A DNA stretch of 64,000 nt from Microbacterium sp. zg-B185. GTDB lineage: Bacteria > Actinomycetota > Actinomycetes > Actinomycetales > Microbacteriaceae. Both the position numbers and the translations under genes were made by a program. Shown in pieces: positions 1-64,000 of this stretch (its first letter is position 1; each line of letters opens with the position of its first letter). The stretch covers positions 992,001 through 1,056,000 of the forward strand of contig NZ_CP126739.1 in assembly GCF_030246885.1 (NCBI RefSeq), in the 5' to 3' direction. A model generated the notes under the pieces. It did not search any database. It was given only the letters and a program-made list of their open reading frames with translations, and had not been told where the DNA came from.

Positions 1-796
1 CTCCCGCCCACCATTCCGTGCCGCCGATGGACGAGTAGTTCTCGTCGTAGAAGAGCCACTCCCGCAGGTTCATCGCCCGCCATACGTCGACGAAGAACCA
101 GGCCAGCCAGCCGGCCGCCGCCAGGACAGCGGCCGAGGCGGCGAACACCCACCAGGGGCGGGAGCGGAGGAGGCCGAGACGGTCGATCACATCGCGCTCG
201 CGCAGCCACCACCCGAGCGTGAAGAAGAACAGCAGGCCGAGGGTCCGCGACAGCGACAGGGTGGAGTCGATGTTCGGCAGGTAACCGGCGCCGATGGAGA
301 TCACGATCGTCCACAGCAGCGGCCAGCGCAGCAGCGCGAGGTACGGCAGGACCACGCGGAAGATGCCGAGCGCGAGAAGGAACCACAGCGTCCACGACGG
401 CTGCGTGGGGTTCGGGTTCGCCTGCCCCTCGACGAGCCACTTGGTGACCGTCCAGAGGGACTCGAAGATCACATACGGCAGGAGGATGTCGGTCAGCACG
501 CGCGCCATCTGACGACGGCCCGGGGCATCAGATTTCGAGAAGTACCCGGAGATGATCGCGAACGCCGGCATGTGGAACGCGTAGACCAGGAGGTAGAGGG
601 CGAGCGCGACCTCGGAGTCGTACGTCAGCCGCTGCACGGCGTGTCCCAGGACGACCAGGGCGATGCACGCGAAGCGCGCGTTGTCCCAGAACGGGACCCG
701 CCGGCGGACCCGGGGCGCGGCTCCGCTGCCCGCCGGCGGACCGCGCACGGCGGATGCCGCGGCCGCAGCGGGCGTCGGATTCGTTGATTCGGTCAT
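1..796 (-). CDS. acyltransferase family 3 membrane protein (C-terminus cut off)
   Basis: The gene starts at ATG 796 on the minus strand and runs off the window after 265 codons. After an Ala/Pro-rich cytoplasmic N-terminus of about 35 residues come the family hallmarks: ARFACIALVVLGHAVQ, with the conserved His of the first membrane helix, and then FHMPAFAIISGYF, the typical 'P-x-F-x-x-x-SG' block. Several hydrophobic segments follow. Acyltransferase-3 proteins use cytoplasmic acyl donors to O-acylate sugars, peptidoglycan or envelope glycans at the membrane. The closest flavour is the fucose 4-O-acetylase type, but the substrate cannot be read. It is divergent from the hydrolase at 874. The family is firm; the role is inference. 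Confidence 0.75.
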   Translation of the reverse strand, partial: MTESTNPTPAAAAASAVRGPPAGSGAAPRVRRRVPFWDNARFACIALVVLGHAVQRLTYDSEVALALYLLVYAFHMPAFAIISGYFSKSDAPGRRQMARVLTDILLPYVIFESLWTVTKWLVEGQANPNPTQPSWTLWFLLALGIFRVVLPYLALLRWPLLWTIVISIGAGYLPNIDSTLSLSRTLGLLFFFTLGWWLRERDVIDRLGLLRSRPWWVFAASAAVLAAAGWLAWFFVDVWRAMNLREWLFYDENYSSIGGTEWWAG

Positions 797-873
797 CACT
801 GCGATCGCCACCCTATCCTGGGTGAACGTGCCGCTGCGGGGACGAGCGGCCAGGTCGACCCGAGGAGAACCGC

Positions 874-1854
874 ATGCCCGATGCCCCTCTGTCCGGCGAG
901 GTGCCCGCGTCAGCGCGGCCCGCGCGCGCGTCCGCCCCGGCGGCTGCCGGACGCGATAGTCTCGGCGACGCGATGACCACGATCGACGAGGCACGTGCGA
1001 AGGACCGGGTGATCCCCGATCTGGACTGGCGGGTGTTTCCGGAAGGAACGGTGCGCGACATGCTCGCGGCCCCGAGCGGACCGATCGCGCGCGTCCGCCT
1101 GGGCGACCCGGATGCGCCGCGCGTCGTCCTGGTCTCCGGCGTCGCAGGATCGAAGGAGGACTTCGTCCTGCTCTTCCCGCTGTTCGCCGCCGCGGGGTAC
1201 CGCGTCGAGTCCTACGATCTGGCCGGTCACTATGGATCCGTCGGTGCGGGGCCGGAGAACCTCGATCCGCCCCGCGAGCACTACGACTACCGGCTGTTCC
1301 TGGACGACCTGATCGCGGTCCTCGAGGACGGAGCGACCCCCGCGCACGTCCTCGGATACAGCTTCGCCGGCCTGGTCGCCGAGCTGGCGCTGGTCGAGCG
1401 GCCGGACCTGTTCGCGAGCCTGACCCTGATGTCCGCACCGCCGGCGACCGGGCAGGTCTTCCGCGGGGTCAAGCACATCGGTCCGATCTCGGACATGCCG
1501 CCGCACCGCGCAGCCGGGCTGATCCTGTGGGGCATCCGCTACAACCTGAACCGCACCCCGCCGCAGCGGATCGCGTTCGTCAGGGAGCGGATGGTCGCCA
1601 TCCGCCGCCCGGCCATCGACGACATCGTGGGGCTCATGATGGCGATGCCCGACGTGGCCGATGCCGTGGCCGCGATCGACATCCCCAAGTTCATCGCGGT
1701 CGGCGAGCAGGACCTGTGGCCGACCGCGCAGCACGCGGCGTACGCGGCCCGGATCGGAGCCGGCATGACCGTCTATCCCACCGGCCACGCACCCTGCGAG
1801 ACGGCACCTCACCAGCTGGTGCGCGACATGCTGGAGCTTTTCGGCGCCGCCTGA
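874..1854 (+). CDS. alpha/beta-fold hydrolase
   Basis: A 326-residue alpha/beta hydrolase. A credible catalytic triad is visible: Ser163 in the nucleophile elbow GYSFAG, Asp280 in VGEQDLWPT and His305 in TGHAPCE. The stretch LVSGVAGSKEDF around residue 90 occupies the oxyanion-loop position. ATG 874 is chosen because AGGAG lies six bases upstream. ATG 973 (MTTIDEAR) is a possible internal start that would remove a low-complexity Ala/Pro N-terminus. No signal peptide is visible, so it is probably cytoplasmic. The substrate (ester, lactone or peptide) is unknown. It stands alone, divergent from the acyltransferase, with a 117-bp gap before the next gene. Confidence 0.75.
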   Translation: MPDAPLSGEVPASARPARASAPAAAGRDSLGDAMTTIDEARAKDRVIPDLDWRVFPEGTVRDMLAAPSGPIARVRLGDPDAPRVVLVSGVAGSKEDFVLLFPLFAAAGYRVESYDLAGHYGSVGAGPENLDPPREHYDYRLFLDDLIAVLEDGATPAHVLGYSFAGLVAELALVERPDLFASLTLMSAPPATGQVFRGVKHIGPISDMPPHRAAGLILWGIRYNLNRTPPQRIAFVRERMVAIRRPAIDDIVGLMMAMPDVADAVAAIDIPKFIAVGEQDLWPTAQHAAYAARIGAGMTVYPTGHAPCETAPHQLVRDMLELFGAA

Positions 1855-1904
1855 GTGCTCCGCCGGTCGCCTCGCGCCGCACCGGGAATAGATTTCTTCC
1901 AGCG

Positions 1905-1939
1905 CTGTTCTATCAATTACATTCAACTGAATAGAACAG
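1905..1939 (+). promoter_or_regulatory. palindromic operator upstream of the flavin monooxygenase pair
   Basis: This is an AT-rich island in GC-rich DNA. A perfect 9-bp inverted repeat, CTGTTCTAT (1905-1913) and ATAGAACAG (1931-1939), encloses a second palindrome, ATTCA-AC-TGAAT (1921-1932). Nested dyads of this type are common operators of MarR- or TetR-type repressors. It lies 32 bp before the monooxygenase start. No regulator gene is adjacent, so the cognate protein would act in trans. Confidence 0.55.
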
Positions 1940-1971
1940 GATGCCGCGGCATCCCGAATCGGAGAGAGATC

Positions 1972-3219
1972 GTGAACGACACCAGCACCGCGTCCTCCGG
2001 GGCGCAGGCCATGCAGTTCGGCATTTTCACGGTGAGCGACATCACCCAGGACCCGACCACCGGACGCACACCCAGCGAGGGTGAGAAGATCCGCAACACG
2101 ATCGCCGTCGCCAAGCACGCGGAGGAAGTCGGGCTGGACGTGTTCGCATTGGGCGAGCACCACAATCCGCCGTTCTGGTCCTCGTCGCCCACGACGACGC
2201 TGGCCTACATCGCCGCGCAGACCGAGCGGATCATCCTGTCGACGGCCACGACGCTGATCACCACGAACGACCCGGTGAAGATCGCCGAAGACTTCGCGAT
2301 GCTCCAGCACGTCTCGGAGGGCCGCACCGACCTCATGCTCGGCCGCGGCAACACCGGCCCCGTGTACCCCTGGTTCGGACAGGACATCCGCCAGGGCCTG
2401 CCCCTGGCCATCGAGAACTACGCCCTGCTGCACAAGCTGTGGCGCGAGGACGTCGTCGATTGGGAGGGAAAGTTCCGCACCCCGCTGCAGGGATTCACCT
2501 CCACCCCGCGACCGCTGGATGATGTGCCGCCGTTCGTCTGGCACGGTTCCATCCGCACCCCCGAGATCGCCGAGCAGGCGGCCTACTACGGCGACGGGTT
2601 CTTCGCGAACAACATCTTCTGGCCCTCCGAGCACTACCAGCGCCTGATCACGCTGTACCGGCAGAGGTTCGCCCACTACGGCCACGGCACTGCCGAGCAG
2701 GCGATCGTGGGCCTGGGCGGTCAGGCGTTCATGCGCGCGAACTCGCAGGATGCCGTGCGGGAGTTCCGCCCGTACTTCGACAACGCCCCGGTCTATGGCC
2801 ACGGTCCGTCGATGGAGGACTTCACGCAGATGACTCCGCTGACGGTGGGTTCGCCCCAGCAGGTCATCGACCGCTACGCGGGCATGCGCGATCTGTTCGG
2901 CGACTACCAGCGCCAGCTGTTCCTGATGGATCACGCCGGGCTGCCGCTGAAGACCGTCCTGGAGCAGCTGGACATCCTGGGTGGGGAGGTCGTGCCGGTG
3001 CTGCGCAAGGAACTCGCCGCCCACCGCCCCGCGGATGTCCCGGACGGCCCCACGCACGCGGCACTCGTGGCCGCGAAGTACGGCGATCAGGCTCCGCGGG
3101 CGGCGCGTCCCAACCCCAACCGGGGCGACAACCTGACCGGCGGCTCACCGTACCAGGACGCCTCGCCGGTACCCGCCGGCTCGTCCTTCGGCGCCGCGGC
3201 GACCCAGAGCGGAGCCTGA
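1972..3219 (+). CDS. CE1758-family FMN-dependent luciferase-like monooxygenase
   Basis: A 415-residue flavin-dependent monooxygenase of the bacterial luciferase-like class (LLM). Family traits include MQFGIFTVSDI at the N-terminus, ALGEHHNPPFWSSSP near residue 60, TDLMLGRGNTGPVYPWFG and PFVWHGSIRTPEIAEQA. Such enzymes oxidise small molecules with reduced FMN delivered by a reductase, and the FMN reductase gene follows after one base. This two-gene arrangement is the one I know as the CE1758/CE1759 pair of Corynebacterium and relatives. Start GTG 1972 has GGAGAG five bases upstream; reading further upstream only adds untypical sequence. The C-terminal 40 residues are Pro/Gly/Ala-rich and probably disordered. 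The substrate is unknown. Confidence 0.8.
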   Translation: MNDTSTASSGAQAMQFGIFTVSDITQDPTTGRTPSEGEKIRNTIAVAKHAEEVGLDVFALGEHHNPPFWSSSPTTTLAYIAAQTERIILSTATTLITTNDPVKIAEDFAMLQHVSEGRTDLMLGRGNTGPVYPWFGQDIRQGLPLAIENYALLHKLWREDVVDWEGKFRTPLQGFTSTPRPLDDVPPFVWHGSIRTPEIAEQAAYYGDGFFANNIFWPSEHYQRLITLYRQRFAHYGHGTAEQAIVGLGGQAFMRANSQDAVREFRPYFDNAPVYGHGPSMEDFTQMTPLTVGSPQQVIDRYAGMRDLFGDYQRQLFLMDHAGLPLKTVLEQLDILGGEVVPVLRKELAAHRPADVPDGPTHAALVAAKYGDQAPRAARPNPNRGDNLTGGSPYQDASPVPAGSSFGAAATQSGA

Positions 3220-3220
3220 G

Positions 3221-3865
3221 ATGACCCAGCGCCGCATCGCCGTGGTCTCGGCGGGCTTGTCCAACCCCTCCTCCACGAGGCTGCTTGCCGACCGTCTGGC
3301 CGCAGCAACCGTCGCCCAACTCGGCGGGCGGGAGATCGATGCGCAGGTGGACGTGTTCGAGCTGCGCGACTACGCGCACGACATCACGAACAACCTGCTC
3401 ACCGGGTTCGCTCCGCCCGCGCTGGAGACCATGGTGAACACGGTCGTCTCGGCCGACGCGGTCATCGCCGTCACCCCGATCTTCTCGACCAGCTATTCCG
3501 GTCTGTTCAAGTCGTTCATCGACATCCTCGACCCGGACGCGCTGACCGGCAAGCCGGTGCTGATCGGTGCGAACGCGGGCACCCCACGGCATTCGCTCGC
3601 GATCGACTATGCGATCCGGCCGCTGTTCACATACCTGCACGCCGAACCGGTCTCCACCGGAGTGTTCGCCGCCTCCAGCGACTGGGGCGCCTCCGGCGAC
3701 CAGGTCGCGCCGCTCGGCGAGCGGATCGACCGGGGCGCCGCCGAGCTGGCCGAGGCGATCGCCCGGCGCAGCCCCGCGGGCCAGGCCGATCCGTTCGACC
3801 CGGCCAACTACCTCGGCGAGGGCCGATCGTTCGGACACCTGCTGGGCGGCCTCGCCGGCGAATGA
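3221..3865 (+). CDS. CE1759-family NAD(P)H:FMN reductase
   Basis: A 214-residue flavodoxin-like NADPH-dependent FMN reductase. The N-terminal VVSAGLSNPSSTRLLADRL is the FMN-phosphate-binding loop; VTPIFSTSYSGLFKSFID and LIGANAGTPRHSLA are further family blocks. It should supply reduced FMN to the luciferase-like monooxygenase encoded immediately upstream: that gene's TGA ends at 3219 and this ATG is at 3221, which implies translational coupling. Both genes presumably share the operator at 1905-1939. The length is normal for the family. Homologues pair with a dedicated partner, so the two probably act as one enzyme system. Confidence 0.8.
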   Translation: MTQRRIAVVSAGLSNPSSTRLLADRLAAATVAQLGGREIDAQVDVFELRDYAHDITNNLLTGFAPPALETMVNTVVSADAVIAVTPIFSTSYSGLFKSFIDILDPDALTGKPVLIGANAGTPRHSLAIDYAIRPLFTYLHAEPVSTGVFAASSDWGASGDQVAPLGERIDRGAAELAEAIARRSPAGQADPFDPANYLGEGRSFGHLLGGLAGE

Positions 3866-3974
3866 CCCGCGGCATCCGGCGGGGGAGTGACCGCTTCCCC
3901 GCCGGATGCGCGCCGGTGCCCTGGTAGCGTCGGTGCCACGGAGTCGGTTCGGCCCCCGGCGCGGGAAGAAGAGC

Positions 3975-5129
3975 ATGAGCACTCCACAGAACCTGCTGAC
4001 TCTCGGGGTCATCGGCGTATCCGGCAAGCCGGACGAGCGGCGCGTGCCGCTGCATCCCGGCCACTTCGACAAGGTCCCGGAGGAGCTGCGCCCGCACCTG
4101 CTGCTGGAGTCCGGCTACGGTCGGCGCTTCGGCGTCGAGGACGACGAACTGCGACCGCTGGTGGGCGGCATCCTGGAACGCGACGCGCTGATCGCCGCAT
4201 CCGACGTGGTCCTCCTCCCCAAGCCCCAGCACGGGGATCTGCGCGAGATGCGCGACGGACAGGTGCTGTGGGGCTGGCCGCACCTTGTGCAGGACCGGGA
4301 GATGACCCAGATCTCGCTGGACAAGCGACTGACCGTCATCGCGTTCGAAGCGATGAACCACTGGGGTGCCGACGGAAGCTTCGGCTTGCACGTCTTCCAC
4401 AAGAACAACGAGATCGCGGGCTACTGCTCCGTGCTGCACGCGCTGCAGCTGTGCGGCTCGACCGGGGACTACGGGCGCCGCCTGACCGCCGTGGTGATCG
4501 GCTTCGGAGCCACCGCGCGCGGCGCGGTCACCGCCCTGCGCGCCCACGGCGTGCACGACATCCGTGTGCTGACAAACCGGCAGGCCGCCTCCGTAGCCGC
4601 GCCGATCCACGCTGCGCAGATCATCCAGTTCGACCACGACGGTCCCTACCTCAGCGAGGTCATCACCGACGAGGGGCGGGTGCCGCTGGCGCCGTTCCTG
4701 GCCGAGAGCGACATCGTGGTCAACTGCACGCTGCAGGACCCGAACCGGCCGCTGCTGTATCTGAAGACGGACGACCTGGCGGCGTTCCGTCCGGGCAGTC
4801 TCATCGTGGACGTCTCGTGCGACGAGGGGATGGGGTTCGAGTGGGCTCGCACCACGAGCTTCGCCGACCCGATGTTCACCGTCGGGCGCAACGTCAATTA
4901 CTACGCCGTCGATCACAGCCCGTCGTATCTGTGGAACTCCGCGAGCTGGGAGATCAGCGAGGCGCTGCTCGGCTTCCTGCCGATCGTCATGGCCGGTCCC
5001 GAGGCGTGGGCGGCGAACGACACGGTGTCGCGGGCGATCGAGGTCAGCGACGGCGAGGTGCGCAACGCCGCGATTCTGGAGTTCCAGCACCGCAGCCCCG
5101 ACCGACCGTACGCGGTCGCCGCGGACTAG
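3975..5129 (+). CDS. N5-(carboxyethyl)ornithine synthase / alanine dehydrogenase-like protein
   Basis: A 384-residue protein of the alanine dehydrogenase/PNT superfamily. The N-terminal half has GVSGKPDERRVPLHP, the equivalent of the 'KE.x.E.RV.l.P' entry block. The Rossmann half contains VVIGFGATARGAVTALRAHG (nucleotide binding, about residues 174-193). Actinobacterial proteins of this length are usually annotated as N5-(carboxyethyl)ornithine synthase, which reductively couples pyruvate to ornithine. Saccharopine-dehydrogenase-like activity is an alternative. ATG 3975 is preferred over an upstream start because GGAAGAAGAG precedes it and the added N-terminus would be atypical. It is a single gene, and its transcript runs toward the large inverted repeat at 5209-5269. 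Confidence 0.6.
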   Translation: MSTPQNLLTLGVIGVSGKPDERRVPLHPGHFDKVPEELRPHLLLESGYGRRFGVEDDELRPLVGGILERDALIAASDVVLLPKPQHGDLREMRDGQVLWGWPHLVQDREMTQISLDKRLTVIAFEAMNHWGADGSFGLHVFHKNNEIAGYCSVLHALQLCGSTGDYGRRLTAVVIGFGATARGAVTALRAHGVHDIRVLTNRQAASVAAPIHAAQIIQFDHDGPYLSEVITDEGRVPLAPFLAESDIVVNCTLQDPNRPLLYLKTDDLAAFRPGSLIVDVSCDEGMGFEWARTTSFADPMFTVGRNVNYYAVDHSPSYLWNSASWEISEALLGFLPIVMAGPEAWAANDTVSRAIEVSDGEVRNAAILEFQHRSPDRPYAVAAD

Positions 5130-5208
5130 CGCCGCCGCCCCGCGCCGACCCGTCGCCGCCCGCCGTCGCGACCGAGATCCGCCGTGCGGGGTCGCCCGAA
5201 CCTCTCCC

Positions 5209-5269
5209 GTTCACTTGCCCTGTGTGTACGAGAGACAGGCGTCCCCGCGTACACACAGGGCAAGTGAAC
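5209..5269. repeat. perfect 22-bp inverted repeat between convergent genes
   Basis: The left arm at 5209-5230 (GTTCACTTGCCC then TGTGTGTACG) is the exact reverse complement of the right arm at 5248-5269; 17 bases separate them. It sits between the convergent genes ending at 5129 and 5341, where a two-way terminator would be expected, but neither side has a T-tract. It could be a terminator-like hairpin, a protein-binding site or a mobile palindromic repeat unit. Confidence 0.7.
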
Positions 5270-5340
5270 ACCGAAGGGGCGCGCGGTGGGGACAACCGGG
5301 TCCGTCCCGCCTCGCGCGGGGGACCCGGTGCGGCGGCGCC

Positions 5341-5526
5341 TCAGTCGCGCGGGTCGAGCTGACCCGCCTCGATCGCGGCCTCGCGCTTCTCGGCGTCGGC
5401 GTCGTCGACGTCATCCTCGACGGTCTCGAGAGGATCGATCGTCGGCGGCGGTGTGTCGAAGTCCGCGGCGTCATCGAGGGGGACCTCGCGCTCATCGTCC
5501 GGGTTGCGCTCCTGGAATCCGCTCAT
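5341..5526 (-). CDS. small acidic protein, function unknown
   Basis: A 61-residue, strongly acidic, hydrophilic protein with no cysteine or membrane segment. It begins MSGFQERNPDDEREVPLDD and continues with DPLETVEDDVDDADAEK. ATG 5526 has GGAG about eight bases upstream (CGGAGAATTCAG). It is the last of three small co-directional genes (5968 to 5341) with short gaps, so they are probably one transcript. I do not recognise a family. Composition suggests an intrinsically disordered protein. The acidic bias on the coding frame and the ribosome site support it being real. Confidence 0.5.
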   Translation of the reverse strand: MSGFQERNPDDEREVPLDDAADFDTPPPTIDPLETVEDDVDDADAEKREAAIEAGQLDPRD

Positions 5527-5539
5527 CTGAATTCTCCGA

Positions 5540-5770
5540 TCACTCCTGGCCGTAGGGGGGCAGGTCGTCCGCCGGGACGTCGGACAAGACGATGTCCGCC
5601 TCCGCGCTTCCCTCGGCGGCGGCCTCCTGCTCCTCTTCGACGGAACCGGCGTCGGCGGCATCGACCCCGTGATCCAGGTCGGCGGGATCGATGTCCACGT
5701 CCGCGCCGGCCAGATCCGGCAGGTTCGCCGCCTCACGGTCGATCTCGTGGAAAGTGGGGTCGAACACCAT
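5540..5770 (-). CDS. small acidic protein, function unknown
   Basis: A 76-residue acidic protein that starts MVFDPTFHEIDREAANLPDL and is rich in Asp, Glu and Ala through the C-terminal half (GSVEEEQEAAAEGSAEADIV). It has no cysteines, membrane helix or recognised domain. AGGAG lies just before ATG 5770 (GAGAGGAGCAGGCG). It sits 13 bases upstream of the 61-residue acidic gene and 12 bases downstream of the DUF5302-like gene, so the three look like an operon. The function is unknown. Confidence 0.5.
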   Translation of the reverse strand: MVFDPTFHEIDREAANLPDLAGADVDIDPADLDHGVDAADAGSVEEEQEAAAEGSAEADIVLSDVPADDLPPYGQE

Positions 5771-5782
5771 CGCCTGCTCCTC

Positions 5783-5968
5783 TCAGCCGCTCTTGCGGCG
5801 GAACTCGCGTTTGGTCTGGGCGGCGCCATGCGTACCGTGCACGGGGGACTCGCCGTCCAGGTGGGCCTCGCCGCCACGGTGCTTGGCGTTCTTCTTCTCG
5901 AGCGCCTCCTTGAACTTGCGCTTCATCTCTGCGGATGCGTCATCGGCAGGTTTGTCTTCGGTGCTCAT
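5783..5968 (-). CDS. DUF5302-like small charged protein
   Basis: A 61-residue lysine/glutamate-rich protein. The core EMKRKFKEALEKKNAKH followed by HGTHGAAQTKREFRRKSG matches what I remember of the short actinobacterial DUF5302 family (about 60 residues, C-terminal basic tail). It has no membrane segment. I chose ATG 5968; a GTG at 5974 in the same frame would add two residues. It is the first gene of the three-gene small-protein run on this strand. The function of the family is unknown. Confidence 0.6.
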   Translation of the reverse strand: MSTEDKPADDASAEMKRKFKEALEKKNAKHRGGEAHLDGESPVHGTHGAAQTKREFRRKSG

Positions 5969-6106
5969 GCCCACAGCCTAGGCACCGGTTCGGCGCCCCC
6001 GCCACCCTTCGCCGCCCGGCGCGGTGCGCTGTCCGCTCGGCGTCCGGCCGCACTGGTAGTCTGGGTGGGGTTGCCTACGGGCATCCGCTCAATTCAATAC
6101 GAGCTA

Positions 6107-6260
6107 CACGGAGCAGGCCGGCAGCAAGCTGGTCCCCTGTGGTGGGTTCCCGATTCCGATGCGCGCTCCGCCGCGCTCCATCACCCCAGGGTGAGACTCG
6201 GTGGTCTTCTACTGGTGACCAGCGCAGGTACAGCGCGACGGACTGTCGCGCGCCGATAAT
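6107..6260 (+). ncRNA. Actino-pnp RNA leader motif
   Basis: The 360-base gap before pnp holds a structured leader. CTGGTC (6129-6134) pairs with GACCAG (6217-6222) around a GC-rich multi-branched interior. A second hairpin, GCGCGAC (6233-6239) with GTCGCGC (6245-6251) and loop GGACT, follows. The position and the conserved-looking blocks GGAGCAGGCCGGCAGC, CCCCTGTGGTGGG and GTGGTCTTCTACTGG match the Actino-pnp motif known from 5' UTRs of actinobacterial polynucleotide phosphorylase genes. It probably lets PNPase or RNase III control its own mRNA. I recognised it from memory; no covariance model was run. Confidence 0.75.
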
Positions 6261-6335
6261 CTGCCTGTTCCTGCTCCTTCGACATGCTCGCGCGCCATAC
6301 GGGCGAGCGAGCTTAAACAAAGAAGGAGAGACCTC

Positions 6336-8627
6336 TTGGAAGGTCCTGAAATCACTGCCGCAGAAGCCGTTCTCGATAACGGCCGTTTCGGCACCCGCAC
6401 CATCCGTTTCGAAACCGGCCGCCTCGCCCAGCAGGCGCAGGGTGCCGTCGCCGCCTACCTCGATGAGGAGACGATGCTCCTGTCGGCCACCAGCGCCGGC
6501 AAGCATCCTCGTGAAGGCTTCGACTTCTTCCCGCTGACCGTCGACGTCGAAGAGCGCTCGTACGCCGCGGGCAAGATCCCCGGTTCGTTCTTCCGCCGCG
6601 AAGGCCGCCCCTCCACTGAGGCGATCCTGGTCTGCCGCCTCATCGACCGCCCGCTGCGCCCCTCGTTCGTCGAGGGTCTGCGCAACGAGGTGCAGATCGT
6701 CGTGACCGTCCTGTCGATCGCCCCCGGCGAGTTCTACGACGCGCTCGCGATCAACGCTGCGTCGCTCTCGACTCAGATCTCCGGTCTTCCGTTCTCCGGT
6801 CCGATCGCCGGCGTGCGCCTGGCGCTGATCCCGGGCCACGGCGAGCACGCCGACCAGTGGATCGCGTTCCCCACCGTGACTCAGCTGGAGGAGGCCGTCT
6901 TCGACCTGATCGTCGCCGGTCGCGTCATCACCGACGCCGACGGCAACGACGATGTCGCGATCATGATGGTCGAAGCCGAAGCGACCGAAGGCAGCTGGAA
7001 CCTGATCAAGGCCGGCGCCGTCAAGCCGAACGAGCAGGTCGTGGCCGAAGGCCTCGAAGCCTCGAAGCCCTTCATCAAGCAGCTCGTGGCCGCGCAGAAC
7101 GTCGTGGCCAACACCGCGGCGAAGCCGATCAAGCAGTTCCCGGTCTTCCTGCCGTACAGCCAGGAGACGTACGACTTCGTGGCCGGCCGCGCCTACGACA
7201 AGCTCGTGCCGATCTACCAGATCGCCGACAAGATCGAGCGCCAGAACGCCGACGATGCGCTGAAGGATGCCGTGAAGGCGGAGCTGCTGGCAGCCGTGGA
7301 GTCGGGCCAACTGCCTCCCGTCGCCACGCTGGAGTTCTCGGCGGCGTACAAGTCGGTCACCAAGGTGATCGTGCGCGGACGCATCCTCGCCGAGGGCGTC
7401 CGCATGGACGGCCGCGGGCTGGCGGACATCCGTCCGCTCGACGCCGAAGTGCAGGTCATCCCGCGCGTTCACGGCTCGGCCATCTTCCAGCGCGGTGAGA
7501 CCCAGATCCTGGGTGTCACGACGCTGAACATGCTGAAGATGGAGCAGCAGATCGACTCGCTGTCCCCGGTGACGCACAAGCGGTACATGCACCACTACAA
7601 CTTCCCGCCGTACTCGACCGGTGAGACCGGTCGAGTGGGCAGTCCCAAGCGTCGCGAGATCGGGCACGGCTTCCTTGCCGAGCGCGCACTCGTGCCGGTG
7701 CTGCCCAGCCGCGAGGAGTTCCCCTACGCGATCCGTCAGGTGTCCGAGGCTCTCGGCTCCAACGGCTCGACGTCGATGGGCTCGGTCTGCGCCTCCACCC
7801 TGTCGCTGCTGAACGCCGGCGTGCCCCTCCGGGCCGCGGTCGCGGGCATCGCGATGGGACTGGTCACCGACCAGCACGAGGGCCAGACGCGCTACGCGGC
7901 GCTGACCGACATCCTGGGAGCCGAGGACGCCCTCGGTGACATGGACTTCAAGGTCGCCGGCACGTCCGAGTTCGTCACCGCGATCCAGCTGGACACGAAG
8001 CTCGACGGCATCCCGTCGTCGGTGCTGACCGCCGCGCTGCAGCAGGCCCACGAGGCTCGGCTGACGATCCTCGGCGTTCTGAACGCCGCGATCGACGGTC
8101 CGGACGAGATGGCACCGACCGCGCCCCGCGTGATCAGCGTCCAGATTCCGGTCGACAAGATCGGCGAGCTCATCGGCCCCAAGGGCAAGACGATCAACGC
8201 GATCCAGGACGAGACGGGAGCCCAGATCTCGATCGAGGAGGACGGCACCGTCTACATCGGCGCCACCGACGGCCCTGCCGCCGAAGCAGCCCGCGCCCAG
8301 GTCAACGCGATCGCGAACCCCACCAACCCGGAGATCGGCGAGCAGTTCCTCGGCACCGTCGTGAAGCTCGCGACCTTCGGTGCGTTCATCTCGCTGCTGC
8401 CCGGCAAGGACGGACTGCTGCACGTCAGCGAGGTCCGCAAGCTCGCCGGTGGCAAGCGCGTGGAGAACGTCGAGGACGTCCTGAGCGTCGGCCAGAAGCT
8501 GCTGGTCAAGATCACCAAGATCGACGACCGCGGCAAGCTGTCGCTGGAGCCGGTCGTCGAAGAGTCCGCCGGCCAGGAGGGTCGCCCCGCGGCCACCCCC
8601 GGTGCGGAGGTCCCGGCGGAGGCCTGA
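6336..8627 (+). CDS. pnp: polynucleotide phosphorylase (polyribonucleotide nucleotidyltransferase)
   Basis: A 763-residue PNPase: 3'-to-5' phosphorolytic RNA degradation and polymerisation, acting as a trimer in mRNA turnover. Order of parts: first RNase PH core (about 10-230), all-helical domain, and second PH core with the metal-binding block [14 protein letters not shown] near residues 530-543. A KH domain with IGPKGK follows near residue 612, and then an S1 domain from about residue 666 ([17 protein letters not shown]). It starts at TTG 6336 with AAGGAG seven bases upstream and the actinobacterial N-terminus [15 protein letters not shown]. rpsO, a frequent upstream neighbour, is absent. 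Regulation is probably through the Actino-pnp leader. Confidence 0.97.
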
Positions 8628-8677
8628 GCCCGAGCCGCACCACACTCGAGCGGCCGCTGATCGCGGCTCTTCGGTCA

Positions 8678-8721
8678 CGGATGCCCGTTCCCCCCAAATC
8701 GGGGGAGCGGGCATCCGCTTT
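8678..8721 (+). terminator. rho-independent-type terminator after pnp
   Basis: A 17-bp stem, CGGATGCCCGTTCCCCC (8678-8694) with GGGGGAGCGGGCATCCG (8701-8717), contains one G-U pair, has a six-base loop and is followed by CTTTA. It lies 50 bases beyond the pnp stop. The T-tract is short, as is usual in actinobacteria. Confidence 0.75.
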
Positions 8722-8783
8722 AGACCATCTGTCCCCCGAACGGCGGACAGGACGCGGATCATACCCGCTTCGTGACCCAAGTG

Positions 8784-8801
8784 TTATCGAATGTTTATCG
8801 A
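8784..8801. promoter_or_regulatory. helically phased direct repeat upstream of the AKR-like gene
   Basis: TTATCGA occurs at 8784-8790 and again at 8795-8801, eleven bases (one helical turn) apart. It lies in the 290-base gap before the aldo/keto reductase-like gene, which otherwise holds only the pnp terminator. Phased direct repeats of this kind can be activator sites. No regulator is adjacent. Confidence 0.3.
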
Positions 8802-8919
8802 CAGGCCACCGGAATGAGCGGCTCGCGTTCCTGGGCGGCCTAACCTCGAAGAAAGCGCCGGGGGGCGCGGACTTCGAAGACACAGAGGCTCGGCCGGAGC
8901 CGACGTGAGGGGGTGGGAG

Positions 8920-9954
8920 ATGGCTCGATCAGATGTCGGCTCTGCCATCTCGTCCACGAGACGCGGTGCGCCGACCGCGCTCGCTGACGTGCACCCCTCG
9001 TCACCGATCCCGGTACAGGGTCCGGCCGTGGGCGAGAGCGTCCGGGTGCCCCTCGGAGAGACCGGGTTCGCGATCTTTCCGCTGATCCTCGGTGGTGCCG
9101 AGTTCGGCTGGAACGTCGACCTGGAATCCAGCCACGAGATCATGGACGCGTACGTGGAGCGCGGCGGCAACGCGCTGCACACGGCCGACAGCTTCGCCGG
9201 CGGCCGCAGTGAGCACATCATCGGCCAGTGGCTGCACTCCCGCGGACTGCGCGATGAGATCACCCTCGCCGTCCGCGTCGGCGGGCACCCCGACAACCCG
9301 GGCCTGGGCCCGGTCAACCTGGTCCGCGCGGTCGAGGCCTCGCTCACTCGCCTCCGCACCGACCGTGTGGACGTGCTCTACCTGGATGCCACCGATGGTC
9401 ACGCGGACCTCGAAGACGCCCTGGCCACCGCGGAGTGGCTGGTGGAGTCCGGCAAGGCGCGAGCGATCGGCGCCGTCGGCCTGACCGCCACCCAACTCGT
9501 CGAGGCGCGCATCTTCGCCTCTGCCGGCTATCCGCGCATCACCGTGCTCGACGTGCCGTTCAACGTGCTGCGCCGGCACGAGTTCGATGCCGATCTGCGC
9601 CTGGTCGCAGGAGCTCAGGGGATGGCCGTCACGCCGTCGCACCCGCTCGAGCACGGGTTCCTCGCCGGCCGGCACCGCACGAAGCTCCGCGGCGGACTGT
9701 CCGTCCGTGGCGCTCAGATCGCCGCCAGCATGAATCGGCGCGGAAGCCGCACGCTGCGCGCCCTGGATGCGGTCGGAACGGAGCTGGGCGTGCCCGATGC
9801 CGCCGTGGCGGTCGCGTGGCTGCTCGCGCAGAAGCTGATCGCCGCGCCCATCGTCAACGCGTACGCCGCACACCACGTCGAAGAGCTGGTGCAGGGCGTC
9901 GGCGTCCAGCTCAGCCGCGTCCAGCTCGCCGATATCGCACGCGCGTCCGAATAG
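8920..9954 (+). CDS. aldo/keto reductase-family protein lacking the catalytic tetrad
   Basis: A 344-residue TIM-barrel protein of the AKR family: LGGAEFGW, GGRSEHIIGQWL, SLTRLRTDRVDV and LLAQKLIAAPIVNA all align with family blocks. The Asp-Tyr-Lys-His tetrad is gone. The canonical 'DTA..YG' reads HTADSFAGG (His87, Phe92), the 'ATK.G' lysine is Arg119 in AVRVGG, and the 'QIH' histidine is Asp156 in LYLDATD. The protein may bind a nucleotide or ligand without reducing it. ATG 8920 is preferred over GTG 8905 because AGGGGG lies six bases before it. It is monocistronic. Family membership is certain; loss of activity is inferred from the substitutions. Confidence 0.8.
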   Translation: MARSDVGSAISSTRRGAPTALADVHPSSPIPVQGPAVGESVRVPLGETGFAIFPLILGGAEFGWNVDLESSHEIMDAYVERGGNALHTADSFAGGRSEHIIGQWLHSRGLRDEITLAVRVGGHPDNPGLGPVNLVRAVEASLTRLRTDRVDVLYLDATDGHADLEDALATAEWLVESGKARAIGAVGLTATQLVEARIFASAGYPRITVLDVPFNVLRRHEFDADLRLVAGAQGMAVTPSHPLEHGFLAGRHRTKLRGGLSVRGAQIAASMNRRGSRTLRALDAVGTELGVPDAAVAVAWLLAQKLIAAPIVNAYAAHHVEELVQGVGVQLSRVQLADIARASE

Positions 9955-10050
9955 CGCCGATAGGTTCGATCGCGGGCTGCCGCTACAGCCCGTGACATAG
10001 GCTGGGAGGGTACGCGTAAAGCACCCCGACCCCCGACGAAGCGAGCTGGC

Positions 10051-10653
10051 GTGACGCACTACATCTACCTCGTGCGGCACGGCGAGCATCAGGATGCCGA
10101 GCACGGACTCGTCGATGGGCCGCTCTCACCGCGTGGTCGGCGGCAGGCTTCGCTGCTGGCCGATCGCCTGTCGGGCATCCCCTTCGACGCGGTGTGGCAC
10201 TCGCCCCTGGAGCGGGCGAGCCAGACCGCTCGCGCCGTCGCCGAGCGGATGCCTTCTCTCTCGCCCGAGCCGTCGTCTCTGCTGTTCGACTGCGTCCCGA
10301 CCGGCATGACCGATCAGACCCCGGCCGTGTTCGAGCCGTTCTTCGGCAGCGTGACCGAGGCCGAGGTCGACGCCGGCCGGGCGCAGATGGCGGACGCCGC
10401 CAGCGAGTACCTCGTCCGCAAGAGCGGCGAGGTGCACGAACTGCTCATCACGCACAACTTCGTCATCGGGTGGTTCGTGCGCGAAGTGCTGGGGGCCCCG
10501 GACTGGCGCTGGATGACGCTGAACCAAGCGCACTGCGGGCTCACCGTGATCTCGCAGAAGCAGGGCCGCCCCTGGACGCTGGTCTCCCACAACGACCTGG
10601 GGCATCTCCCGATGGAGCTGCGCACCGGCCTGCCCGAGGATCCCCTGGTCTAG
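10051..10653 (+). CDS. histidine phosphatase family protein (phosphoglycerate mutase-like)
   Basis: A 200-residue histidine phosphatase. The signature LVRHGE (His10 as phospho-acceptor) is followed by GPLSPRGRRQASLLADRL and WHSPLERASQTA; the second conserved histidine lies in LLITHNFVIGWFVREVL. Members hydrolyse phosphate esters or act as mutases, and the substrate cannot be read here. It starts at GTG 10051 with only a weak ribosome site. It ends four bases into the opposing GNAT gene, so the two genes converge with overlapping 3' ends. Confidence 0.85.
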   Translation: MTHYIYLVRHGEHQDAEHGLVDGPLSPRGRRQASLLADRLSGIPFDAVWHSPLERASQTARAVAERMPSLSPEPSSLLFDCVPTGMTDQTPAVFEPFFGSVTEAEVDAGRAQMADAASEYLVRKSGEVHELLITHNFVIGWFVREVLGAPDWRWMTLNQAHCGLTVISQKQGRPWTLVSHNDLGHLPMELRTGLPEDPLV

Positions 10654-11162
10654 CTCGGGGCGTCGATCACCGCGGCGCTGCCGCCGTCAGTTCCGGACTG
10701 CAGCGCCTTGCCGTACCAGCGCGTCGCATTCGGGTTGTCGTTGTACGGGTCGATCGGGACGAAGCCGGTGGCCTCGTACAAGCGGCCGGCGGCCTCCAGC
10801 GTGTGGTGGGTGTCCAGGACGAGCTCGGCGGCGCCGAACTCCGCAGCCCGCCGCCGGAGGTCCTCCATCAGCAGACGGCCCCACCCGCGACCCCGGGTCT
10901 CGGGTCGCAGGTAGAGATGCTTCACCTCGTACCGCGGCCCGTGCGGGCCGTCCTCGATGCGGCGGATGCCGCCGCATCCGACCCCGTCCTCGCCGTCCGT
11001 CACGACGAGGAACACGCCCTGGGGCGGCTCGAAGGCCGCCGGATCCGGGAAGACCGTCGCGTAGGTGTGCCCCGGAAACGTGGCGGTGCGCATGCGGAAG
11101 TAGTCGGCGAGAAGCTCGTGCGCAGCAGGGTCGTCGACCGGAAGCGGAGTGATCGTCGGCAT
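10650..11162 (-). CDS. GNAT family N-acetyltransferase
   Basis: A 170-residue acetyl-CoA-dependent N-acyltransferase. The acetyl-CoA pyrophosphate loop is YLRPETRGRGWGRLLMEDL (the R-G-x-G-W/x-G pattern), preceded by the beta-4 strand RYEVKHL and followed by LVLDTHHTLEAAGRLYEATGF, the usual last blocks. ATG 11162 (MPTITPLP) is the likely start; open frame further upstream overlaps the dapB promoter. It is divergent from dapB with a 78-bp shared control region. The acetylated substrate is unknown. Confidence 0.8.
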   Translation of the reverse strand: MPTITPLPVDDPAAHELLADYFRMRTATFPGHTYATVFPDPAAFEPPQGVFLVVTDGEDGVGCGGIRRIEDGPHGPRYEVKHLYLRPETRGRGWGRLLMEDLRRRAAEFGAAELVLDTHHTLEAAGRLYEATGFVPIDPYNDNPNATRWYGKALQSGTDGGSAAVIDAPS

Positions 11163-11209
11163 GGTCTCGAGCGTACCGGCGGCGCCCGGCGAGGCCGCAC
11201 GGCACGACC

Positions 11210-11222
11210 GGCACGACGTGCC
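11210..11222. promoter_or_regulatory. palindrome in the GNAT-dapB divergent promoter region
   Basis: GGCACGACGTGCC (six-base arms, one-base centre) lies just upstream of the dapB -10-like TACGAT (11228-11233), where a repressor would block the -35/-10 spacer. The preceding GGCACGACC forms a direct repeat with its left half. This is an operator candidate only. Confidence 0.3.
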
Positions 11223-11240
11223 GCCGATACGATGGGATCC

Positions 11241-12053
11241 ATGACGACACGCGTGGCCCTGGTCGGCGGCACCGGCAAGCTGGGCGGGATCATCCGGGGT
11301 GTCATCGACACGGAGCATGACTTCGAGGTCATCGCCACGCTCACCTCGAAGTCGCAGCTGTCCGAGCTCGACGGCGCCGATCTGGTCGTTGACGCCTCGA
11401 GCCCGGCCGTGTCCATCGACGTCGTCCGCGCCTCGATCGAGCGAGGCATGAACGTGCTGGTGGGCACATCGGGATGGTCCGCGGAACGCATCGCACTGAT
11501 CCGCCCGATCGTGGCCGCCGCCGGCACCGGCGCCGTCTTCATCCCGAACTTCTCGCTCGGCTCAGTCCTCGGTACGGCTCTGGCCGCGGCGGCGGCGCCC
11601 TTCTTCCCGTCCGTCGAAATCGTCGAGGCGCACCGCGAGACCAAGATCGACTCACCCAGCGGGACGGCGGTGCGCACGGCGGAGCTCATCGGCGCAGCGC
11701 GGGCAGAGGTGGGTCCGGTCGAATCGCCGCACGTCGACCAGCGCGCCCGAGGGCAGCAGGTCGCCAGCATTCCGATCCACTCCCTGCGCCGCCCCGGGGT
11801 CGTGGCGCGGCAGGACGTGATCCTGTCGGGTCCGGGGGAGTCGCTCACGCTCACCCACGACACCGTCGAGCCCGCTCTGGCCTACGCCCCCGGGATCCGG
11901 CTGGCGCTGGGAGCGGCTCGCGACGCCCGAGGCGTCTTCATCGGACTGGACAGCTTCCTGGACATCGGCATCCGCATGCCCCAACCGGCGCCGGAGCGAC
12001 CCGTCGCCGAGACCGACGTACCGGGCCAGGTCGCCCGCGTCACCGGAGCATGA
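11241..12053 (+). CDS. dapB: 4-hydroxy-tetrahydrodipicolinate reductase
   Basis: A 270-residue DapB, which reduces the dapA product to tetrahydrodipicolinate with NAD(P)H in the lysine/diaminopimelate pathway. It has the Rossmann motif VALVGGTGKLGGIIRGVI, then VDASSPAVSIDVV and GTSGWSAE. The catalytic block is EAHRETKIDSPSGTA (His/Lys pair and the P-S-G-T substrate loop). The -10-like TACGAT ends seven bases before ATG 11241, so the mRNA is probably leaderless; ATG 11232 lies inside that -10 element. The last bases overlap the next start (ATGA). dapA and dapF are elsewhere in the window. Confidence 0.92.
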   Translation: MTTRVALVGGTGKLGGIIRGVIDTEHDFEVIATLTSKSQLSELDGADLVVDASSPAVSIDVVRASIERGMNVLVGTSGWSAERIALIRPIVAAAGTGAVFIPNFSLGSVLGTALAAAAAPFFPSVEIVEAHRETKIDSPSGTAVRTAELIGAARAEVGPVESPHVDQRARGQQVASIPIHSLRRPGVVARQDVILSGPGESLTLTHDTVEPALAYAPGIRLALGAARDARGVFIGLDSFLDIGIRMPQPAPERPVAETDVPGQVARVTGA

Positions 12054-12499
12054 GCGCCCGCATCGGTGTCGCGGTGATGGCGGCGCTCCTCGTGCTGTAC
12101 ATCGTCCTGGTCGCGCAGCGGGCGTGGCTGCTTCTGATCAGCGGAGAGCCGATCGGCATCGCGATGGGCGCGGCGCTGGTCGTGCTGCCCGTCATCGCGG
12201 CCTGGGCCCTGGGACGCGAGCTGTGGTTCGGCATCCGCGCCGAGCAGCTCGCGCGCCGGCTCGAGACCGAGGGCGGCTTGCCCGATGACGAGGTGTCGGT
12301 ACGGCCGAGCGGCAGAGTCATGCGCGAAGACGGGGATCTCGTCTTTCCCGCCTATCGGGCCCAGGTCGAGGCGGATCCGGACGACTGGCGCGCCTGGTAC
12401 CGGCTCGGTCTGGCGTACGACGCCGCCGGCGACCGCAGACGAGCCCGTGCCGCGGTGCGGCGGGCGATCCAGCTGGAGACGGGGTCGCGTCGTCGCTAG
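12050..12499 (+). CDS. membrane-anchored TPR-containing hypothetical protein
   Basis: A 149-residue protein. Two hydrophobic segments (about residues 5-25 and 37-57) are followed by a cytoplasmic part that ends in one tetratricopeptide-like helix pair: DDWRAWYRLGLAYDAAGD then RRRARAAVRRAIQ. Its ATG overlaps the dapB stop, so it is translationally coupled. Its TAG shares the palindrome CTAG (12496-12499) with the stop of the opposing gene. Similar small membrane proteins follow dapB in related genera, as far as I recall. The function is unknown; a protein-protein scaffold is possible. Confidence 0.7.
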   Translation: MSARIGVAVMAALLVLYIVLVAQRAWLLLISGEPIGIAMGAALVVLPVIAAWALGRELWFGIRAEQLARRLETEGGLPDDEVSVRPSGRVMREDGDLVFPAYRAQVEADPDDWRAWYRLGLAYDAAGDRRRARAAVRRAIQLETGSRRR

Positions 12500-13419
12500 T
12501 CCGGCGGTGCGGGCACCGCGGCATCCACAGCCTCTTCGACCGTCTCGGAGGTGAAGCGGAATCCGGATTCGCCCAACACGACCGGGAGCACGGCGGCATC
12601 GCCGGTCAGCAGCCCCTCGGTCGCGTCGGCGCCGAGCACGAGCCTGAGCGCCCAGGCCGGTGCGGGCACGACGAACGGCCGGTTCATCCGCATCGCCAGC
12701 GCGAAGCCGAGGTCGTTCGCGTTCGCGGGGTTCGGACCGACGAGATTCACCGGACCCTCGATGTCGGCGTCCAGGAGATGACGGATGCCGCGCACCTCGT
12801 CCGCGAGCGAGATCCAGGGCCATTTCTGCTGTCCGCCGGCGATCGGGCCGGCCACACCCAGACGGGTGAGCAGCACGAGCGGTTTCAGTACGCCCTCCGG
12901 ATGCACCACGGGCGCCGTGCGCATCAGCGCCACGCGCGCACGCGACCCGGCACCCAGCGCCGCTGCCTCCCACTCCCCGCACAGGTCGGCGAGGAACGTC
13001 TCCCCGCGCGGGGATCTCTCGGTCAGCACCCGGCCGGGTGCTGACCCGTAGTAGCCCACGGCGGAGGCCGACAGGAACGCGGGGGCGTCGGTGCCCAGTT
13101 CACGCACAGCGCGTGCGAGGGCGCGCGCCGGCGTGATCCGCGACCACAGCAGCGTGTTCTTGTAGCCGGAGGTCCACGGGAATCGGCCGATCGATGCCCC
13201 GTTCAGCCCGACCACCGCGTCTGCGCCATCCAGGACAGCCGGATCGAGCGGCGACGCGTCGGTCAGCCATTCGATCTCGTCGGCCATCTCCGCGGGACGG
13301 CGCACGAGGGTGGTGACCCGGATCCCGTCCGCGCGGAGGCTGGCGACCAGGGCGGACCCGATCAGTCCGGATGCGCCGGCCACGACGATCCGGCGCGTCC
13401 GGGCAGCCGGTTCAGGCAA
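12496..13419 (-). CDS. TIGR01777-family NAD-dependent epimerase-like protein
   Basis: A 307-residue extended SDR protein of the YfcH/TIGR01777 type. The N-terminal Rossmann loop is VVAGASGLIGSALVASL, followed by GADAVVGLNGASIGRFPW, SASAVGYYGSAPGR (the Y of the SDR active site) and PLVLLTRLGVAGPIAGG. The C-terminal domain ends LGESGFRF. The start is TTG 13419, overlapping the upstream osmC stop by eight bases and preceded by GAGG, so translation is coupled. The substrate is unknown. In plants and bacteria the family is linked to division or cell-surface functions, but I cannot assign one here. Confidence 0.8.
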   Translation of the reverse strand: MPEPAARTRRIVVAGASGLIGSALVASLRADGIRVTTLVRRPAEMADEIEWLTDASPLDPAVLDGADAVVGLNGASIGRFPWTSGYKNTLLWSRITPARALARAVRELGTDAPAFLSASAVGYYGSAPGRVLTERSPRGETFLADLCGEWEAAALGAGSRARVALMRTAPVVHPEGVLKPLVLLTRLGVAGPIAGGQQKWPWISLADEVRGIRHLLDADIEGPVNLVGPNPANANDLGFALAMRMNRPFVVPAPAWALRLVLGADATEGLLTGDAAVLPVVLGESGFRFTSETVEEAVDAAVPAPPD

Positions 13420-13837
13420 GCGTCGCCTCGAGAGTGATCTCGATGCCCGCGAGGGCCTGCGAGACGGGGCAGTTGACCTTGGCATCGGCCGCGATGCGGT
13501 CGAAATCCTCCTGGCCCAGTCCGGGCACGACGGCGTTGACGTTCAGGTGGCTTCCGGTGATCCCGGTGCCGGGCTTGAAGGTCACGGACGCCGTCGTCTC
13601 GATCGACTCCGGCGGGGTGCCGTTCTGCGCCAGCCCGTTCGAGAACGCCATGCTGAAGCACGAGGCGTGGGCGGCGGCGATCAGCTCTTCGGGCGTGGTG
13701 AACGATGTGGAGCCTTCGCTGCGCGCCTTCCAGTTGATATCGAACGTGCCGATGCCGGAGGACTGGAACGCGACCGTGCCGGATCCATCGGTCAAACCGC
13801 CCTTCCAGACGGTTTTGGCTTCGCTCGTGACGGTCAT
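13412..13837 (-). CDS. OsmC-family peroxiredoxin
   Basis: A 141-residue OsmC/Ohr-type thiol peroxidase that reduces organic hydroperoxides. The two redox cysteines are in AAHASCFSMAFSNGLA and AKVNCPVSQALAG, the expected spacing for OsmC rather than Ohr. TSFTTPEELIAAAHASC is the family block around the peroxidatic Cys. It is probably cytoplasmic, a homodimer, and recharged by a dihydrolipoamide or mycothiol system. It is coupled to the downstream TIGR01777 gene and lies 100 bases downstream of the thioredoxin-like/DUF4395 pair on the same strand, giving a redox-themed group. Confidence 0.88.
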   Translation of the reverse strand: MTVTSEAKTVWKGGLTDGSGTVAFQSSGIGTFDINWKARSEGSTSFTTPEELIAAAHASCFSMAFSNGLAQNGTPPESIETTASVTFKPGTGITGSHLNVNAVVPGLGQEDFDRIAADAKVNCPVSQALAGIEITLEATLA

Positions 13838-13937
13838 CGGAACCTCCTGATCGGGATGCGCCCGCGCGCCGGACGCTTTGCCGTCAGCCTAACGGCGCGG
13901 TCCGCACAGCGCGACCGATCGAACCCGCCGGTCCGGA

Positions 13938-14531
13938 TCAGGCCGCGGAGGGACGCGCACGCCCCACGATGCCCGCACGCTGGAGCAGCAGGTACAGCCG
14001 GCAGCCCAGGTAGAGCCCGAAGACGGCATTCAGGAAAGCCGCGACGAAGGCGGCCGCGGCCGCGATCGGCAGCGCCCACGGAACCCCGCCCAGGTGCAGC
14101 ACGAGACCGATCATCACCACCACCAGGCCCACTCCCTGCGCGAATCGTGGGGGCCGGGGATCCTCCAGATCGGCGGGCGGACTCAATCGCGGCTGGACGA
14201 GTCTGCGATACACCGCGCCCCACGGTGCCGTACGCGGGGACAGCACACCCCACAGGAAGAGCAGTGCGAGCACGACCAGAAGCAGGAACGCCGGATCCAG
14301 TGCGCGCTGTGCGAGGGTGGCCGAGTGAATCGCCCAGCCCTCCGGCGTGAACGTCGTATTCGACAGTGGCGCGTAGGCGTACCAGCCGAAGCCTGCGCCG
14401 CCGCGCCGGGTGGACAGCCCGGTCAGACCCAGCAGCACGTCGACGAGCAGGAGCAGCGATGTGATGCCGGCCGCGAAGCGGGGGCCGCGGGGATCGAGGC
14501 CCCGCGGGTCCCCGGCCGTTCGGTCAGACAC
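13938..14531 (-). CDS. DUF4395 membrane protein
   Basis: A 197-residue integral membrane protein with four hydrophobic segments: around residues 20-40, 80-97, 128-150 and 153-180. It contains the family marks DPRGPRFAAGIT near the N-terminus and PPRFAQGVGLVVVMIGL later. Its start overlaps the end of the thioredoxin-like gene by eight bases, a coupling conserved in actinobacteria as I remember it. Together they may move electrons across the membrane or handle a membrane thiol, but no activity has been shown to my knowledge. Confidence 0.8.
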   Translation of the reverse strand: MSDRTAGDPRGLDPRGPRFAAGITSLLLLVDVLLGLTGLSTRRGGAGFGWYAYAPLSNTTFTPEGWAIHSATLAQRALDPAFLLLVVLALLFLWGVLSPRTAPWGAVYRRLVQPRLSPPADLEDPRPPRFAQGVGLVVVMIGLVLHLGGVPWALPIAAAAAFVAAFLNAVFGLYLGCRLYLLLQRAGIVGRARPSAA

Positions 14532-14961
14532 TCGCCGGCTGCCCGGTCAGGCGGTTGAGCTCCAGCTCCAGGACGTCACGGTTGGGGCTGCCGCCGAACC
14601 GGGTCTGCACCGCGCCGTCACCGTCCAGCACGAGGGTCGTCGGGGTCTGCAGGATGTTGAAGTGCTTCGCGATGTCCGGCCGGTGGGTCACGTCGACGTC
14701 CAGGTGCAGGACGCCGTCGTGGGCTTCGGCGACCGAGGCGAGCGTGCGGTGCACGCCCGGGCAGCGCGAGCAGAGGTCCGTGCTGAACTGCAGCAGCGTC
14801 GCCGTCCGGCCGAGCGCTTCAGCACCCAGACGCGCGGGCTGGACGATCTCGTGCGGGATATCCCGCCGGGGGCGACCCTGGCGCCATCTGACGAACACAC
14901 CCAGCGCGACCGTCACGGCGAGAAGCAGCGCGAGGCCGATGAGGGCGGGAACGAGGGTCAC
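14524..14961 (-). CDS. membrane-anchored thioredoxin-family protein
   Basis: A 145-residue protein. One N-terminal membrane anchor (about 4-24) is followed by a thioredoxin fold. The active site is CSRC in FSTDLCSRCPGVHR, and the cis-proline is in ILQTPTTLVLDGDG. CxxC with Ser-Arg inside is unusual compared with CGPC and suggests a different redox potential. Start GTG 14961 has a -10-like TAGCCT eight bases upstream, hence probably near-leaderless. It leads an operon with the DUF4395 gene and is divergent from thyA. Confidence 0.8.
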   Translation of the reverse strand: MTLVPALIGLALLLAVTVALGVFVRWRQGRPRRDIPHEIVQPARLGAEALGRTATLLQFSTDLCSRCPGVHRTLASVAEAHDGVLHLDVDVTHRPDIAKHFNILQTPTTLVLDGDGAVQTRFGGSPNRDVLELELNRLTGQPASV

Positions 14962-15083
14962 AGCATCCCAGGCTAACTGCTTGCGGCTGAATAAGAGCCG
15001 GATGTGGGAACTCCGACGTTCTGCACGGCACGCCGTACCGCCGGGCGGGGCGACCGCGACCGGGGAGGGATACCATCGACTCG

Positions 15084-15893
15084 ATGTCTGCGACCACCCC
15101 GAACCCCTACGAAGACCTGCTGCGCGACGTGCTCGAGCACGGTGCGATCAAGACGGATCGCACCGGCACCGGTACGCGCAGTGTGTTCGGCCGGCAGCTG
15201 AACTTCGACCTGTCCCAGGGGTTTCCGCTGGTGACGACCAAGCGCGTGCACATGAAGTCGATCGTGTACGAGCTGCTCTGGTTCCTCCGCGGCGAGTCGA
15301 ACGTGTCGTGGCTGCAGGAGCACGGCGTCACGATCTGGGACGAGTGGGCCGATGCCGCAGGCGAGCTCGGCCCGGTGTACGGGGTGCAGTGGCGTTCGTG
15401 GCCGACCGCGTCCGGAGAGACGATCGATCAGATCGCGGGCGTCATCGACGAGATCCGCCGCAATCCCGACTCCCGCCGCCTGATCGTCTCCGCCTGGAAC
15501 CCGGCGGACATCCCGGACATGGCACTGGCGCCCTGCCACGCGCTGTTCCAGTTCTACGTGGCCGATGGGCGACTCTCCTGTCAGCTCTACCAGCGCAGCG
15601 CCGACCTCTTCCTGGGCGTTCCGTTCAACATCGCCTCTTACGCCCTGCTGACCCACATGGTCGCGCAGCAGACCGGGCTGGCGGTCGGGGACTTCGTGTG
15701 GACCGGGGGAGACTGCCACATCTACGACAACCACATCGAGCAGGTCAGGCAGCAGCTGGAGCGCGAGCCGTTCCCGCCGCCTACGTTGCGCATCACCCGC
15801 ACACCGGACTCGATCTTCGAATACGAATACGACGACTTCGTCATCGAGGACTATCAGCACCATCCCGCGATCCGCGGCGCCGTCGCGGTATGA
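15084..15893 (+). CDS. thyA: thymidylate synthase
   Basis: A 269-residue ThyA that methylates dUMP to dTMP with methylene-tetrahydrofolate. Hallmarks: folate/dUMP phosphate loop [29 protein letters not shown], the catalytic Cys in [13 protein letters not shown], and [16 protein letters not shown] (the Arg/Ser/Asp dUMP-binding run). The C-terminus ends in a hydrophobic residue (AVAV), as in ThyA. The -10-like TACCAT ends seven bases before ATG 15084, consistent with a leaderless mRNA. It overlaps folA (ATGA), which regenerates the folate it oxidises. Confidence 0.97.
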
Positions 15894-16411
15894 GCGCAGC
15901 CTCGAGGCTCGGCCTGATCTGGGCCGAGGCCGCGGACGGTGTCATCGGCCGCGACGGCGGTATGCCGTGGCATGTTCCGGAGGACCTCGCGCACTTCAAG
16001 GCGGTCACCGCCGGGTCGCCGGTGGTGATGGGACGCAAGACGTGGGACTCGCTGCCCGAGCGGTTCCGCCCGCTGCCGGCGCGTCGCAACATCGTGGTCA
16101 CACGCAGCGAGAGGTGGTCGGCTCCCGGCGCCGAGCGCGCGGGTTCCCTGCAGGCCGCGCTGGCCGCCGCGGCCGGCGATGGTCCCGCACGGATCTGGCT
16201 GATCGGCGGCGGCGAGCTGTTCCGGGAGGGCATCGCGCTGGCGGACCGGCTCGAGGTGACCGAACTGGACACGACCGTCGCGGGCGACACCTACGCCCCC
16301 GCACGCACCGGCTGGGATGTCGTCAGCGCGGATCCCGGTCGTGGCTGGGCGACCTCCACCAGCGGCATCCGCTACCGCTTCCTGCGGATGGAGCGCAGCG
16401 GCGGGTCCTGA
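15890..16411 (+). CDS. folA: dihydrofolate reductase
   Basis: A 173-residue DHFR. The opening [31 protein letters not shown] carries the Met20-type loop and the acidic active-site residue (PEDLAHFK). [19 protein letters not shown] is the NADPH-binding block, and [18 protein letters not shown] the last nucleotide-binding loop. It reduces dihydrofolate produced by ThyA, whose gene it overlaps by four bases, so the two are made together. Normal length; the start is fixed by the ATGA overlap. Confidence 0.96.
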
Positions 16412-16511
16412 GCGCTCCGAGCACCCGGGACCTTGCGGTGGCAACCGTCCCCGACCATAGTGGGGCCGACAGTGGGGACAGCGACGCACCATCGGCCCGG
16501 AGGGAGTGGAC

Positions 16512-16568
16512 ATGGACGCCCGATCCCGCCGCACTCGCCGAAGGCCGATGGTACCGAGGGCGCGGTGA
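16512..16568 (+). CDS. possible 18-residue arginine-rich leader peptide
   Basis: ATG 16512 has one of the best ribosome sites in the window (GGAGGGAG, five bases upstream). It opens an 18-codon frame, MDARSRRTRRRPMVPRAR, that stops three bases before the GTG of the ABC-like gene. With seven arginines and an Arg-Pro run it could stall or couple translation of the downstream gene, which has no good ribosome site of its own. Nothing else supports expression. Confidence 0.35.
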   Translation: MDARSRRTRRRPMVPRAR

Positions 16569-16571
16569 CGC

Positions 16572-17228
16572 GTGCGCGTTCAGCTGAACGCGGTGGCCAA
16601 GGCCGAGCGTGAGCATGCCCTACCGGTCACCAGCGTGCTGTTCGAGACCGGACGCAGCACATTCGGCTTCGCCGAAACGGAGCAACGGCCGACTGTGCTG
16701 GGGCTGCTCGCCTCCGGGCGCATGCACGCCGACACGGGCGAGGTGCTCATCGACGGCAGGGCGGATCCCGCGGCGCTGCGCCGCCGTGTCGCGCTCGTGG
16801 ACGCGCCGGATATCTCCGCGCCGGAGCCCAACGTCGCCGTCGTGGCCGTGGTCGCCGAGGAGCTCATGTTCGCGGGGCACCGCTCCGGACCGGTGTCCGC
16901 CCGCCGCTGGCTGAAGGAGCAGTCGATGTCGGAGGTCGCCGGCCGCCCCTTCAGCAATCTCGAGCCGCCGCAGCGTCTGCGCCTGTTGTGCGAACTGGCG
17001 GCCCTGCGCAAGGGCGTGGAGGGCCTCGTGCTGGTCTCGCCCGACCGGCACGGCGGCGACCCGCGCGTGTGGTGGGGATTGGCAGACGAGTTCGCCGGCC
17101 GCGGCATGGCGGTGCTGGTCATCGCGGGGGAGGCCTCGCGGCTGGTGCTGGGCGCAGAGCTGGGCACACCGGACGAGCCCGCGGCGGACGAGGACCAGTC
17201 GCTCCCCTCCGCGAAGAGGACCACGTGA
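16572..17228 (+). CDS. ABC-ATPase-like protein without ATP-binding motifs
   Basis: A 218-residue protein. The order of blocks resembles an ABC nucleotide-binding domain: RPTVLGLLASGRMHADTGEVLIDGR matches the helix and turn after a Walker A, DPAALRRRVALVDAP the region up to the Q-loop, FSNLEPPQRLRLLCELAALR the signature helix, and GVEGLVLVSPDRHGG the Walker B/D-loop area. The P-loop itself reads VLFETGRSTFGFAE with no GxxGxGKS/T, the signature lacks LSGGQ, and the Walker B end lacks Asp-Glu. ATP hydrolysis is therefore unlikely. It overlaps the YhgE/Pip gene (GTGA), so it probably serves that protein. Start GTG 16572 is tentative. Confidence 0.55.
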   Translation: MRVQLNAVAKAEREHALPVTSVLFETGRSTFGFAETEQRPTVLGLLASGRMHADTGEVLIDGRADPAALRRRVALVDAPDISAPEPNVAVVAVVAEELMFAGHRSGPVSARRWLKEQSMSEVAGRPFSNLEPPQRLRLLCELAALRKGVEGLVLVSPDRHGGDPRVWWGLADEFAGRGMAVLVIAGEASRLVLGAELGTPDEPAADEDQSLPSAKRTT

Positions 17229-19036
17229 AGATCTCGCACATGGTCGCGGCCGAGCTTCGGCGCCTGGTGTCCACGCCGATGCTCGCCCTGGCGCTGTTCG
17301 CGCTGCTGTGCGTGCCCATCCTGTACGGGGGGTTCTATCTGTGGGCCAACCAGAACCCTTACGATCGGCTGGCCGAGATCCCCGCCGCGGTGATCGTGCT
17401 GGACCAGGGTGCCGAGATCGACGGCTCTCAGCGCAATCTGGGCGAGGAGATCTCGCAGGAACTGCTCAAGAGCAACACCTTCGACTGGACCGCCATCGGC
17501 GAGAAGAAGGGGGAGGCCGGTCTCATCGAGGGGCGCTTCGAGTTCGCGATCGTCATCCCGAAGGACTTCTCCGCCGACATCGCATCCATCACCGGGTCGG
17601 ATCCGGAGCGTGCGCGCATCCAGCTGCGAACCAACGACGCCAACAACTACCTCGCCTCCACCATCGGCACCCAGGCGGTGCAGCGCGTGCAGACCGTCGT
17701 CGCCGAGAAGGTGGTGACCACGGCGGCGGAGGCGGTGCTGGCGGGGCTGGCGGAGATCCGCGCGAAGCTGGCGGAGGCGGCATCCGGAGCATCGCAGCTG
17801 GTCAGCGGCCTGGGCACAGCCGGTTCCGGGGTGCAACAGCTGCGTTCCGGGGCGCAGCAGCTCGCGGACGGCACCGTCCAGCTGCGCGACGGCGCGCAGG
17901 CCCTGGCCTCCGGATCCGCGCAGGTCGCGGCCGGAGTGCGCGAACTGGACGGCATCGCCGACGAGGCCGGGTCGCTGGCGTCCGCGGCGACCGCACGGCT
18001 ACCGCAGCTGGAGTCCGATATCACCCAGGTGCTCACCGACGCGGGGCTCAGCCAAGCCCAGATCGATCAGGCGCTCGCGGCCCTGGCCCCGGTCGGGGAC
18101 CGCATCCGCACTCTCGACGATCGGCTTCAGAACGCCGTCGGCAGGATCGACGAGCTGGCCGCCGGCGCGGACGAGGTGGCCTCCGGCTCCTCGACGCTGG
18201 CGTCCGGCCTTGACACCGCCACATCCGGAGCGGGCCAGCTGGTGGGCGGCGTGGACCAGCTCGGCAGCGGCATCGGCGAGCTGGCCACCGGGGCGGGCGA
18301 GCTGGCCACCGGCTTGCAGGACGGCGTGGCTCAGGTGCCCGATGACGATGAGGCGACCCGCCAACGGCAGAGCGCCGTGCTGGCGGATCCGGTGCGGATC
18401 GACACCAGCGCTCTGGCCCAGGCGCAGAACTACGGCGCCGGGCTGGCCCCGTTCTTCGCCGCGCTGGCGGCCTGGATCGGCATCTACGCGCTGTTCCTGA
18501 TCGTCAAGCCCGTCTCGCGCCGTGCGCTGTCGGCGATGGATGCGCCGGTGCGCGTGACCATCGCGGGCTGGCTGACGCCGGCGCTGCTGGGCGCGGTCCA
18601 GATGCTCGGGCTGTTCGGGGTGCTCTCCCTCGCGCTGGGCTTCCGGTTCGCGAACCCCCTGGCGGTGTTCGGGCTGCTCGTCCTGGCCTCGGCGTCGTAC
18701 ACCTGGATCATCCTGGCCCTGAACGTCTGGCTGGGAGCGGTCGGCCAATTCCTCGGCCTGGTCCTGATGGTGCTGCAGCTGGTAACCGCGGGCGGCACCT
18801 TCCCCTGGCAGACGCTGCCGCCGCCGCTGGCGGCCCTTCACGAGGTGCTGCCCATGGGGTTCGTCGTCGATGCGCTGCGGCAGGTGATGTACGGCGGCGA
18901 CATCTCCCGGGTCTGGACGGACATCGGCGTCGTGCTGCTGTGGGCGGCCGTCGCCGCCGTCGCGGCGCTGGCCGGCGTGGTGCGCATGACCCGCTTCTTC
19001 ACCCTCCGCGACCTGCAGCCCAGCATCATCCAATGA
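17225..19036 (+). CDS. YhgE/Pip family membrane protein
   Basis: A 603-residue protein. The N-terminal membrane helix MLALALFALLCVPILYGGFY is followed by an extracytoplasmic region (NQNPYDRLAEIPAAVIVLDQ, the typical YhgE/Pip opening). A long Ala/Gly/Ser/Gln helical repeat region follows (about 190-390, repeats such as LASGSAQVAAG and LGSGIGELATGAGE), and then five to six C-terminal membrane segments like an ABC-2 permease. Homologues include the phage-infection protein Pip and ESX-linked YueB. A transport or secretion role is inferred from the ABC-2-like half and the linked ABC-like gene. GTG 17225 overlaps the upstream stop. Confidence 0.85.
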   Translation: MKISHMVAAELRRLVSTPMLALALFALLCVPILYGGFYLWANQNPYDRLAEIPAAVIVLDQGAEIDGSQRNLGEEISQELLKSNTFDWTAIGEKKGEAGLIEGRFEFAIVIPKDFSADIASITGSDPERARIQLRTNDANNYLASTIGTQAVQRVQTVVAEKVVTTAAEAVLAGLAEIRAKLAEAASGASQLVSGLGTAGSGVQQLRSGAQQLADGTVQLRDGAQALASGSAQVAAGVRELDGIADEAGSLASAATARLPQLESDITQVLTDAGLSQAQIDQALAALAPVGDRIRTLDDRLQNAVGRIDELAAGADEVASGSSTLASGLDTATSGAGQLVGGVDQLGSGIGELATGAGELATGLQDGVAQVPDDDEATRQRQSAVLADPVRIDTSALAQAQNYGAGLAPFFAALAAWIGIYALFLIVKPVSRRALSAMDAPVRVTIAGWLTPALLGAVQMLGLFGVLSLALGFRFANPLAVFGLLVLASASYTWIILALNVWLGAVGQFLGLVLMVLQLVTAGGTFPWQTLPPPLAALHEVLPMGFVVDALRQVMYGGDISRVWTDIGVVLLWAAVAAVAALAGVVRMTRFFTLRDLQPSIIQ

Positions 19037-19079
19037 CACCAGAGACCGCGGCCCCCGCCGCGAGAAGGAAGGCAGACCG

Positions 19080-19337
19080 ATGACCGTCGTAGAACACGGG
19101 CGCGACAGCACCCGCCAGAACCCCAAGCCGGCGTTCGCGCAGCCGCGCCTGATCCTCTACGTGCTGCTGGGCGGTGCGATCGGCACCGCGGGCAGGTAAG
19201 GGCTCTCGCTGGCCCTTCCCGCCGACGGCGGTGTGCCGTGGGCCGTGCTGATCGTCAACCTCTGCGGCGCGTTCATCCTCGGCTTCCTGCTGACCGCGCT
19301 GGCTTCGCGCACACCGGAGACACCGGGACGCGCCTAA
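19080..19337 (+). pseudogene. crcB fluoride channel pseudogene (nonsense codon and 3' truncation)
   Basis: From ATG 19080, with AGAAGGAAG upstream, the frame reads a normal CrcB start (LILYVLLGGAIGTAGR) and then hits TAA at 19197-19199 exactly where the family has Tyr in 'RYG'. The same frame continues with perfectly good CrcB sequence, GLSLALPADGGVPWAVLIVN and GAFILGFLLTAL, to TAA at 19335-19337. A TAC/TAT-to-TAA change is the simplest cause. The second half of the gene (about 45 residues with the 'GGFTT' block) is absent; the opposing intact crcB begins at the break. The gene is dead or at best gives a 39-residue peptide. Confidence 0.8.
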
Positions 19338-19717
19338 GCCGCCGGGAGAAGCCCGAGCAGTATCCCGCACCCGGCAAGCAGTGCGTTCACGGCAAGCAAC
19401 GCTATTCCGTTGAGTGCGGCCGCCCGGAGTCGACCGTCTATCAGGAGCCGGACTGTTTCGAGGCTTGCCGTACTGAACGTGGTGTATCCGCCGATCAAGC
19501 CTGTGCCGACGATCAAGCCGACTGGGCCAGGAACGGTGTGAGCTGCAACGAGGCCGGTGACGACGCCCAGTGCAAGCGATCCGGTCGCGTTGATGATGTT
19601 GGTCCCTACTGGGAACGCTATCCGCGCGCGCTGGCTCACCTGGCTGTCTAGGACGAAGCGCAGCGCCGAACCGATCCCGCCCGCTGCCGCCACAGCTAGG
19701 AGGACGAGCGGGCTCAC
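19334..19717 (-). CDS. crcB: CrcB/Fluc-type fluoride channel, second subunit
   Basis: A 127-residue membrane protein with four hydrophobic segments. Fluc/CrcB marks: AAAGGIGSALRFVLD (G-G-x-x-G-x-x-x-R), FPVGTNIINATGSLALG (the Asn-containing segment) and GTGLIGGYTTFSTASLE (the polar-track T-T-F-S). Fluc channels are dual-topology or paired dimers that expel fluoride; two adjacent genes here suggest a heterodimer. GTG 19717 overlaps the upstream crcB stop (GTGA), with AAGGGG just before. It lies downstream of the fluoride riboswitch in one transcript. Confidence 0.9.
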   Translation of the reverse strand: MSPLVLLAVAAAGGIGSALRFVLDSQVSQRARIAFPVGTNIINATGSLALGVVTGLVAAHTVPGPVGLIVGTGLIGGYTTFSTASLETVRLLIDGRLRAAALNGIALLAVNALLAGCGILLGLLPAA

Positions 19718-20169
19718 CGTGCACCCCTTCCTAGGCGGGCACCAGCGATGATGCCGACGTACGAGGCCGCGCTCCCAACGACGAGCGTCCCCGCGAAGTA
19801 CGCCGCGGCCATCATGGGGCTCGAGACGGTGAGCTGCGCGAGATCGACGGTCACGGTGCTGTAGGTCGTGAAGCCCCCGATGAGGCCGGTTCCGACCGCG
19901 AGGCGGGTGAGGCGGCGGTGCCCCTCGTCGGGTCCGCGGGATGCAAGGAACTGGACGACGAGGCCGAGCGCGAACGCCCCTGCCACGTTGATGAGGAAGA
20001 TACCGAGTGGGTAGTCGGCCGGATCAGGAATAGTCGCGGCGATCAGCGCCCGCGCGGCGGTGCCGATCGTTCCGCCGGCTGCGACCAGGGCGACGTGTCT
20101 CCAGGGCAGCATCGCCGCTCCGGGGGTGGAGATGTTCTCGGTATCCGGGTCGAGGGGTCCGGTGGGCAT
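19714..20169 (-). CDS. crcB: CrcB/Fluc-type fluoride channel, first subunit
   Basis: A 151-residue CrcB homologue. After a hydrophilic 20-residue extension come VALVAAGGTIGTAARALI, YPLGIFLINVAGAFALG and GTGLIGGFTTYSTVTVD, the conserved pore and Phe-box blocks. ATG 20169 is preceded by AGGA five bases upstream, and that AGGA lies in the strand that would pair with the riboswitch expression platform. An internal ATG (MLPWRHVALV) is the usual family start, so the extension may be dispensable. It is the first gene of the riboswitch-controlled pair and overlaps the second. Confidence 0.9.
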   Translation of the reverse strand: MPTGPLDPDTENISTPGAAMLPWRHVALVAAGGTIGTAARALIAATIPDPADYPLGIFLINVAGAFALGLVVQFLASRGPDEGHRRLTRLAVGTGLIGGFTTYSTVTVDLAQLTVSSPMMAAAYFAGTLVVGSAASYVGIIAGARLGRGAR

Positions 20170-20175
20170 AGGTGT

Positions 20176-20248
20176 CCTATCCGCTCTAGTGAACGAGATA
20201 GGGACTGTTGGCGATCATCGCGGTTGTGTCTGGCGAGCCCCACCGCCG
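20176..20248 (-). ncRNA. fluoride riboswitch (crcB motif) with ribosome-site switch
   Basis: Read on the minus strand, GGCG (20247-20244) and CGCC close helix P1 around GTGGGGCT. An AACC linker is followed by hairpin GCGA-TGA-TCGC, then CAACAGTCCCTAT. The pseudoknot GGGGCT with AGTCCC forms six pairs (one G-U). This is the layout of the known Thermotoga petrophila fluoride aptamer. Beyond it, CCTATC (20202-20197) can pair with GATAGG (20181-20176), which contains part of the crcB ribosome site. With fluoride the CCC strand is held in the pseudoknot, freeing translation. I assigned this by hand folding. Confidence 0.75.
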
Positions 20249-20699
20249 AGTACCGAGCATGTCGGCACCTGCCTATCTTCGCACAGCGGCAGGCCGCCCG
20301 CTACACCGTCGATGGGGAGCTGTTCTTCGCATCCAGACCAAGTACGAGAACCTCCGCAAGGCCCTCGAGGGCATTAACGACGCCACCACCCAGTTCCACG
20401 GGCGCCTCAGCGGCGGACTCTGCGACGGGCGCTGAGTAGCGCTACTGCATCCACACCTGCCGTGCGGCGGCCGGGTGGTCAACTTCCTCACGAGACGCGG
20501 CGAACTGTTTCCCCCGCTGACCTGGGGTGTTTTCCGATAATGGCCGTTCTGTCAGTGAGAACGCGGCAAGCCACGTCGGGAGGCCGATCGGTCGTCTTCA
20601 CCTTCGGGACAAGGGACCGATCACAGCCCACGCCTCATCCCAAATCACTCACACGACACGACTCTCCCGCGAGCCCCCGGAGCGGTTTAGCAACACGCG
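20249..20699. other. gap between TRIC gene and riboswitch; no convincing gene
   Basis: There are about 450 bases with lower coding character than the surroundings. Short open frames exist, one with KYENLRKALEGINDA, but none has a ribosome site or a family match I recognise. A 38-base stretch from 20524, beginning GGGGTGTTTTCCGATAATGG, resembles a Tn3-family terminal repeat (see findings). The region is probably decayed mobile DNA. Confidence 0.4.
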
Positions 20700-21317
20700 C
20701 TAGCTGCGGTGGCCCCAGCGGGCGACCGCGTGCGGAACGTGCCAGTGGAAACGAAGTGATGCCAACCTGAATGCGAATACGAACACACCGACAGCGAGCT
20801 GAATCAGCGGGTCGTACCAGCCCACCATCCAGGCTGCTGCGACCAGCGCGGCGCCCATCATCGCCGGGACCGCATAGATGTCGTTCGGATCGAACAGCTC
20901 GGGATCGCGGTTAGCGACGACGTCACGAAGGAGGCCGCCACCTACCCCTGTCGCTACTCCCAGAAGGGCCGCTGCGACCGGATTCATGCCCAGCTCGAGA
21001 GCTTTTGCTGCCCCAGTGGTGCAGAACAGGCCAAGCCCTGCTGCATCGAAAATGAGCAGGGTGCGCGGCAACCGTTCGACGACGGTGTAGAGGAAGAAGA
21101 CGAGCGCTGCCGCGGCGAGAGGCGCGAGCAGGTATACCGGCTGTGAGAAGGCCGCGGGGGTAACTCCGAGTATGAGGTCACGGATTACTCCGCCCCCGAG
21201 TCCGGTCAGCAAACCCAGGAGAACTGACCCCACGATGTCGAATCCCCTGTGCGCGGCCAGCAGCGAACCTGATATTGCGAAGAAGAATGTGCCAAGAAAG
21301 TCGAGGACCGTGTCCAT
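20700..21317 (-). CDS. trimeric intracellular cation (TRIC) channel family protein
   Basis: A 205-residue membrane protein of the UPF0126/YicG (TRIC) family with about seven hydrophobic segments. The internal duplication is plain: LGLLTGLGGGVIRDLILG near residue 40 and LGVATGVGGGLLRDVVANR near residue 125, each with the G-G-G-x-x-R-D core. Bacterial TRIC proteins conduct K+ or, in some, transport glycine. ATG 21317 has GGGAGG just upstream; an in-frame TTG 12 bases earlier is less likely. It is monocistronic on the minus strand in the accessory region. Confidence 0.85.
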   Translation of the reverse strand: MDTVLDFLGTFFFAISGSLLAAHRGFDIVGSVLLGLLTGLGGGVIRDLILGVTPAAFSQPVYLLAPLAAAALVFFLYTVVERLPRTLLIFDAAGLGLFCTTGAAKALELGMNPVAAALLGVATGVGGGLLRDVVANRDPELFDPNDIYAVPAMMGAALVAAAWMVGWYDPLIQLAVGVFVFAFRLASLRFHWHVPHAVARWGHRS

Positions 21318-21623
21318 GCGGCCTCCCAAGGCATGTGGAGCGCCCGATCAGAATCGGGAAACGCATACTTCGCGGCCGCACGTCAGCGCCAACGGCGTGG
21401 AGCCCTTCGTCCGCTGCCGTGGCACCGCGGCTGCCAAGCAGCCGTCACAGCACCCGGGCAGCGATCGAGGCCGCGTGGAACTGCAAGTCGTTTAGGGCCC
21501 CTCACGCCGGCCTCTGCATTGAGGGGGCAGCGAGCACGAATCGTTCTGTGCTCAGTACAATGCGCAAGTACTGTGATGACCTGTCCGCAAGCCGGAGGAT
21601 GGGGTTCCGGCCTGCGGTGAGGG
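21318..21623. other. gap with one hairpin; no gene
   Basis: I see no credible coding sequence here. CCCCTCA (21498-21504) pairs with TGAGGGG (21520-21526) around a 15-base loop, about 100 bases downstream of the DUF1269 stop. It could be a weak terminator for that gene, but there is no T-tract. Confidence 0.4.
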
Positions 21624-22145
21624 TCACGCGCTGACGGCTTCGGCGATCTTCTCGTCACCCTTGTTGATGGCTTTGATGACGGCGTCGTAGTCGCCCTTTT
21701 CGATGGCCTTGTTGATTCGCTTCGTGGCGCGCTCCAGGGCCTTGTCGATTCGGTCGAGAGCCTCCTCGTCCACCACGGCGACTATCGCTGAGGAGCCGGG
21801 GACAAGCCATTCCTCGGCGTCGACGCCGATGGACTTCTCTTCGTGTCGTTTCACGATCTCGCCGATTCCGGCACCGGCGCCGAGGCCGACGACACCGGTG
21901 ACGAGAAGCAGCGGCGGGGCGAAGAGTCCGATCACCAGGCCGGCAACGACGCCGATCGCTGTTCCTTTCGCAACGAACTTCCCGCCGTGCTCTTTCACGT
22001 GGACGTTGCCATCGGTGTCGCGGGACAGAACGACCGCCGCCACGAGCCTGACGTCGTCCAGCGACTTGATGGATGAGAAGTCTTCTTGCGCCGACTGCTC
22101 ATCGTCGTAAGAGGCGACCAGGAGCTCGTAATTTCGATCAGTCAT
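21624..22145 (-). CDS. DUF1269-domain protein
   Basis: A 173-residue protein. The N-terminal alpha/beta part (YELLVASYDDEQSAQEDF, LVAAVVLSRDTDGNVHVKE) is followed by a glycine-rich hydrophobic hairpin, GTAIGVVAGLVIGLFAPP then GVVGLGAGAGIGEI. The C-terminal charged helix is ALERATKRINKAIEKGDYD. This is the DUF1269 architecture, often found near stress genes and possibly membrane-associated. A DosR-like box lies at 22230-22243, 85 bases before ATG 22145, so hypoxic or stress control is possible. G+C is lower than in the flanking core genes. The function is unknown. Confidence 0.8.
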   Translation of the reverse strand: MTDRNYELLVASYDDEQSAQEDFSSIKSLDDVRLVAAVVLSRDTDGNVHVKEHGGKFVAKGTAIGVVAGLVIGLFAPPLLLVTGVVGLGAGAGIGEIVKRHEEKSIGVDAEEWLVPGSSAIVAVVDEEALDRIDKALERATKRINKAIEKGDYDAVIKAINKGDEKIAEAVSA

Positions 22146-22229
22146 TCATCTGCCTTTCATGTTGGTTCGGAACCACTCTGAAGCAGGCGCCGGCCGCTTC
22201 ACAGAGCCGTAGGTCCCGTCGCGGCCCGA

Positions 22230-22243
22230 AGGACGAAGGCCCC
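22230..22243. promoter_or_regulatory. DosR/DevR-like box upstream of the DUF1269 gene
   Basis: AGGACGAAGGCCCC fits the dormancy-regulator pattern GGGAC-N4-GTCCC at 8 of its 10 fixed positions. It lies 85 bases upstream of the DUF1269 start, a normal distance for such activators. A closer match is at 26001. Confidence 0.35.
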
Positions 22244-22342
22244 TAGCGGTGCCCGACCCCGTCAAGGACGGTTGCCACCCGGGGCGCGAGCCGGTGATTC
22301 AACGCCTGGCTCACCCTCGCCCTTTCGATGAAGGAGTACGAA

Positions 22343-22489
22343 ATGACGAAATCTCATAGCGGTCCACCGTGGGCGGGCCGCCGCGAGATCGGCCCCGCCG
22401 ATCTCCAACTGCCTCCCACCCAACCTTTCGATGTCACCGCGCTGATCGCCGCCGCGTTGTCGGCAGAACACACTGCCCCGGAACAGTGA
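22343..22489 (+). CDS. small hypothetical protein
   Basis: A 48-codon frame with AAGGAG six bases before ATG 22343. The product starts MTKSHSGPPWAGRREIGPAD and ends in an Ala-rich helix (ALIAAALSAEH). No family is recognised and there are no cysteines or membrane helix. It stands alone in a 740-base gap of the accessory region, divergent from the DUF1269 gene. The good ribosome site is the only strong support. Confidence 0.4.
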   Translation: MTKSHSGPPWAGRREIGPADLQLPPTQPFDVTALIAAALSAEHTAPEQ

Positions 22490-22886
22490 TCTCGCACTCC
22501 GTGCTCGTCGGAGAGGGAGTGAGCGCGGGACGTCCCCGGTGACGCGGTTGGTGATGGGTTGCGCCCGCAGACAGTACCCCGCTTGTGGTAGTCCCGCGGC
22601 AGCATGCGTCGTCGTGGGTCGAAGCTCTGGTGCGGCGGCCTCGGGGCCTGCTGATCAGCGCTAGCGATCAGGCCGCTGTTGGTCTCGACGGAGGTAGCGG
22701 TCGAGTCCACGTGCGGTTGCTGGCGCGTCGAGTGGAGTTTGGGGTGCCTCTCAATTGCGTTTGGTTGGACCTCTGCGAGCATTGGTGAGTGTCATTGGAT
22801 GCGACCGCGAAACCTCGTCGAATCACGCGATGCCGGACGATGAGGGAAGGTGACCCGAAGGACGGGGTCCCCAGATTTTCGCGGGC
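22490..22886. other. gap downstream of gadC; no convincing gene
   Basis: About 400 bases hold short open frames on both strands without ribosome sites or recognisable families. The palindrome GGGACGTCCC occurs at 22528-22537. This may be residue of decayed accessory genes. Confidence 0.35.
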
Positions 22887-24491
22887 TCACGTATCGGAGT
22901 CCGGCGGCTGTGTCGAGTTGCTCGGCTTCCGAGGAGCGGATCTGCTCGTCGGCGGGCGCGCCGTCGTGGCGGTGGGGCCTGACGGCGCGGCCTCCTGGGC
23001 CTCGTCCTCGTCGTGGGTGCCGTGCAGGGCCTTGTCTGCTTCGCTGCGCCGATCCCATCCGGGGCGGCGCAGGGCGTAGAACACGAGTGGCGGAGCGCCG
23101 AGCACCACGATAACGACCCCCACGATCCATGGATATACCGTGGGGGAGAATGCTGTGAACCCCTGGGGCGGGATGAAGGCGAGCACGAACGCCGCGAGGC
23201 AGCCGACGAAGCCGACGCCGGCCACGAGGTTCATCGCCGGCACCCGATAGGTGCGCTTCACGTTCGGCTCCTTCCGGCGCAGCGCGATGGCTGCGGCGAA
23301 CATGAGCATGTACATGATCAGATAGATCGCCGCGGCCATATCGACGAGGGCGACGAACGCGGAGCTCACGTTCGGCACGACGACGAAGATCGCCGCGAGG
23401 ATCGTCACGATCGTCCCCTGCAGCATCAGGATGCCGGACTGGACCCCCGCCTTGTTGCGCTTCTGCAGGGCCGGCGGCAGCAGCCCCGTCTCCGCAGCAG
23501 CCAACAGGCCCTTGGAAGGACCTGCGATCCATGTGATGACGGAAGCGAGCGCTCCTGCGGCGATCAGTGCAGAGACCACGGCGGTTCCCCACCCGAGATC
23601 CCACTTGTCGAAGTACGCCTGGAACGCGAGCATGATGCCGTTGGTGAGCCCCAGCTCCTTTTCCGGGACGGCGATCGAGATCGCGATCGTCGGCAGGATG
23701 AACACCAGCAGGATCAGGATCGAGGCCAGGAGCACGGACTTGGGATACCCCTTCCCGGGATCCTTCATCTGGTTCACGTGGACGGCGTTCACCTCCATGC
23801 CCGCGTATGCGAGCACGTTGGAGACGATCAGCACGATGGAGGCGATGCCGGTGAACGGCGGGATGACCGCCGCCGCATCCAGCGGCACTTCGCTCTTCTG
23901 CCCGGTGCCGAGCCAGATGAAGCCGAACACAATCAGCAGCACGGCGGGCAGCAGGGTGCCCAGGATGCCGCCCCAGGAGCCGAGCTTGGCGAACAGGTTG
24001 CCGCCCCGCAGCGTGACGAGCGTCGACCCCCAGTAGAGCACCAGGATCACGATCGCGGTGAACAGCCCGGAGTCCGATAGCGACGGGTCCAGGAAGACGA
24101 AGGCCAGCGCCGCGGCGATGAAGGCGATCTGCGTCGGATACCAGACGACGTTCTGGATCCATTGGAGCCAGACCGCGGTGAAACCCCAGCGGTTGCCGAA
24201 TGCCTCCCGCACCCAGACATAGACGCCGCCCTTCCACCCGGTGGCCAGCTCGGCGGCCACCAGCGCCGTCGGGATGAGGAACAGGACGGCGGGGATGATG
24301 TAAAGGGTGACGCTGCCGAGTCCGTACACGGCCATTGCGGGGAGCGAGCGGAGACTCGCCACCACCACGAGCGTCAGCAGCGCCAGTTGGCCGACGCCCA
24401 GATAGTTGACGACGGCGCTGCGCGGGGCGAGGGGATGATTTGAGTCGGCCTGCGCCGCGGCATCCGATGTCTTCTTCGATGTGTTTGACAT
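22887..24491 (-). CDS. gadC: glutamate/GABA antiporter, APC family
   Basis: A 534-residue amino-acid/polyamine/organocation transporter with about 12 membrane helices, from NYLGVGQLALLTLVVVASLR to PWIVGVVIVVLGAPPLVFYAL. Its charged C-terminal tail is about 60 residues. The helix-1 region, GWKGGVYVWVREAFGNRWGF, QWIQNVVWYPTQIAF and AYAGMEVNAVHVNQMKDPGKGYPK are typical of the glutamate:GABA subfamily. It begins nine bases after gadB, so the pair is one operon: GadB consumes a proton making GABA and GadC exchanges GABA for glutamate. The C-terminal tail may be the pH-gated plug known from GadC. Confidence 0.88.
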   Translation of the reverse strand: MSNTSKKTSDAAAQADSNHPLAPRSAVVNYLGVGQLALLTLVVVASLRSLPAMAVYGLGSVTLYIIPAVLFLIPTALVAAELATGWKGGVYVWVREAFGNRWGFTAVWLQWIQNVVWYPTQIAFIAAALAFVFLDPSLSDSGLFTAIVILVLYWGSTLVTLRGGNLFAKLGSWGGILGTLLPAVLLIVFGFIWLGTGQKSEVPLDAAAVIPPFTGIASIVLIVSNVLAYAGMEVNAVHVNQMKDPGKGYPKSVLLASILILLVFILPTIAISIAVPEKELGLTNGIMLAFQAYFDKWDLGWGTAVVSALIAAGALASVITWIAGPSKGLLAAAETGLLPPALQKRNKAGVQSGILMLQGTIVTILAAIFVVVPNVSSAFVALVDMAAAIYLIMYMLMFAAAIALRRKEPNVKRTYRVPAMNLVAGVGFVGCLAAFVLAFIPPQGFTAFSPTVYPWIVGVVIVVLGAPPLVFYALRRPGWDRRSEADKALHGTHDEDEAQEAAPSGPTATTARPPTSRSAPRKPSNSTQPPDSDT

Positions 24492-24500
24492 GTCGTTGCC

Positions 24501-25877
24501 TCAGTGGTGGAAGGCGGGGTGCTGGCCCTCGACGGGCATCGCGGATTCGAGCGCGTCGAGGTATGCGGTCTCGGTCTCGATGCTCTCGAGCAGTTCGGCT
24601 GCCAGATCCATGCTCAGCCCGTTGCGGACGACGATGCGCTGCACGGTCAGGTCACTCAGGTCATCCGGCATGGGATACGCCGGCACGAGCCAGCCCTTCA
24701 TGCGCAGCCGATCCTGCAGATGATAGAGATTCCAGTTCTTTGTGTGCCCGTCTTTCAGGTACCAGGCGAACACGGGGATGTCGCTGCCGTCGTTCCACAG
24801 CTCGAAGGCACCGATCTTCGCGATGCCCTTGGCGAGATATTTCGCGACGTCCTGCGATGCCTGCTGCACCGCGCGGTACCCCTCGAAGCCGAGGCGGAGG
24901 AACATGTAGTACTGCAGGAGCACCTGTGCGCCAGGGCGGGAGAAGTTGAGTGCGAAGGTGGGCATCTCCCCGCCGAGGTAGCTGACCTGGAAGACCAGGT
25001 CCTCAGGCAGCCACTGCGTGTGACGCCACACCACCCAGCCGAGACCGGGGTAGACGAGCCCGTACTTGTGCCCGGACGTGCTGATGGAGTGCACCCGCTC
25101 CAGGCGGAAGTCCCACACGAGGTCGGGCTGCAGGAAGGGAGCGATCATCGCGCCGGAGGCCCCGTCGACGTGGATCGGGATATCGAGCCCGGTCTTCGCC
25201 TGGATCTCGTCCAGTGCTTCCGCGATCGCGGCGACCGGCTCGTACATGCCGGTGTAGGTGACCCCCAAGATCGCCACGACACCGATCGTGTTCTCATCGA
25301 CGTACTTCTCCAGGTCGTAGCCGTCGAGAGTCTTGTGCTCCAGGCTGATCGGCACGAACCGCGGCTCGACGTCGAAGTAGTTGCAGAACTTCTCCCAGCA
25401 CACCTGCACCGCCGAGGACATCACCAGGTTCGGCTTGGAGGTGTCCTTCCCGGCGACGCGGCGGGACTGCTGCCAGCGCCGCTTGAACGCGAGGCCGCCG
25501 AGCATGCAGGCCTCGGACGAGCCGATGGTCGAGGTGCCGATGCTCTGGGAGGCATCCGGTGCGTTCCACAGGTTCGCGATCATGCGCCAGCAGTTGTCCT
25601 CGATGGCCGCCGTCTGAGGATACTCATCCTTGTCGATCATGTTCTTGTCGAAGGCCGCCTCGTACACCTGCTTGGCGTCCTCATCCATCCAGGTCCCCAC
25701 GAAGGTGGCCAGGTTCAGGCGCGAGTTGCCGTCCAGCATCGTCTCGTCGTCGACGATCTGCTTCGCGGTGTCGGGGAGTGACTCCTGCTGTGGGATGACA
25801 TGGCGTGCGGCGACCGTCGACTCTCCCGGGCGGGCGAACCGCGGAGTCAACTCGTCGTTTGCCTGAGATGCGTTCAT
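24501..25877 (-). CDS. gadB: glutamate decarboxylase
   Basis: A 458-residue PLP enzyme that converts glutamate to GABA and CO2, consuming a cytoplasmic proton. The PLP lysine is Lys271 in SISTSGHKYGLVYPG. Other family blocks are FVGTWMDEDA, GTSTIGSSEACMLGGLAFK and IPIHVDGASGAMIAPF (the Asp contacting the PLP ring). The C-terminus ends QHPAFHH, like the autoinhibitory His-containing tail of acid-induced GadB (family knowledge). ATG 25877 follows GGGAG by five bases. Operon gadB-gadC; divergent from the bile salt hydrolase gene across a region with a DosR-like box. Confidence 0.95.
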   Translation of the reverse strand: MNASQANDELTPRFARPGESTVAARHVIPQQESLPDTAKQIVDDETMLDGNSRLNLATFVGTWMDEDAKQVYEAAFDKNMIDKDEYPQTAAIEDNCWRMIANLWNAPDASQSIGTSTIGSSEACMLGGLAFKRRWQQSRRVAGKDTSKPNLVMSSAVQVCWEKFCNYFDVEPRFVPISLEHKTLDGYDLEKYVDENTIGVVAILGVTYTGMYEPVAAIAEALDEIQAKTGLDIPIHVDGASGAMIAPFLQPDLVWDFRLERVHSISTSGHKYGLVYPGLGWVVWRHTQWLPEDLVFQVSYLGGEMPTFALNFSRPGAQVLLQYYMFLRLGFEGYRAVQQASQDVAKYLAKGIAKIGAFELWNDGSDIPVFAWYLKDGHTKNWNLYHLQDRLRMKGWLVPAYPMPDDLSDLTVQRIVVRNGLSMDLAAELLESIETETAYLDALESAMPVEGQHPAFHH

Positions 25878-26195
25878 GGCCTCTCCCGTCTCGTATTCGA
25901 GCGGCCACGAGGAGGTGGTCGCCTCGGGTGCGACGGGTTGAGGATGAGTCCGCCGCCGTGCACCCGGGGCGAGCGTATGCCTCGTGCACGGCCCGTACCA
26001 GGGACGAACGTCCCCCGGTGGGGGAGCCTGCGGGAGCGGCGCCGCGGAGCGGAGCGTCCCGCGCAGACGGGCGGAACCTGGGCCGGGCCGCGCCAGGCAG
26101 CGTGGTCCATTGTGGGTCGTTTGGCCTTGGCCCCGCAGCGTTCACGGACGTACGGTGGCGCCATTGAGCGAGTCGACGCTATCGGAGGGTCACGG
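25878..26195. other. divergent control region between gadB and the bile salt hydrolase gene
   Basis: There are 318 bases between two divergent starts and no gene. The only clear signal is GGGACGAACGTCCC at 26001-26014. Open frames crossing it lack ribosome sites. Confidence 0.5.
26001..26014. promoter_or_regulatory. DosR/DevR-like palindrome between gadBC and bsh
   Basis: GGGACGAACGTCCC has the GGGAC-N4-GTCCC core of the mycobacterial dormancy regulator box (GGGACTWWAGTCCC). It is central in a divergent promoter region, 123 bases from the gadB start and 181 from the hydrolase start. No dosR or dosS gene is in the window. Confidence 0.45.
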
Positions 26196-27170
26196 ATGTG
26201 CACAGGAGCGAACTACACCACCCGGGATCACTATTTCGGGCGCAATCTCGATCTGGAGTTCTCCTACAACGAGACGGTGACCGTGACGCCTCGGAACTTC
26301 CCCTTCGAATTCCGCAAGGCTGCTCCGCTCCCGGCGCACCACGCGATCATCGGGATGGCGACCATCGCCGACGGGTACCCGCTGTATTACGACGCGACGA
26401 ACGAGAAGGGCCTCAGCATGGCGGGGCTCAACTTCCCGGAGAACGCCGACTACAAGCCCGAGGCGGAGGGCAAGACGAACATCACTCCGTTCGAGTTCAT
26501 CCCCTGGATCCTCGGCCAGTTCGAGACGGTCGATGAGGTCCGCACCGCGCTCGCTTCGCTCAACCTCGTGAAGATCGATTTCAGCGACGCCTTCCCGCTC
26601 TCGCCCTTGCACTGGATCATCTCCGACCGGACGGCATCCATCACGGTGGAGAGCGTTAAGGAGGGCCTGAAGGTGTACGACAACCCCATCGGCGTCCTCA
26701 CGAACAACCCCACGTTCGATATCCAGTCCTTCAACCTGAACAACTTCATGCACCTGTCGAAGAACCCGCCGGAGAAGCACTTCTCCGATGACCTGGAGTT
26801 CGACGTGTACAGCCGCGGAATGGGCGCGATCGGCCTCCCCGGAGATCTCTCGTCCTCATCACGGTTCGTCAAGGCGGCCTTCACGAAGATGAACTCCGTG
26901 TCGGGGGACTCCGAATCCGAATCGATCAGCCAGTTCTTCCAGATCCTGGGGTCCGTCGCTCAACAGCGAGGATGCGTCGAGGTATCGCCCGGCAAGTTCG
27001 AGATCACCATCTACTCCTCGTGCTGCAACACCGACAAAGGCATCTACTACTACACGACGTACGAGAACAGCCAGCTGACGGGGATCGACATGCACAACGA
27101 AGACCTCGACGGCAGCACCCTCGCCGACTACCCCCTCATCAAGGAGCAACAGGTCCACATGCAGAACTGA
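26196..27170 (+). CDS. bsh: choloylglycine hydrolase family protein (probable bile salt hydrolase)
   Basis: A 324-residue Ntn-hydrolase. Cys2 in MCTGANY becomes the N-terminal nucleophile; Arg16 and Asp19 (FGRNLDLE) and Asn79 in MAGLNFPE match the bile-salt/penicillin V acylase active site. LTNNP around residue 169 and GDLSSSSRF near residue 225 match too. MAGLNFPE is more like bile salt hydrolases than penicillin acylases, but N-acyl-homoserine lactones are another known substrate type. There is no signal peptide, so it is cytoplasmic. GGAGGG lies six bases before ATG 26196. It is divergent from gadBC. The enzyme is rare in environmental actinobacteria as far as I know, which hints at transfer or a gut habitat. 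Confidence 0.85.
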   Translation: MCTGANYTTRDHYFGRNLDLEFSYNETVTVTPRNFPFEFRKAAPLPAHHAIIGMATIADGYPLYYDATNEKGLSMAGLNFPENADYKPEAEGKTNITPFEFIPWILGQFETVDEVRTALASLNLVKIDFSDAFPLSPLHWIISDRTASITVESVKEGLKVYDNPIGVLTNNPTFDIQSFNLNNFMHLSKNPPEKHFSDDLEFDVYSRGMGAIGLPGDLSSSSRFVKAAFTKMNSVSGDSESESISQFFQILGSVAQQRGCVEVSPGKFEITIYSSCCNTDKGIYYYTTYENSQLTGIDMHNEDLDGSTLADYPLIKEQQVHMQN

Positions 27171-27596
27171 CCGACCGTGCCACCCGCAGCACTCGCAGGA
27201 AGGCGAGCGGGCGCATCGTCGGCTTGCGAAGTCTGCAATCGACCTTCCCCGTGCGCCGATGAGTCGGTCACCGTCCGTGTAATCGCCCATTGCGAGTACA
27301 TGCGGACGGTTGGGGTGAGCGCTTCCGGTCGTTGCCGGGGCGTTGACGTCTCGGCGGATAGAGAGTGACGCCTGGTCCTCCGGCTGACGAGAGCGCTGGC
27401 CGGTCAGCGCCACAAGAGAGCTCGGCAGCGTCCTCAGCGACGAGGACGCCGCGGCGGGCCTCAACTTCCGATCGCCGAGCGGGGGGCGTCCGCGGAACCG
27501 GCCGCACCGCGATCGGAGGACGCATCCGCCACGGATACGTGCCATACCAGGCGCGGGCTCGCGACGCGGGAAATCCAGGCTCCTAAGGTATCCGGC
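27171..27596. other. gap before the channel-FUSC gene, with one inverted repeat
   Basis: There are 426 bases without a supported gene. GCGTCCTC (27428-27435) and GAGGACGC (27442-27449) form a perfect 8-bp inverted repeat with a six-base spacer. It lies 148 bases before the next start and is either an operator or a terminator for bsh. Confidence 0.45.
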
Positions 27597-30500
27597 ATGG
27601 ACGCGGCGTTGATCGTGCTCGGGGTGATCGTGCTGCTGCTGACGCTCCTGGACACGTTCCTCGCGGTGCTCAACTACGACGAAGGCGGTCTCTTCGTCGA
27701 CAAGATCGTCCGCGGCCAATGGCTGGTCATGCGCGCGATCACGCGGCGGGTGGACCGTCGATGGCGTCCGCTGGTGCTGCGCCAGGTCACCGGGGTGCTG
27801 CTGCTGACCACGATCTTCTGGTGGCTGTTGGGGATCCTGCTCGGTTTCGCGCTGATCTACCTCGGCGCGATGGGCTTCAGCGGCGCGTTCCAGATCTCGC
27901 CCGGCGTGAAGGCCGACTTCTGGGGTGCGCTGTACCTGAGCACCGGCCAGTTCTCCACGGTCGGCGTGGACAACATCTCCCCGGGTGTCCCGGTGCTGGA
28001 GCTGCTCACGGTCATCGAGGCCATGGTCAGCATCGTGCTGCTGTCGATCATCATCACCTTCCTCGGCAGCGCCTACGGCGTCATCCAGTCTTTGCGCGCG
28101 CTCTCGGCCAACTTCTTCCGCATCGGTCGCGGCGTCGGCGATCCGATCGAGACGCTGCAGCCGTTCTTCCCGGACGGTCCGTCCCGCGGACTGGACAGCC
28201 AGCTGGGGGCCATCTCGGACGCGCTCAGCGCCTACGCGGAGGGGCTTGCCCAGAACCGCGCTGCGTACTACTTCCAAAGCGGGCGGGACCAATTCTCCCT
28301 GCCGTTCAGCCTGTACATGACGGCGGGAGTGATCGGGGCGCTGCAATGGGGGCTGCCCGCCGGCAGCGACCCGACGAAGGAGCCGAACCTCGCGCGGCTC
28401 GGCCAAACCTACGAGGACTTCCGTCTGCGCACGCAGCGGATGCTGGGCCTGCGCAGCGCGACACCGCGCCCGCCCGTCTCCGCCGCCGAGTTCTCGACCG
28501 CCATGACGACCTTCGACTCGGCCGACGCGCACACCCGCTCGGATGCGTGGGTGATGCGCTTCCTCGCGATCAACCGGCGCATGGCCGAACTTACGCAGAG
28601 CAGCGCGGTGCCCGATTCCGAGGAGATGTACCGCCGCTACACCGCCTGGCTGGCCTTCGAGGTCGAGGCGCGCGCCTTCACCACCGCCGTCGGCAGTGAT
28701 CTGGACTACCAGCCGATCTATCGCGGGGTGGCCACGACCCCGGACGACATTCCGCTGTCCGCGGCGGACGCTGCCGCGATCCCGGTCATGGTCGGCCCAA
28801 CGGCGTCCGCCGAGGCGCCCGCCGCGCCGACCGGAAACCCGCTGGGGCGATGGCTCCGGCGCCGCACCACGGTGAAAGACCCCGGCCTGGTCCGTCTGGC
28901 CGACGCCGTGCGGTCGCTGGTCGCCGCGATCGTCGCGGTGGGGATCGCGGTGCCCCTGGCCAGCCTGGCCGGACTGAACACCGCCTCGGCCGCCACGTTC
29001 GCCGGGCTCATCTCGCTCTTCTCCGCACCGGCCACGGCGGGCGGCAGGGCGGGCGGCAAATGGTGGGCCGGCACCGTCGCCGCGCTGCCGGCCATCGTGG
29101 GGGCCAGCTGCGGCGTCCTGATCCCGCGCACGCCGGTCTCGGCGGTCTTCGAACTGGCGCTGGTAGCGGCGCTGGCGATGTGGCTGCGCCGCTTCGGTCC
29201 CGCCGTCGGCGGACTGGGTCAGCTGGGTTTCGTCACGTACTACGTCACAGCGCTGCTGGGGATGAACGCGTCCGACCTGACCGCCGTCTTGGTCGCGGCG
29301 GGAGTCGGCGTCCTCGCGTCCTGGATCGTCGGCCTGATCCCCAGGCCCAGCGTCGTTCGCCAGATCGACGACGGGATCGACGCGCTCTACGAGCGCGTCG
29401 CGGCGCTGATCGACGGGAGCGTCGACCTGGTCGCGACGGGTCGGCTGGATGCCCGTCTGATCCGCTCGCTGCGCGCCGGGCAGTCCGCGCTGGTGCAGGC
29501 GGCCGGCTCGGTGGCCGGTCATCTGGACGCGGACACGACGCCGGGCATCCCCGCCGGCCGCGCCCGCGCCCTCCGCGTGCGGGTGTTCGATCTTCAGCTG
29601 GCGGCCCAGAGCCTGGTCACGATGCTTCCGGTCACTGCCAGTCTCGCCATCACCGTCGACGAGCGTGCGCGCCTGGCGGCGGACCTGCTCGATCTGCAGC
29701 AGCAACTCGCGGCGTACCGGCCCGGCGCCCCCGCCAAGCCGCCCGCGCCGCGGGCGACACCCAGCGACCCGCCGCCGGACTGGCCGCGGTCGGCGCGGGC
29801 CATCCTCGCGACGATCGGCGAGCTGCGCACCGCGATCGATCGCCTGCGGGCAGCGCAGAAGAGTGACGATGCGGCCGAGGACGCGCACCCGCAGAAGCAG
29901 GGGCTGACGCAGGCGAAGGAGTCCGAGCACGGGAGGACGCCTGAGCGTGAGCAGCGGTCTGCGTCGGCGGGTCGTTCCGCGGCGCACGCGTCCAGCGGGG
30001 TGCCCGAGGGCACGGCCGTCGCGCACGCGCGGCGCGCACGCGCCGGCGCGGGCACATCCGGCCGTCGGCCCGCACAGCCGCCGGGCGCCCTCAGCCCCGG
30101 GGGCAGGGAAGCGGCGCGCGCGGCCGATAAACAGGCGGTGCAGGCGGCGATCTCGACCGGGCTGGCCTTGTTCCTCGGCGGCTTCGTCTCCACCGGTCAT
30201 CAGTACTGGGCGGCGATGCCGGCGTTCCAGGTGCTGAGCGGATCAGATGCCGAGACCCGTTCGAAGGGGTTCATGCGCATCGTGGCGACGATCGCCGCGT
30301 CCGGTATCGCGTTCGGCCTGGCCATCGTCGCCGATCACACCCCGGCTGTGGCGATCCCGCTGCTGCTGATCAGCGCGTTCGCCATGTCCTACATGCGCGC
30401 GGTGTCCTCCGCGTGGCTGGCGTTCTGGGCCACGCTCCTGCTGGCCACCGTCTACGACCTGCTGGGCACCCTCAGCGTCGAGACCGTCGAGGTGCGCCTC

Positions 30501-31157
30501 GCCGAGACGGCGATCGGGTCGCTCGTGGCGGTCGCCGTCTCGGCGGTGGTGCTGCCCACCCGCACCCGCACGCGCGTCCTGCACGGAATGGCGGGCGTGC
30601 TGGACCAGGCCTCAGCGCTCGGCCGGGCACTGTTCGGGCGGCTGCAGGGGGCGCAGGCGCCGACGGCCGCCGAACTGTCCCACATGACCCGCGCACTCGG
30701 CGCGCAGCTGGCGGACCTGGAGAAGCTCGCACACCCGATCCGACGCAACCCGGGTTCGCTGCAGCCGGCCGGCATTCAGGCCCAGCTGACTTCGCTGTGG
30801 GCGCTGCTCGACCACGAGGGCCACCTGGTCCGCCTGCTGCGCACCTACAGTCCCGACGCCGCCGCGCCTCGCTGGCGGGAGCTCGCCGCCGCCACGGGGG
30901 ACAACTTCGACGCGGTGCGCCGGGTGCTGACCGGCTCCCTGCCGCACCGCGTGCACCTGCCCGCGGAGCTGGAGGATGCCGTAGGGGAGGTCGGGTCGGA
31001 CGCGGAGCGGACGGTGATCCTGCAGATCCTGCGCATGAACCAGACGCTGCTGGCCCTGCTGGATGCCGTGGCACCGGGGACCGTGGAATCCATGACGAAT
31101 CCGGATGCCGCCGCCGGCGATGCGCGGCAGGCCGACCGGTCCGGTGTGGCCGGCTGA
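27597..31157 (+). CDS. fusion of a two-TM channel-like module with two FUSC modules
   Basis: An 1186-residue membrane protein. Residues 1-165: helices around 3-22, 65-95 and 135-160, with a pore-like segment LYLSTGQFSTVGVDNISP (about 112-129). This aligns with the K+-channel 'TVGYGDISP' but reads V-D-N at the filter. About 430-560 and 845-1005 are FUSC modules (aromatic-acid/fusaric-acid exporter type), each with several helices followed by a helical cytoplasmic part. A charged, disordered linker lies at about 735-840. FUSC proteins usually carry one such unit or one per chain of a pair. AAGG lies eight bases before ATG 27597. It sits next to bsh and gadBC. Transport of bile-derived or aromatic acids is inference. 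Confidence 0.75.
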   Translation: MDAALIVLGVIVLLLTLLDTFLAVLNYDEGGLFVDKIVRGQWLVMRAITRRVDRRWRPLVLRQVTGVLLLTTIFWWLLGILLGFALIYLGAMGFSGAFQISPGVKADFWGALYLSTGQFSTVGVDNISPGVPVLELLTVIEAMVSIVLLSIIITFLGSAYGVIQSLRALSANFFRIGRGVGDPIETLQPFFPDGPSRGLDSQLGAISDALSAYAEGLAQNRAAYYFQSGRDQFSLPFSLYMTAGVIGALQWGLPAGSDPTKEPNLARLGQTYEDFRLRTQRMLGLRSATPRPPVSAAEFSTAMTTFDSADAHTRSDAWVMRFLAINRRMAELTQSSAVPDSEEMYRRYTAWLAFEVEARAFTTAVGSDLDYQPIYRGVATTPDDIPLSAADAAAIPVMVGPTASAEAPAAPTGNPLGRWLRRRTTVKDPGLVRLADAVRSLVAAIVAVGIAVPLASLAGLNTASAATFAGLISLFSAPATAGGRAGGKWWAGTVAALPAIVGASCGVLIPRTPVSAVFELALVAALAMWLRRFGPAVGGLGQLGFVTYYVTALLGMNASDLTAVLVAAGVGVLASWIVGLIPRPSVVRQIDDGIDALYERVAALIDGSVDLVATGRLDARLIRSLRAGQSALVQAAGSVAGHLDADTTPGIPAGRARALRVRVFDLQLAAQSLVTMLPVTASLAITVDERARLAADLLDLQQQLAAYRPGAPAKPPAPRATPSDPPPDWPRSARAILATIGELRTAIDRLRAAQKSDDAAEDAHPQKQGLTQAKESEHGRTPEREQRSASAGRSAAHASSGVPEGTAVAHARRARAGAGTSGRRPAQPPGALSPGGREAARAADKQAVQAAISTGLALFLGGFVSTGHQYWAAMPAFQVLSGSDAETRSKGFMRIVATIAASGIAFGLAIVADHTPAVAIPLLLISAFAMSYMRAVSSAWLAFWATLLLATVYDLLGTLSVETVEVRLAETAIGSLVAVAVSAVVLPTRTRTRVLHGMAGVLDQASALGRALFGRLQGAQAPTAAELSHMTRALGAQLADLEKLAHPIRRNPGSLQPAGIQAQLTSLWALLDHEGHLVRLLRTYSPDAAAPRWRELAAATGDNFDAVRRVLTGSLPHRVHLPAELEDAVGEVGSDAERTVILQILRMNQTLLALLDAVAPGTVESMTNPDAAAGDARQADRSGVAG

Positions 31158-31158
31158 G

Positions 31159-31614
31159 CTAGCTCGCTGCGGCCGGGGCAGGGACCCGATTCGGGCGTGC
31201 GTTCAGAATCACGATGGCCACACCCGACGCGGTCAGCAGCGCCCATACCCACCCGCGCATGTCCTGGAACTCCACCGCTTCGCTGGATCCCGCCGCGGTG
31301 GCGAGCAGAGTACCGACCCGCCCGATGCCCAGCAGCTGGCCCACTGCTTGCTGGTGGAGATGAGGCTGGAGGCGAGTCCAGCTTGGGCGGGCGGCAGTGA
31401 GCCCAGCGCGGTGACGCTGATCGGATCGGCGATCAGACCGAACCCCAGGCCGAACACCAGGTAGGGGACGATCACCGCCCACAGCGGCGCCGATTCGGTG
31501 GCCCACAGCAGCGCGGCGCCGACGGTCATCAGCAGGCCGCTGATCAGGAGCGCCAGGCGCGATCTGCCCCGGGCGACGAAGCGGGATGCCAGCAGTGCGG
31601 TGATGGTCGCGCCC
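31159..31614 (-). pseudogene. MFS transporter remnant (5' deleted, frameshifted)
   Basis: On the minus strand one frame reads TALLASRFVARGRSRLALLI, LLMTVGAALLWA, YLVFGLGFGLIADPISV and GLASSLISTSKQ. The sequel, AVGQLLGIGRVGTLLATAAG up to VAIVILNARPN, is in another frame, so a frameshift lies near 31345. These are the last four to five helices of a drug/H+ antiporter-type MFS protein. The N-terminal two thirds are missing: the match stops near 31614, where ureD-like sequence on the other strand begins. The gene is dead. Confidence 0.7.
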
Positions 31615-31632
31615 GCTGGGGATCCATCGGCG

Positions 31633-31785
31633 CGATTCGGGGTGAGCGCGCTGCCGGATGACGCCGGCGCCTGGTTCCGGTTCGTCGGCGATGACACGGT
31701 GACCTTCGCGGCGCTGCACACGGCGGTGACGGGCGCAGTCCACGAGCTGCTCACCGGACTGCGCGCACCCGCGATCCGCAAGTGA
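31633..31785 (+). pseudogene. 3' remnant of a ureD-like urease accessory gene
   Basis: The frame ending at TGA 31785 reads RFGVSALPDDAGAWFRFVG, DDTVTFAALHTAVTGAVHEL and then LLTGLRAPAIRK. This looks like the C-terminus of actinobacterial UreD (urease metallochaperone partner), and the urea transporter gene follows 24 bases later, where urease clusters often have one. Everything upstream is missing and replaced by the MFS remnant. The UreD match is from memory and short; the truncated state is clear. Confidence 0.45.
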
Positions 31786-31809
31786 CGCGGACAGAGCCGA
31801 GGAGGACAG

Positions 31810-32727
31810 ATGAGCACCACGACTCAGCCGACCGAAGTGCGCGCGTGGGGGTTGGGCCTGCTGCACGGCCCGTCGCAGATCTACTTCCAGCAGAACATCA
31901 TCACCGGACTGCTCGTGCTGGCGGCGTTCTTCATCGCGGACTGGCGGATGGGCATCCTCGCGCTGATCGGTGCGCTCGGCGGCATGATCGGAGGTCGCGC
32001 CGTCCGCTACCCCGCCTCGAGCGTCGCGGCGGGCATGCAGTCCTTCTGCGGGACCCTCGTCGGCGCGGCGGTCTTCGCTGCGCTGGGCGGCGCGCACTGG
32101 TGGTCGTACGTGCTGGCCTTCGTGGGCGGCGTGGCCACCGGTCCGGTCACCTGGCTGGTGGATGCGCTGTTCAGCAGGACGGCGCTGAAGAAGTACCAGC
32201 TGCCGTACACGACGGCCCCGTTCGTCATCGTCGCGACGATCATCGCGCTGTCCACGCTGCGGCTCGCCGTGGACGCGGCGCCGTCGGATCTGCCGGATGA
32301 CCCGGTGCCGGCCTTCTTCATCTCCCTCCTGACCAACGTCTGGCAGGTCGTGCTCGTGGACAACCCGTTCGCGGGTGCGGCCATTCTGCTGGGGCTGTTC
32401 ATCGCGAGCTGGAAGGTCGGACTGGCGGCGCTGATGGGCAGTGCCGTGGGTTCGGTGACCGCGATCGCGATGGGGGAGTCCTGGAGCGAGATCGCGAACG
32501 GGCTGGCCAACTACTCGGGCGTGCTCACCGCGATAGCGCTCGCGGTGACGTTCCTCAAGAGCAGCACCGCCTCGTGGCTGTACTCGCTGCCCTGGATCGT
32601 GGTGACGGCCGTGGTCACGCTGCTGATGCACCGTCTCGGCGCGGACACCTACACGTGGCCATACATCCTCACCACGTGGGTCGCACTGATCGTGGCGTAC
32701 TACGTCAGCGGGCTGAAGCGCAGCTGA
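31810..32727 (+). CDS. urea transporter (UT family)
   Basis: A 305-residue channel-type urea transporter. It has about ten hydrophobic segments in two homologous halves; the first begins LLHGPSQIYFQQNIITGLLV and the second FFISLLTNVWQVVLVDNPFAG, the UT repeat starts with the conserved Gln/Asn. It lets urea diffuse down its gradient. GAGGAGG lies just before ATG 31810. No urease genes remain in the window apart from a ureD-like 3' remnant directly upstream, so the gene seems to have outlived its partners here unless urease is encoded elsewhere. Confidence 0.88.
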   Translation: MSTTTQPTEVRAWGLGLLHGPSQIYFQQNIITGLLVLAAFFIADWRMGILALIGALGGMIGGRAVRYPASSVAAGMQSFCGTLVGAAVFAALGGAHWWSYVLAFVGGVATGPVTWLVDALFSRTALKKYQLPYTTAPFVIVATIIALSTLRLAVDAAPSDLPDDPVPAFFISLLTNVWQVVLVDNPFAGAAILLGLFIASWKVGLAALMGSAVGSVTAIAMGESWSEIANGLANYSGVLTAIALAVTFLKSSTASWLYSLPWIVVTAVVTLLMHRLGADTYTWPYILTTWVALIVAYYVSGLKRS

Positions 32728-32782
32728 CCTCGCCTCGGCGGGCACAGCCAGTGCGATGCGCTTCCGTCGCCCAGGTGCCAGC

Positions 32783-33313
32783 ATGATGCACATGCCCGCC
32801 GATCCCGGAGCGCAGGACCACCGACGGCTGCATGCCGCCGCGGAGCCGGATGCCGTCGGCGCGGCGCTCGCCGCGCTGCGTGCCCGCGGGGAGCGCGTCA
32901 CCGCACCGCGCCGCGCCGTGCTGGAGGCGCTGGCCCACCACGCGGAGCACCTGACCGCCGACGAGGTCGCCGCCCTGCTGGAGGACACCGACGTCCACCG
33001 CGCGACCGTCTACCGCACGCTGGAGCTGCTGGCGGCGACCGGCGTGGTCTCGCACCGGCACGTGCCCGGAGGTGCGGCGCGCTACCACCTGGCCGCCACC
33101 GGGGCCGGCCGCGAGCATCTGCACGGACACTGCCTCCGCTGCGGCGAGGTCGTCGTCCTGCCGCCGGACCCGCTGGACGGGGTGGGTCCGCGCGTCCTGG
33201 AGGGCGCCGGATTCCGGCTGGACGCGCGGCAGAGCACGCTGGTCGGACTGTGCGCCCGATGTGCCGGGTCGAGCATCGCGCCCGCGACGGACGCCGACGC
33301 CGCCCGGCCGTGA
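32783..33313 (+). CDS. Fur/Zur-family metalloregulator
   Basis: A 176-residue winged-helix repressor. RGERVTAPRRAVLEALAHHAEHL and DVHRATVYRTLELLAATGV form the Fur DNA-binding domain (recognition helix ATVYRTLELL). The dimerisation domain has REHLHGHCLRCGEVV and LCARCAG, two CxxC structural zinc sites, which points to Zur- or general Fur-type regulators. The start is uncertain: ATG 32783, 32786 or 32792; CATGAT at 32782-32787 could itself be a -10 element for a leaderless ATG 32792. Its target may be metal uptake. It is convergent with the AraC-type gene. Confidence 0.85.
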   Translation: MMHMPADPGAQDHRRLHAAAEPDAVGAALAALRARGERVTAPRRAVLEALAHHAEHLTADEVAALLEDTDVHRATVYRTLELLAATGVVSHRHVPGGAARYHLAATGAGREHLHGHCLRCGEVVVLPPDPLDGVGPRVLEGAGFRLDARQSTLVGLCARCAGSSIAPATDADAARP

Positions 33314-33328
33314 CCCCGTCGCCGCTCC

Positions 33329-34168
33329 CTAGCTGCGTGAGGCCAGGATGCCGCGGCGATACGTGGTGGGCGTCATCCCCAGTCGCGTGGTGAACAGCGC
33401 CCGCATGTTGGCCAGTCGGGAGAACCCCGATGAGGAGGCCACGTCCGCGAGCGGTTTGGAGGGGTCCTCGCCGATCAGCCGCATCGCCGTGGACAGCCGA
33501 TGCTGTGCGATGAGGGCGGCGACCCCGGCCTCGCCCGTCACCCGCCGGTAGAGCTGACGGCGGCTGAAGGCCAGTTCCCGCGCGATCGTGCCCACGTCGA
33601 ACTCCGGATCCGGATGCCGGTCGGCGATCAACGCCCACACCCGATGCTCCACCTCGTCGCCATCCCCGGCGCCGATCATCGCGGGCCGCTGCTCACGCAG
33701 GATGCCGCGGACCATCGCGACGACCACGTCTTCGGTTGCCGCCGCCGAGTCCCCGCCGGCGGAGACCGCAGCCATGGAGAAGAGGACGCCCACCACCGCA
33801 CGCGAGGCGCGGACCAAGGCGGTCTCGGCGAGCGGGACAGCAGCGGGCGTGATGGAATGCGGCGGAAGCATACGATCCGGCACGGCGACCGCGCGGAGAT
33901 CTCCACGCATTCCGATCAGGGCATCCAGCGCGGTGTCCGCGCACACGATACGGGAGTGCGACGTGCCGTTCTCGCCGGCGTGGATCAGCACCGTGTAGCG
34001 TCGTTCGTCCTCCGCAGTCCGGCGAAGATCCGCGGGCAGGCAGATGCCGTTGACCGTCGTGAACAGCACGACATGGCCGAGACGCAGCTGCGCCATCCCC
34101 TGCCGCGGACCCGCTGCGGACCCGTGCGAGGGCGCGTTGAGTGCCCGTCGTCCTGCAATGTCTCGCAT
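33329..34168 (-). CDS. AraC-family transcriptional regulator
   Basis: A 279-residue regulator. The C-terminal 100 residues are the double helix-turn-helix: DVGTIARELAFSRRQLYRRV and then PLADVASSSGFSRLANMRAL, ending in the AraC-typical GMTPTTYRRG. The N-terminal 150 residues resemble the AraC-like 'AraC-binding-like' sensing domain (GHVVLFTTVNGICLP) without a recognised ligand. ATG 34168 follows GGGAG by five bases. It is divergent from the cbiM operon, but 255 bases separate them and nothing ties it to metal uptake. The ligand and targets are unknown. Confidence 0.8.
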   Translation of the reverse strand: MRDIAGRRALNAPSHGSAAGPRQGMAQLRLGHVVLFTTVNGICLPADLRRTAEDERRYTVLIHAGENGTSHSRIVCADTALDALIGMRGDLRAVAVPDRMLPPHSITPAAVPLAETALVRASRAVVGVLFSMAAVSAGGDSAAATEDVVVAMVRGILREQRPAMIGAGDGDEVEHRVWALIADRHPDPEFDVGTIARELAFSRRQLYRRVTGEAGVAALIAQHRLSTAMRLIGEDPSKPLADVASSSGFSRLANMRALFTTRLGMTPTTYRRGILASRS

Positions 34169-34423
34169 CCTGACTCCCTTCGCCCCCCGAATGGACGATG
34201 GCCGGTCCTGCGAGGACCGCGGTTTCCCGTGCAGCGCATGCGCGCCGACGCGACCTCGGGTTGATTGTGACCCGCGCATTCCGATCCGACCAGGGACCAT
34301 GGTCCGGTGAAGACGGATTCGTGCCGTCTTCGCCGGGAGCCTGGTGAGGGCACCGAGCGCGGGGCTACATCGGCGGCACTGCGACACCGTCGCATCTCGG
34401 CAGACAGAGCGGAGTGGACTCGG

Positions 34424-35122
34424 ATGCATGTTCCCGACGGATTCCTCACGCTGCCGACCTCGATCGGGACCGGAGTGGTCGCGGCCGCCGGGATCGCCCT
34501 GGCGTTGCCCCGGGCCCGCCGCGAGGGGACGGACGACCGCAAGGCGCCGATGGTCGGCATCGTCGCGACTGTCATCTTCGCGGCGCAGATGATCAACTTC
34601 CCCGTCGGGGTGGGGACAAGCGGCCACCTGATGGGCGGAGCGCTCGCCGCCGTCCTGGTCGGCCCGGCAACAGCGGTTCTGTGCCTCAGCGTGGTGCTGA
34701 TCGTCCAGGCGCTGCTCTTCGCCGACGGCGGCATCACGGCGCTGGGCACCAACATCACGCTGATGGCTCTGGTCACCGTCCTCGTCGGCTGGTGGGTGTT
34801 CCGCGGGCTCATGCTCGTCCTGCCGGGGCGGCGTGCATCGGTGGTGGCTGCGGCGGCCGTGGGCGCCCGGGCGTCGGTCCCGGCGGCCGCCGCGGTCTTC
34901 GCCGGGCTGTTCGCCGTGGGGGGGAGCGTGGCGGTCCCGCCGGCAGCGGTGTTCGCCGGGATGCTCTCCTGGCACGCCGTGATCGGCCTGGGCGAGGCGG
35001 CGATCACCGCCCTGATCGTCTCGGCGGTCGTGGCCACGCGACCGGATCTCGTGTACGGCACGCGGTATGAGCGGCGATCCCGGCGCAGTCCCGGTCGTCC
35101 CGTGCGGGAGGTGCCGGCGTGA
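34424..35122 (+). CDS. cbiM: CbiM-like ECF transporter substrate-specificity subunit
   Basis: A 232-residue membrane protein. It starts MHVPDGFLTLP: the N-terminal Met-His-x-Pro-Asp-Gly is the CbiM/NikM hallmark, whose His2 and amino terminus bind Co2+ or Ni2+. INFPVGVGTSGHLMGGALAA is the second metal-site block. About seven hydrophobic segments follow. ATG 34424 is fixed by that N-terminus; GGAG precedes it. It begins an operon with a PDGLE protein, cbiQ and cbiO whose stops and starts overlap. Cobalt versus nickel cannot be decided. I found no cobalamin riboswitch in the leader. Confidence 0.88.
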   Translation: MHVPDGFLTLPTSIGTGVVAAAGIALALPRARREGTDDRKAPMVGIVATVIFAAQMINFPVGVGTSGHLMGGALAAVLVGPATAVLCLSVVLIVQALLFADGGITALGTNITLMALVTVLVGWWVFRGLMLVLPGRRASVVAAAAVGARASVPAAAAVFAGLFAVGGSVAVPPAAVFAGMLSWHAVIGLGEAAITALIVSAVVATRPDLVYGTRYERRSRRSPGRPVREVPA

Positions 35123-35448
35123 CCGGGACGCGGCCGGGGACACGCCGCATCTCCACGACAGCGTTCACGATCGCAGCCCTGAGTGTCGCCCTGCTGATCG
35201 CCTGCGGGCTCAGCGTCTGGGCGTCGACACAGCCGGACGGACTGGAATTCGTCGCCGAGACGGTGGGATTCGACGCGGCCGCGCGGGAGAGCATGCTCAG
35301 CGGCAGCCCCCTGGCGGATTACGGGGTTGCCGCGATCGACCAGCCGTGGCTGTCTGTTGCGGTGGCCGGAGCCTGCGGATGCGCGCTGACCTTCGGCCTC
35401 GCGTGGCTGCTCGGCCGGCTCGCCTCGTCGCGGCGCGACCGGCCGTGA
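35119..35448 (+). CDS. PDGLE-domain protein (CbiN-like auxiliary subunit)
   Basis: A 109-residue protein with two membrane helices (about 14-34 and 78-100) flanking an external loop that begins QPDGLEFVAETVGF, the PDGLE signature of CbiN/NikN-like subunits. The loop loads metal into CbiM/NikM. GTG 35119 overlaps the cbiM stop and its TGA overlaps the cbiQ ATG, so all three are co-translated. The length is normal. Confidence 0.85.
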   Translation: MTGTRPGTRRISTTAFTIAALSVALLIACGLSVWASTQPDGLEFVAETVGFDAAARESMLSGSPLADYGVAAIDQPWLSVAVAGACGCALTFGLAWLLGRLASSRRDRP

Positions 35449-36110
35449 TGCGCTCGGGAGAAGGCCGGACGGGCACGCCGCGGTCCGCGTGGCTGCACCG
35501 TGTCCCGCCGCGCACGTCGCTGCTGACGCTGGTCGGGTTCGCGGTGGTGGTGGTGGCCACGCCGCGGGAATGGTTCGCGGTGTTCGCGCTGTATGCCGTC
35601 GCGGTGGCGATGCTGCTCGTGGCCGCCCGTGTGCGCCCCGCGGTCGCGCTGCGGCGGCTGAGCATCGAGATCCCGTTCGTGGTGTTCGCCCTGCTCATGC
35701 CCTTCATCGCGACCGGGCCGCGCGTGGAAGTCCTCGGTGTCCCGCTCGCCGTGGAAGGGCTGTGGGGGGCCTGGGCGCTGCTGGCCAAGGCGACCTTGAC
35801 GCTGCTGGCCGCGGTCGCGTTCACCGCGGTGACCGAGCCGCGGCGGATCGTCGGCGCCTTGGCGGCGCTGCGGATGCCGGCGCAGCTGACGGCCATCATC
35901 GGCTTCATGTTGCGCTACCTCGACGTGATCGGGGAGGAGTCGGCGCGGATGCGCGTCGCCCGCCAGTCGCGGGGATTCGCCAACCGCGGTCTGCGCGACT
36001 GGCGCACGCTCGGCCGCGGTGTCGGAGCGCTGTTCGTGCGCGCCCACGCCCGCGGCGAGCGCGTGCACCTGGCCATGCTGGCCCGCGGCTACAGCGACGG
36101 CACGGGATGA
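35448..36110 (+). CDS. cbiQ: ECF transporter T component
   Basis: A 220-residue EcfT/CbiQ transmembrane coupling protein. It has about five hydrophobic segments and the two cytoplasmic coupling-helix motifs with Ala-Arg-Gly: RMRVARQSRGFANRG and LAMLARGYSDG, which contact the ATPases. It transmits ATPase motion to the CbiM subunit. The start overlaps the PDGLE gene stop and its TGA overlaps the cbiO ATG. Confidence 0.88.
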   Translation: MRSGEGRTGTPRSAWLHRVPPRTSLLTLVGFAVVVVATPREWFAVFALYAVAVAMLLVAARVRPAVALRRLSIEIPFVVFALLMPFIATGPRVEVLGVPLAVEGLWGAWALLAKATLTLLAAVAFTAVTEPRRIVGALAALRMPAQLTAIIGFMLRYLDVIGEESARMRVARQSRGFANRGLRDWRTLGRGVGALFVRAHARGERVHLAMLARGYSDGTG

Positions 36111-36882
36111 GCGCGGATCCGGCCGGACTCGCCTTCGACGGCGTGCGGTTCGCCTACCCGGGTGACGCGTCCGGCCGGGAGGTCCTGGCCGGCGTCAGCT
36201 TTCGCGTGTCCCCGGCAGAACGGGTCGCCGTTCTCGGGCCGAACGGTGCCGGCAAGACCACGCTGATGCTGCACCTGAACGGCACGCTGACGCCCACCGC
36301 CGGGACGGTCTCGATCGGCGGCGCGGTGGTGTCCCGGCAGAACGCCCGCGAGATCCGGCGCCGCGTCGGACTGGTCTTCCAGGATCCGGACGATCAGCTG
36401 TTCATGCCGACTGTCGGAGAGGACGTGGCGTTCGGTCCGGCCAATTACGGCATCCGCGGCGGTGAGCTGGAGAGTCGGGTGGCGATCGCGCTGGCGCAGG
36501 TCGGGCTGCACGGTGCGGAGCACCGCTATCCGCAGCGGCTCTCGCTGGTGAACGACGGCGCGCGGCGATCGCGACGATCCTGGCCATGGACGTCGAGGTC
36601 GTCGTCCTGGACGAGCCCACCTCCAACCTGGATCCGTCGGCCCGCCGCGCGTTGTCCGCGACCCTGTCCGACCTGGATTCCACGGTGCTGGTCGTCACGC
36701 ACGACCTGCCGTTCGCCCTGGAGGTGTGCCCCCGCTCGGTCGTCCTCAACGGCGGGCGGATCGTGGCGGACGGACCCACCGCGGAGCTGCTCGGGGATGC
36801 CGCGCTGATGGCCGCGCACGGACTCGAGCTGCCGTGGGGCTTCGACCCGGCGGTCGCCGTGCGCCAGCGGGCGCAGCGCTGA
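36107..36882 (+). pseudogene. cbiO: cbiO ECF transporter ATPase with one-base frameshift
   Basis: From ATG 36107 the frame shows a good ABC ATPase: FAYPGDASGREVLAGVSF, Walker A GPNGAGKTT, and Q-loop VGLVFQDPDDQLF. Within the signature the frame is lost. The DNA reads CTCTCGCTGGTGAACGACGG where one more G (CTGGGTGAA) would give LSLGERRRAAIATILAMD and join the second frame with Walker B VVVLDEPTSNLDP and H-loop VVTHDLPFALEV, ending at 36882. The missing base is at about 36547-36548. It is either a real loss, leaving the transporter without its own ATPase, or a sequencing error in a G run. Confidence 0.85.
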
Positions 36883-36959
36883 ACCGGCCACGCCGGTCCG
36901 CCGCGGCGCAGCCAACCGGGGTCGTCGCGGCACGGCGGCGCAGCGCATAATCTCGGCTC

Positions 36960-37724
36960 ATGACACGCACGGCGCTGATCACCGGAGCAAGCTCCGGGCT
37001 GGGGGCCGAGTTCGCGCGCCGGCTGGCCGCACGCGGAGCGGACCTGGTGCTGGTCGCCCGCGACGCCGCGGCGCTGGAGGAGCTGGCCGCCGAACTGCGC
37101 GCCGCACATCGGGTGCGCTGCGAAGTGCTCGCGGCGGATCTGCTGGACGAGCTCCAGCTGGCCCGCGTCCGCGCGCGCGTCAGCGACCCGGCGCATCCGG
37201 TCGACCTGCTGGTCAACAACGCCGGGTTCGGACTGCCGCTCGCGTTCGAAGCCAACGACATCGACGACGAGCAGCGTCACCTGGACCTGCACGTGTCCGT
37301 ACCGATGCACCTCATGCACGCCGCTCTGCCGGCGATGATCGCACGCGGAGGGGGCCGCATCATCAACGTCGCATCCGTCGCCGGGTTCACGCCCCGCTCC
37401 ACCTATGGTGCGGTGAAGGGCTGGCTGATCAGCTTCAGCCGCTGGGCGAACGTGACGTATGCGCCGCGCGGGGTGAGCGTCACCGCCCTGTGCCCGGGAT
37501 TCACCCACACGCGCTTCCACGAGCGGATGGGGCTGGCGCCGGGGCGGGAAGGCGTCGCGGACTGGATGTGGCTGGATGCCGCGACGGTGGTGCGCGCGGG
37601 CCTGCGCGATGCGGCCCGGGGCAAAGCGGTGTCGGTGCCTTCGCTGCGGTACAAGGCCCTCGTGGCACTGGCCCGAGTCCTCCCCGACCGCGTCGTGGTG
37701 GCCACCGCCTCGCGAGGCCGCTGA
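36960..37724 (+). CDS. short-chain dehydrogenase/reductase
   Basis: A 254-residue classical SDR. The NAD(P) loop is ITGASSGLGAEFARRLA, followed by DLLVNNAGFGLPLAF (NNAG) and the active site with Ser in INVASVAGFTPRSTYGAVK (Y-x-x-x-K). LCPGFTHTRFHERM follows. It is probably NADPH-dependent because of the basic residue after strand 2 (LVARDAAAL). The substrate is unknown; similar proteins act on fatty-acyl or steroid-like carbonyls. A -10-like TAATCT ends six bases before ATG 36960, so the transcript is probably leaderless. Confidence 0.88.
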   Translation: MTRTALITGASSGLGAEFARRLAARGADLVLVARDAAALEELAAELRAAHRVRCEVLAADLLDELQLARVRARVSDPAHPVDLLVNNAGFGLPLAFEANDIDDEQRHLDLHVSVPMHLMHAALPAMIARGGGRIINVASVAGFTPRSTYGAVKGWLISFSRWANVTYAPRGVSVTALCPGFTHTRFHERMGLAPGREGVADWMWLDAATVVRAGLRDAARGKAVSVPSLRYKALVALARVLPDRVVVATASRGR

Positions 37725-37800
37725 GCCGGGCCGCGCACGACGCCGCCGCGTCGCCGTTCGCCGACCGGGCCGCGGCCGGCGAACCGGTAGCCTGGGAGAC

Positions 37801-38778
37801 ATGACGCACTCGGGCAATCCCTTCGGACAGGTCCTCGTCGCGCTGGTCACGCCGATGACCGCGGACGGCGAAGTGGACTGGCCCGCCGTGGAGAAGCACA
37901 TCGACGACGTCATCACGGCCGGAGCCGATGGCATCGTCGTGACGGGGACCACCGGCGAGACCTCCACCCTCACCGACGCCGAGAAGATCCGGCTGGTCGA
38001 GGTCGGCAAGGACGTCTCCGCCGGCCGCGCGAAGATCATCACCGGCGGCGGCTCCAACGAGACGGCGCATGCGATCGAGCTGTACAAGGCTAGCGAGAAG
38101 GTGGGCGCGGACGGCATCATGATCGTCACGCCGTACTACAACAAGCCGACCCAGGCCGGGATCCTCACGCACTTCCGCCTGGTCGCGGACGCGACCGACC
38201 TCCCGGTCATCCTGTACGACATCCCGGGTCGCACCGGTGTGCCCATCAAGTACGAGACGATCCTGCGGATCGCCAAGCACCCCAATGTGCTGGCGGTCAA
38301 GGACGCCAAGGGCGACTTCAGCGAGGTCAGCCGCGTGCTGAATCAAACCGACCTGATGTACTTCTCCGGCGACGACGCGAACATCCTGCCGCACCTGGCC
38401 ATCGGCGCGACCGGCCTGATCGGGGTCACGGCGAACATCGCCGCCCAGCCGTACCGCGCGATCGTGGATGCCGTCAACCGAGGTGACCTGGCCGCCGCGA
38501 CGGCAGCCCACATGCAGCTCGAGCCGCTCGTGCGCGCCGTGATGACCCACGTCCCCGGGACGGTCTCTGCCAAGTACATCCTGCACGGGCTGGGGCGGAT
38601 CGGCAGTCCCCGCGTCCGTCTTCCCCTGGTCGGGCCGGAAGAGTGGGAAGCCGCCAAGATCGAGGACGAGCTCGCGCTGGTGCGCGACGTCCCCGGCGCG
38701 GACTTTTCCAACTTCCGCCCGGACCGCAACGCCGCCGCCGGCGGAGCGCTGCCGAAGGTTTCCGGAACAACAAGATGA
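37801..38778 (+). CDS. dapA: 4-hydroxy-tetrahydrodipicolinate synthase
   Basis: A 325-residue DapA that condenses pyruvate with aspartate semialdehyde, the first committed step to diaminopimelate and lysine. The Schiff-base lysine is Lys167 in VLAVKDAKGD. GTTGETSTLTDAEK is the substrate loop, and TPYYNKPTQAGI contains the proton-relay Tyr. ILYDIPGRTGVPI is also conserved. A -10-like TAGCCT ends seven bases before ATG 37801, a leaderless layout like that of dapB and dapF. RNase J follows after 73 bases, a pairing common in actinobacteria. Confidence 0.96.
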   Translation: MTHSGNPFGQVLVALVTPMTADGEVDWPAVEKHIDDVITAGADGIVVTGTTGETSTLTDAEKIRLVEVGKDVSAGRAKIITGGGSNETAHAIELYKASEKVGADGIMIVTPYYNKPTQAGILTHFRLVADATDLPVILYDIPGRTGVPIKYETILRIAKHPNVLAVKDAKGDFSEVSRVLNQTDLMYFSGDDANILPHLAIGATGLIGVTANIAAQPYRAIVDAVNRGDLAAATAAHMQLEPLVRAVMTHVPGTVSAKYILHGLGRIGSPRVRLPLVGPEEWEAAKIEDELALVRDVPGADFSNFRPDRNAAAGGALPKVSGTTR

Positions 38779-38851
38779 ATGCGGCACGCTGACCGCTGAG
38801 CGGGGCGTGCACGCGAGAGCGGATGCCACGGCATCCCCAGGAAGGTGACTG

Positions 38852-40528
38852 ATGTCCAGCACCGTGTACGAACCGCCCGCCCTCGAAGCCGGGACGCTGC
38901 GGGTGACGCCGCTCGGCGGCCTCGGCGAGATCGGCCGCAACATGACCGTCTTCGAGTACGGCGGCAAGCTGCTGATCGTCGACTGCGGCGTGCTGTTCCC
39001 CGAGGAGCACCAGCCCGGGGTCGATCTGATCCTGCCGGACTTCGAGCCGATCAAGAGCCGGCTCGACGACGTGGTCGGAGTCGTGCTCACACACGGCCAC
39101 GAGGACCACATCGGGGCCGTGCCCTACCTGCTCAAGCTGAAGCCGGACATCCCCCTGATCGGTTCCGGGCTGACGCTCGCGCTGATCGAGGCGAAGCTCA
39201 AGGAACACCGCATCAAGGCGTACACCCTGACGGTGGCCGAGGGACAGCACGAGCGGATCGGTCCGTTCGATCTGGAGTTCATCGCCGTCAACCACTCCAT
39301 CCCGGACGCGCTCGCCGTGGCCATCCGCACCCCCGCCGGCATGGTGCTGGCCACGGGTGACTTCAAGATGGACCAACTGCCGCTGGACGGCCGCCTCACC
39401 GACCTGCGCGCGTTCGCGCGACTGGGCGAGGAGGGCGTGGACCTGTTCCTGGTGGACTCCACCAACGCCGATGTCCCGGGCTTCACCCCGCTCGAGCGCA
39501 GCATCGGACCCGTTCTGGACCAGGTCATCGCCAAGGCGCCGCGTCGGGTGATCGTCGCGAGCTTCTCCAGCCACGTCCACCGTGTCCAGCAGGTCCTGGA
39601 TGCCGCGGCCGCCAACGGGCGGCGGGTGGCGCTGCTCGGCCGCAGCATGGTGCGCAACATGGGCATCGCGGAGGACCTCGGCTACCTGCATGTGCCCCCG
39701 GGCGTGTTCATCGACTACAAGAAGGCGCGCGACCTCCCCGACGATCAGATCGTCTACATGTCGACGGGCTCGCAGGGTGAGCCGATGGCGGTGCTCAGCC
39801 GCATGGCCAACAACGACCACGAGATCGAACCCGGTCCCGGTGACACGGTCATCCTCGCTTCCAGCCTCATCCCCGGCAACGAGAACGCCGTGTACCGCGT
39901 GATCGACGGACTGACCAAGCTCGGGGCGAACGTGGTGCACAAGGGCAACGCCAAGGTGCACGTCTCCGGGCATGCCGCCGCGGGGGAGCTGCTGTACTGC
40001 TACAACATCATCAAGCCGAAGAACGTCCTGCCCGTGCACGGCGAGTACCGGCACCTCATGGCGAATGCGCGGCTCGCGCAGGACACCGGAATCCCCGCGG
40101 AGCGGACCATCCTCGGCGAGAACGGGACCGTCATCGACCTCAAGGACGGCCACGCCCGTGTCGTGGGGCAGCTCGACATCGGTTTCGTCTACGTCGACGG
40201 CTCGACCGTGGGCGAGATCACCGAGGCGGACCTGAAGGACCGCCGGATCCTGGGCGAAGAGGGCTTCATCTCGGTCATCGTCGTGGTGGATGCCGCGACC
40301 GGCCGCATCATCACGGGACCGGAGATCCACGCGCGCGGGTTCGCTGAGGACGACACCGTCTTCGACGGCGTCAAGCCCAAGATCGCCGCCGCCTTGACCG
40401 AGGCCGCGCGATCGGGCGTCCGCGACCCGCGGGCGCTCTCGCAGGTCGTGCGCCGCACGATCGGACGCTGGGTCAACCAGCAGCTGCGCCGCCGGCCGAT
40501 GATCATCCCGCTGGTGATCGAGGCCTGA
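38852..40528 (+). CDS. rnj: ribonuclease J
   Basis: A 558-residue metallo-beta-lactamase/beta-CASP ribonuclease with 5'-3' exonuclease and endonuclease activity in rRNA maturation and mRNA decay. THGHEDHIGAVPY (about residue 80) is the zinc motif HxHxDH. TGDFKMDQLPLDG, DSTNADVPGFTPLE and STGSQGEPMAVLSRM (beta-CASP) follow, and HVSGHAAAGEL carries the third metal histidine. The C-terminal domain follows. AGGAAGG lies nine bases before ATG 38852. The hairpin GGATGC-CACG-GCATCC (38821-38836) lies just before the ribosome site. Confidence 0.95.
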   Translation: MSSTVYEPPALEAGTLRVTPLGGLGEIGRNMTVFEYGGKLLIVDCGVLFPEEHQPGVDLILPDFEPIKSRLDDVVGVVLTHGHEDHIGAVPYLLKLKPDIPLIGSGLTLALIEAKLKEHRIKAYTLTVAEGQHERIGPFDLEFIAVNHSIPDALAVAIRTPAGMVLATGDFKMDQLPLDGRLTDLRAFARLGEEGVDLFLVDSTNADVPGFTPLERSIGPVLDQVIAKAPRRVIVASFSSHVHRVQQVLDAAAANGRRVALLGRSMVRNMGIAEDLGYLHVPPGVFIDYKKARDLPDDQIVYMSTGSQGEPMAVLSRMANNDHEIEPGPGDTVILASSLIPGNENAVYRVIDGLTKLGANVVHKGNAKVHVSGHAAAGELLYCYNIIKPKNVLPVHGEYRHLMANARLAQDTGIPAERTILGENGTVIDLKDGHARVVGQLDIGFVYVDGSTVGEITEADLKDRRILGEEGFISVIVVVDAATGRIITGPEIHARGFAEDDTVFDGVKPKIAAALTEAARSGVRDPRALSQVVRRTIGRWVNQQLRRRPMIIPLVIEA

Positions 40529-40559
40529 CCGGCCCTCGGGATGCCGGTACTATCGCGCG

Positions 40560-41051
40560 ATGGCATCCTTCAGCGTCCGCCCGGCCGTTCAAGCCGACGG
40601 CGGCTTCCTCGGCGACATGGTCGTGGAGGCCGCCAACTGGCGACCCGGTGCGGCGCTTCCGAAGCACCAGGTGATCACCGCGCCCGAGCACAGCCGCTAC
40701 CTCTCCGGCTGGCAGCGTCCCACTGACGTGGGGTTCGTCGCGCTCGATGCGACCGCCGCGCCCATCGGCGCTGCCTGGTACCGGCTGCTGCCGCGCAGCG
40801 AGCCGGGCTTCGGCTACGTCGGCACGGGCGTGCCTGAGCTGATCATCGGCGTCCGGCCGATCTGGCGTGCGCACGGGGTGGGCAGGGCGCTCCTGCAGTC
40901 CCTCACCGAGCGCGCCCGGGCGGACGGGTACGCGCGTCTGAGCCTGAGCGTGGAACGAGGCAACTTCGCCGTGACGCTCTACCGCAGCGAGGGTTTCGCC
41001 GTGACGCAGAGCGGGATCGGCCGCGACACGATGGTGAAGATCCTGCGCTGA
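40560..41051 (+). CDS. GNAT family N-acetyltransferase
   Basis: A 163-residue acetyltransferase. The acetyl-CoA loop is [18 protein letters not shown] (a variant of R-x-x-G-x-G/A), followed by [23 protein letters not shown], the standard Asn/Tyr end block. A -10-like TACTAT ends six bases before ATG 40560, which suggests a leaderless mRNA. It lies between the RNase J gene and ftsK without overlap. The substrate is unknown. Confidence 0.8.
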
Positions 41052-41127
41052 CCCCCGGCCGCGGGCGCGGAGGGTCCGGCCGCGTCGTTGCGGGCCTTTT
41101 CGACTCCCGCGACGTAGCGTGGAGGTC

Positions 41128-43770
41128 ATGGCCAGGAGCACAAGCCCGACCAATAATGGTCGTGCGCCCGCGAACGCGTCTTCGTCGCGCGCCCGCAAAC
41201 CGGCGCCGGCTCCCAAGCGGTACGTCGGCGAAACCGAGAAGCAGCCTCTTCTGATGCGCGCCTGGATGGGACTGGCCCACGCCACCGGCGGTCTGTTCCG
41301 GGCGTTCGGACCCGAGACGCTGGAGAAGGATCAGCGCCGGGATGGGCTGCCGTTCCTGATCGTGCTGTTCGCGATCGCCGGAGCCGTCAACGAGTGGTTC
41401 TTCATCGGCAGCGAGATCGCGCGCAACGTCAGTGCATTCACGGCCGGCGGCCTGGTCGGTCGGGTGGCGTTCGTGCTGCCCGTGCTGCTGCTCCTGCTCG
41501 CCGGCTGGCTGTTCCGGCATCCCGCGTCCGTCCACGACAACGGCCGCATCGGCATCGGATTCGCGCTGCTGGTGGTCACGGTGGCGGGCTTCTGCCATGT
41601 GGGCGGAGGCCGCCCGCAGCCGCGGGAAGGTCTGCCCGCGTTGAGCGACGCCGGGGGCGTCTTCGGATGGATGGTCGGCGAACCGCTCGCGCTCCTGATC
41701 ACCGACATCGGCGCATGCGCCGTGCTGGGCGTGCTGACCGCCCTCAGCATCCTGATTTTGACCAAGACGCCGCCGAACCGGATCGGCCGGCGCCTCGGCG
41801 ACCTGTACGCCTGGATGTTCGACGCCGAACGTCCGCAGCCGGTGGTCGCGGACTCCGTCGAGGCAGCCGCCGATGAGGATCCCTCGCTGCCCTGGTGGCG
41901 CCGGAACAAGACCGGTCGGGAGAAGGACGCCGACGGTGGGATCGGCTCGCAGGATCTGACCGAGCTGCTGAGCCCCGGCGCGAGCCAGGGCGGGTTCGAG
42001 CAGGCCGCCGTGACCATCCCCCCGCCGCCCGCTCCGTCCGAAGCGCTCACCGAGGTCATCGACCCGATCGCCCTGCTCGGCGGCCCACGCGGGGCGGCCA
42101 AGGCCGACACCGGCATCCGCGACGACGAGACCGCCAGCCCGCCCGAGGACGGCGTGCTGCCGGGGCTCTCCGGACTCGGCGGCGACAGTCCCCGGCTCGC
42201 GCCCTCTGCGTCGTACCGGCTCCCCTCCGTCGACGCGCTGGCGCTCGGCACACCGCACAAGACCCGGTCGGCCGCCAATGACTCGGTGGTGGCCGCGATC
42301 ACGAGCGTGCTGCAGCAGTTCCAGGTGGATGCCCGGGTGACCGGGTTCTCGCGCGGACCCACGGTGACCCAGTACGAGATCGAGGTAGGGCACGGCGTCA
42401 AGGTCGAGCGCATCACCGCGCTGACCAACAACATCGCGTACGCCGTCGCATCCAACGAGGTGCGGATCCTGGCTCCGATCCCGGGGAAGAGCGCCATCGG
42501 CGTCGAGATCCCCAACGCGGACCGCGAGATCGTGACACTCGGGGACGTGCTCCGCTCGGCCGCCGCGCAGAAGGCCACGCATCCCATGACGATCGGCGTC
42601 GGCAAGGACGTGGGCGGCGGCTACGTGGTGGCCAACCTCGCGAAGATGCCCCACCTGCTCGTGGCCGGCTCGACCGGTTCGGGCAAGTCGAGCTTCGTCA
42701 ACTCGATGATCACGAGCCTGCTGATGCAGGCCAAGCCGTCCGACGTGCGAATGGTGCTGATCGACCCGAAACGTGTCGAGCTGACCTCGTACGCGGGTGT
42801 GCCCCACCTGATCACGCCCATCATCACGAACCCCAAGAAGGCGGCCGAAGCGCTGCAGTGGGTCGTGAAGGAGATGGACATGCGGTACGACGACCTCGCG
42901 TCCTTCGGCTACCGTCACATCGACGATTTCAACCGCGCGGTCGTCGCCGGCGAGGTCGTGCTGCCGCCCGGGAGCGAGCGGGTCCTCAAGCCGTATCCGT
43001 ACCTCCTGGTCGTCGTGGACGAGCTCGCCGACCTGATGATGGTCGCCCCCCGGGATGTCGAGGATTCCATCGTCCGCATCACGCAGCTCGCGCGCGCGTC
43101 CGGCATCCACCTCGTGCTGGCCACCCAGCGACCGTCGGTCGATGTCGTGACCGGGCTGATCAAGGCGAACGTGCCCTCGCGCCTGGCTTTCGCGGTGACC
43201 AGCGTCACCGACTCGCGCGTCATCCTCGATCAGCCCGGGGCGGACCGGCTGATCGGCCAGGGCGATGCGCTCTTCCTGCCGATGGGAACATCCAAGGCCA
43301 TCCGGGTGCAGGGTGCGTGGGTCAGCGAGGCCGAGATCGAGCGGGTCGTCAAGCACGTCACCGCCCAGGCCCGGCCGGAGTACCGCGAGGTCGCCGTGGC
43401 GACCGAGAAGAAGGAGATCGACGCCGACATCGGCGACGACCTCGAGCTGCTGCTGGCGGCGACCGAGCTCATCGTGTCGACGCAGTTCGGCTCCACCTCG
43501 ATGCTGCAGCGCAAGCTCCGCGTGGGTTTCGCGAAGGCCGGCCGCCTGATGGACCTGCTCGAATCCCGCGAGATCGTCGGCCCCTCCGAGGGCTCCAAGG
43601 CACGTGACGTGCTGGTCGCTGTCGAGCAGCTCCCGGAGGTGCTCGCCCGGCTCCGCGGCGACGACACGCCGGCGCGCGCCGTGGACCCCGTCGACGCGCA
43701 GTTCGAGGGACGCCCCGTGGTGGAAGCCGAGGGCGACGAGGATGCCTGGGGCCTGACGGGACGTGACTGA
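41128..43770 (+). CDS. ftsK: DNA translocase FtsK/SpoIIIE
   Basis: An 880-residue septal DNA pump. Basic N-terminus; four membrane helices between about 70 and 215; a Pro/Glu-rich linker to about 370; then the RecA-like motor with Walker [16 protein letters not shown] (about residue 512), Walker [15 protein letters not shown] and [17 protein letters not shown]. The C-terminal gamma winged helix, [20 protein letters not shown], reads strand-orienting DNA motifs. A -10-like TAGCGT ends seven bases before ATG 41128; the in-frame GTG nine bases earlier lies inside the likely promoter. pgsA overlaps its end. Confidence 0.95.
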
Positions 43771-43771
43771 C

Positions 43772-44344
43772 ATGGCGGTACCGCGACAGCTGCCCAACGC
43801 GATCACGATCGTGCGCATCCTGTGCGCGCCGGTGTTCCTCTGGCTGCTGCTGGCCGACGACGGAGCCGACGGGGCGCTGCGATGGTGGGCGGCGGCGCTG
43901 TTCATCGTCGCGATCGCCACCGACGGCATCGACGGATACATCGCCCGCCGGTATGAGATCGTCACCGACCTCGGCAAACTCCTCGATCCGATCGCCGACA
44001 AGGTGCTCACCGGGTTCGCGTTCGTCGGGCTGTCCATCCTCGGCGAGCTGCCCTGGTGGATCACCATCGTCGTGCTGGTCCGCGAGGTCGGCATCACGGT
44101 GCACCGGCTGGTCGTCGCCAGCGACCACGTCGTCGCCGCCGCGTGGATGGGCAAGCTCAAGACGGTCGCTCAGGCGGTGGCGCTGGCTCTCGCGCTCCTG
44201 CCGCTGTGGACGCTGGTCGGCGAGTGGATCTTCTGGGTCAACGGAGCCGCGATGACGATCGCCGTTGCGCTGACAGTGGCCAGCGGCATCGACTACGTCC
44301 TCACCGAGCTGCGCGCGGCGCGTCGAGGTCGGAGCGCCGCGTGA
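43772..44344 (+). CDS. pgsA: CDP-diacylglycerol--glycerol-3-phosphate 3-phosphatidyltransferase
   Basis: About 190 residues; an integral membrane CDP-alcohol phosphotransferase. The signature D-G-x2-D-G-x2-A-R-x8-G-x3-D-x3-D is intact in TDGIDGYIARRYEI followed by DLGKLLDPIADKV. It begins LPNAITIVRILCAPVFLWLL and has about five helices. It makes phosphatidylglycerol phosphate. ATG 43772 is given; GTG 43763, overlapping the ftsK stop, is in the same frame and also possible. Other CDP-alcohol transferases share the motif, but position and length fit PgsA. Confidence 0.9.
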   Translation: MAVPRQLPNAITIVRILCAPVFLWLLLADDGADGALRWWAAALFIVAIATDGIDGYIARRYEIVTDLGKLLDPIADKVLTGFAFVGLSILGELPWWITIVVLVREVGITVHRLVVASDHVVAAAWMGKLKTVAQAVALALALLPLWTLVGEWIFWVNGAAMTIAVALTVASGIDYVLTELRAARRGRSAA

Positions 44345-44835
44345 CGGACGCCGCGCCCGCGGCGGAGCACCGGCTGATCCAGCGCCTCGTTGCGCGCGGA
44401 TGGAGCCTCGCCGTGGCCGAGTCGCTGACCGGCGGGTGGGTGACCTCATCCCTGGTGGCCGTCCCCGGGGCGTCGGCATGCCTCCGTGGCGGACTGGTCG
44501 CCTATGCCACGGACCTCAAGCACAGTCTGCTGGGCGTCGATGCCGACCTGCTCGCGGCCGAGGGTCCGGTCCACCCGGAGGTGGCGCGTCAGATGGCCCT
44601 CGGAGTGCGCGAACTGACCCGCCACGGCGGCGTCGGTGCGGATGTCGGGCTGGCCACGACGGGCGTCGCCGGTCCGGCGACGCAGGGCGGCCGGCCGGTA
44701 GGCACGGTGTACATCGCGGTCGCGACGCCGCTCACCGTTCGGGTGGAGGCGCTCGCGCTCGACGGGACGCGGGAGCGGATCCGCTCGCAGGCCACCCGCA
44801 GGGCGCTGGAGCTGGCCTTGGACGAGGTGCGGTGA
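44341..44835 (+). CDS. pncC: CinA-family nicotinamide-nucleotide amidohydrolase
   Basis: A 164-residue stand-alone CinA C-terminal domain. SLAVAESLTGGWVTSSLVAVPGAS is the conserved active-site Ser/Lys-bearing start, followed by GGLVAYATDLKHSLLGV and ATTGVAGPATQGGRPVGTVYIA. PncC deamidates nicotinamide mononucleotide in NAD recycling. GTG 44341 overlaps the pgsA stop. The location before the ClgR-type regulator and recA is the usual actinobacterial order. Some members are called competence-damage proteins for historical reasons. Confidence 0.9.
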   Translation: MTDAAPAAEHRLIQRLVARGWSLAVAESLTGGWVTSSLVAVPGASACLRGGLVAYATDLKHSLLGVDADLLAAEGPVHPEVARQMALGVRELTRHGGVGADVGLATTGVAGPATQGGRPVGTVYIAVATPLTVRVEALALDGTRERIRSQATRRALELALDEVR

Positions 44836-44992
44836 GCTCAGTCCGGCGTGCGGGAACAGATCGTGTTTCGGGTCGGTTACATTCGGCGATTCCCACCCAT
44901 TCCCCAGCCCACGGGATTAGATTGGCGTCATCCGGTGTTGTACCGTTATCCACCCGGATATGGCTCGAGCAGAAGTGAGGAGGGGGGCCCAG

Positions 44993-45301
44993 ATGATTCT
45001 TGTACGTCAGGAGATCGGCGAAGTCCTTCGTGACTTCCGACAGCAGAAAGGCCGCACCCTCCGACAGGTCGCGAGCCGCGCAAGCGTGGCTCTGGGCTAT
45101 CTGAGTGAGGTCGAGCGCGGTCAGAAGGAAGCGTCCAGCGAGATCCTCGCGTCGGTCGCCGAGGCCCTCGACGTCCCGATCTCGACGATCATGCGTGAGG
45201 TCGGAGACCGCATCTCCGTCATCGAGGGGATCCATTCCTTCCCCGACGTGGTGCCCGACGATCTGGTCGCCTCGGTCGACGCCGAGCTTTCCCTGCGCTG
45301 A
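44993..45301 (+). CDS. clgR: ClgR-like XRE-family regulator
   Basis: A 102-residue helix-turn-helix protein: RQEIGEVLRDFRQQKGRTLR, then VASRASVALGYLSEVERGQK (recognition helix) and EILASVAEALDVPISTIM. This matches ClgR, which activates clp protease and DNA-repair genes in Corynebacterium and Streptomyces. The C-terminus is acidic and ends LSLR rather than the degron-like Ala-Ala known in Streptomyces ClgR. ATG 44993 follows a GAGGAGGGGGG run. The conserved position between cinA and recA supports the call. Confidence 0.85.
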   Translation: MILVRQEIGEVLRDFRQQKGRTLRQVASRASVALGYLSEVERGQKEASSEILASVAEALDVPISTIMREVGDRISVIEGIHSFPDVVPDDLVASVDAELSLR

Positions 45302-45378
45302 GCAGCCGGCCGGGTGCAGGACCGCCCCTCGGGGGTGCTCGTCGAGCGCACCGAGACGGCTGAGACGACGGGGGAACC

Positions 45379-45603
45379 ATGCGACGCAGTGAATTCGAGC
45401 GCGCCGTCCGGGACGAGTTCGGTCCGCAGGGCAGTGCCCTGGTCGCGGACCTTGTCCTGAGCGCGCTCGGCGACCGCACGGCCGCACAGGCTCTGGATGC
45501 CGGCATCCCGGCGCGCGATGTCTGGCTTGCGCTGTGCGCCGAGACGGACGTTCCACCCGAGCGGCGCTACGGCGTCGGGCGGCTCGAGGCGAAAGGGCGC
45601 TGA
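45379..45603 (+). CDS. DUF3046 protein
   Basis: A 74-residue protein, MRRSEFERAVRDEFGPQGSA then LGDRTAAQALDAGIPARDVW and ALCAETDVPPERRYG: the DUF3046 family, nearly always encoded just before recA in actinobacteria. It has no cysteine chemistry or membrane helix. GGGGGAACC precedes ATG 45379. The role is unknown; the position suggests a link to recombination or its regulation. Confidence 0.88.
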   Translation: MRRSEFERAVRDEFGPQGSALVADLVLSALGDRTAAQALDAGIPARDVWLALCAETDVPPERRYGVGRLEAKGR

Positions 45604-45620
45604 CGCGGCACCGCGCATCG

Positions 45621-45679
45621 CGCGCGGATCGTGTCTGAGTAGGTGCGCTGCGCACGCTACTCGACAACCGATCCGCGCG
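45621..45679 (+). promoter_or_regulatory. long stem-loop between DUF3046 and recA
   Basis: CGCGCGGATCG (45621-45631) pairs with CGATCCGCGCG (45669-45679), 11 bp. Inside it GAGTAG (45637-45642) pairs with CTACTC (45657-45662), and TGCG with CGCA at the tip. It sits directly upstream of the recA SOS box. No T-tract follows, so it may be a rho-assisted terminator for DUF3046 or a regulatory structure. Confidence 0.55.
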
Positions 45680-45687
45680 GCGTGTCG

Positions 45688-45703
45688 TCGAATATGTGTT
45701 CGA
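45688..45703. promoter_or_regulatory. SOS box (LexA site) of recA
   Basis: TCGAATATGTGTTCGA matches the actinobacterial LexA consensus TCGAAC-N4-GTTCGA at 11 of 12 fixed bases (T for C at position six). It lies 203 bases upstream of recA, leaving a long 5' region. lexA itself is at 59428-60108. Confidence 0.9.
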
Positions 45704-45905
45704 TTGCGACCTAGGCTTCTGCACAGAAGGTGTCGACGGCGGGTCTGTCCACACGACCGGGCGGCGCGATGACGGATGTCGGAGCCCACCCATAGCGTGA
45801 ACCACGTCAGATGACACCACATGCCTTGTCGCAGCATCCTCTCCGAGCCCCGGTGGGGAGCGCGACAGCCTACAGGCGACGGAACGCGAGCATAAGGAGC
45901 ACGCC

Positions 45906-46955
45906 ATGCCCTCACCCGAAAACCGCGAGAAGGCCCTCGAATCGGCCCTCGCCCAGATCGACCGGCAGTTCGGGAAGGGCTCGGTCATGCGACTGGGCAG
46001 CGACGACCGCGCGCCCGTCGAAGTGATTCCGACCGGATCCATCGCCCTCGATGTCGCCCTCGGGGTGGGCGGGCTTCCGCGCGGACGCATCGTCGAGATC
46101 TACGGTCCGGAGTCGTCGGGAAAGACGACACTCACGCTCCACGCGATCGCCAACGTGCAGAAGCAGGGCGGCATCGCTGCGTTCATCGACGCTGAGCACG
46201 CCCTGGATCCCGAGTACGCGCAGAAGCTCGGCGTCGACATCGACCAGCTGCTGGTCTCGCAGCCGGACACGGGGGAGCAGGCACTGGAGATCGCCGACAT
46301 GCTGATCCGTTCGGGGTCGATCGACCTGATCGTCATCGACTCCGTCGCCGCGCTCGTGCCGAAGGCCGAGATCGAGGGCGAGATGGGCGATTCGCACGTC
46401 GGTCTGCAGGCGCGCCTGATGTCTCAGGCTCTCCGCAAGCTCACCGGTGGCCTCAACACGACCAACACCACCATGATCTTCATCAACCAGCTGCGCGAGA
46501 AGATCGGCGTCTTCTTCGGCAGTCCGGAGACGACCGCCGGTGGCAAGGCACTGAAGTTCTACGCGTCGGTGCGGCTCGACATCCGCAGGATCGAGACGCT
46601 CAAGGACGGCACGGACGCCGTCGGAAACCGCACCCGCGTGAAGGTGGTCAAGAACAAGATGGCCCCGCCGTTCAAGCAGGCCGAGTTCGACATCCTCTAC
46701 GGCACGGGCATTTCGCGCGAAGGCAGCCTGATCGACTTCGGCGTCGAGCACGAGATCGTCAAGAAGTCCGGCTCGTGGTACACCTACGACGGCGAGCAGC
46801 TCGGTCAGGGCAAGGAGAACGCCCGTAACTTCCTGCTCAAGAACGCGGATGTGGCGAACGAGATCGAGACGAGGATCAAGGTGAAGCTGGGCATCGGTCA
46901 GCCGAAGGTCGTCGAGGCGACCAGCGATGAGCTGGCAGCACGGCGCCCGGCCTGA
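45906..46955 (+). CDS. recA: recombinase A
   Basis: A 349-residue Rec[22 protein letters not shown] is followed by Walker [10 protein letters not shown] (67-75), the Walker B region [15 protein letters not shown], loop L1 ([10 protein letters not shown]) and loop L2 ([21 protein letters not shown]). It is the strand-exchange protein and the co-protease that triggers LexA self-cleavage. There is no intein. AAGGAG lies nine bases before ATG 45906. SOS box at 45688. It overlaps recX by one base (TGATG). Confidence 0.98.
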
Positions 46956-47602
46956 TGGTCTCCCGCGAAGGTGACGGGGGCGAACGACTCGCCCCCGTCA
47001 CCTACCTGCCAGGTGCCGCGCCGACCGAAGCAGCGCCGGTGCGCTGGACGATCCCGCTCGAACCGATCGCCGGTGAGCACGATGATGCCGCCGAGCCGTC
47101 TGTCGATGGCGGAGACGAGGAACCCTCGGCCGGGGATGCTGAATCGCTCCTGACCCGGCGACTGCGCCGCAGTGCGCTCTCCGAGCGGGAAGCGCGCAGC
47201 TTCCTCGCGCAGCGCGGAGTCGAACCGGGCATCGTGGAGGCCACGATCGAACGCTTCACCGGTCTCGGCTGGATCGACGATGCCGTCCTGGCGGAGCAGC
47301 TGCTGTACGCCGGCACGAGTCGCAAAGGACAGGGGCGCCGCGCCATCGCGCAGACGCTCAGCACGCGGGGCATCGCCAGGGACGTGGCGGACGCTGCGCT
47401 TGCCGCGCTCCCCGACGACGACGACGAGCGCGCGCTGGAGTACGCGCGGAGCAAGGCCAACGGGCTGCGCAGCTATGACATGGACACCGCGACCCGGCGC
47501 TTGATGGGTCAGCTCGCCCGACGCGGATACTCCGGCTCGGTGGCAGCCAACGCCGTGCGCACCGCCCTCACCGAGCAGCGCGGCGGAGTCCAGTTCCGCT
47601 GA
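46955..47602 (+). CDS. recX: RecX regulatory protein
   Basis: A 215-residue modulator that caps RecA filaments. After a 70-residue acidic, disordered N-terminal extension come the RecX helical repeats: LTRRLRRSALSEREARSFL, then GWIDDAVLAEQLLYAGTSRKGQ and the third repeat around RRLMGQLARRGYSGSVAAN. The start codon overlaps the recA stop (TGATG), so the level follows recA. The N-terminal extension is longer than in E. coli RecX (166 residues) but usual in actinobacteria. Confidence 0.93.
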   Translation: MVSREGDGGERLAPVTYLPGAAPTEAAPVRWTIPLEPIAGEHDDAAEPSVDGGDEEPSAGDAESLLTRRLRRSALSEREARSFLAQRGVEPGIVEATIERFTGLGWIDDAVLAEQLLYAGTSRKGQGRRAIAQTLSTRGIARDVADAALAALPDDDDERALEYARSKANGLRSYDMDTATRRLMGQLARRGYSGSVAANAVRTALTEQRGGVQFR

Positions 47603-47657
47603 CGGCCCCGGCGCGGCGGGCCGCGGCTACGGTGGTCATGAGCGGGACGGGGGCTGG

Positions 47658-48578
47658 ATGGCGATCGACGTGATCGGACTGACGAAGCGGTACCGGGACA
47701 AGGTCGCCGTTGACGACATCTCATTCTCGGTGCCGGATGGTGGGGTGTTCGCGTTCGTCGGCACGAACGGGGCCGGCAAGTCCACGACGATCGGATGCCT
47801 GACCACTGTCCTGTCCTTCGACGCGGGCGAGGTCCGAGTCCGAGGTCACGACGTCCGCCGGGAGGGCGACCGGGTCCGCGAATCCATCGGGGTGGTCTTC
47901 CAGGAGTCGCTCCTGGACCCGCTGCTGACCGTAGGGGAGAATCTTCGCCTGCGCGGCAGCCTGTCCCGCCTCGCGGCCGGACGCCTCACCACGAGGATCA
48001 CGGAGGTGGCCGGTCTGATCGGTCTGGACGGGTTCCTGGACAGGCGCTACGGAAAGCTGTCCGGCGGACAGCGCCGTCGTGTCGACATCGCTCGGGCGCT
48101 GCTGCACGAGCCGGCCGTGCTCTTCTTGGACGAACCGACCGCCGGACTGGATCCCGCCAGCCGTGCCCTCGTGTGGCATACGCTTCATGAGCTCAGCGCG
48201 CGCGGCGATCTGACGGTGTTCCTCACCACGCACTATCTCGAAGAGACCGAAGAGGCCGCCCGCGTCTGTCTCATCGACGACGGGCGGATCATCGCCGACG
48301 ACACGCCCGCCCGCCTCCGAGCGAAATACAGCCGCAGCGTGCTCACGGTGACCACCGACGATCCTGACGGCCTTCTCGCGCTGGCCCGCGCGGCCGGCGC
48401 GGACCCGACCCGGGACGGCGACATGGTCCTGATCGCCGTGGACGGGGCGCAGACCGCGCGGCGTCTGCTGGCCGCCCACGGGAGCGCCGTCCACGACTTC
48501 GAATTCCGGCACGGGCGGATGGATGACGTCTTCCTGGCCCTCACGGGTCGCTCGGCCGCCGAGGTGGCAGCGGCATGA
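47658..48578 (+). CDS. ABC transporter ATP-binding protein (drug/antibiotic exporter type)
   Basis: A 306-residue ATPase of the DrrA-like class. Walker A is FVGTNGAGKSTTIG, the Q-loop GVVFQESLLD, the signature YGKLSGGQRRRVDIARALL, Walker B AVLFLDEPTAGLDP and the H-loop TTHYLEETEEAA. The C-terminal 80 residues form the usual DrrA-like extension ending RMDDVFLALTGR. It overlaps the permease gene (ATGA). It probably exports a lipophilic compound; the substrate is unknown. It sits between recX and miaB. Confidence 0.92.
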   Translation: MAIDVIGLTKRYRDKVAVDDISFSVPDGGVFAFVGTNGAGKSTTIGCLTTVLSFDAGEVRVRGHDVRREGDRVRESIGVVFQESLLDPLLTVGENLRLRGSLSRLAAGRLTTRITEVAGLIGLDGFLDRRYGKLSGGQRRRVDIARALLHEPAVLFLDEPTAGLDPASRALVWHTLHELSARGDLTVFLTTHYLEETEEAARVCLIDDGRIIADDTPARLRAKYSRSVLTVTTDDPDGLLALARAAGADPTRDGDMVLIAVDGAQTARRLLAAHGSAVHDFEFRHGRMDDVFLALTGRSAAEVAAA

Positions 48579-49453
48579 GCGTCGTCTTCGCGATCGTCGG
48601 GCGCAACCTGCGCATCTTCTTCCGTGACCGGCTGAATGTCTTCTTCTCCCTGCTGGGCGCGTTGATCCTGTTCGGGCTGTACACGCTGTTCCTGGGCAAC
48701 CTGCAGACCGGCGATCTCGCGGACGCGCTCCCCGGTGCCACCACGGCCGAGGTGCAGGCTTTCGTGGACAGCTGGATGTTCGCCGGCATCGTCCTGATCA
48801 CGACCGTCACGACCGGACTGGGCGGACTGGCTGTGCTGGTGGACGACGACCAGACCGGTCGGTTCCGTGACTTCCTCGTCGCCCCCCTGCGCCGCGGTCA
48901 GCTGGTCCTGGGCTACCTTCTGTCTGCCGCGTCGGTCGCGGTGATCCTCTCCCTGCTCGTGCTGGCCATCAGCGTCGTGTACCTGGGTGTGGTGCGCGGA
49001 ACGTGGCTGAGCCCGCCGGAGATCGGCCGCAGCGTGCTGATCGTGGTGCTCGCGAGCATCGCATTCACCTCGCTCTCCGCCCTCATCGTGTCCTTCGTCC
49101 GTACCAGTGGCGCGTTCTCGGGTCTGGCGACGATCTTCGGCACGATCCTGGGATTCATCGCGGCCGCCTACATCCCCATCGGCGCGTTTCCCGAGTCGGT
49201 CGCCACGGTGGTCGCCGCGCTGCCTTTCGCGCAAGCGGGCATGCTGCTGCGCCGCGAGTTCTCGGCCGACACGCTCGCGGTCATCACCGCGGATGCGCCC
49301 GGGGCCGCGGAGCCGTTGCGCATGTTCTACGGGCTCGATCTGACCATCGCGGACTGGGCGGTATCGGCCGGGTTCGTCGGTGCCATCCTGGTGGCCATCG
49401 CGCTGGTGTGCACCGGACTGTCCGCCGCGCGCATCCGCAGCCGAATCCGCTGA
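48575..49453 (+). CDS. ABC-2 type transporter permease
   Basis: A 292-residue membrane protein with six hydrophobic segments. It begins VVFAIVGRNLRIFFRDRLNV, followed by FSLLGALILFGLYTLFLG and then GRFRDFLVAPLRRGQLVLGY (cytoplasmic coupling region). ATIFGTILGFIAAAYIPIGAFP, the ABC-2 core, comes near residue 187. It pairs with the ATPase upstream, whose stop overlaps this start. The exporter would work as two permeases with two ATPases. The substrate is unknown. Confidence 0.9.
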   Translation: MSVVFAIVGRNLRIFFRDRLNVFFSLLGALILFGLYTLFLGNLQTGDLADALPGATTAEVQAFVDSWMFAGIVLITTVTTGLGGLAVLVDDDQTGRFRDFLVAPLRRGQLVLGYLLSAASVAVILSLLVLAISVVYLGVVRGTWLSPPEIGRSVLIVVLASIAFTSLSALIVSFVRTSGAFSGLATIFGTILGFIAAAYIPIGAFPESVATVVAALPFAQAGMLLRREFSADTLAVITADAPGAAEPLRMFYGLDLTIADWAVSAGFVGAILVAIALVCTGLSAARIRSRIR

Positions 49454-49501
49454 GGCGGCGCGACCGGGTGTACAGGCCCGGCTCGTAGAATGGAGCGCAT
49501 C

Positions 49502-51058
49502 ATGACTTCTCCGTCCTCAGCGCCGACGACGATCGCGCCGTCACCCGCTTCCTTCACAGCCGACGGACGCGTCCGCACCTACGAAGTGCGCACCTTCGGC
49601 TGCCAGATGAATGTGCACGACTCCGAACGTCTCTCCGGCTCCCTGGAGAGTGCCGGCTACCTCCGGGCATCGAACGGCGAAGAGGCCGATGTCGTGATCA
49701 TCAACACCTGCGCCGTCCGCGACAACGCTGCGGGCAAGCTCTACGGCACGCTCGGGCACCTCGCTTCGGTCAAGCGCCGCAAGGACGGCATGCAGATCGC
49801 CGTCGGAGGATGCATGGCCCAGATGGACAAGCAGGCTGTGCTGGACAAGGCGCCATGGGTGGATGTGGTCTTCGGCACGCACAACATGGGTTCGCTGCCT
49901 CGCCTGCTGGAGCGCGCTCGGCACAACGGTGAAGCCGAGCTCGAAATCCTGGAATCGCTCGAGATCTTCCCCTCGACGCTGCCCACCAAGCGCGACAGCA
50001 TCTACAGCGGATGGGTGTCGATCTCGGTCGGCTGCAACAACACGTGCACGTTCTGCATCGTGCCCAGCCTCCGTGGCAAGGAGAAGGACCGTCGCCCCGG
50101 CGACATCCTGAACGAGATCCGGATGCTCGTGGATGACGGGGCGATCGAGGTCACCCTGCTCGGTCAGAACGTCAACTCGTACGGTGTCGAGTTCGGCGAC
50201 CGGCACGCATTCGGCAAGCTCCTGCGCGCGGCGGGGCAGATCGAGGGACTCGAGCGGATCCGCTTCACCAGCCCTCACCCCGCGGCGTTCACCGATGATG
50301 TCATCGACGCGATGGCGGAGACCCCTGCGGTCATGCCGCAGCTGCACATGCCGCTGCAGTCGGGCAGCGATAGCGTCCTCAGAGCGATGCGCCGCTCGTA
50401 CCGCAGCGAGAAGTTCCTGGGCATCCTCGATCGTGTCCGGGAGCGCATCCCGAACGCGGCGATCACGACCGACATCATCGTCGGCTTCCCCGGCGAGACC
50501 GAGGCGGACTTCGACGAGACGATGCGTGTGGTCGAGCAGTCTCGGTTCTCGAGCGCCTTCACCTTCCAGTACTCCATCCGCGAGGGCACGCCGGCCGCGA
50601 CGATGCCCGATCAGGTGCCCAAGGAAATCGTGCAGGAACGGTACAACCGGCTCCTGGCGCTGCAGGACCGCATCTGTCTCGAAGAGAACCGGGCCCAGCT
50701 CGGCCGGCAGGTGGAGGTGCTGGTCTCGATGGGCGAAGGCAAGAAGGATGCCGAGACCAACCGTCTCACCGGCCGCGCCGAAGACAATCGGCTGATCCAT
50801 TTCGAAGTTCCCCCGGGCAGCGAGATCCCGCGCCCCGGAGACGTCGTCTCGGTGCGGATCTCGCACGCGGCGCCGTTTCACCTGCTCGCCGACACCGACG
50901 GCGCTCCGCTGCGAGTGCGCCGCACCCGGGCAGGCGACGCGTGGGATCGCACGCAGGCCGAGTCGTGCGCCATTCCCGTCGCCGGGACCAATGCCGCACC
51001 CACGGGTGCCCCGCGCGCCGTCTCGCTCGGGCTGCCCACGCTCCGCGTCGGAGTGTGA
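49502..51058 (+). CDS. miaB: tRNA-2-methylthio-N6-dimethylallyladenosine synthase
   Basis: A 518-residue radical-SAM methylthiotransferase acting on i6A37 of tRNAs. The N-terminal UPF0004 domain has three cluster cysteines ([33 protein letters not shown]). The radical-SAM site is [18 protein letters not shown] (C-x3-C-x2-C), and a TRAM domain with [14 protein letters not shown] follows. A Pro/Ala-rich 55-residue tail is extra. ATG 49502 is chosen because the -10-like TAGAAT (49486-49491) overlaps the alternative ATG 49490. miaA overlaps its end, and MiaA makes its substrate. Confidence 0.96.
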
Positions 51059-51981
51059 GCGCACCGGCCCACCCCGCACGGCTGTACGCCGTGGTCGGAG
51101 CCACGGGCACAGGCAAATCCGAACTCGCCCTGGACCTCGCCGAGGCCCTCGCCGCGCGTGACGGAGGCGCGGAGATCGTGAACGCCGACGCGATGCAGCT
51201 CTATCGCGGCATGGACATCGGCACCGCCAAGCTCGCCGCGGGCGAACGCCGCGGCATCCCTCATCACATGCTCGACGTCCTGGAGGTGACACAGGAGGCG
51301 GCCGTCGCCTGGTACCAGACCAGGGCACGTGCGGTGATCGAGGACGTGCTGGCGCGTGGCCGCTCCGCCATCCTGGTCGGCGGCTCGGGGCTGTACGTCT
51401 CCAGCGTGCTGTTCGACTTCCGCTTTCCGCCCCGCGATCACGCCCTGCGCGGGCAGCTGGAAGCAGAGCTCGAGCGCCTCGGCCCGGGCGTGCTGTACGA
51501 GCGGCTGCGCATGGCGGACCCGGACACGGCGGCCCGCGTGGACCCTCGCAACGGGCGGCGCGTGGTGCGTGCCCTCGAAGTGCTGGCACAGGGCGGCAAG
51601 ACCCACGGGGCAGTGCTGCCCACCGAGCCGGTCCTGTGGCGGCCCTCGACGCTGATCGGGCTCACCGCGCCCCGGGACGAACTCGTGGTGCGCCTGGACG
51701 CTCGGGTGCAGCGCATGTGGGCGGCCGGGCTCGTCGCCGAGGTCGATGCGCTGCGCGCCGCCGGGCTCGAGGACGGGGTGACCGCGCGGCGGGCGATCGG
51801 CTATGCCCAGGCGCTCGCGCAGCTGCGCGGCGAAGCCAGCGAGTCCGAAGCGATCGCCGACACCCAGGCGCTGACCCGGCGGTACGCGCGGCGTCAGGTG
51901 TCGTGGTTCAAGCGCTATTCGAATGTGCTGTGGTCCGAGCCGGGCGCCGAGGACCTGGTTGCCCGGATACTGGAGTCATGA
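51055..51981 (+). CDS. miaA: tRNA dimethylallyltransferase
   Basis: A 308-residue MiaA that transfers dimethylallyl to A37 of tRNAs, before MiaB. P-loop [40 protein letters not shown] (general base Asp and prenyl site); [19 protein letters not shown]; later [15 protein letters not shown] and [17 protein letters not shown] 51055 overlaps the miaB stop (GTGA). Its stop overlaps the next ATG. Normal length. Confidence 0.95.
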
Positions 51982-52397
51982 CCAGCATCCGTGCGTTCGC
52001 GCTGAGAGACACCGAGTCGGTCATCGCCCTCTGGCAGTCCACCGGCCTGACGCGGTCATGGAACAACCCGCATCTGGACATCCAGCGGAAACTGCAGGTG
52101 CAGCCGGAGCTGTTCCTGGTCGCCGTGGACGGCGAGGACATCGTCGGCTCGGTGATGGCCGGCTACGACGGGCATCGCGGCTGGCTCTACTACCTCGCGT
52201 CCGATCCGCTGCGCCGCGGCCAGGGCATCGGACGGGCGCTGGTCGCGGCCGCAGAAGAGGCGCTCCTGGACATGGGCTGTCCGAAGGTGCAGCTGATGGT
52301 GCGTCCGGACAACAGGGACGTGCTCGGCTTCTATGACTCGCTGGGATACGACCGGTTCGACACCACGACGACCGGCAAGCGGCTGATCGCCGACTGA
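51978..52397 (+). CDS. GNAT family acetyltransferase (YpeA-like)
   Basis: A 139-residue acetyltransferase. [20 protein letters not shown] then [20 protein letters not shown] forms the acetyl-CoA site (R-R-G-Q-G-I-G), and [17 protein letters not shown] is the C-terminal block. The short length and sequence are YpeA-like, a group described as ribosomal-protein or general N-acetyltransferases. ATG 51978 overlaps the miaA stop, so it is translated from the miaB-miaA message. The substrate is unknown. Confidence 0.85.
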
Positions 52398-52455
52398 GCG
52401 CCGCGCACCCCCGGCGCGCTCGGGATGAGGATGCGGGGAACCGTATGCTGGACGG

Positions 52456-53328
52456 ATGCCGCAGACCGTTCCCTTTACGAAAGGTCACGGCACCGGCAAC
52501 GACTTCGTCGTGATTCCCGACCCCGACGGGGCGCTTGACCTCAGCGACGAGCAGGTGGCGGTGCTGTGCGACCGACGCTTCGGCATCGGCGCAGACGGAA
52601 TCCTTCGCGTCGTGCGCTCGGCGGCGATCGACGAGGGCGCGGATGCCGCGGCGGCGGGCGCGGAATGGTTCATGGACTACCGCAACGCGGACGGCTCGAA
52701 AGCCGAGATGTGCGGCAACGGCATCCGCGTGTTCGCTCGCTATCTCGCCGACGCCGGCTGGGCCGCGCTGAATGGCACGCCGCTGCTGATCGGCACGCGC
52801 GCCGGCGTGAAGAGCGTCACGCGCAGCGAGCTCGGCTTCGAGGCAGACCTGGGTCCATGGCGAGTGGAGCCGGAGGAGGTCCTGGTCCGCGCGCGCGGAC
52901 TCGGCGTGCCGCGTCCGGGTCAGGGCATCGACGTCGGCAACCCGCATGTCGTGGTCGCCCTGTCCAACACGGACGAGCTGGACGCTCTGGATCTGTCTGC
53001 CGGCCCGCAACTTCAGCCGGAGCCGCGGCACGGGGCCAACATCGAGTTCGTCGTCCCCAGCGATCCGCTGGTCAGCGAAGGGGTCGGTTCGATCCGGATG
53101 CGGGTGTTCGAACGCGGCGTCGGGGAGACCCTCAGCTGCGGTACCGGCGTGGCCGCCGCCGCGCTGGCCGTGCGGCACTGGGCCGGCGAGGCAGCGCCCG
53201 ATCGCTGGAGCGTCGATGTCCCGGGGGGCACGCTGGGCGTGCGGATGGTGCGGGTCCGCGGCGACCTGCACGTCCTGCTGTCCGGACCGGCGACCCTCGT
53301 CTACTCCGGCGAGATCACACTCGCCTGA
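52456..53328 (+). CDS. dapF: diaminopimelate epimerase
   Basis: A 290-residue PLP-independent epimerase converting LL- to meso-diaminopimelate for lysine and peptidoglycan. The two catalytic cysteines are in [16 protein letters not shown] and [30 protein letters not shown] and [10 protein letters not shown] are the other conserved parts. A -10-like TATGCT ends six bases before ATG 52456, so it is probably leaderless, as for dapA and dapB. It is convergent with the methyltransferase gene, with a 13-base gap. Confidence 0.96.
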
Positions 53329-53341
53329 GCGGGCGACCGCT

Positions 53342-53983
53342 TCACGGCAGGGTGATCGCGCCGGTCTCGGGCGTTCCGTGACGGCGCACCTTCAGGACGC
53401 GGAAGCCTCGTGCCGTCGCGGCGCGGTGCACGCTGAACCCCCGGGTGAATGTCGCAGCCAGCCAGCGCTGAAGCGAATCCGAGCCGAGGTTGCGCTGTAC
53501 CACCAGCCACGCGTCCGACCGCTCGTCGAGGCGTGGGATCCAACGCTCCAGGAGCCCGTGCAGCTCGTTCTTGCCGACACGGATGGGCGGGTTCGAGCGG
53601 ATCGTGCGGAAGGTCACATCGTCGGGAACATCGTCGGGGTGCGCGACGTTGACATTGACAAGGCCGAGAGCATCGGCGTTGCGCTGCACGAGGTCAAGAG
53701 CACGCTCATTGACATCCACGGCCCAGATCGTGGAATGCGGGGAATCCATCGCCAGCGACAGTGCGATCGGGCCCCACCCGCATCCAAGATCCAGCAGGTG
53801 CCCGCCGCGCGGCGGGGGAGGCGTGTTGGCGAGCAGGACGGCGGTGCCGGTGTCGATGTGGTCGGGACTGAACACGCCGCCAGCGGTGATCACCTCGACC
53901 TCGGAACCGGCGAGGGTCACCCGAACGCGACGAAGTTTTTCGGCACTGGCGGGCGACGCGCTGAAATAGTGGTCCTCCCCCAT
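53342..53983 (-). CDS. RsmC/RlmG-like class I SAM methyltransferase
   Basis: A 213-residue methyltransferase. GHLLDLGCGWGPIALSLA is the SAM-binding motif I, IWAVDVNERALDL motif II, and SNPPIRVGKNELHGLL carries the N-P-P active site of N2-guanine or exocyclic-amine methyltransferases (RsmC, RlmG). The N-terminal YFSASPASAEKLRRVRVTL and GVFSPDHIDTGTAVLL match the actinobacterial single-domain form. The likely target is 16S or 23S rRNA guanine; which base is not clear. It is divergent from hflX by 67 bases. Confidence 0.85.
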   Translation of the reverse strand: MGEDHYFSASPASAEKLRRVRVTLAGSEVEVITAGGVFSPDHIDTGTAVLLANTPPPPRGGHLLDLGCGWGPIALSLAMDSPHSTIWAVDVNERALDLVQRNADALGLVNVNVAHPDDVPDDVTFRTIRSNPPIRVGKNELHGLLERWIPRLDERSDAWLVVQRNLGSDSLQRWLAATFTRGFSVHRAATARGFRVLKVRRHGTPETGAITLP

Positions 53984-54050
53984 CCTGAGAGCGTAGCGGA
54001 GGAGTTCCCCGGTGGGGAGCTAGAGTTTACGGCAATCCCGGAAGGAACAG

Positions 54051-55568
54051 ATGACCGATACGACAACCCCGATGAGCACCGACGAAACGCCGGTGGACCC
54101 GGTGGCTCGCGTGCTCAAGCGCGCCGACGCGCATTCGGGTGTCCGCGTGTTCGGTGCTGCGCAGGCGCTTCAGGACGAGGCGGCTTTCTCGCGCACCGAC
54201 ACCGATGGCGAGCAGTGGGATCGCGAGGAGCGTGCCGCCCTGCGGCGAGTCCCCGGCCTGTCCACCGAGCTCGAAGACGTCAGCGAAGTCGAATACCGGC
54301 AGCTGCGACTGGAGAACGTCGTGATCGTCGGCGTGCACCCCCAGGGCGAGCAGGAGGATGCCGAGAATTCGCTGCGCGAGCTCGCTGCCCTTGCCGAAAC
54401 CGCCGGCGCGGTCGTGCTCGACGCGGTGCTGCAGCGGCGACCGCATCCGGACCCGGCGACGTACCTCGGTAGCGGCAAGGCGCAGGAGCTGCGCGACCTG
54501 GTCGCCGCGCTCGGTGCGGACACCGTCATCGCGGACACCGAGCTCGCACCCAGCCAGCGGCGCGCGCTGGAGGATGTCGTCAAGGTGAAGGTCATCGACA
54601 GGACGACCGTCATCCTGGATATCTTCAGCCAGCACGCCAAGAGCCGCGAAGGGAAGGCGCAGGTCGAACTCGCCCAGCTCGAATACCTCCTGCCGCGCCT
54701 GCGCGGCTGGGGTGACTCCATGAGCCGCCAGGCCGGTGGCCAGGTCGGCGCCGGCGGCGCGGGGATGGGCTCGCGTGGTCCGGGTGAGACGAAGATCGAG
54801 CTCGATCGCCGCCGCATCCGCACGAAGATGGCGCTGCTGCGCCGTCAGATCCGCGATTTCGCCCCGGCACGCGATGCCAAGCGTGCCGAGCGCAGGCGGA
54901 ACACGATTCCGTCGGTCGCGATCGCCGGATACACCAACGCCGGCAAGTCGAGTCTGCTGAACCGGCTGACCAGCGCGGGCGTCCTGGTGGAGAATGCGCT
55001 GTTCGCGACGCTGGATGCCACCGTCCGTCGCGCTGAGGCCTCGGACGGCCGCGTCTACACGCTGACCGACACCGTCGGGTTCGTGCGCAACCTGCCGCAT
55101 CAGCTGGTCGAGGCGTTCCGATCAACGCTGGAGGAGGTCGGCGACGCCGACGTCATCGTGCACGTCGTGGATGCCGCGCACCCGGATCCGGCCGCCCAAC
55201 TGCAGACCGTCCGGGATGTGATCGGCGACGTGGGTGCGCGGGAGATCACCGAGATCGTGGTCTTCAACAAGGCCGACCTCGTCGACGATGACACCCGCAT
55301 GCTGCTGCGCGGGCTCGAACCCCGCGCGCTGTTCGCCTCGTCCCGCACGGGGGAGGGCATGGGCGAGCTGCGTGCGGCCATCGAGGCGGCCCTTCCGCTG
55401 CCGGCCGTCGAGGTCCGCGCGCTGGTGCCCTACGACCGCGGCGACCTCGTCTCGGCCGCGCACCAGTCCGGACACATCGTGTCGCAGACGCATGAGGCAG
55501 GCGGCACGGCATTGCACGCGCATGTCTCGGAGCGTCTGGCAGCTGAACTCGCACCGTTCGCGGTCTGA
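54051..55568 (+). CDS. hflX: HflX GTPase
   Basis: A 505-residue ribosome-associated GTPase that splits stalled or stressed ribosomes. The N-terminal HflX domain has VGVHPQGEQEDAENSLREL and HPDPATYLGSGKAQELRDL. The glycine-rich linker is GAGGAGMGSRGPGETKIELD. The G domain has G1 AGYTNAGKSSLLNRL, G3 DTVGFVRNLPHQL and G4 FNKADLV. GGAAGG lies six bases before ATG 54051. A leader hairpin is not obvious. It is extended at the N-terminus by about 60 residues compared with E. coli, as is usual in this phylum. Confidence 0.95.
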   Translation: MTDTTTPMSTDETPVDPVARVLKRADAHSGVRVFGAAQALQDEAAFSRTDTDGEQWDREERAALRRVPGLSTELEDVSEVEYRQLRLENVVIVGVHPQGEQEDAENSLRELAALAETAGAVVLDAVLQRRPHPDPATYLGSGKAQELRDLVAALGADTVIADTELAPSQRRALEDVVKVKVIDRTTVILDIFSQHAKSREGKAQVELAQLEYLLPRLRGWGDSMSRQAGGQVGAGGAGMGSRGPGETKIELDRRRIRTKMALLRRQIRDFAPARDAKRAERRRNTIPSVAIAGYTNAGKSSLLNRLTSAGVLVENALFATLDATVRRAEASDGRVYTLTDTVGFVRNLPHQLVEAFRSTLEEVGDADVIVHVVDAAHPDPAAQLQTVRDVIGDVGAREITEIVVFNKADLVDDDTRMLLRGLEPRALFASSRTGEGMGELRAAIEAALPLPAVEVRALVPYDRGDLVSAAHQSGHIVSQTHEAGGTALHAHVSERLAAELAPFAV

Positions 55569-55570
55569 GC

Positions 55571-55798
55571 GGTGTCGTCGTCAATGAGCACGTCGTCACC
55601 ACCGGGCAGCTCCACGCGGGTGTCGCGGAAGGTGTGAAGTGCTCCGATCTCACCGAGCACGCTGCGCCACGTATCCGCGATGGTCTTGGCGGGCAGCTCG
55701 CGCGCTGTGACCGGATGCATCGCCTCGGCCAGCCCCGCGGGATCACCCGTGGCGATGAGGGTGAACACGTGCTCGGTGAGGGTGCGCACATCGGCCAC
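55571..55798 (-). pseudogene. DUF3887-like gene remnant
   Basis: The minus-strand frame from GTG 55798 reads VRTLTEHVFTLIATGDPAGL, PVTARELPAKTIADTWRSVL and ALHTFRDTRVELPGGDDVLI. This resembles the first half of a DUF3887 domain, found alone or fused to alpha/beta hydrolases. The similarity ends where the frame enters the antisense of hflX, so the rest is missing. No ribosome site is seen. It is probably a decayed gene in the 356-base gap between hflX and the peptidase. Confidence 0.5.
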
Positions 55799-55924
55799 CC
55801 CGCGCCGCGCCGGGAGTTGACATGGCGGCACCCTGTCGCATCATCTGGCAGAGCGACGAGATCCGCGTGCACGGAGTGCGACCGCGCGGCTCCTTCCGTG
55901 CCGGCGAGCCGACGTGTCGACCCG

Positions 55925-57841
55925 CTAGGCGCCTCGGCTGAGTTCCAGCGGCGCCACCCCCGGCGTGGCGAAGCCGAACACCGCACCCAAGAAGGCCAGT
56001 TCGGTCTCCAGCGCGTTCACGACGTTCTCGGCGCGCCGGAACCCGTGGCCCTCTCCCTCGTACACGACATACGCGTGCGGGATACCGCGGGCGGCGAGTG
56101 CGTCCCGGATCGCCTCGGACTGCGCCGGCGGAACCACCGGGTCCTCGGCGCCCTGCAGCAGCAGCAGGGGCACTCGGAACCGGTCCGGATGCGACAGCGG
56201 TGACCTCTCCAGGTACACGTGCTCGGCCTCCGGGAGCGGGCCGATGAGCCCGTCCAGATAGCGCGCTTCGAAGTCGTGGGTGTCCAGCGCCAGCGCGCGG
56301 GCATCGCCGACGCCGTAGCGCGAGATGCCTGCAGCGAAGACGTCCGTCTGCACGAGCGCGGCCAGTACGGTCCATCCGCCCGCCGATCCTCCGGCGATGG
56401 TGATCCGCGCCGGGTCTGCGGCTCCGGCGGAGGCCAGTCCGGCCGCGGCCGCGGCGACGTCCTGGACATCGACCACCCCCCACTGTCCGCGCAGGCGCTC
56501 GCGGTAGGCCCGGCCGTAGCCGCTGGAGCCGCCGTAGTTCACATCCAGAACGCCGATCCCTCGGCTGGTGAAGTACGCGATCCGGCCGGACGCCGAGCCG
56601 CCGCGATGGCTGGTCGGTCCGCCGTGCACGTACAGCAGGTACGGCGGATGCTCGCCGTCCGGTCCGGTCGCGTCCGGATGTGTCGGCGGGTAGTCGAAGG
56701 CGTGCACGGCGCCCCGCGGACCCTCGAAGCTCACGGCGCGAGGCCGCGGCATCCATTCCGGCCCCCATGGCGCGCTTCCGCCGCGGATCAGGACCCCGTC
56801 CTCGAGGCGGTCCGCGTCCAGGAGCCAGAGCCCTGCGGGGGAGGTGGGTCCCGCACCCGAGACCAGCACGTGCGTGCCTCGCACGTCCTCGATCAGCACC
56901 TCGGAGCTCAGCGGCACGCCGAACGGCGCCGCGGTGCCGTCCGGGCCGATCAGCACCAGTTCGTCATCGCCGTTCGTTCGCACTGCGACCAGCCGTCCGT
57001 CCTCCAGCCGGGCGAACCACCGGCTGCCTAGAACCCAGAGCGGACCCCCGGTGTCGGCATCCGCCGGAGCGATCGACTGCGCTCCCACCGATGACGACAG
57101 GTGCCGGTGCCAGAGATTCCAGCGGCCGCTGGTGTCGTCGGCGTAGAGCAGATCGTCCTCGTCGATCCACAGCGGCTGCAGCGGCGATGAGCTGCCGCCC
57201 GCCACGGTGGTCCACTCCGAGACCACCCCGTCCGCCAGCCGCCCGACCCGCAGCTCGGCGCGATCCCACGGCATGTCGGGGTGATTCCACGCGATCCAGG
57301 CCAGGCGGAGTCCGCTCGGAGACAGGGCAGGATGCGCGACGAAGTCGCTGCCCGCGACCAGGCAGGTCACACCGGACCCGTCCAGCGCGATGCGGACGAT
57401 GGATCGCTGCGGCGCCGTTTCCTCCTCGTCGACCTCGCGGATCCCGAGGAGCTGCCCCTGCTGCCAGGTGAGGCCGCCGAATCGCATGCCCGGGTCGGCG
57501 GGGGTGAGTGCACGTGGCTCCTGCCCGGGCGCGAGCGCCCACACGCGCTGATCCGACTTCTCCACGAAGAGCAGGACGCCGTCGTCGGTGGTCGTCCACG
57601 CACCGCCGCCGTACTCGTGCACACGGGAGCGCGCGCTCCACGGCAGCGGCAGCACGACGCTCACCGCGCCCTGGGCGTCACGCCGACGCACGGTGGTCCG
57701 GCCCCCTTCCTCGGGGACCCCCTCGCCCCACCAGATCTCCTCGCCCACGAACCGGGCGCCCTCGATGCGCGGGGTCGCGGCGGTCACGGCTGCGGCGGAA
57801 AGCGGTGAGTTCCACGAACCGAAGGGAAGGATTGCGCTCAT
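55925..57841 (-). CDS. S9-family prolyl oligopeptidase/acylaminoacyl peptidase
   Basis: A 638-residue serine peptidase. An N-terminal seven-bladed propeller (about 1-380, for instance VHEYGGGAWTTTDDGVLLF) is followed by an alpha/beta hydrolase domain. There YLLYVHGGPTSHRGG is the oxyanion region, ITIAGGSAGGWTVLAALVQ holds the nucleophile Ser, LLLLQGAEDPVVPPAQ the Asp and EGEGHGFRR the His. It cleaves short peptides in the cytoplasm (no signal peptide). A -10-like TACGGT ends six bases before ATG 57841. Monocistronic. Confidence 0.9.
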   Translation of the reverse strand: MSAILPFGSWNSPLSAAAVTAATPRIEGARFVGEEIWWGEGVPEEGGRTTVRRRDAQGAVSVVLPLPWSARSRVHEYGGGAWTTTDDGVLLFVEKSDQRVWALAPGQEPRALTPADPGMRFGGLTWQQGQLLGIREVDEEETAPQRSIVRIALDGSGVTCLVAGSDFVAHPALSPSGLRLAWIAWNHPDMPWDRAELRVGRLADGVVSEWTTVAGGSSSPLQPLWIDEDDLLYADDTSGRWNLWHRHLSSSVGAQSIAPADADTGGPLWVLGSRWFARLEDGRLVAVRTNGDDELVLIGPDGTAAPFGVPLSSEVLIEDVRGTHVLVSGAGPTSPAGLWLLDADRLEDGVLIRGGSAPWGPEWMPRPRAVSFEGPRGAVHAFDYPPTHPDATGPDGEHPPYLLYVHGGPTSHRGGSASGRIAYFTSRGIGVLDVNYGGSSGYGRAYRERLRGQWGVVDVQDVAAAAAGLASAGAADPARITIAGGSAGGWTVLAALVQTDVFAAGISRYGVGDARALALDTHDFEARYLDGLIGPLPEAEHVYLERSPLSHPDRFRVPLLLLQGAEDPVVPPAQSEAIRDALAARGIPHAYVVYEGEGHGFRRAENVVNALETELAFLGAVFGFATPGVAPLELSRGA

Positions 57842-57920
57842 GCCTCCACCGTATTGGCCGTGGCGGATGCCGCCACCCGAAGCCGCGGGACGCCGGCACG
57901 TCAGCGGATGCGAGTCCGCG

Positions 57921-59345
57921 TCACGGCGCCGCGTCGACGGGCGCCGCGCCGGCGGGGGTCTCCGCATCGGTCGCGACCGCATCACGCGGCTCGGCGAGGA
58001 CGTCGGCGTCCGCCGCCTCGGCGACGGCATCCAGCTCGGCAGGACGCCGCTGGAGCAGCTCGAGGATCCAGGCAGCCCCGAAGGACACGACCAGCACCAG
58101 CGCGACATCGCCCGCGGAAAGCGGGCGGAGCGCGAACAGCCAGATGACCGCCAGCACGGCCACCAGCGTCCGGACCAGGATCCGCTGCCTGCCCAGCCAC
58201 GTGCCGAACGCGCCCGTGTTCAGGCCCCACGCGGCCAGCTGGATCCGGGCGGAGGCGTTCAGACCCCGGACGGTGCGGCGGAGTCCGTGCGCGGGACTGG
58301 AGGAGCCCATCGCCCAGCCGAGTATCGCGACGACGACGCCCAGGAGCACCAGCACGAGCGCGGTCTGTGTCATGTCGCCGACGAGCTGGTCGTAGATGAC
58401 ATTCAGCGCGTCGGGGGACAGGCCGAGTGAATCGGCCGCCGGGATCATCGCGGTCGCCCCGATGGTCAGCACCGCGGCCAGCGAGCCGCCCCCGATGACG
58501 AATCCCAAACCGGTGCCGAATACGGCGGTGCTGCGCCGACGGGCGATCGCGATGCCGAGGGCGAAGAGTCCGATCGTGATGACGGGGAGCCAGTAGCCCA
58601 GACCCGTGGCCACCCCGTAGCCGGTGCGGATCATCGCGAGGTTCTCGCCGTCGCCCAGGATGATCACCCGATCTACGGTCGGGATCAGTTCCGCCGCCCC
58701 CAGGCCGCGGTCCACGAGATTCTGCTTGACGCGGTCCACGATCGCCCCGAGCTGGATGCCGACGCCCTGGTCCGTGCGGATCACGAGGCCTCCGCCGTCA
58801 GAGGTCGCCGTGCCCACCAGCGCGCGGTGGGCGGCGCGAGTCGCCGTGGCCCAGACCTCCGAGAACGCGTCCGACTCGACGACGCGCGTGACGGTCGTGG
58901 TCACCAGGCTCTCCAGGCCGTTGGCCGCGGGCGCCTCCAGCAGCTGCAGGGCGTCGGCGGCGCGCGGAGGCAGCCCGAGTGCAGCGACGCCGTCGAACAC
59001 GTCCGCCGTGATCTGGCGGAAGTCGACCTGAGCGGAGATCGCCTCCATCGACTCGTCGATGATCAGGCCCTGGACGGCCGGATCGTCCACGAGCGGGGCC
59101 AGGGAGGCGACGAACGCATCCTCCTCCACGAGCTGGATCCGCGCCCATGCGCTGACGATGGAGACCGGGATCAGGATCGTGGCGACGACGATGCACGCTG
59201 CGGACAGCGCACTCCGCCACCGCGGGGCACGGCGCTGCGGGCCCGACCTTCCGTCATCGGAGAGGTCCTCCCGCCGAAGCCGTTCGTTCTCGGCGCGCAG
59301 TGCCTCGAGCTGGGCCTGCAGATCGTCGACGTCCGTTGCGGGCAT
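57921..59345 (-). CDS. multi-pass membrane protein with N-terminal coiled coil, function unknown
   Basis: A 474-residue protein. Residues 6-26 (VDDLQAQLEALRAENERLRR) form a short cytoplasmic coiled coil. One helix around 46-68 leads into an extracytoplasmic region of about 170 residues (LVDDPAVQGLIIDESMEAIS, VVESDAFSEVWATATRAAH). The rest contains at least six helices and ends in an Ala/Asp/Glu tail. The region after helix 1 resembles that of other actinobacterial membrane proteins of unknown role. GGAGGAGG lies four bases before ATG 59345. It is the gene downstream of lexA on the same strand; 82 bases separate them. Confidence 0.7.
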   Translation of the reverse strand: MPATDVDDLQAQLEALRAENERLRREDLSDDGRSGPQRRAPRWRSALSAACIVVATILIPVSIVSAWARIQLVEEDAFVASLAPLVDDPAVQGLIIDESMEAISAQVDFRQITADVFDGVAALGLPPRAADALQLLEAPAANGLESLVTTTVTRVVESDAFSEVWATATRAAHRALVGTATSDGGGLVIRTDQGVGIQLGAIVDRVKQNLVDRGLGAAELIPTVDRVIILGDGENLAMIRTGYGVATGLGYWLPVITIGLFALGIAIARRRSTAVFGTGLGFVIGGGSLAAVLTIGATAMIPAADSLGLSPDALNVIYDQLVGDMTQTALVLVLLGVVVAILGWAMGSSSPAHGLRRTVRGLNASARIQLAAWGLNTGAFGTWLGRQRILVRTLVAVLAVIWLFALRPLSAGDVALVLVVSFGAAWILELLQRRPAELDAVAEAADADVLAEPRDAVATDAETPAGAAPVDAAP

Positions 59346-59427
59346 GAAGCCTCCTCCGTCGGATGAGGCCATTGTGGCGCAGATGCGATCGGCGCGCCGC
59401 CCCACCGCGTGCAGGGTCGGCGGAGAC

Positions 59428-60108
59428 TCAGACGGCGCGCAGCACCGCCACGATCTTGCCGAGCACGACGGCCTGATCGCCGAGGATCGGCTCGAATGCG
59501 GAGTTGCGCGGGAGCAGCCAGGTGTGTCCGTCCCGGCGGCGGAAGGTCTTGACGGTGGCCTCGCCGTCGAGCATGGCCGCGACGATGTCGCCGTTCTCGG
59601 CATCCGCCTGTGCCCGTACCACGACCCAGTCGCCGTCGCAGATGGCCGCGTCGATCATGGATTCGCCGGAGATCCGCAACATGAACAGATCGCCCTTGCC
59701 GACGAGCTGGCGGGGAAGGGGGAAGATCTCTTCAACCTGCTGCTCAGCGGTGATCGGAACGCCCGCCGCGATCCGGCCGACCAGCGGCACCATCGCCGCG
59801 TCGCCGACACTGGGCGCACTGTCGGCGGGGTTCTCGGTCGAGGTACCGGGCAGGTCGATCAGGACCTCCATCGCGCGGGTCTTGCCCGCATCGCGTCGCA
59901 GGTACCCGCTCAGTTCCAGCTGGTTGAGCTGGTGGGTGACGCTGGAGAGGGACTTCAGGCCCACCGCATCGCCGATCTCTCGCATGCTCGGCGGGTAGCC
60001 GTACCGGGCGATCGATCGCTGGATGACCTCGAGGATGGCGAGCTGCTTGTCGCTCAGGCTCTTGCGCCTGCGCGTCTGCGGCTTCTCGCGCCCGTTCACC
60101 TCGGTCAT
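59428..60108 (-). CDS. lexA: LexA repressor
   Basis: A 226-residue SOS repressor. The winged helix has [20 protein letters not shown] and [20 protein letters not shown]. The cleavage site is Ala115-Gly116 in GRIAAGVPI. The Ser-Lys dyad is Ser150 ([11 protein letters not shown]) and Lys187 (ATVKTFRRR). On damage RecA filaments trigger self-cleavage. ATG 60108 (MTEVNGRE) is preferred because AGGAG lies eight bases upstream and longer frames add untypical sequence. It is divergent from the LysM gene, as in Mycobacterium (lexA-Rv2719c) and Corynebacterium (lexA-divS). Confidence 0.96.
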
Positions 60109-60260
60109 GATCCCAGCTCCTGTCTTGCCGTGGGGCATCGGTCTTCGAATGTCGGAGGCCCGTGGTGGGGTCTTCCTATCGAAACCGTATCCGGTATGCG
60201 CATGGCCGTACTTCAGCCGACGCGCGTGTCGCGTTCGAATATCACAGCCGTGACCGGCCA

Positions 60261-60289
60261 TTGACATCTTAATGGTTCGAAGTTATCTT
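60261..60289 (+). promoter_or_regulatory. promoter of the LysM gene
   Basis: TTGACA (60261-60266), a 17-base spacer and TATCTT (60284-60289) form the best sigma-70-like promoter I saw in the window. It reads toward the LysM gene and leaves a leader of about 70 bases. The -10 lies inside a LexA-like palindrome. Confidence 0.8.
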
Positions 60290-60292
60290 CGG
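60277..60292. promoter_or_regulatory. LexA-like site over the LysM promoter
   Basis: TCGAAGTTATCTTCGG is a dyad that fits TCGAAC-N4-GTTCGA at 9 of 12 fixed bases. It covers the -10 of the LysM promoter and lies in the lexA/LysM divergent region, where it could also affect lexA. The match is weaker than that of the recA box. Confidence 0.65.
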
Positions 60293-60300
60293 AAGAGAGA

Positions 60301-60338
60301 TTCGTATCCCCGGCTCCCGCCCGAGGCGGGGATGCGAA
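60301..60338 (+). other. stem-loop in the LysM mRNA leader
   Basis: TTCGTATCCCCG (60301-60312) pairs with CGGGGATGCGAA (60327-60338): 12 bp with one G-U and a 14-base loop, starting within about ten bases of the expected transcription start. It could protect the 5' end or tune translation of the LysM gene. Confidence 0.55.
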
Positions 60339-60365
60339 CCTCTTCCCTTTCAGCAGGAGGACGAC

Positions 60366-60719
60366 ATGACAGCGATCAGCATCCCGGCGCATCGTGAGAC
60401 GCGACTGCGGCTCACCCCGCGTGGTCGCCGCAGCCTCGCGGCGCTCGCCGCGCTCCCGGCCGTCGTGGCACTCAACCTCGCGGTCCTCAGCGGAGGCAGC
60501 GCTCTGGCCAGCCGTGACGCCGGTGCGCCGGCCGGGACGTTCACCACGCTGACGGTGGCCTCGGGCGAATCGCTCTGGTCCATCGCCGAGCAGGTCGCGC
60601 CGAGCGCCGACCCCCGCGACGTCGTGGATGCGATCGCGCGACTGAACGCCCTCGACGGGGTCACCGTCTCCGCGGGTCAGCGCCTGTCCATCCCGCTCGA
60701 GTACAGCACCGCCCCGTAG
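60366..60719 (+). CDS. SOS-linked LysM membrane protein (ChiZ/DivS/YneA type)
   Basis: A 117-residue protein: a basic cytoplasmic start, one membrane helix (about 24-44, LAALAALPAVVALNLAVLSG) and an extracytoplasmic LysM domain (about 59-110, TLTVASGESLWSIAEQVAPS to LSIPLEY) that binds peptidoglycan. Gene order (divergent from lexA), size and layout match the SOS cell-division inhibitors Rv2719c/ChiZ of Mycobacterium, DivS of Corynebacterium and YneA of Bacillus. AGGAGG lies five bases before ATG 60366. It probably halts division during DNA damage; that role is inferred from context. Confidence 0.85.
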   Translation: MTAISIPAHRETRLRLTPRGRRSLAALAALPAVVALNLAVLSGGSALASRDAGAPAGTFTTLTVASGESLWSIAEQVAPSADPRDVVDAIARLNALDGVTVSAGQRLSIPLEYSTAP

Positions 60720-60784
60720 CGCGCGGGCGCGCCCGCCGGTCCCTCCGGGCGATGCGCTCCGGCGCGGCCCCTACGATGGGAGAG

Positions 60785-61870
60785 GTGAGCATCCGCCTCG
60801 ACGATCTTCCCCTCCGCGACGACTTGCGCGGCCTGACTCCGTACGGCGCTCCGCAGGCTCCTCTGCCCGTCGCGCTGAACGTGAACGAGAACACGCATCC
60901 GGTGCCGCAGGAGGTCGCCGACGACATCCTGGATGCCGTCGCCCAAGCTCTGCGGGATGTCAACCGCTACCCGGACCGGGAGTTCACCGAGCTGCGCGAA
61001 GGCTTCGCGGACTACCTGGGCTACGGTCTGACGCGCGAACAGATCTGGGCGGCCAACGGTTCGAACGAGGTTCTTCAGCAGGTGCTGCAGGCCTTCGGGG
61101 GACCGGGACGCACCGCGTTCGGCTTCGCCCCCACCTACTCGATGTACCCCCTGCTGACCCGCGCGACCGGCGCGACCTGGGTGGCCGGCTCGCGTGCCGC
61201 CGATTTCTCCGTCGATGCGGAGAGCGCGGCGTTCCAGGTCGCTGAGGCAGCCCCGGACGTCGTCTTCCTGTGCGCGCCGAACAATCCCACCGGCACCCCG
61301 ATGACCCTCGAGGTCATCGAAGCGGTGTACGACGCCGCCGACGGCATCGTCGTCGTCGACGAGGCGTATCAGGAGTTCGCTCCCCGTGACGCCGGCTCGG
61401 CGCTCTCGCTGCTGCCGGGGCGGGAACGGCTGCTCGTGTCGCGCACCATGAGCAAGGCGTTCGCGTTCGCCGGGGCGCGCGTGGGGTATATGGCCGCCGA
61501 CCCGGCGCTGGTGGATGCCTTGCGCCTGGTGCGGCTGCCCTATCACCTGAGCTCGCTGACCCAGGCGGCGGCGGCCGCAGCGCTCCGGCACGCCCCGACG
61601 ATGCTGCAGATGGTCGATGAGATCGTCGCCCAGCGCGACCGCATCGGAGCGACCGTCGAGGCGATCGGCTACGAACCGTACGAGTCCTGGGCGAACTTCG
61701 TCCTGTTCGGCGGAGTGGCGGACGCCTCGGCGACGTGGCGTGCGCTGTATGACCGAGGCGTCCTCGTCCGAGACATCGGGATCCCCCACCACCTGCGGGT
61801 CACCGCGGGCACGGAGCAGGAGACGACCGCGTTCCTGGACGCGCTCGCGTCGATAGACTCGGGCACATGA
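60785..61870 (+). CDS. hisC: histidinol-phosphate aminotransferase
   Basis: A 361-residue class II PLP aminotransferase. [20 protein letters not shown] and [14 protein letters not shown] open the fold; [19 protein letters not shown] is the phosphate loop, [11 protein letters not shown] the PLP-ring region, VVDEAYQEF carries Asp, and Lys224 in [12 protein letters not shown] is the PLP lysine. It converts imidazole acetol phosphate to histidinol phosphate. GTG 60785 is chosen because the -10-like TACGAT (60772-60777) would make it leaderless and would cover ATG 60776. It overlaps hisB. Confidence 0.94.
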
Positions 61871-62481
61871 CTCGTCCTGCCACTCCGCGCACGTCATCGC
61901 TGCGCCGGTCCACGAGCGAGTCCACCGTCGAGCTAGAGCTGGACCTCGACGGCACCGGCCGCAGTCACATCGACACCACCGTGCCGTTCTTCGATCACAT
62001 GCTCACCGCGTTCGCGAAGCACTCGCTCACCGACCTCACCGTCCGTGCCTCTGGGGACACCGATATCGACGCCCACCACACCGTGGAGGACGTCTCGATC
62101 GTCCTGGGGCAGGCGATCCGCGAGGCCCTCGGGGACAAGTCCGGCATCTCGCGGTACGGGGATGCCCTCGTCCCGCTGGACGAGGCGCTCGCGCAGGCCG
62201 TGGTCGACATCAGCGGCCGGCCCTACCTCGTGCACAGCGGCGAACCGGCCGGGTTCGAGCACCACCTGATCGGCGGGCACTTCACCGGCGCCTTGGTGCG
62301 CCACACGTTCGAGGCGATCGCCTTCCACGCAGCCCTCACCGTGCACGTCACCGTGCTGGCCGGTCGCGACCCGCACCACATCGCCGAAGCCGAGTACAAG
62401 GCCTTCGCGCGCGCGTTCCGCCAGGCCAAGGCCCTGGACCCGGAGGTGCGGGGCGTTCCGAGCACGAAGGGCGCTCTGTGA
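61867..62481 (+). CDS. hisB: imidazoleglycerol-phosphate dehydratase
   Basis: A 204-residue monofunctional HisB (dehydratase only, no phosphatase domain). Metal-binding histidine motifs are [49 protein letters not shown] and [14 protein letters not shown]. It acts between PriA/HisFH products and HisC. The ATG overlaps the hisC stop by four bases, and the hisH GTG overlaps its stop. Confidence 0.96.
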
Positions 62482-63128
62482 CCGGCAAGCCGCTGGTGGC
62501 AGTCCTGGATTACGGCTCCGGGAACGTCCACTCGGCGGTGAAGGCGCTGGCCGCGGCCGGCGCAGATGCGCGGCTCACCGCGGACCGCGGCCTGATCGAT
62601 GACGCCCACGGGCTGGTCGTGCCCGGGGTGGGCGCATTCCGGGCCGTCATGGACGCGCTCCGAAACAGTCGCGGCGACGAGATCATCGACCGACGGCTGG
62701 CCGGCGGTCGTCCCGTCCTGGGAATCTGCGTGGGCATGCAGGTGCTCTTCGAGCGCGGAGTCGAGCGGGGAGTGGACACCGAAGGACTCGGTGAGTGGCC
62801 CGGAGTGATCACCGAGCTGGATGCCCCCGTGCTGCCCCACATGGGCTGGAACACCGTCCAGGCGGCGGAGGGGTCGCGGCTGTTCCGCGGGATCGAGCAC
62901 GAACGGTTCTATTTCGTCCACTCCTTCGCGGCGCAGCAGTGGACGCTGGAGGTGCAGCCCCCGTTCCCGCAGCCGGCACTGACGTGGTCCACGCACGGCG
63001 GGCCCTTCCTGGCCGCCGTGGAGAACGGACCCCTGTCCGCGACGCAGTTCCATCCCGAGAAATCGGGGGAGGCCGGCATCCGTCTGCTCTCCAATTGGAT
63101 CGACGGGCTCGGCCGGACTAACCTCTGA
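62478..63128 (+). CDS. hisH: imidazole glycerol phosphate synthase, glutamine amidotransferase subunit
   Basis: A 216-residue class I glutaminase that supplies ammonia to His[16 protein letters not shown] opens it; [12 protein letters not shown]; the nucleophile Cys is in [25 protein letters not shown]; the His/Glu pair is in [16 protein letters not shown] 62478 overlaps the hisB stop. hisF is not in the window and probably lies further downstream. A stem-loop separates it from priA. Confidence 0.95.
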
Positions 63129-63129
63129 A

Positions 63130-63177
63130 CTCGTGCCATCTGCGAAAGCGCAACGCCTTCGCGTCGTCAGGCACGAG
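63130..63177 (+). promoter_or_regulatory. stem-loop covering the priA ribosome site
   Basis: CTCGTGCC (63130-63137) pairs perfectly with GGCACGAG (63170-63177). Inside it GCGAA (63142-63146) pairs with TTCGC (63158-63162), and GCG with CGC around loop CAA. The last GAG of the outer stem belongs to the GAGGAG ribosome site (63175-63180) of priA, so folding would lower its translation. Confidence 0.6.
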
Positions 63178-63182
63178 GAGCT

Positions 63183-63929
63183 ATGAACGATTTCGCGTCT
63201 ATGCCTGAGTTGATCCTGCTGCCGGCAGTCGATGTCGCCGACGGCAAGGCCGTCCGCCTGACTCAGGGCGAGGCGGGTACCGAGACCAGCTACGGAGACC
63301 CGGTGGACGCGGCACTGGCGTGGGCGCGCCAGGGTGCCCAGTGGATCCACCTGGTCGACCTGGATGCAGCGTTCGGGCGGGGCAGCAACGCCGCCATCAT
63401 GCGCAAGGTCATCAAGCAGGTCCGTGGCGTGCAGGTCGAACTGTCCGGCGGCATCCGTGACGACCGCAGTCTGGACGCGGCTCTGGAAAGCGGTGCCTCG
63501 CGGATCAATCTGGGCACCGCCGCGCTGGAGAACCCGGAGTGGGCAGCCGATGTCATCGGCCGGTACGGGGATGTGATCGCCGTGGGGCTGGACGTCCGCG
63601 GCACGACACTCGCCGCGCGCGGCTGGACGCAGGAGGGCGGAGACCTCTGGGACGTTCTGGAACGGCTCGAGGAGGCCGGGTGCAGCCGCTACGTCGTCAC
63701 GGACGTCACCAAGGACGGAACCCTCAAGGGCCCCAACCTCGAGCTGCTGCAGGAGATGACGGCGCGCACGCCGAAGCCGATCGTCGCCTCCGGCGGTGTG
63801 TCCAGCCTCGATGACATCGCCGCACTTCGGGAGCTGGTGCCCCTCGGGGTCGAAGGTGCGATCGTCGGCAAGGCCCTGTACGCGGGTGCCTTCACGCTCG
63901 CCGAGGCGCTGGATGTCGCCGGACGCTGA
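63183..63929 (+). CDS. priA: bifunctional HisA/TrpF isomerase PriA
   Basis: A 248-residue (beta-alpha)8 barrel. [20 protein letters not shown] with catalytic Asp; [52 protein letters not shown] with the second Asp; [15 protein letters not shown] phosphate loop. In actinobacteria this HisA form also does the TrpF step of tryptophan synthesis when trpF is missing (family knowledge). The residues RGWTQ in the loop fit PriA. GAGGAG lies two bases before ATG 63183, which is close. Confidence 0.92.
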
Positions 63930-64000
63930 ACCGCACGGCCACCCGGCCGACTCCGCGGGCGTCCCGTGGGAGGGGCGGCGGTTCGAGCCCAACCCGCACG
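63913..64000 (+). CDS. SseB-family protein, N-terminus only
   Basis: ATG 63913 overlaps the end of priA by 17 bases and opens a frame to the window edge: [20 protein letters not shown] then GRRFEPNPH. The block [16 protein letters not shown] is the usual opening of actinobacterial SseB-family proteins, which follow hisA/priA in his operons of related genera as I remember them. Only 29 residues are visible, so the call rests on that block and on gene order. Confidence 0.6.

Follow-up and report, generated by a model that had tools for sequence, protein, structure and literature searches.

Among the described systems, NaK, a channel with the filter TVGDGN, is non-selective and has only the ion-binding sites S3 and S4, and its conversion to TVGYGD or TVGFGD makes it K+-selective (excerpt of PMC8689586). 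The FUSC_2 domain is present in the Arabidopsis ALMTs, two isoforms excepted (excerpt of PMC10490231), and a staphylococcal FUSC protein is named in a table row in the excerpt of PMC11206351; in the excerpts of PMC9381600 and PMC6951406, "fusc" is a species or author name. The literature searched apparently contains no paper on a fusion of a channel with FUSC, or on a link of such a fusion to urease or ammonium.

The window (the whole analysed stretch of 64,000 nucleotides from Microbacterium sp. zg-B185) contains exactly this combination in an ORF at 27597..31157 on the plus strand, which runs from an ATG at 27597 through 1186 unbroken codons to a stop at 31155-31157 and is present in one copy in the genome. 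The sequence-only reading had placed a channel-like domain and a FUSC transporter in this one 1186-residue chain, and both Ion_trans_2 (residues 95-159; 22.9 bits vs. a cut-off of 22.5, a marginal single-sequence match) and FUSC_2 (residues 856-981; 48.2 bits vs. 25.6) indeed exceed the Pfam cut-offs. The same layout is seen in 23 other full-length ORFs of 1133-1286 aa, yielding 24 distinct fused loci in five actinobacterial families, a lower bound obtained by a short-pattern scan of genome contigs. Thus, a chance ORF or read-through is ruled out, and the fusion, earlier presented as unfamiliar, is uncommon and without a describing paper, but not a one-off. We assign a probability of roughly one in three to the reading that the product is a membrane component of a urease cluster, in which a NaK/CNG-like pore would pass NH4+ and the FUSC part would either provide a path for an anion or be gated by the pore part.

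The channel domain (residues 1-163; 27597..28085, plus strand) is delineated by Ion_trans_2, by profile matches to solved K+-channel pores and by hydropathy averaged over the fused rows. It comprises TM1 (66-86), the pore helix with the filter, and TM2 (139-162), which, together with a significant profile match, identifies a pore-loop cation channel; a third hydrophobic segment (1-21), assigned, like the other two, by hydropathy only, lies ahead of TM1. Among the 24 fused and the 13 free-standing relatives aligned, 37 in all, Ion_trans_2 matches 31 at E <= 0.01, both kinds being counted together. The profile built from these 37 rows retrieves solved K+-channel pores with the best E of 2.5e-8, and the one built from 46 channel parts (22 fused), with the best E of 1e-12 (KCNK4). 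Small "Potassium channel protein" entries, which we take to be NaK, are matched by the channel profile at E about 3e-9. The fusion resembles NaK-type two-TM channels (and, in the filter, the CNG type) in the pore-loop fold seen by profile, the retained TVG and the lost outer half of the filter, and differs from them by the extra N-terminal segment, the FUSC part, its own filter variants and a conserved "mid" region (residues 164-372; 28086..28712, plus strand).

The mid region, which belongs to no Pfam family, is shared with free-standing Ion_trans_2 channels of about 381 aa from other actinobacterial families (L083-L095), and residues 1-372 align with these channels at 29-33% identity (alignment A2). 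Hence the initial description of a two-TM module captures the pore fold but omits both the segment 1-21 and the mid region. The alternative that the N-terminal helices are a mere piece of a FUSC membrane domain, which the sequence-only reading itself had named as a possible refutation, is ruled out by the same alignment; residues 1-170 gave no hhalign match to either FUSC half. Unlike the fusion, the ~381-aa channels lack FUSC and an adjoining urease marker, and all 13 aligned ones keep GxGD.

In the window protein the filter reads TVGVDN (residues 121-126; 27957..27974, plus strand; stretch STGQFSTVGVDNISP, residues 115-129), which departs from the K+-selective signature T-x-G-(Y/F/L)-G-D. 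Column counts and the row listing over all 24 fused loci (alignment A3) show that the inner half of the filter is retained (T 22/24, V 24/24, first Gly 24/24) and the outer half is lost (second Gly 1/24, Asp 0/24), as compared to 13/13 for both residues in the ~381-aa channels and to 11/11 and 10/11, respectively, in the aligned free-standing channels of about 300 aa, although the fusion and the filter change lie on one branch, and hence 24 vs. 13 does not represent 24 independent events. The 13 rows were counted after setting aside L082 and L098 (broken frames) and the partial L064; in the record L052, the gene of L082 also reads GFGD. Some distant free-standing channels, e.g. L072, L048 and L051, also depart from GxGD. 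On the counts in the fused rows, a K+-selective path is rejected as originally conceived, and the alignment of TVGVDN with K+ filters, correct as regards the fold, does not reflect a small variation. Having lost the outer residues of the K+ signature, the fused clade is predicted to have a NaK/CNG-like, non-K+-selective pore, and the pattern of the window filter fits the loss of the outer sites.

The same loss, with three outer columns varying between the filter subtypes (TVGVDN, TVGTSQ and TVGGSx), would also be expected if the pore does not conduct and serves as a membrane sensor or an assembly module, the FUSC part exporting some other organic anion or an amine and the link to urease being regulatory. 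This possibility, which we regard as real though doubtful, agrees with the good conservation of the mid region (mean pairwise identity 0.53). However, TM2 (0.59), T-V-G, and Y113, S115 and Q118 (each in 24/24 fused rows) are conserved as well, for which there is no obvious need in a dead pore, and known channels without the outer sites do conduct (excerpt of PMC8689586). The identity of the filter itself (0.63) tells little about its outer half, as only T-V-G is held across the subtypes.

The FUSC part starts with a divergent FUSC-like membrane half (residues 428-590; 28878..29366, plus strand), recognized by hydropathy and by hhalign comparison of the two whole halves (probability 60.6%, E 8e-5); for the membrane parts alone the values are 22.9% and 9e-4, and the cytosolic parts alone yield no match. 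It is followed by a stretch presumed to be cytosolic (residues 591-755; 29367..29861) and a linker with the mean pairwise identity of only 0.18 (residues 756-840; 29862..30116), both on the plus strand; codons 781-840 of the linker have an atypical codon-position GC pattern. The second membrane half (residues 841-995; 30117..30581, plus strand) contains the FUSC_2 match, and another presumably cytosolic stretch (residues 996-1165; 30582..31091, plus strand) follows; neither cytosolic stretch has a hydrophobic segment above the threshold. FUSC_2 matches 24 of the 37 aligned relatives, fused and free-standing counted together, at E <= 0.01. Of the two complete FUSC modules proposed from the sequence, the second is thus confirmed; the first has no Pfam match in the window protein, nor a BLAST match in L111, and its completeness is only plausible.

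Two unfused relatives (L129 and L130, 762 aa) of the tandem FUSC, YccS-YhfK and aromatic-acid exporter type carry FUSC_2 in the second half and correspond in length to about residues 425-1186, so the tandem length is ordinary; they differ from the fusion in having neither a channel nor a urease marker nearby. With the YccS/YhfK family (NCBIfam TIGR01667) the window protein scores 23.2 bits, far below the cut-off of 467.8. The second half matches the plant GmALMT12/QUAC1 by profile (E 3.2e-5), although the window protein, unlike ALMT, has tandem halves, and the Pfam ALMT match (18.2 bits vs. a cut-off of 20.6) covers only a part of the model.

The fused proteins form a single clade (support 100/99) in the tree based, like alignment A4, on 22 of the 24 fused loci (all except L100 and L103); L112 and L114 had been set aside as copies of L016 and L079, with which they agree in the length and content of the contig. 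The tree tool warned that long branches meet. Microbacteriaceae occur in three places within the clade, and no match to the fusion gene was found in the 12 same-genus genomes listed. A scan of genome contigs with the single window sequence revealed no relative. The same was true for viral contigs, and the five matching plasmid records each cover at most 18% of the query; hence neither a viral nor a plasmid origin of the fusion gene is supported.

The fetched flanks contain urease genes in 19 of the 24 fused loci and urease relics in two more; of the remaining three, one, at a contig end, has a urea transporter only, and two (L016, L102) have no urease. Neighbours were established by tblastn with marker proteins and gene calls by a simple codon-composition script. 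No urease marker was found in 20 free-standing-channel loci and four unfused-FUSC loci, these controls being shorter on average; all loci are of unequal length, some, controls included, being cut by contig ends. At the level of whole genomes, urease alpha is present in 7/8 genomes with the fusion, compared to 69/198 in the order; the urease that survives in G064 and G080 lies elsewhere, away from the fusion gene. The position of the fusion gene beside ure genes is conserved; it adjoins them in both orientations and in five families. Thus, we assign the fusion gene to a urease cluster of a distinct kind, the clade of which is delimited by UreC at 74% or more to that of L013. A 313-aa ORF between ureA and ureB has no Pfam or NCBIfam match.

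If the urease cluster were a mobile unit, the fusion gene could be carried along with it while serving an unrelated function in export. The patchy distribution, with the 12 genomes and the three Microbacteriaceae positions mentioned above, and the persistence of the gene in the window after the loss of urease favour this scenario, which nevertheless seems unlikely, since the linkage holds in both orientations and five families, and the fusion is absent from all 69 further urease loci surveyed in the order.

In the genome of the window, we looked for urease alpha and gamma and found neither. However, a ureD relic comprising the last 67 codons and ending just before the stop (31582..31782, plus strand) stands between the fusion gene and a UT-family urea transporter (31810..32727, plus strand; PF03253, E 6.5e-58). 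It is similar to residues 278-343 of a Microbacterium UreD (L100; 64% identity, E 3e-20) and also matches L103, L108, L110, L111 and L115, although the short ORF holding it has no Pfam match. The interval between the fusion gene and the relic also holds a fragment resembling MFS transporters (31326..31613, minus strand; sub-threshold MFS_1 match, E 5e-7, 29.4 bits vs. a cut-off of 33.4), which overlaps the first bases of the relic on the opposite strand. Downstream are Ni/Co uptake genes of the ECF type (CbiM, a PDGLE domain, CbiQ and an ATPase; 34403..36882, plus strand); the frame of the ATPase appears broken, and its two pieces were searched separately. As the fusion gene is open in a genome without urease, either its role does not depend on urease, or urease has been lost recently. 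Urease requires the entry of urea and nickel, so the linkage might suggest a role of the protein in urea uptake or equilibration, or in nickel import, instead of product export, but this is quite improbable, as a dedicated UT adjoins the fusion in the window, L110, L115 and L116, Ni/Co uptake genes are near it in the window, and we know of no pore-loop cation channels or FUSC proteins acting as urea carriers.

The strongest clue to function, out of reach of a reading without tools, comes from the urease operon of the relatives and, in the window, from the ureD relic. For the disposal of ammonium and carbonate by urease-positive bacteria, the usual explanation is that NH3 and CO2 diffuse or that Amt proteins act; a single chain uniting pore and exporter, whose gene heads a urease operon or is divergent from it, would be a specific and testable candidate for the disposal of urea products. 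Under the preferred reading, that of a urease-cluster membrane component, a free-standing ~381-aa pore-loop channel was joined to a tandem FUSC transporter, most simply once, and the fused gene then would have travelled with a distinct actinobacterial urease, losing the outer K+ half of the filter en route, while TVG remained nearly fixed. The resulting pore would pass NH4+ besides K+ and Na+, so that NH4+ formed upon urea entry and hydrolysis would exit through it. As the FUSC half is related to ALMT and aromatic-acid exporters, we propose an anion role for it: it may carry the accompanying anion, e.g. (bi)carbonate or carbamate, and if the halves are coupled, with the pore gating or charge-balancing the exporter as suggested in the sequence-only reading, the salt would leave without charge build-up. 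Alternatively, the mid domain of the channel part could open the FUSC half. The four-fold pore and the two-fold FUSC halves have no obvious symmetry match, which counts against this explanation.

The most specific version, a charge-balanced vent of ammonium (bi)carbonate or carbamate for urease, with a K+-channel-derived NH4+ pore and an anion-conducting FUSC in one chain, is rather unlikely; if true, it would be a channel-transporter hybrid of a kind not found described in the literature searched. The fusion may help cells to cope with the products of urea breakdown, and it would add a bacterial representative placed in a physiological context to the group of FUSC proteins, which plant ALMTs belong to or are related to (excerpt of PMC10490231). 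Moreover, setting the fused channels against the free-standing ones naturally compares a K+-type filter that has lost its outer half with the state preceding the loss. In favour of the preferred reading, L187, the sole sampled urease cluster of the same clade without the fusion, opens with ammonium and urea transporters, and an ammonium transporter adjoins the fusion in three Rhodococcus loci. On the other hand, as urea and ammonium transporters coexist with the fusion at several loci, such roles may already be filled there.

The ORF at 27597-31157(+) of the window is uninterrupted, encodes 1186 aa and is present as one copy in the 3.57-Mb genome. Residues 95-159 match Ion_trans_2 slightly above the Pfam cut-off, and residues 856-981 match FUSC_2 far above it; the sole NCBIfam match, to YccS/YhfK, is far sub-threshold. 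Thus, the domain search bears out the sequence-only reading that a channel and a FUSC transporter share one chain, both domains being already known. In the hydropathy averaged over the fused relatives, hydrophobic segments 1-21, 66-86 and 139-162 flank the pore loop, and further segments cluster in two places in the FUSC part, about 439-578 and about 855-985. Hence the channel module, proposed to have two transmembrane segments, retains its Ion_trans_2 assignment but has an additional N-terminal segment, 1-21, and the FUSC part looks like a tandem, its halves aligning to each other with 60.6% probability (hhalign, E 8e-5).

With residues 1-200 as the query, matches were observed in 11 of 150 family, 28 of 297 order and 44 of 396 phylum genomes (the samples overlap, and the counts take in the window's own genome); full-length fusions of 1135-1241 aa were present in four family and three order genomes, the window not counted. 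Pattern scanning of genome contigs with an alignment of eight fused proteins yielded 18 loci, each with a full-length fused ORF (1133-1286 aa), two of these being loci already found. This gives 24 distinct fused loci, the window counted: six from Microbacterium, three each from Rhodococcus and Cellulomonas, one apiece from Microterricola, Sanguibacter, Mumia, Nocardioides, Homoserinimonas and Oerskovia, the remaining ones being the window and five loci from the same family or order. At another locus, L096, a 1555-aa ORF (1356-6023(+)) has Ion_trans_2 near its C-terminus and no further Pfam match; either the channel architecture is unusual or the ORF is drawn too long.

In other families of the phylum, free-standing proteins of 366-419 aa (assuming the longest start) align over residues 1 to about 372, a stretch comprising the channel and the conserved middle region; in two further genomes (loci L082 and L098) the frame of the free-standing channel is broken. 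More distant free-standing channels, about 290-350 aa, cover less of this stretch. The unfused FUSC proteins of loci L129 and L130 are 762 aa long and carry FUSC_2 in the second half, the arrangement that residues 425-1186 would predict. In the maximum-likelihood tree of 46 channel parts, all 22 fused rows form a single clade (support 100/99) that groups with the 381-aa free-standing type (100/99); the monophyly of the latter is weakly supported (75/40), and the program warns that long branches meet. The simplest reading of the tree is that the fusion arose in one event. The Microbacteriaceae rows occupy three separate positions within the fused clade, which suggests transfer of the gene between families.

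A profile of the 46 sequences matches solved K+-channel pores (KCNK4, E 1e-12), as well as small 'Potassium channel protein' entries (E about 3e-9), which we take to be NaK. The filter of the 24 fused rows starts with T (22), V (24) and G (24), followed by V, T or G, then by D (7), S (15), G (1) or T (1), and finally by N, Q, S, A, G or Y; the second Gly is thus found in 1/24 rows and the Asp in 0/24. Both residues are present in all 13 aligned 381-aa free-standing channels, and in 11/11 (Gly) and 10/11 (Asp) of those of about 300 aa; some still more distant channels (loci L072, L048 and L051) deviate from GxGD. Among 22 less redundant fused rows, the mean identity of the six filter columns is 0.63, the adjoining columns having 0.45 and 0.44; the former value is owed to T-V-G, as the outer three columns vary among fused subtypes. 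Y113, S115 and Q118 are invariant in 24/24 fused rows. Since the filter change is confined to one branch, we count it as one event. According to PMC8689586, NaK retains sites S3 and S4 only, and converting its TVGDGN to TVGYGD or TVGFGD gives K+ selectivity; the change in the fused clade runs opposite to this one. For a Tsukamurella channel whose filter is odd, non-selective cation conduction was demonstrated (PMC5052707). From this reversed change and this precedent, the fused pore is predicted to be a non-K+-selective cation pore.

Neighbour clustering and Pfam identified the genes around the fusion as encoding urease subunits and accessory proteins (UreA, B, C, F, G and D). When linkage was scored by tblastn with marker proteins in the fetched flanks, urease genes were found at 19 of the 24 fused loci; L116 showed a urea transporter alone, at the contig end, and L016 and L102 had no urease markers in the fetched flank. 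The same markers were found in 0/20 loci with free-standing channels and in 0/4 loci drawn by unfused-FUSC hits (the FUSC match being confirmed by BLAST in three of these four), the control loci being somewhat shorter on average. The fusion gene lies 5' of ureA and in the same orientation in the Microterricola locus and the Microbacterium loci showing ureA, and is divergent from ureA in Oerskovia, Sanguibacter, Nocardioides and Mumia. Urease alpha is held by seven of the eight whole genomes with the fusion, in two of them at another site.

Among 198 order genomes, 69 had a urease-alpha match, 68 above the cut-off. The comparison set consisted of 69 urease loci, several being shortened by contig ends, with one locus per genome even where more urease copies exist: 67 came from the matching genomes other than G213 (which has the fusion) and G286 (which scores below the cut-off), and two were the sites at which G080 and G064 carry urease. 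In none of the 69 does a channel or FUSC part adjoin urease. The fusion-linked clusters contain a 313-aa His-rich ORF between ureA and ureB (L013:4131-5072(-) and relatives), without Pfam or NCBIfam matches, possibly, as a guess, a nickel-handling protein. It recurs in a single comparison locus, L187, which is also the only one whose UreC shares more than 70% identity with the L013 UreC (75%; the median of the 69 is 54%). As the fusion is absent from all 69 loci and L187 is the sole close cluster, the fusion gene is a component of a distinct urease cluster type. The L187 cluster (4454-12787), of the same type, opens with one transporter for ammonium and one for urea, which occupy the place of the fusion gene; urea transporters occur in three more comparison loci.

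In the window's genome, urease alpha and gamma were not found by genome searches, which were positive in 4/14 and 3/14 control genomes, respectively. The interval from the fusion gene to the urea transporter contains a ureD relic of 67 codons (31582-31782(+); 64% identical to the C-terminal end of a Microbacterium UreD, E 3e-20; no Pfam match for this short piece) and a fragment of an MFS-transporter-like gene (31326-31613(-)), together marking a lost urease operon. This exact site is thus the most likely one for the loss of urease in this lineage. Downstream, the gene of a Ni/Co ECF-type transporter ATPase (36107-36882(+)) seems to be divided between two reading frames, as would result from decay once urease had been lost or from a sequencing error. 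Open frames have survived in both the fusion gene and the urea transporter gene; either the fusion protein has a function that needs no urease, or urease was lost recently. At L015, a 41-aa UreC piece (5153-5275(-); residues 332-372, 93% identity) directly adjoins the fusion gene and the genome has urease at another site, apparently a second urease loss at the fusion locus.

Non-selective cation pores of this kind would be expected to let NH4+ through. The pore of the fusion protein may pass NH4+, the FUSC part would transport an anion, and the two activities would be coupled; the earlier suggestion that the exporter is balanced by an ion path within the same protein would be in keeping with this putative mechanism. 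The second FUSC half is similar by profile to GmALMT12/QUAC1 (E 3.2e-5), and Arabidopsis ALMTs carry a FUSC_2 domain (PMC10490231). Alternatively, the pore could be silent and sensory, the protein could serve urea or nickel entry, or the gene could be a passenger. Among the papers listed by searches of the open-licence PubMed Central literature, none seemed to describe the fusion, its filter or its urease setting.

Several other genes of the window may be mentioned. Immediately 5' of the fusion gene there is a choloylglycine hydrolase family gene (26190-27170(+)). An amino-acid permease gene adjoins that of a pyridoxal-dependent, glutamate-decarboxylase-like decarboxylase (22887-25877(-)), resembling an acid-resistance pair. 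A CrcB pair is located at 19334-20169(-), and CrcB also occurs near the fused relatives at L015, L081, L108 and L111.
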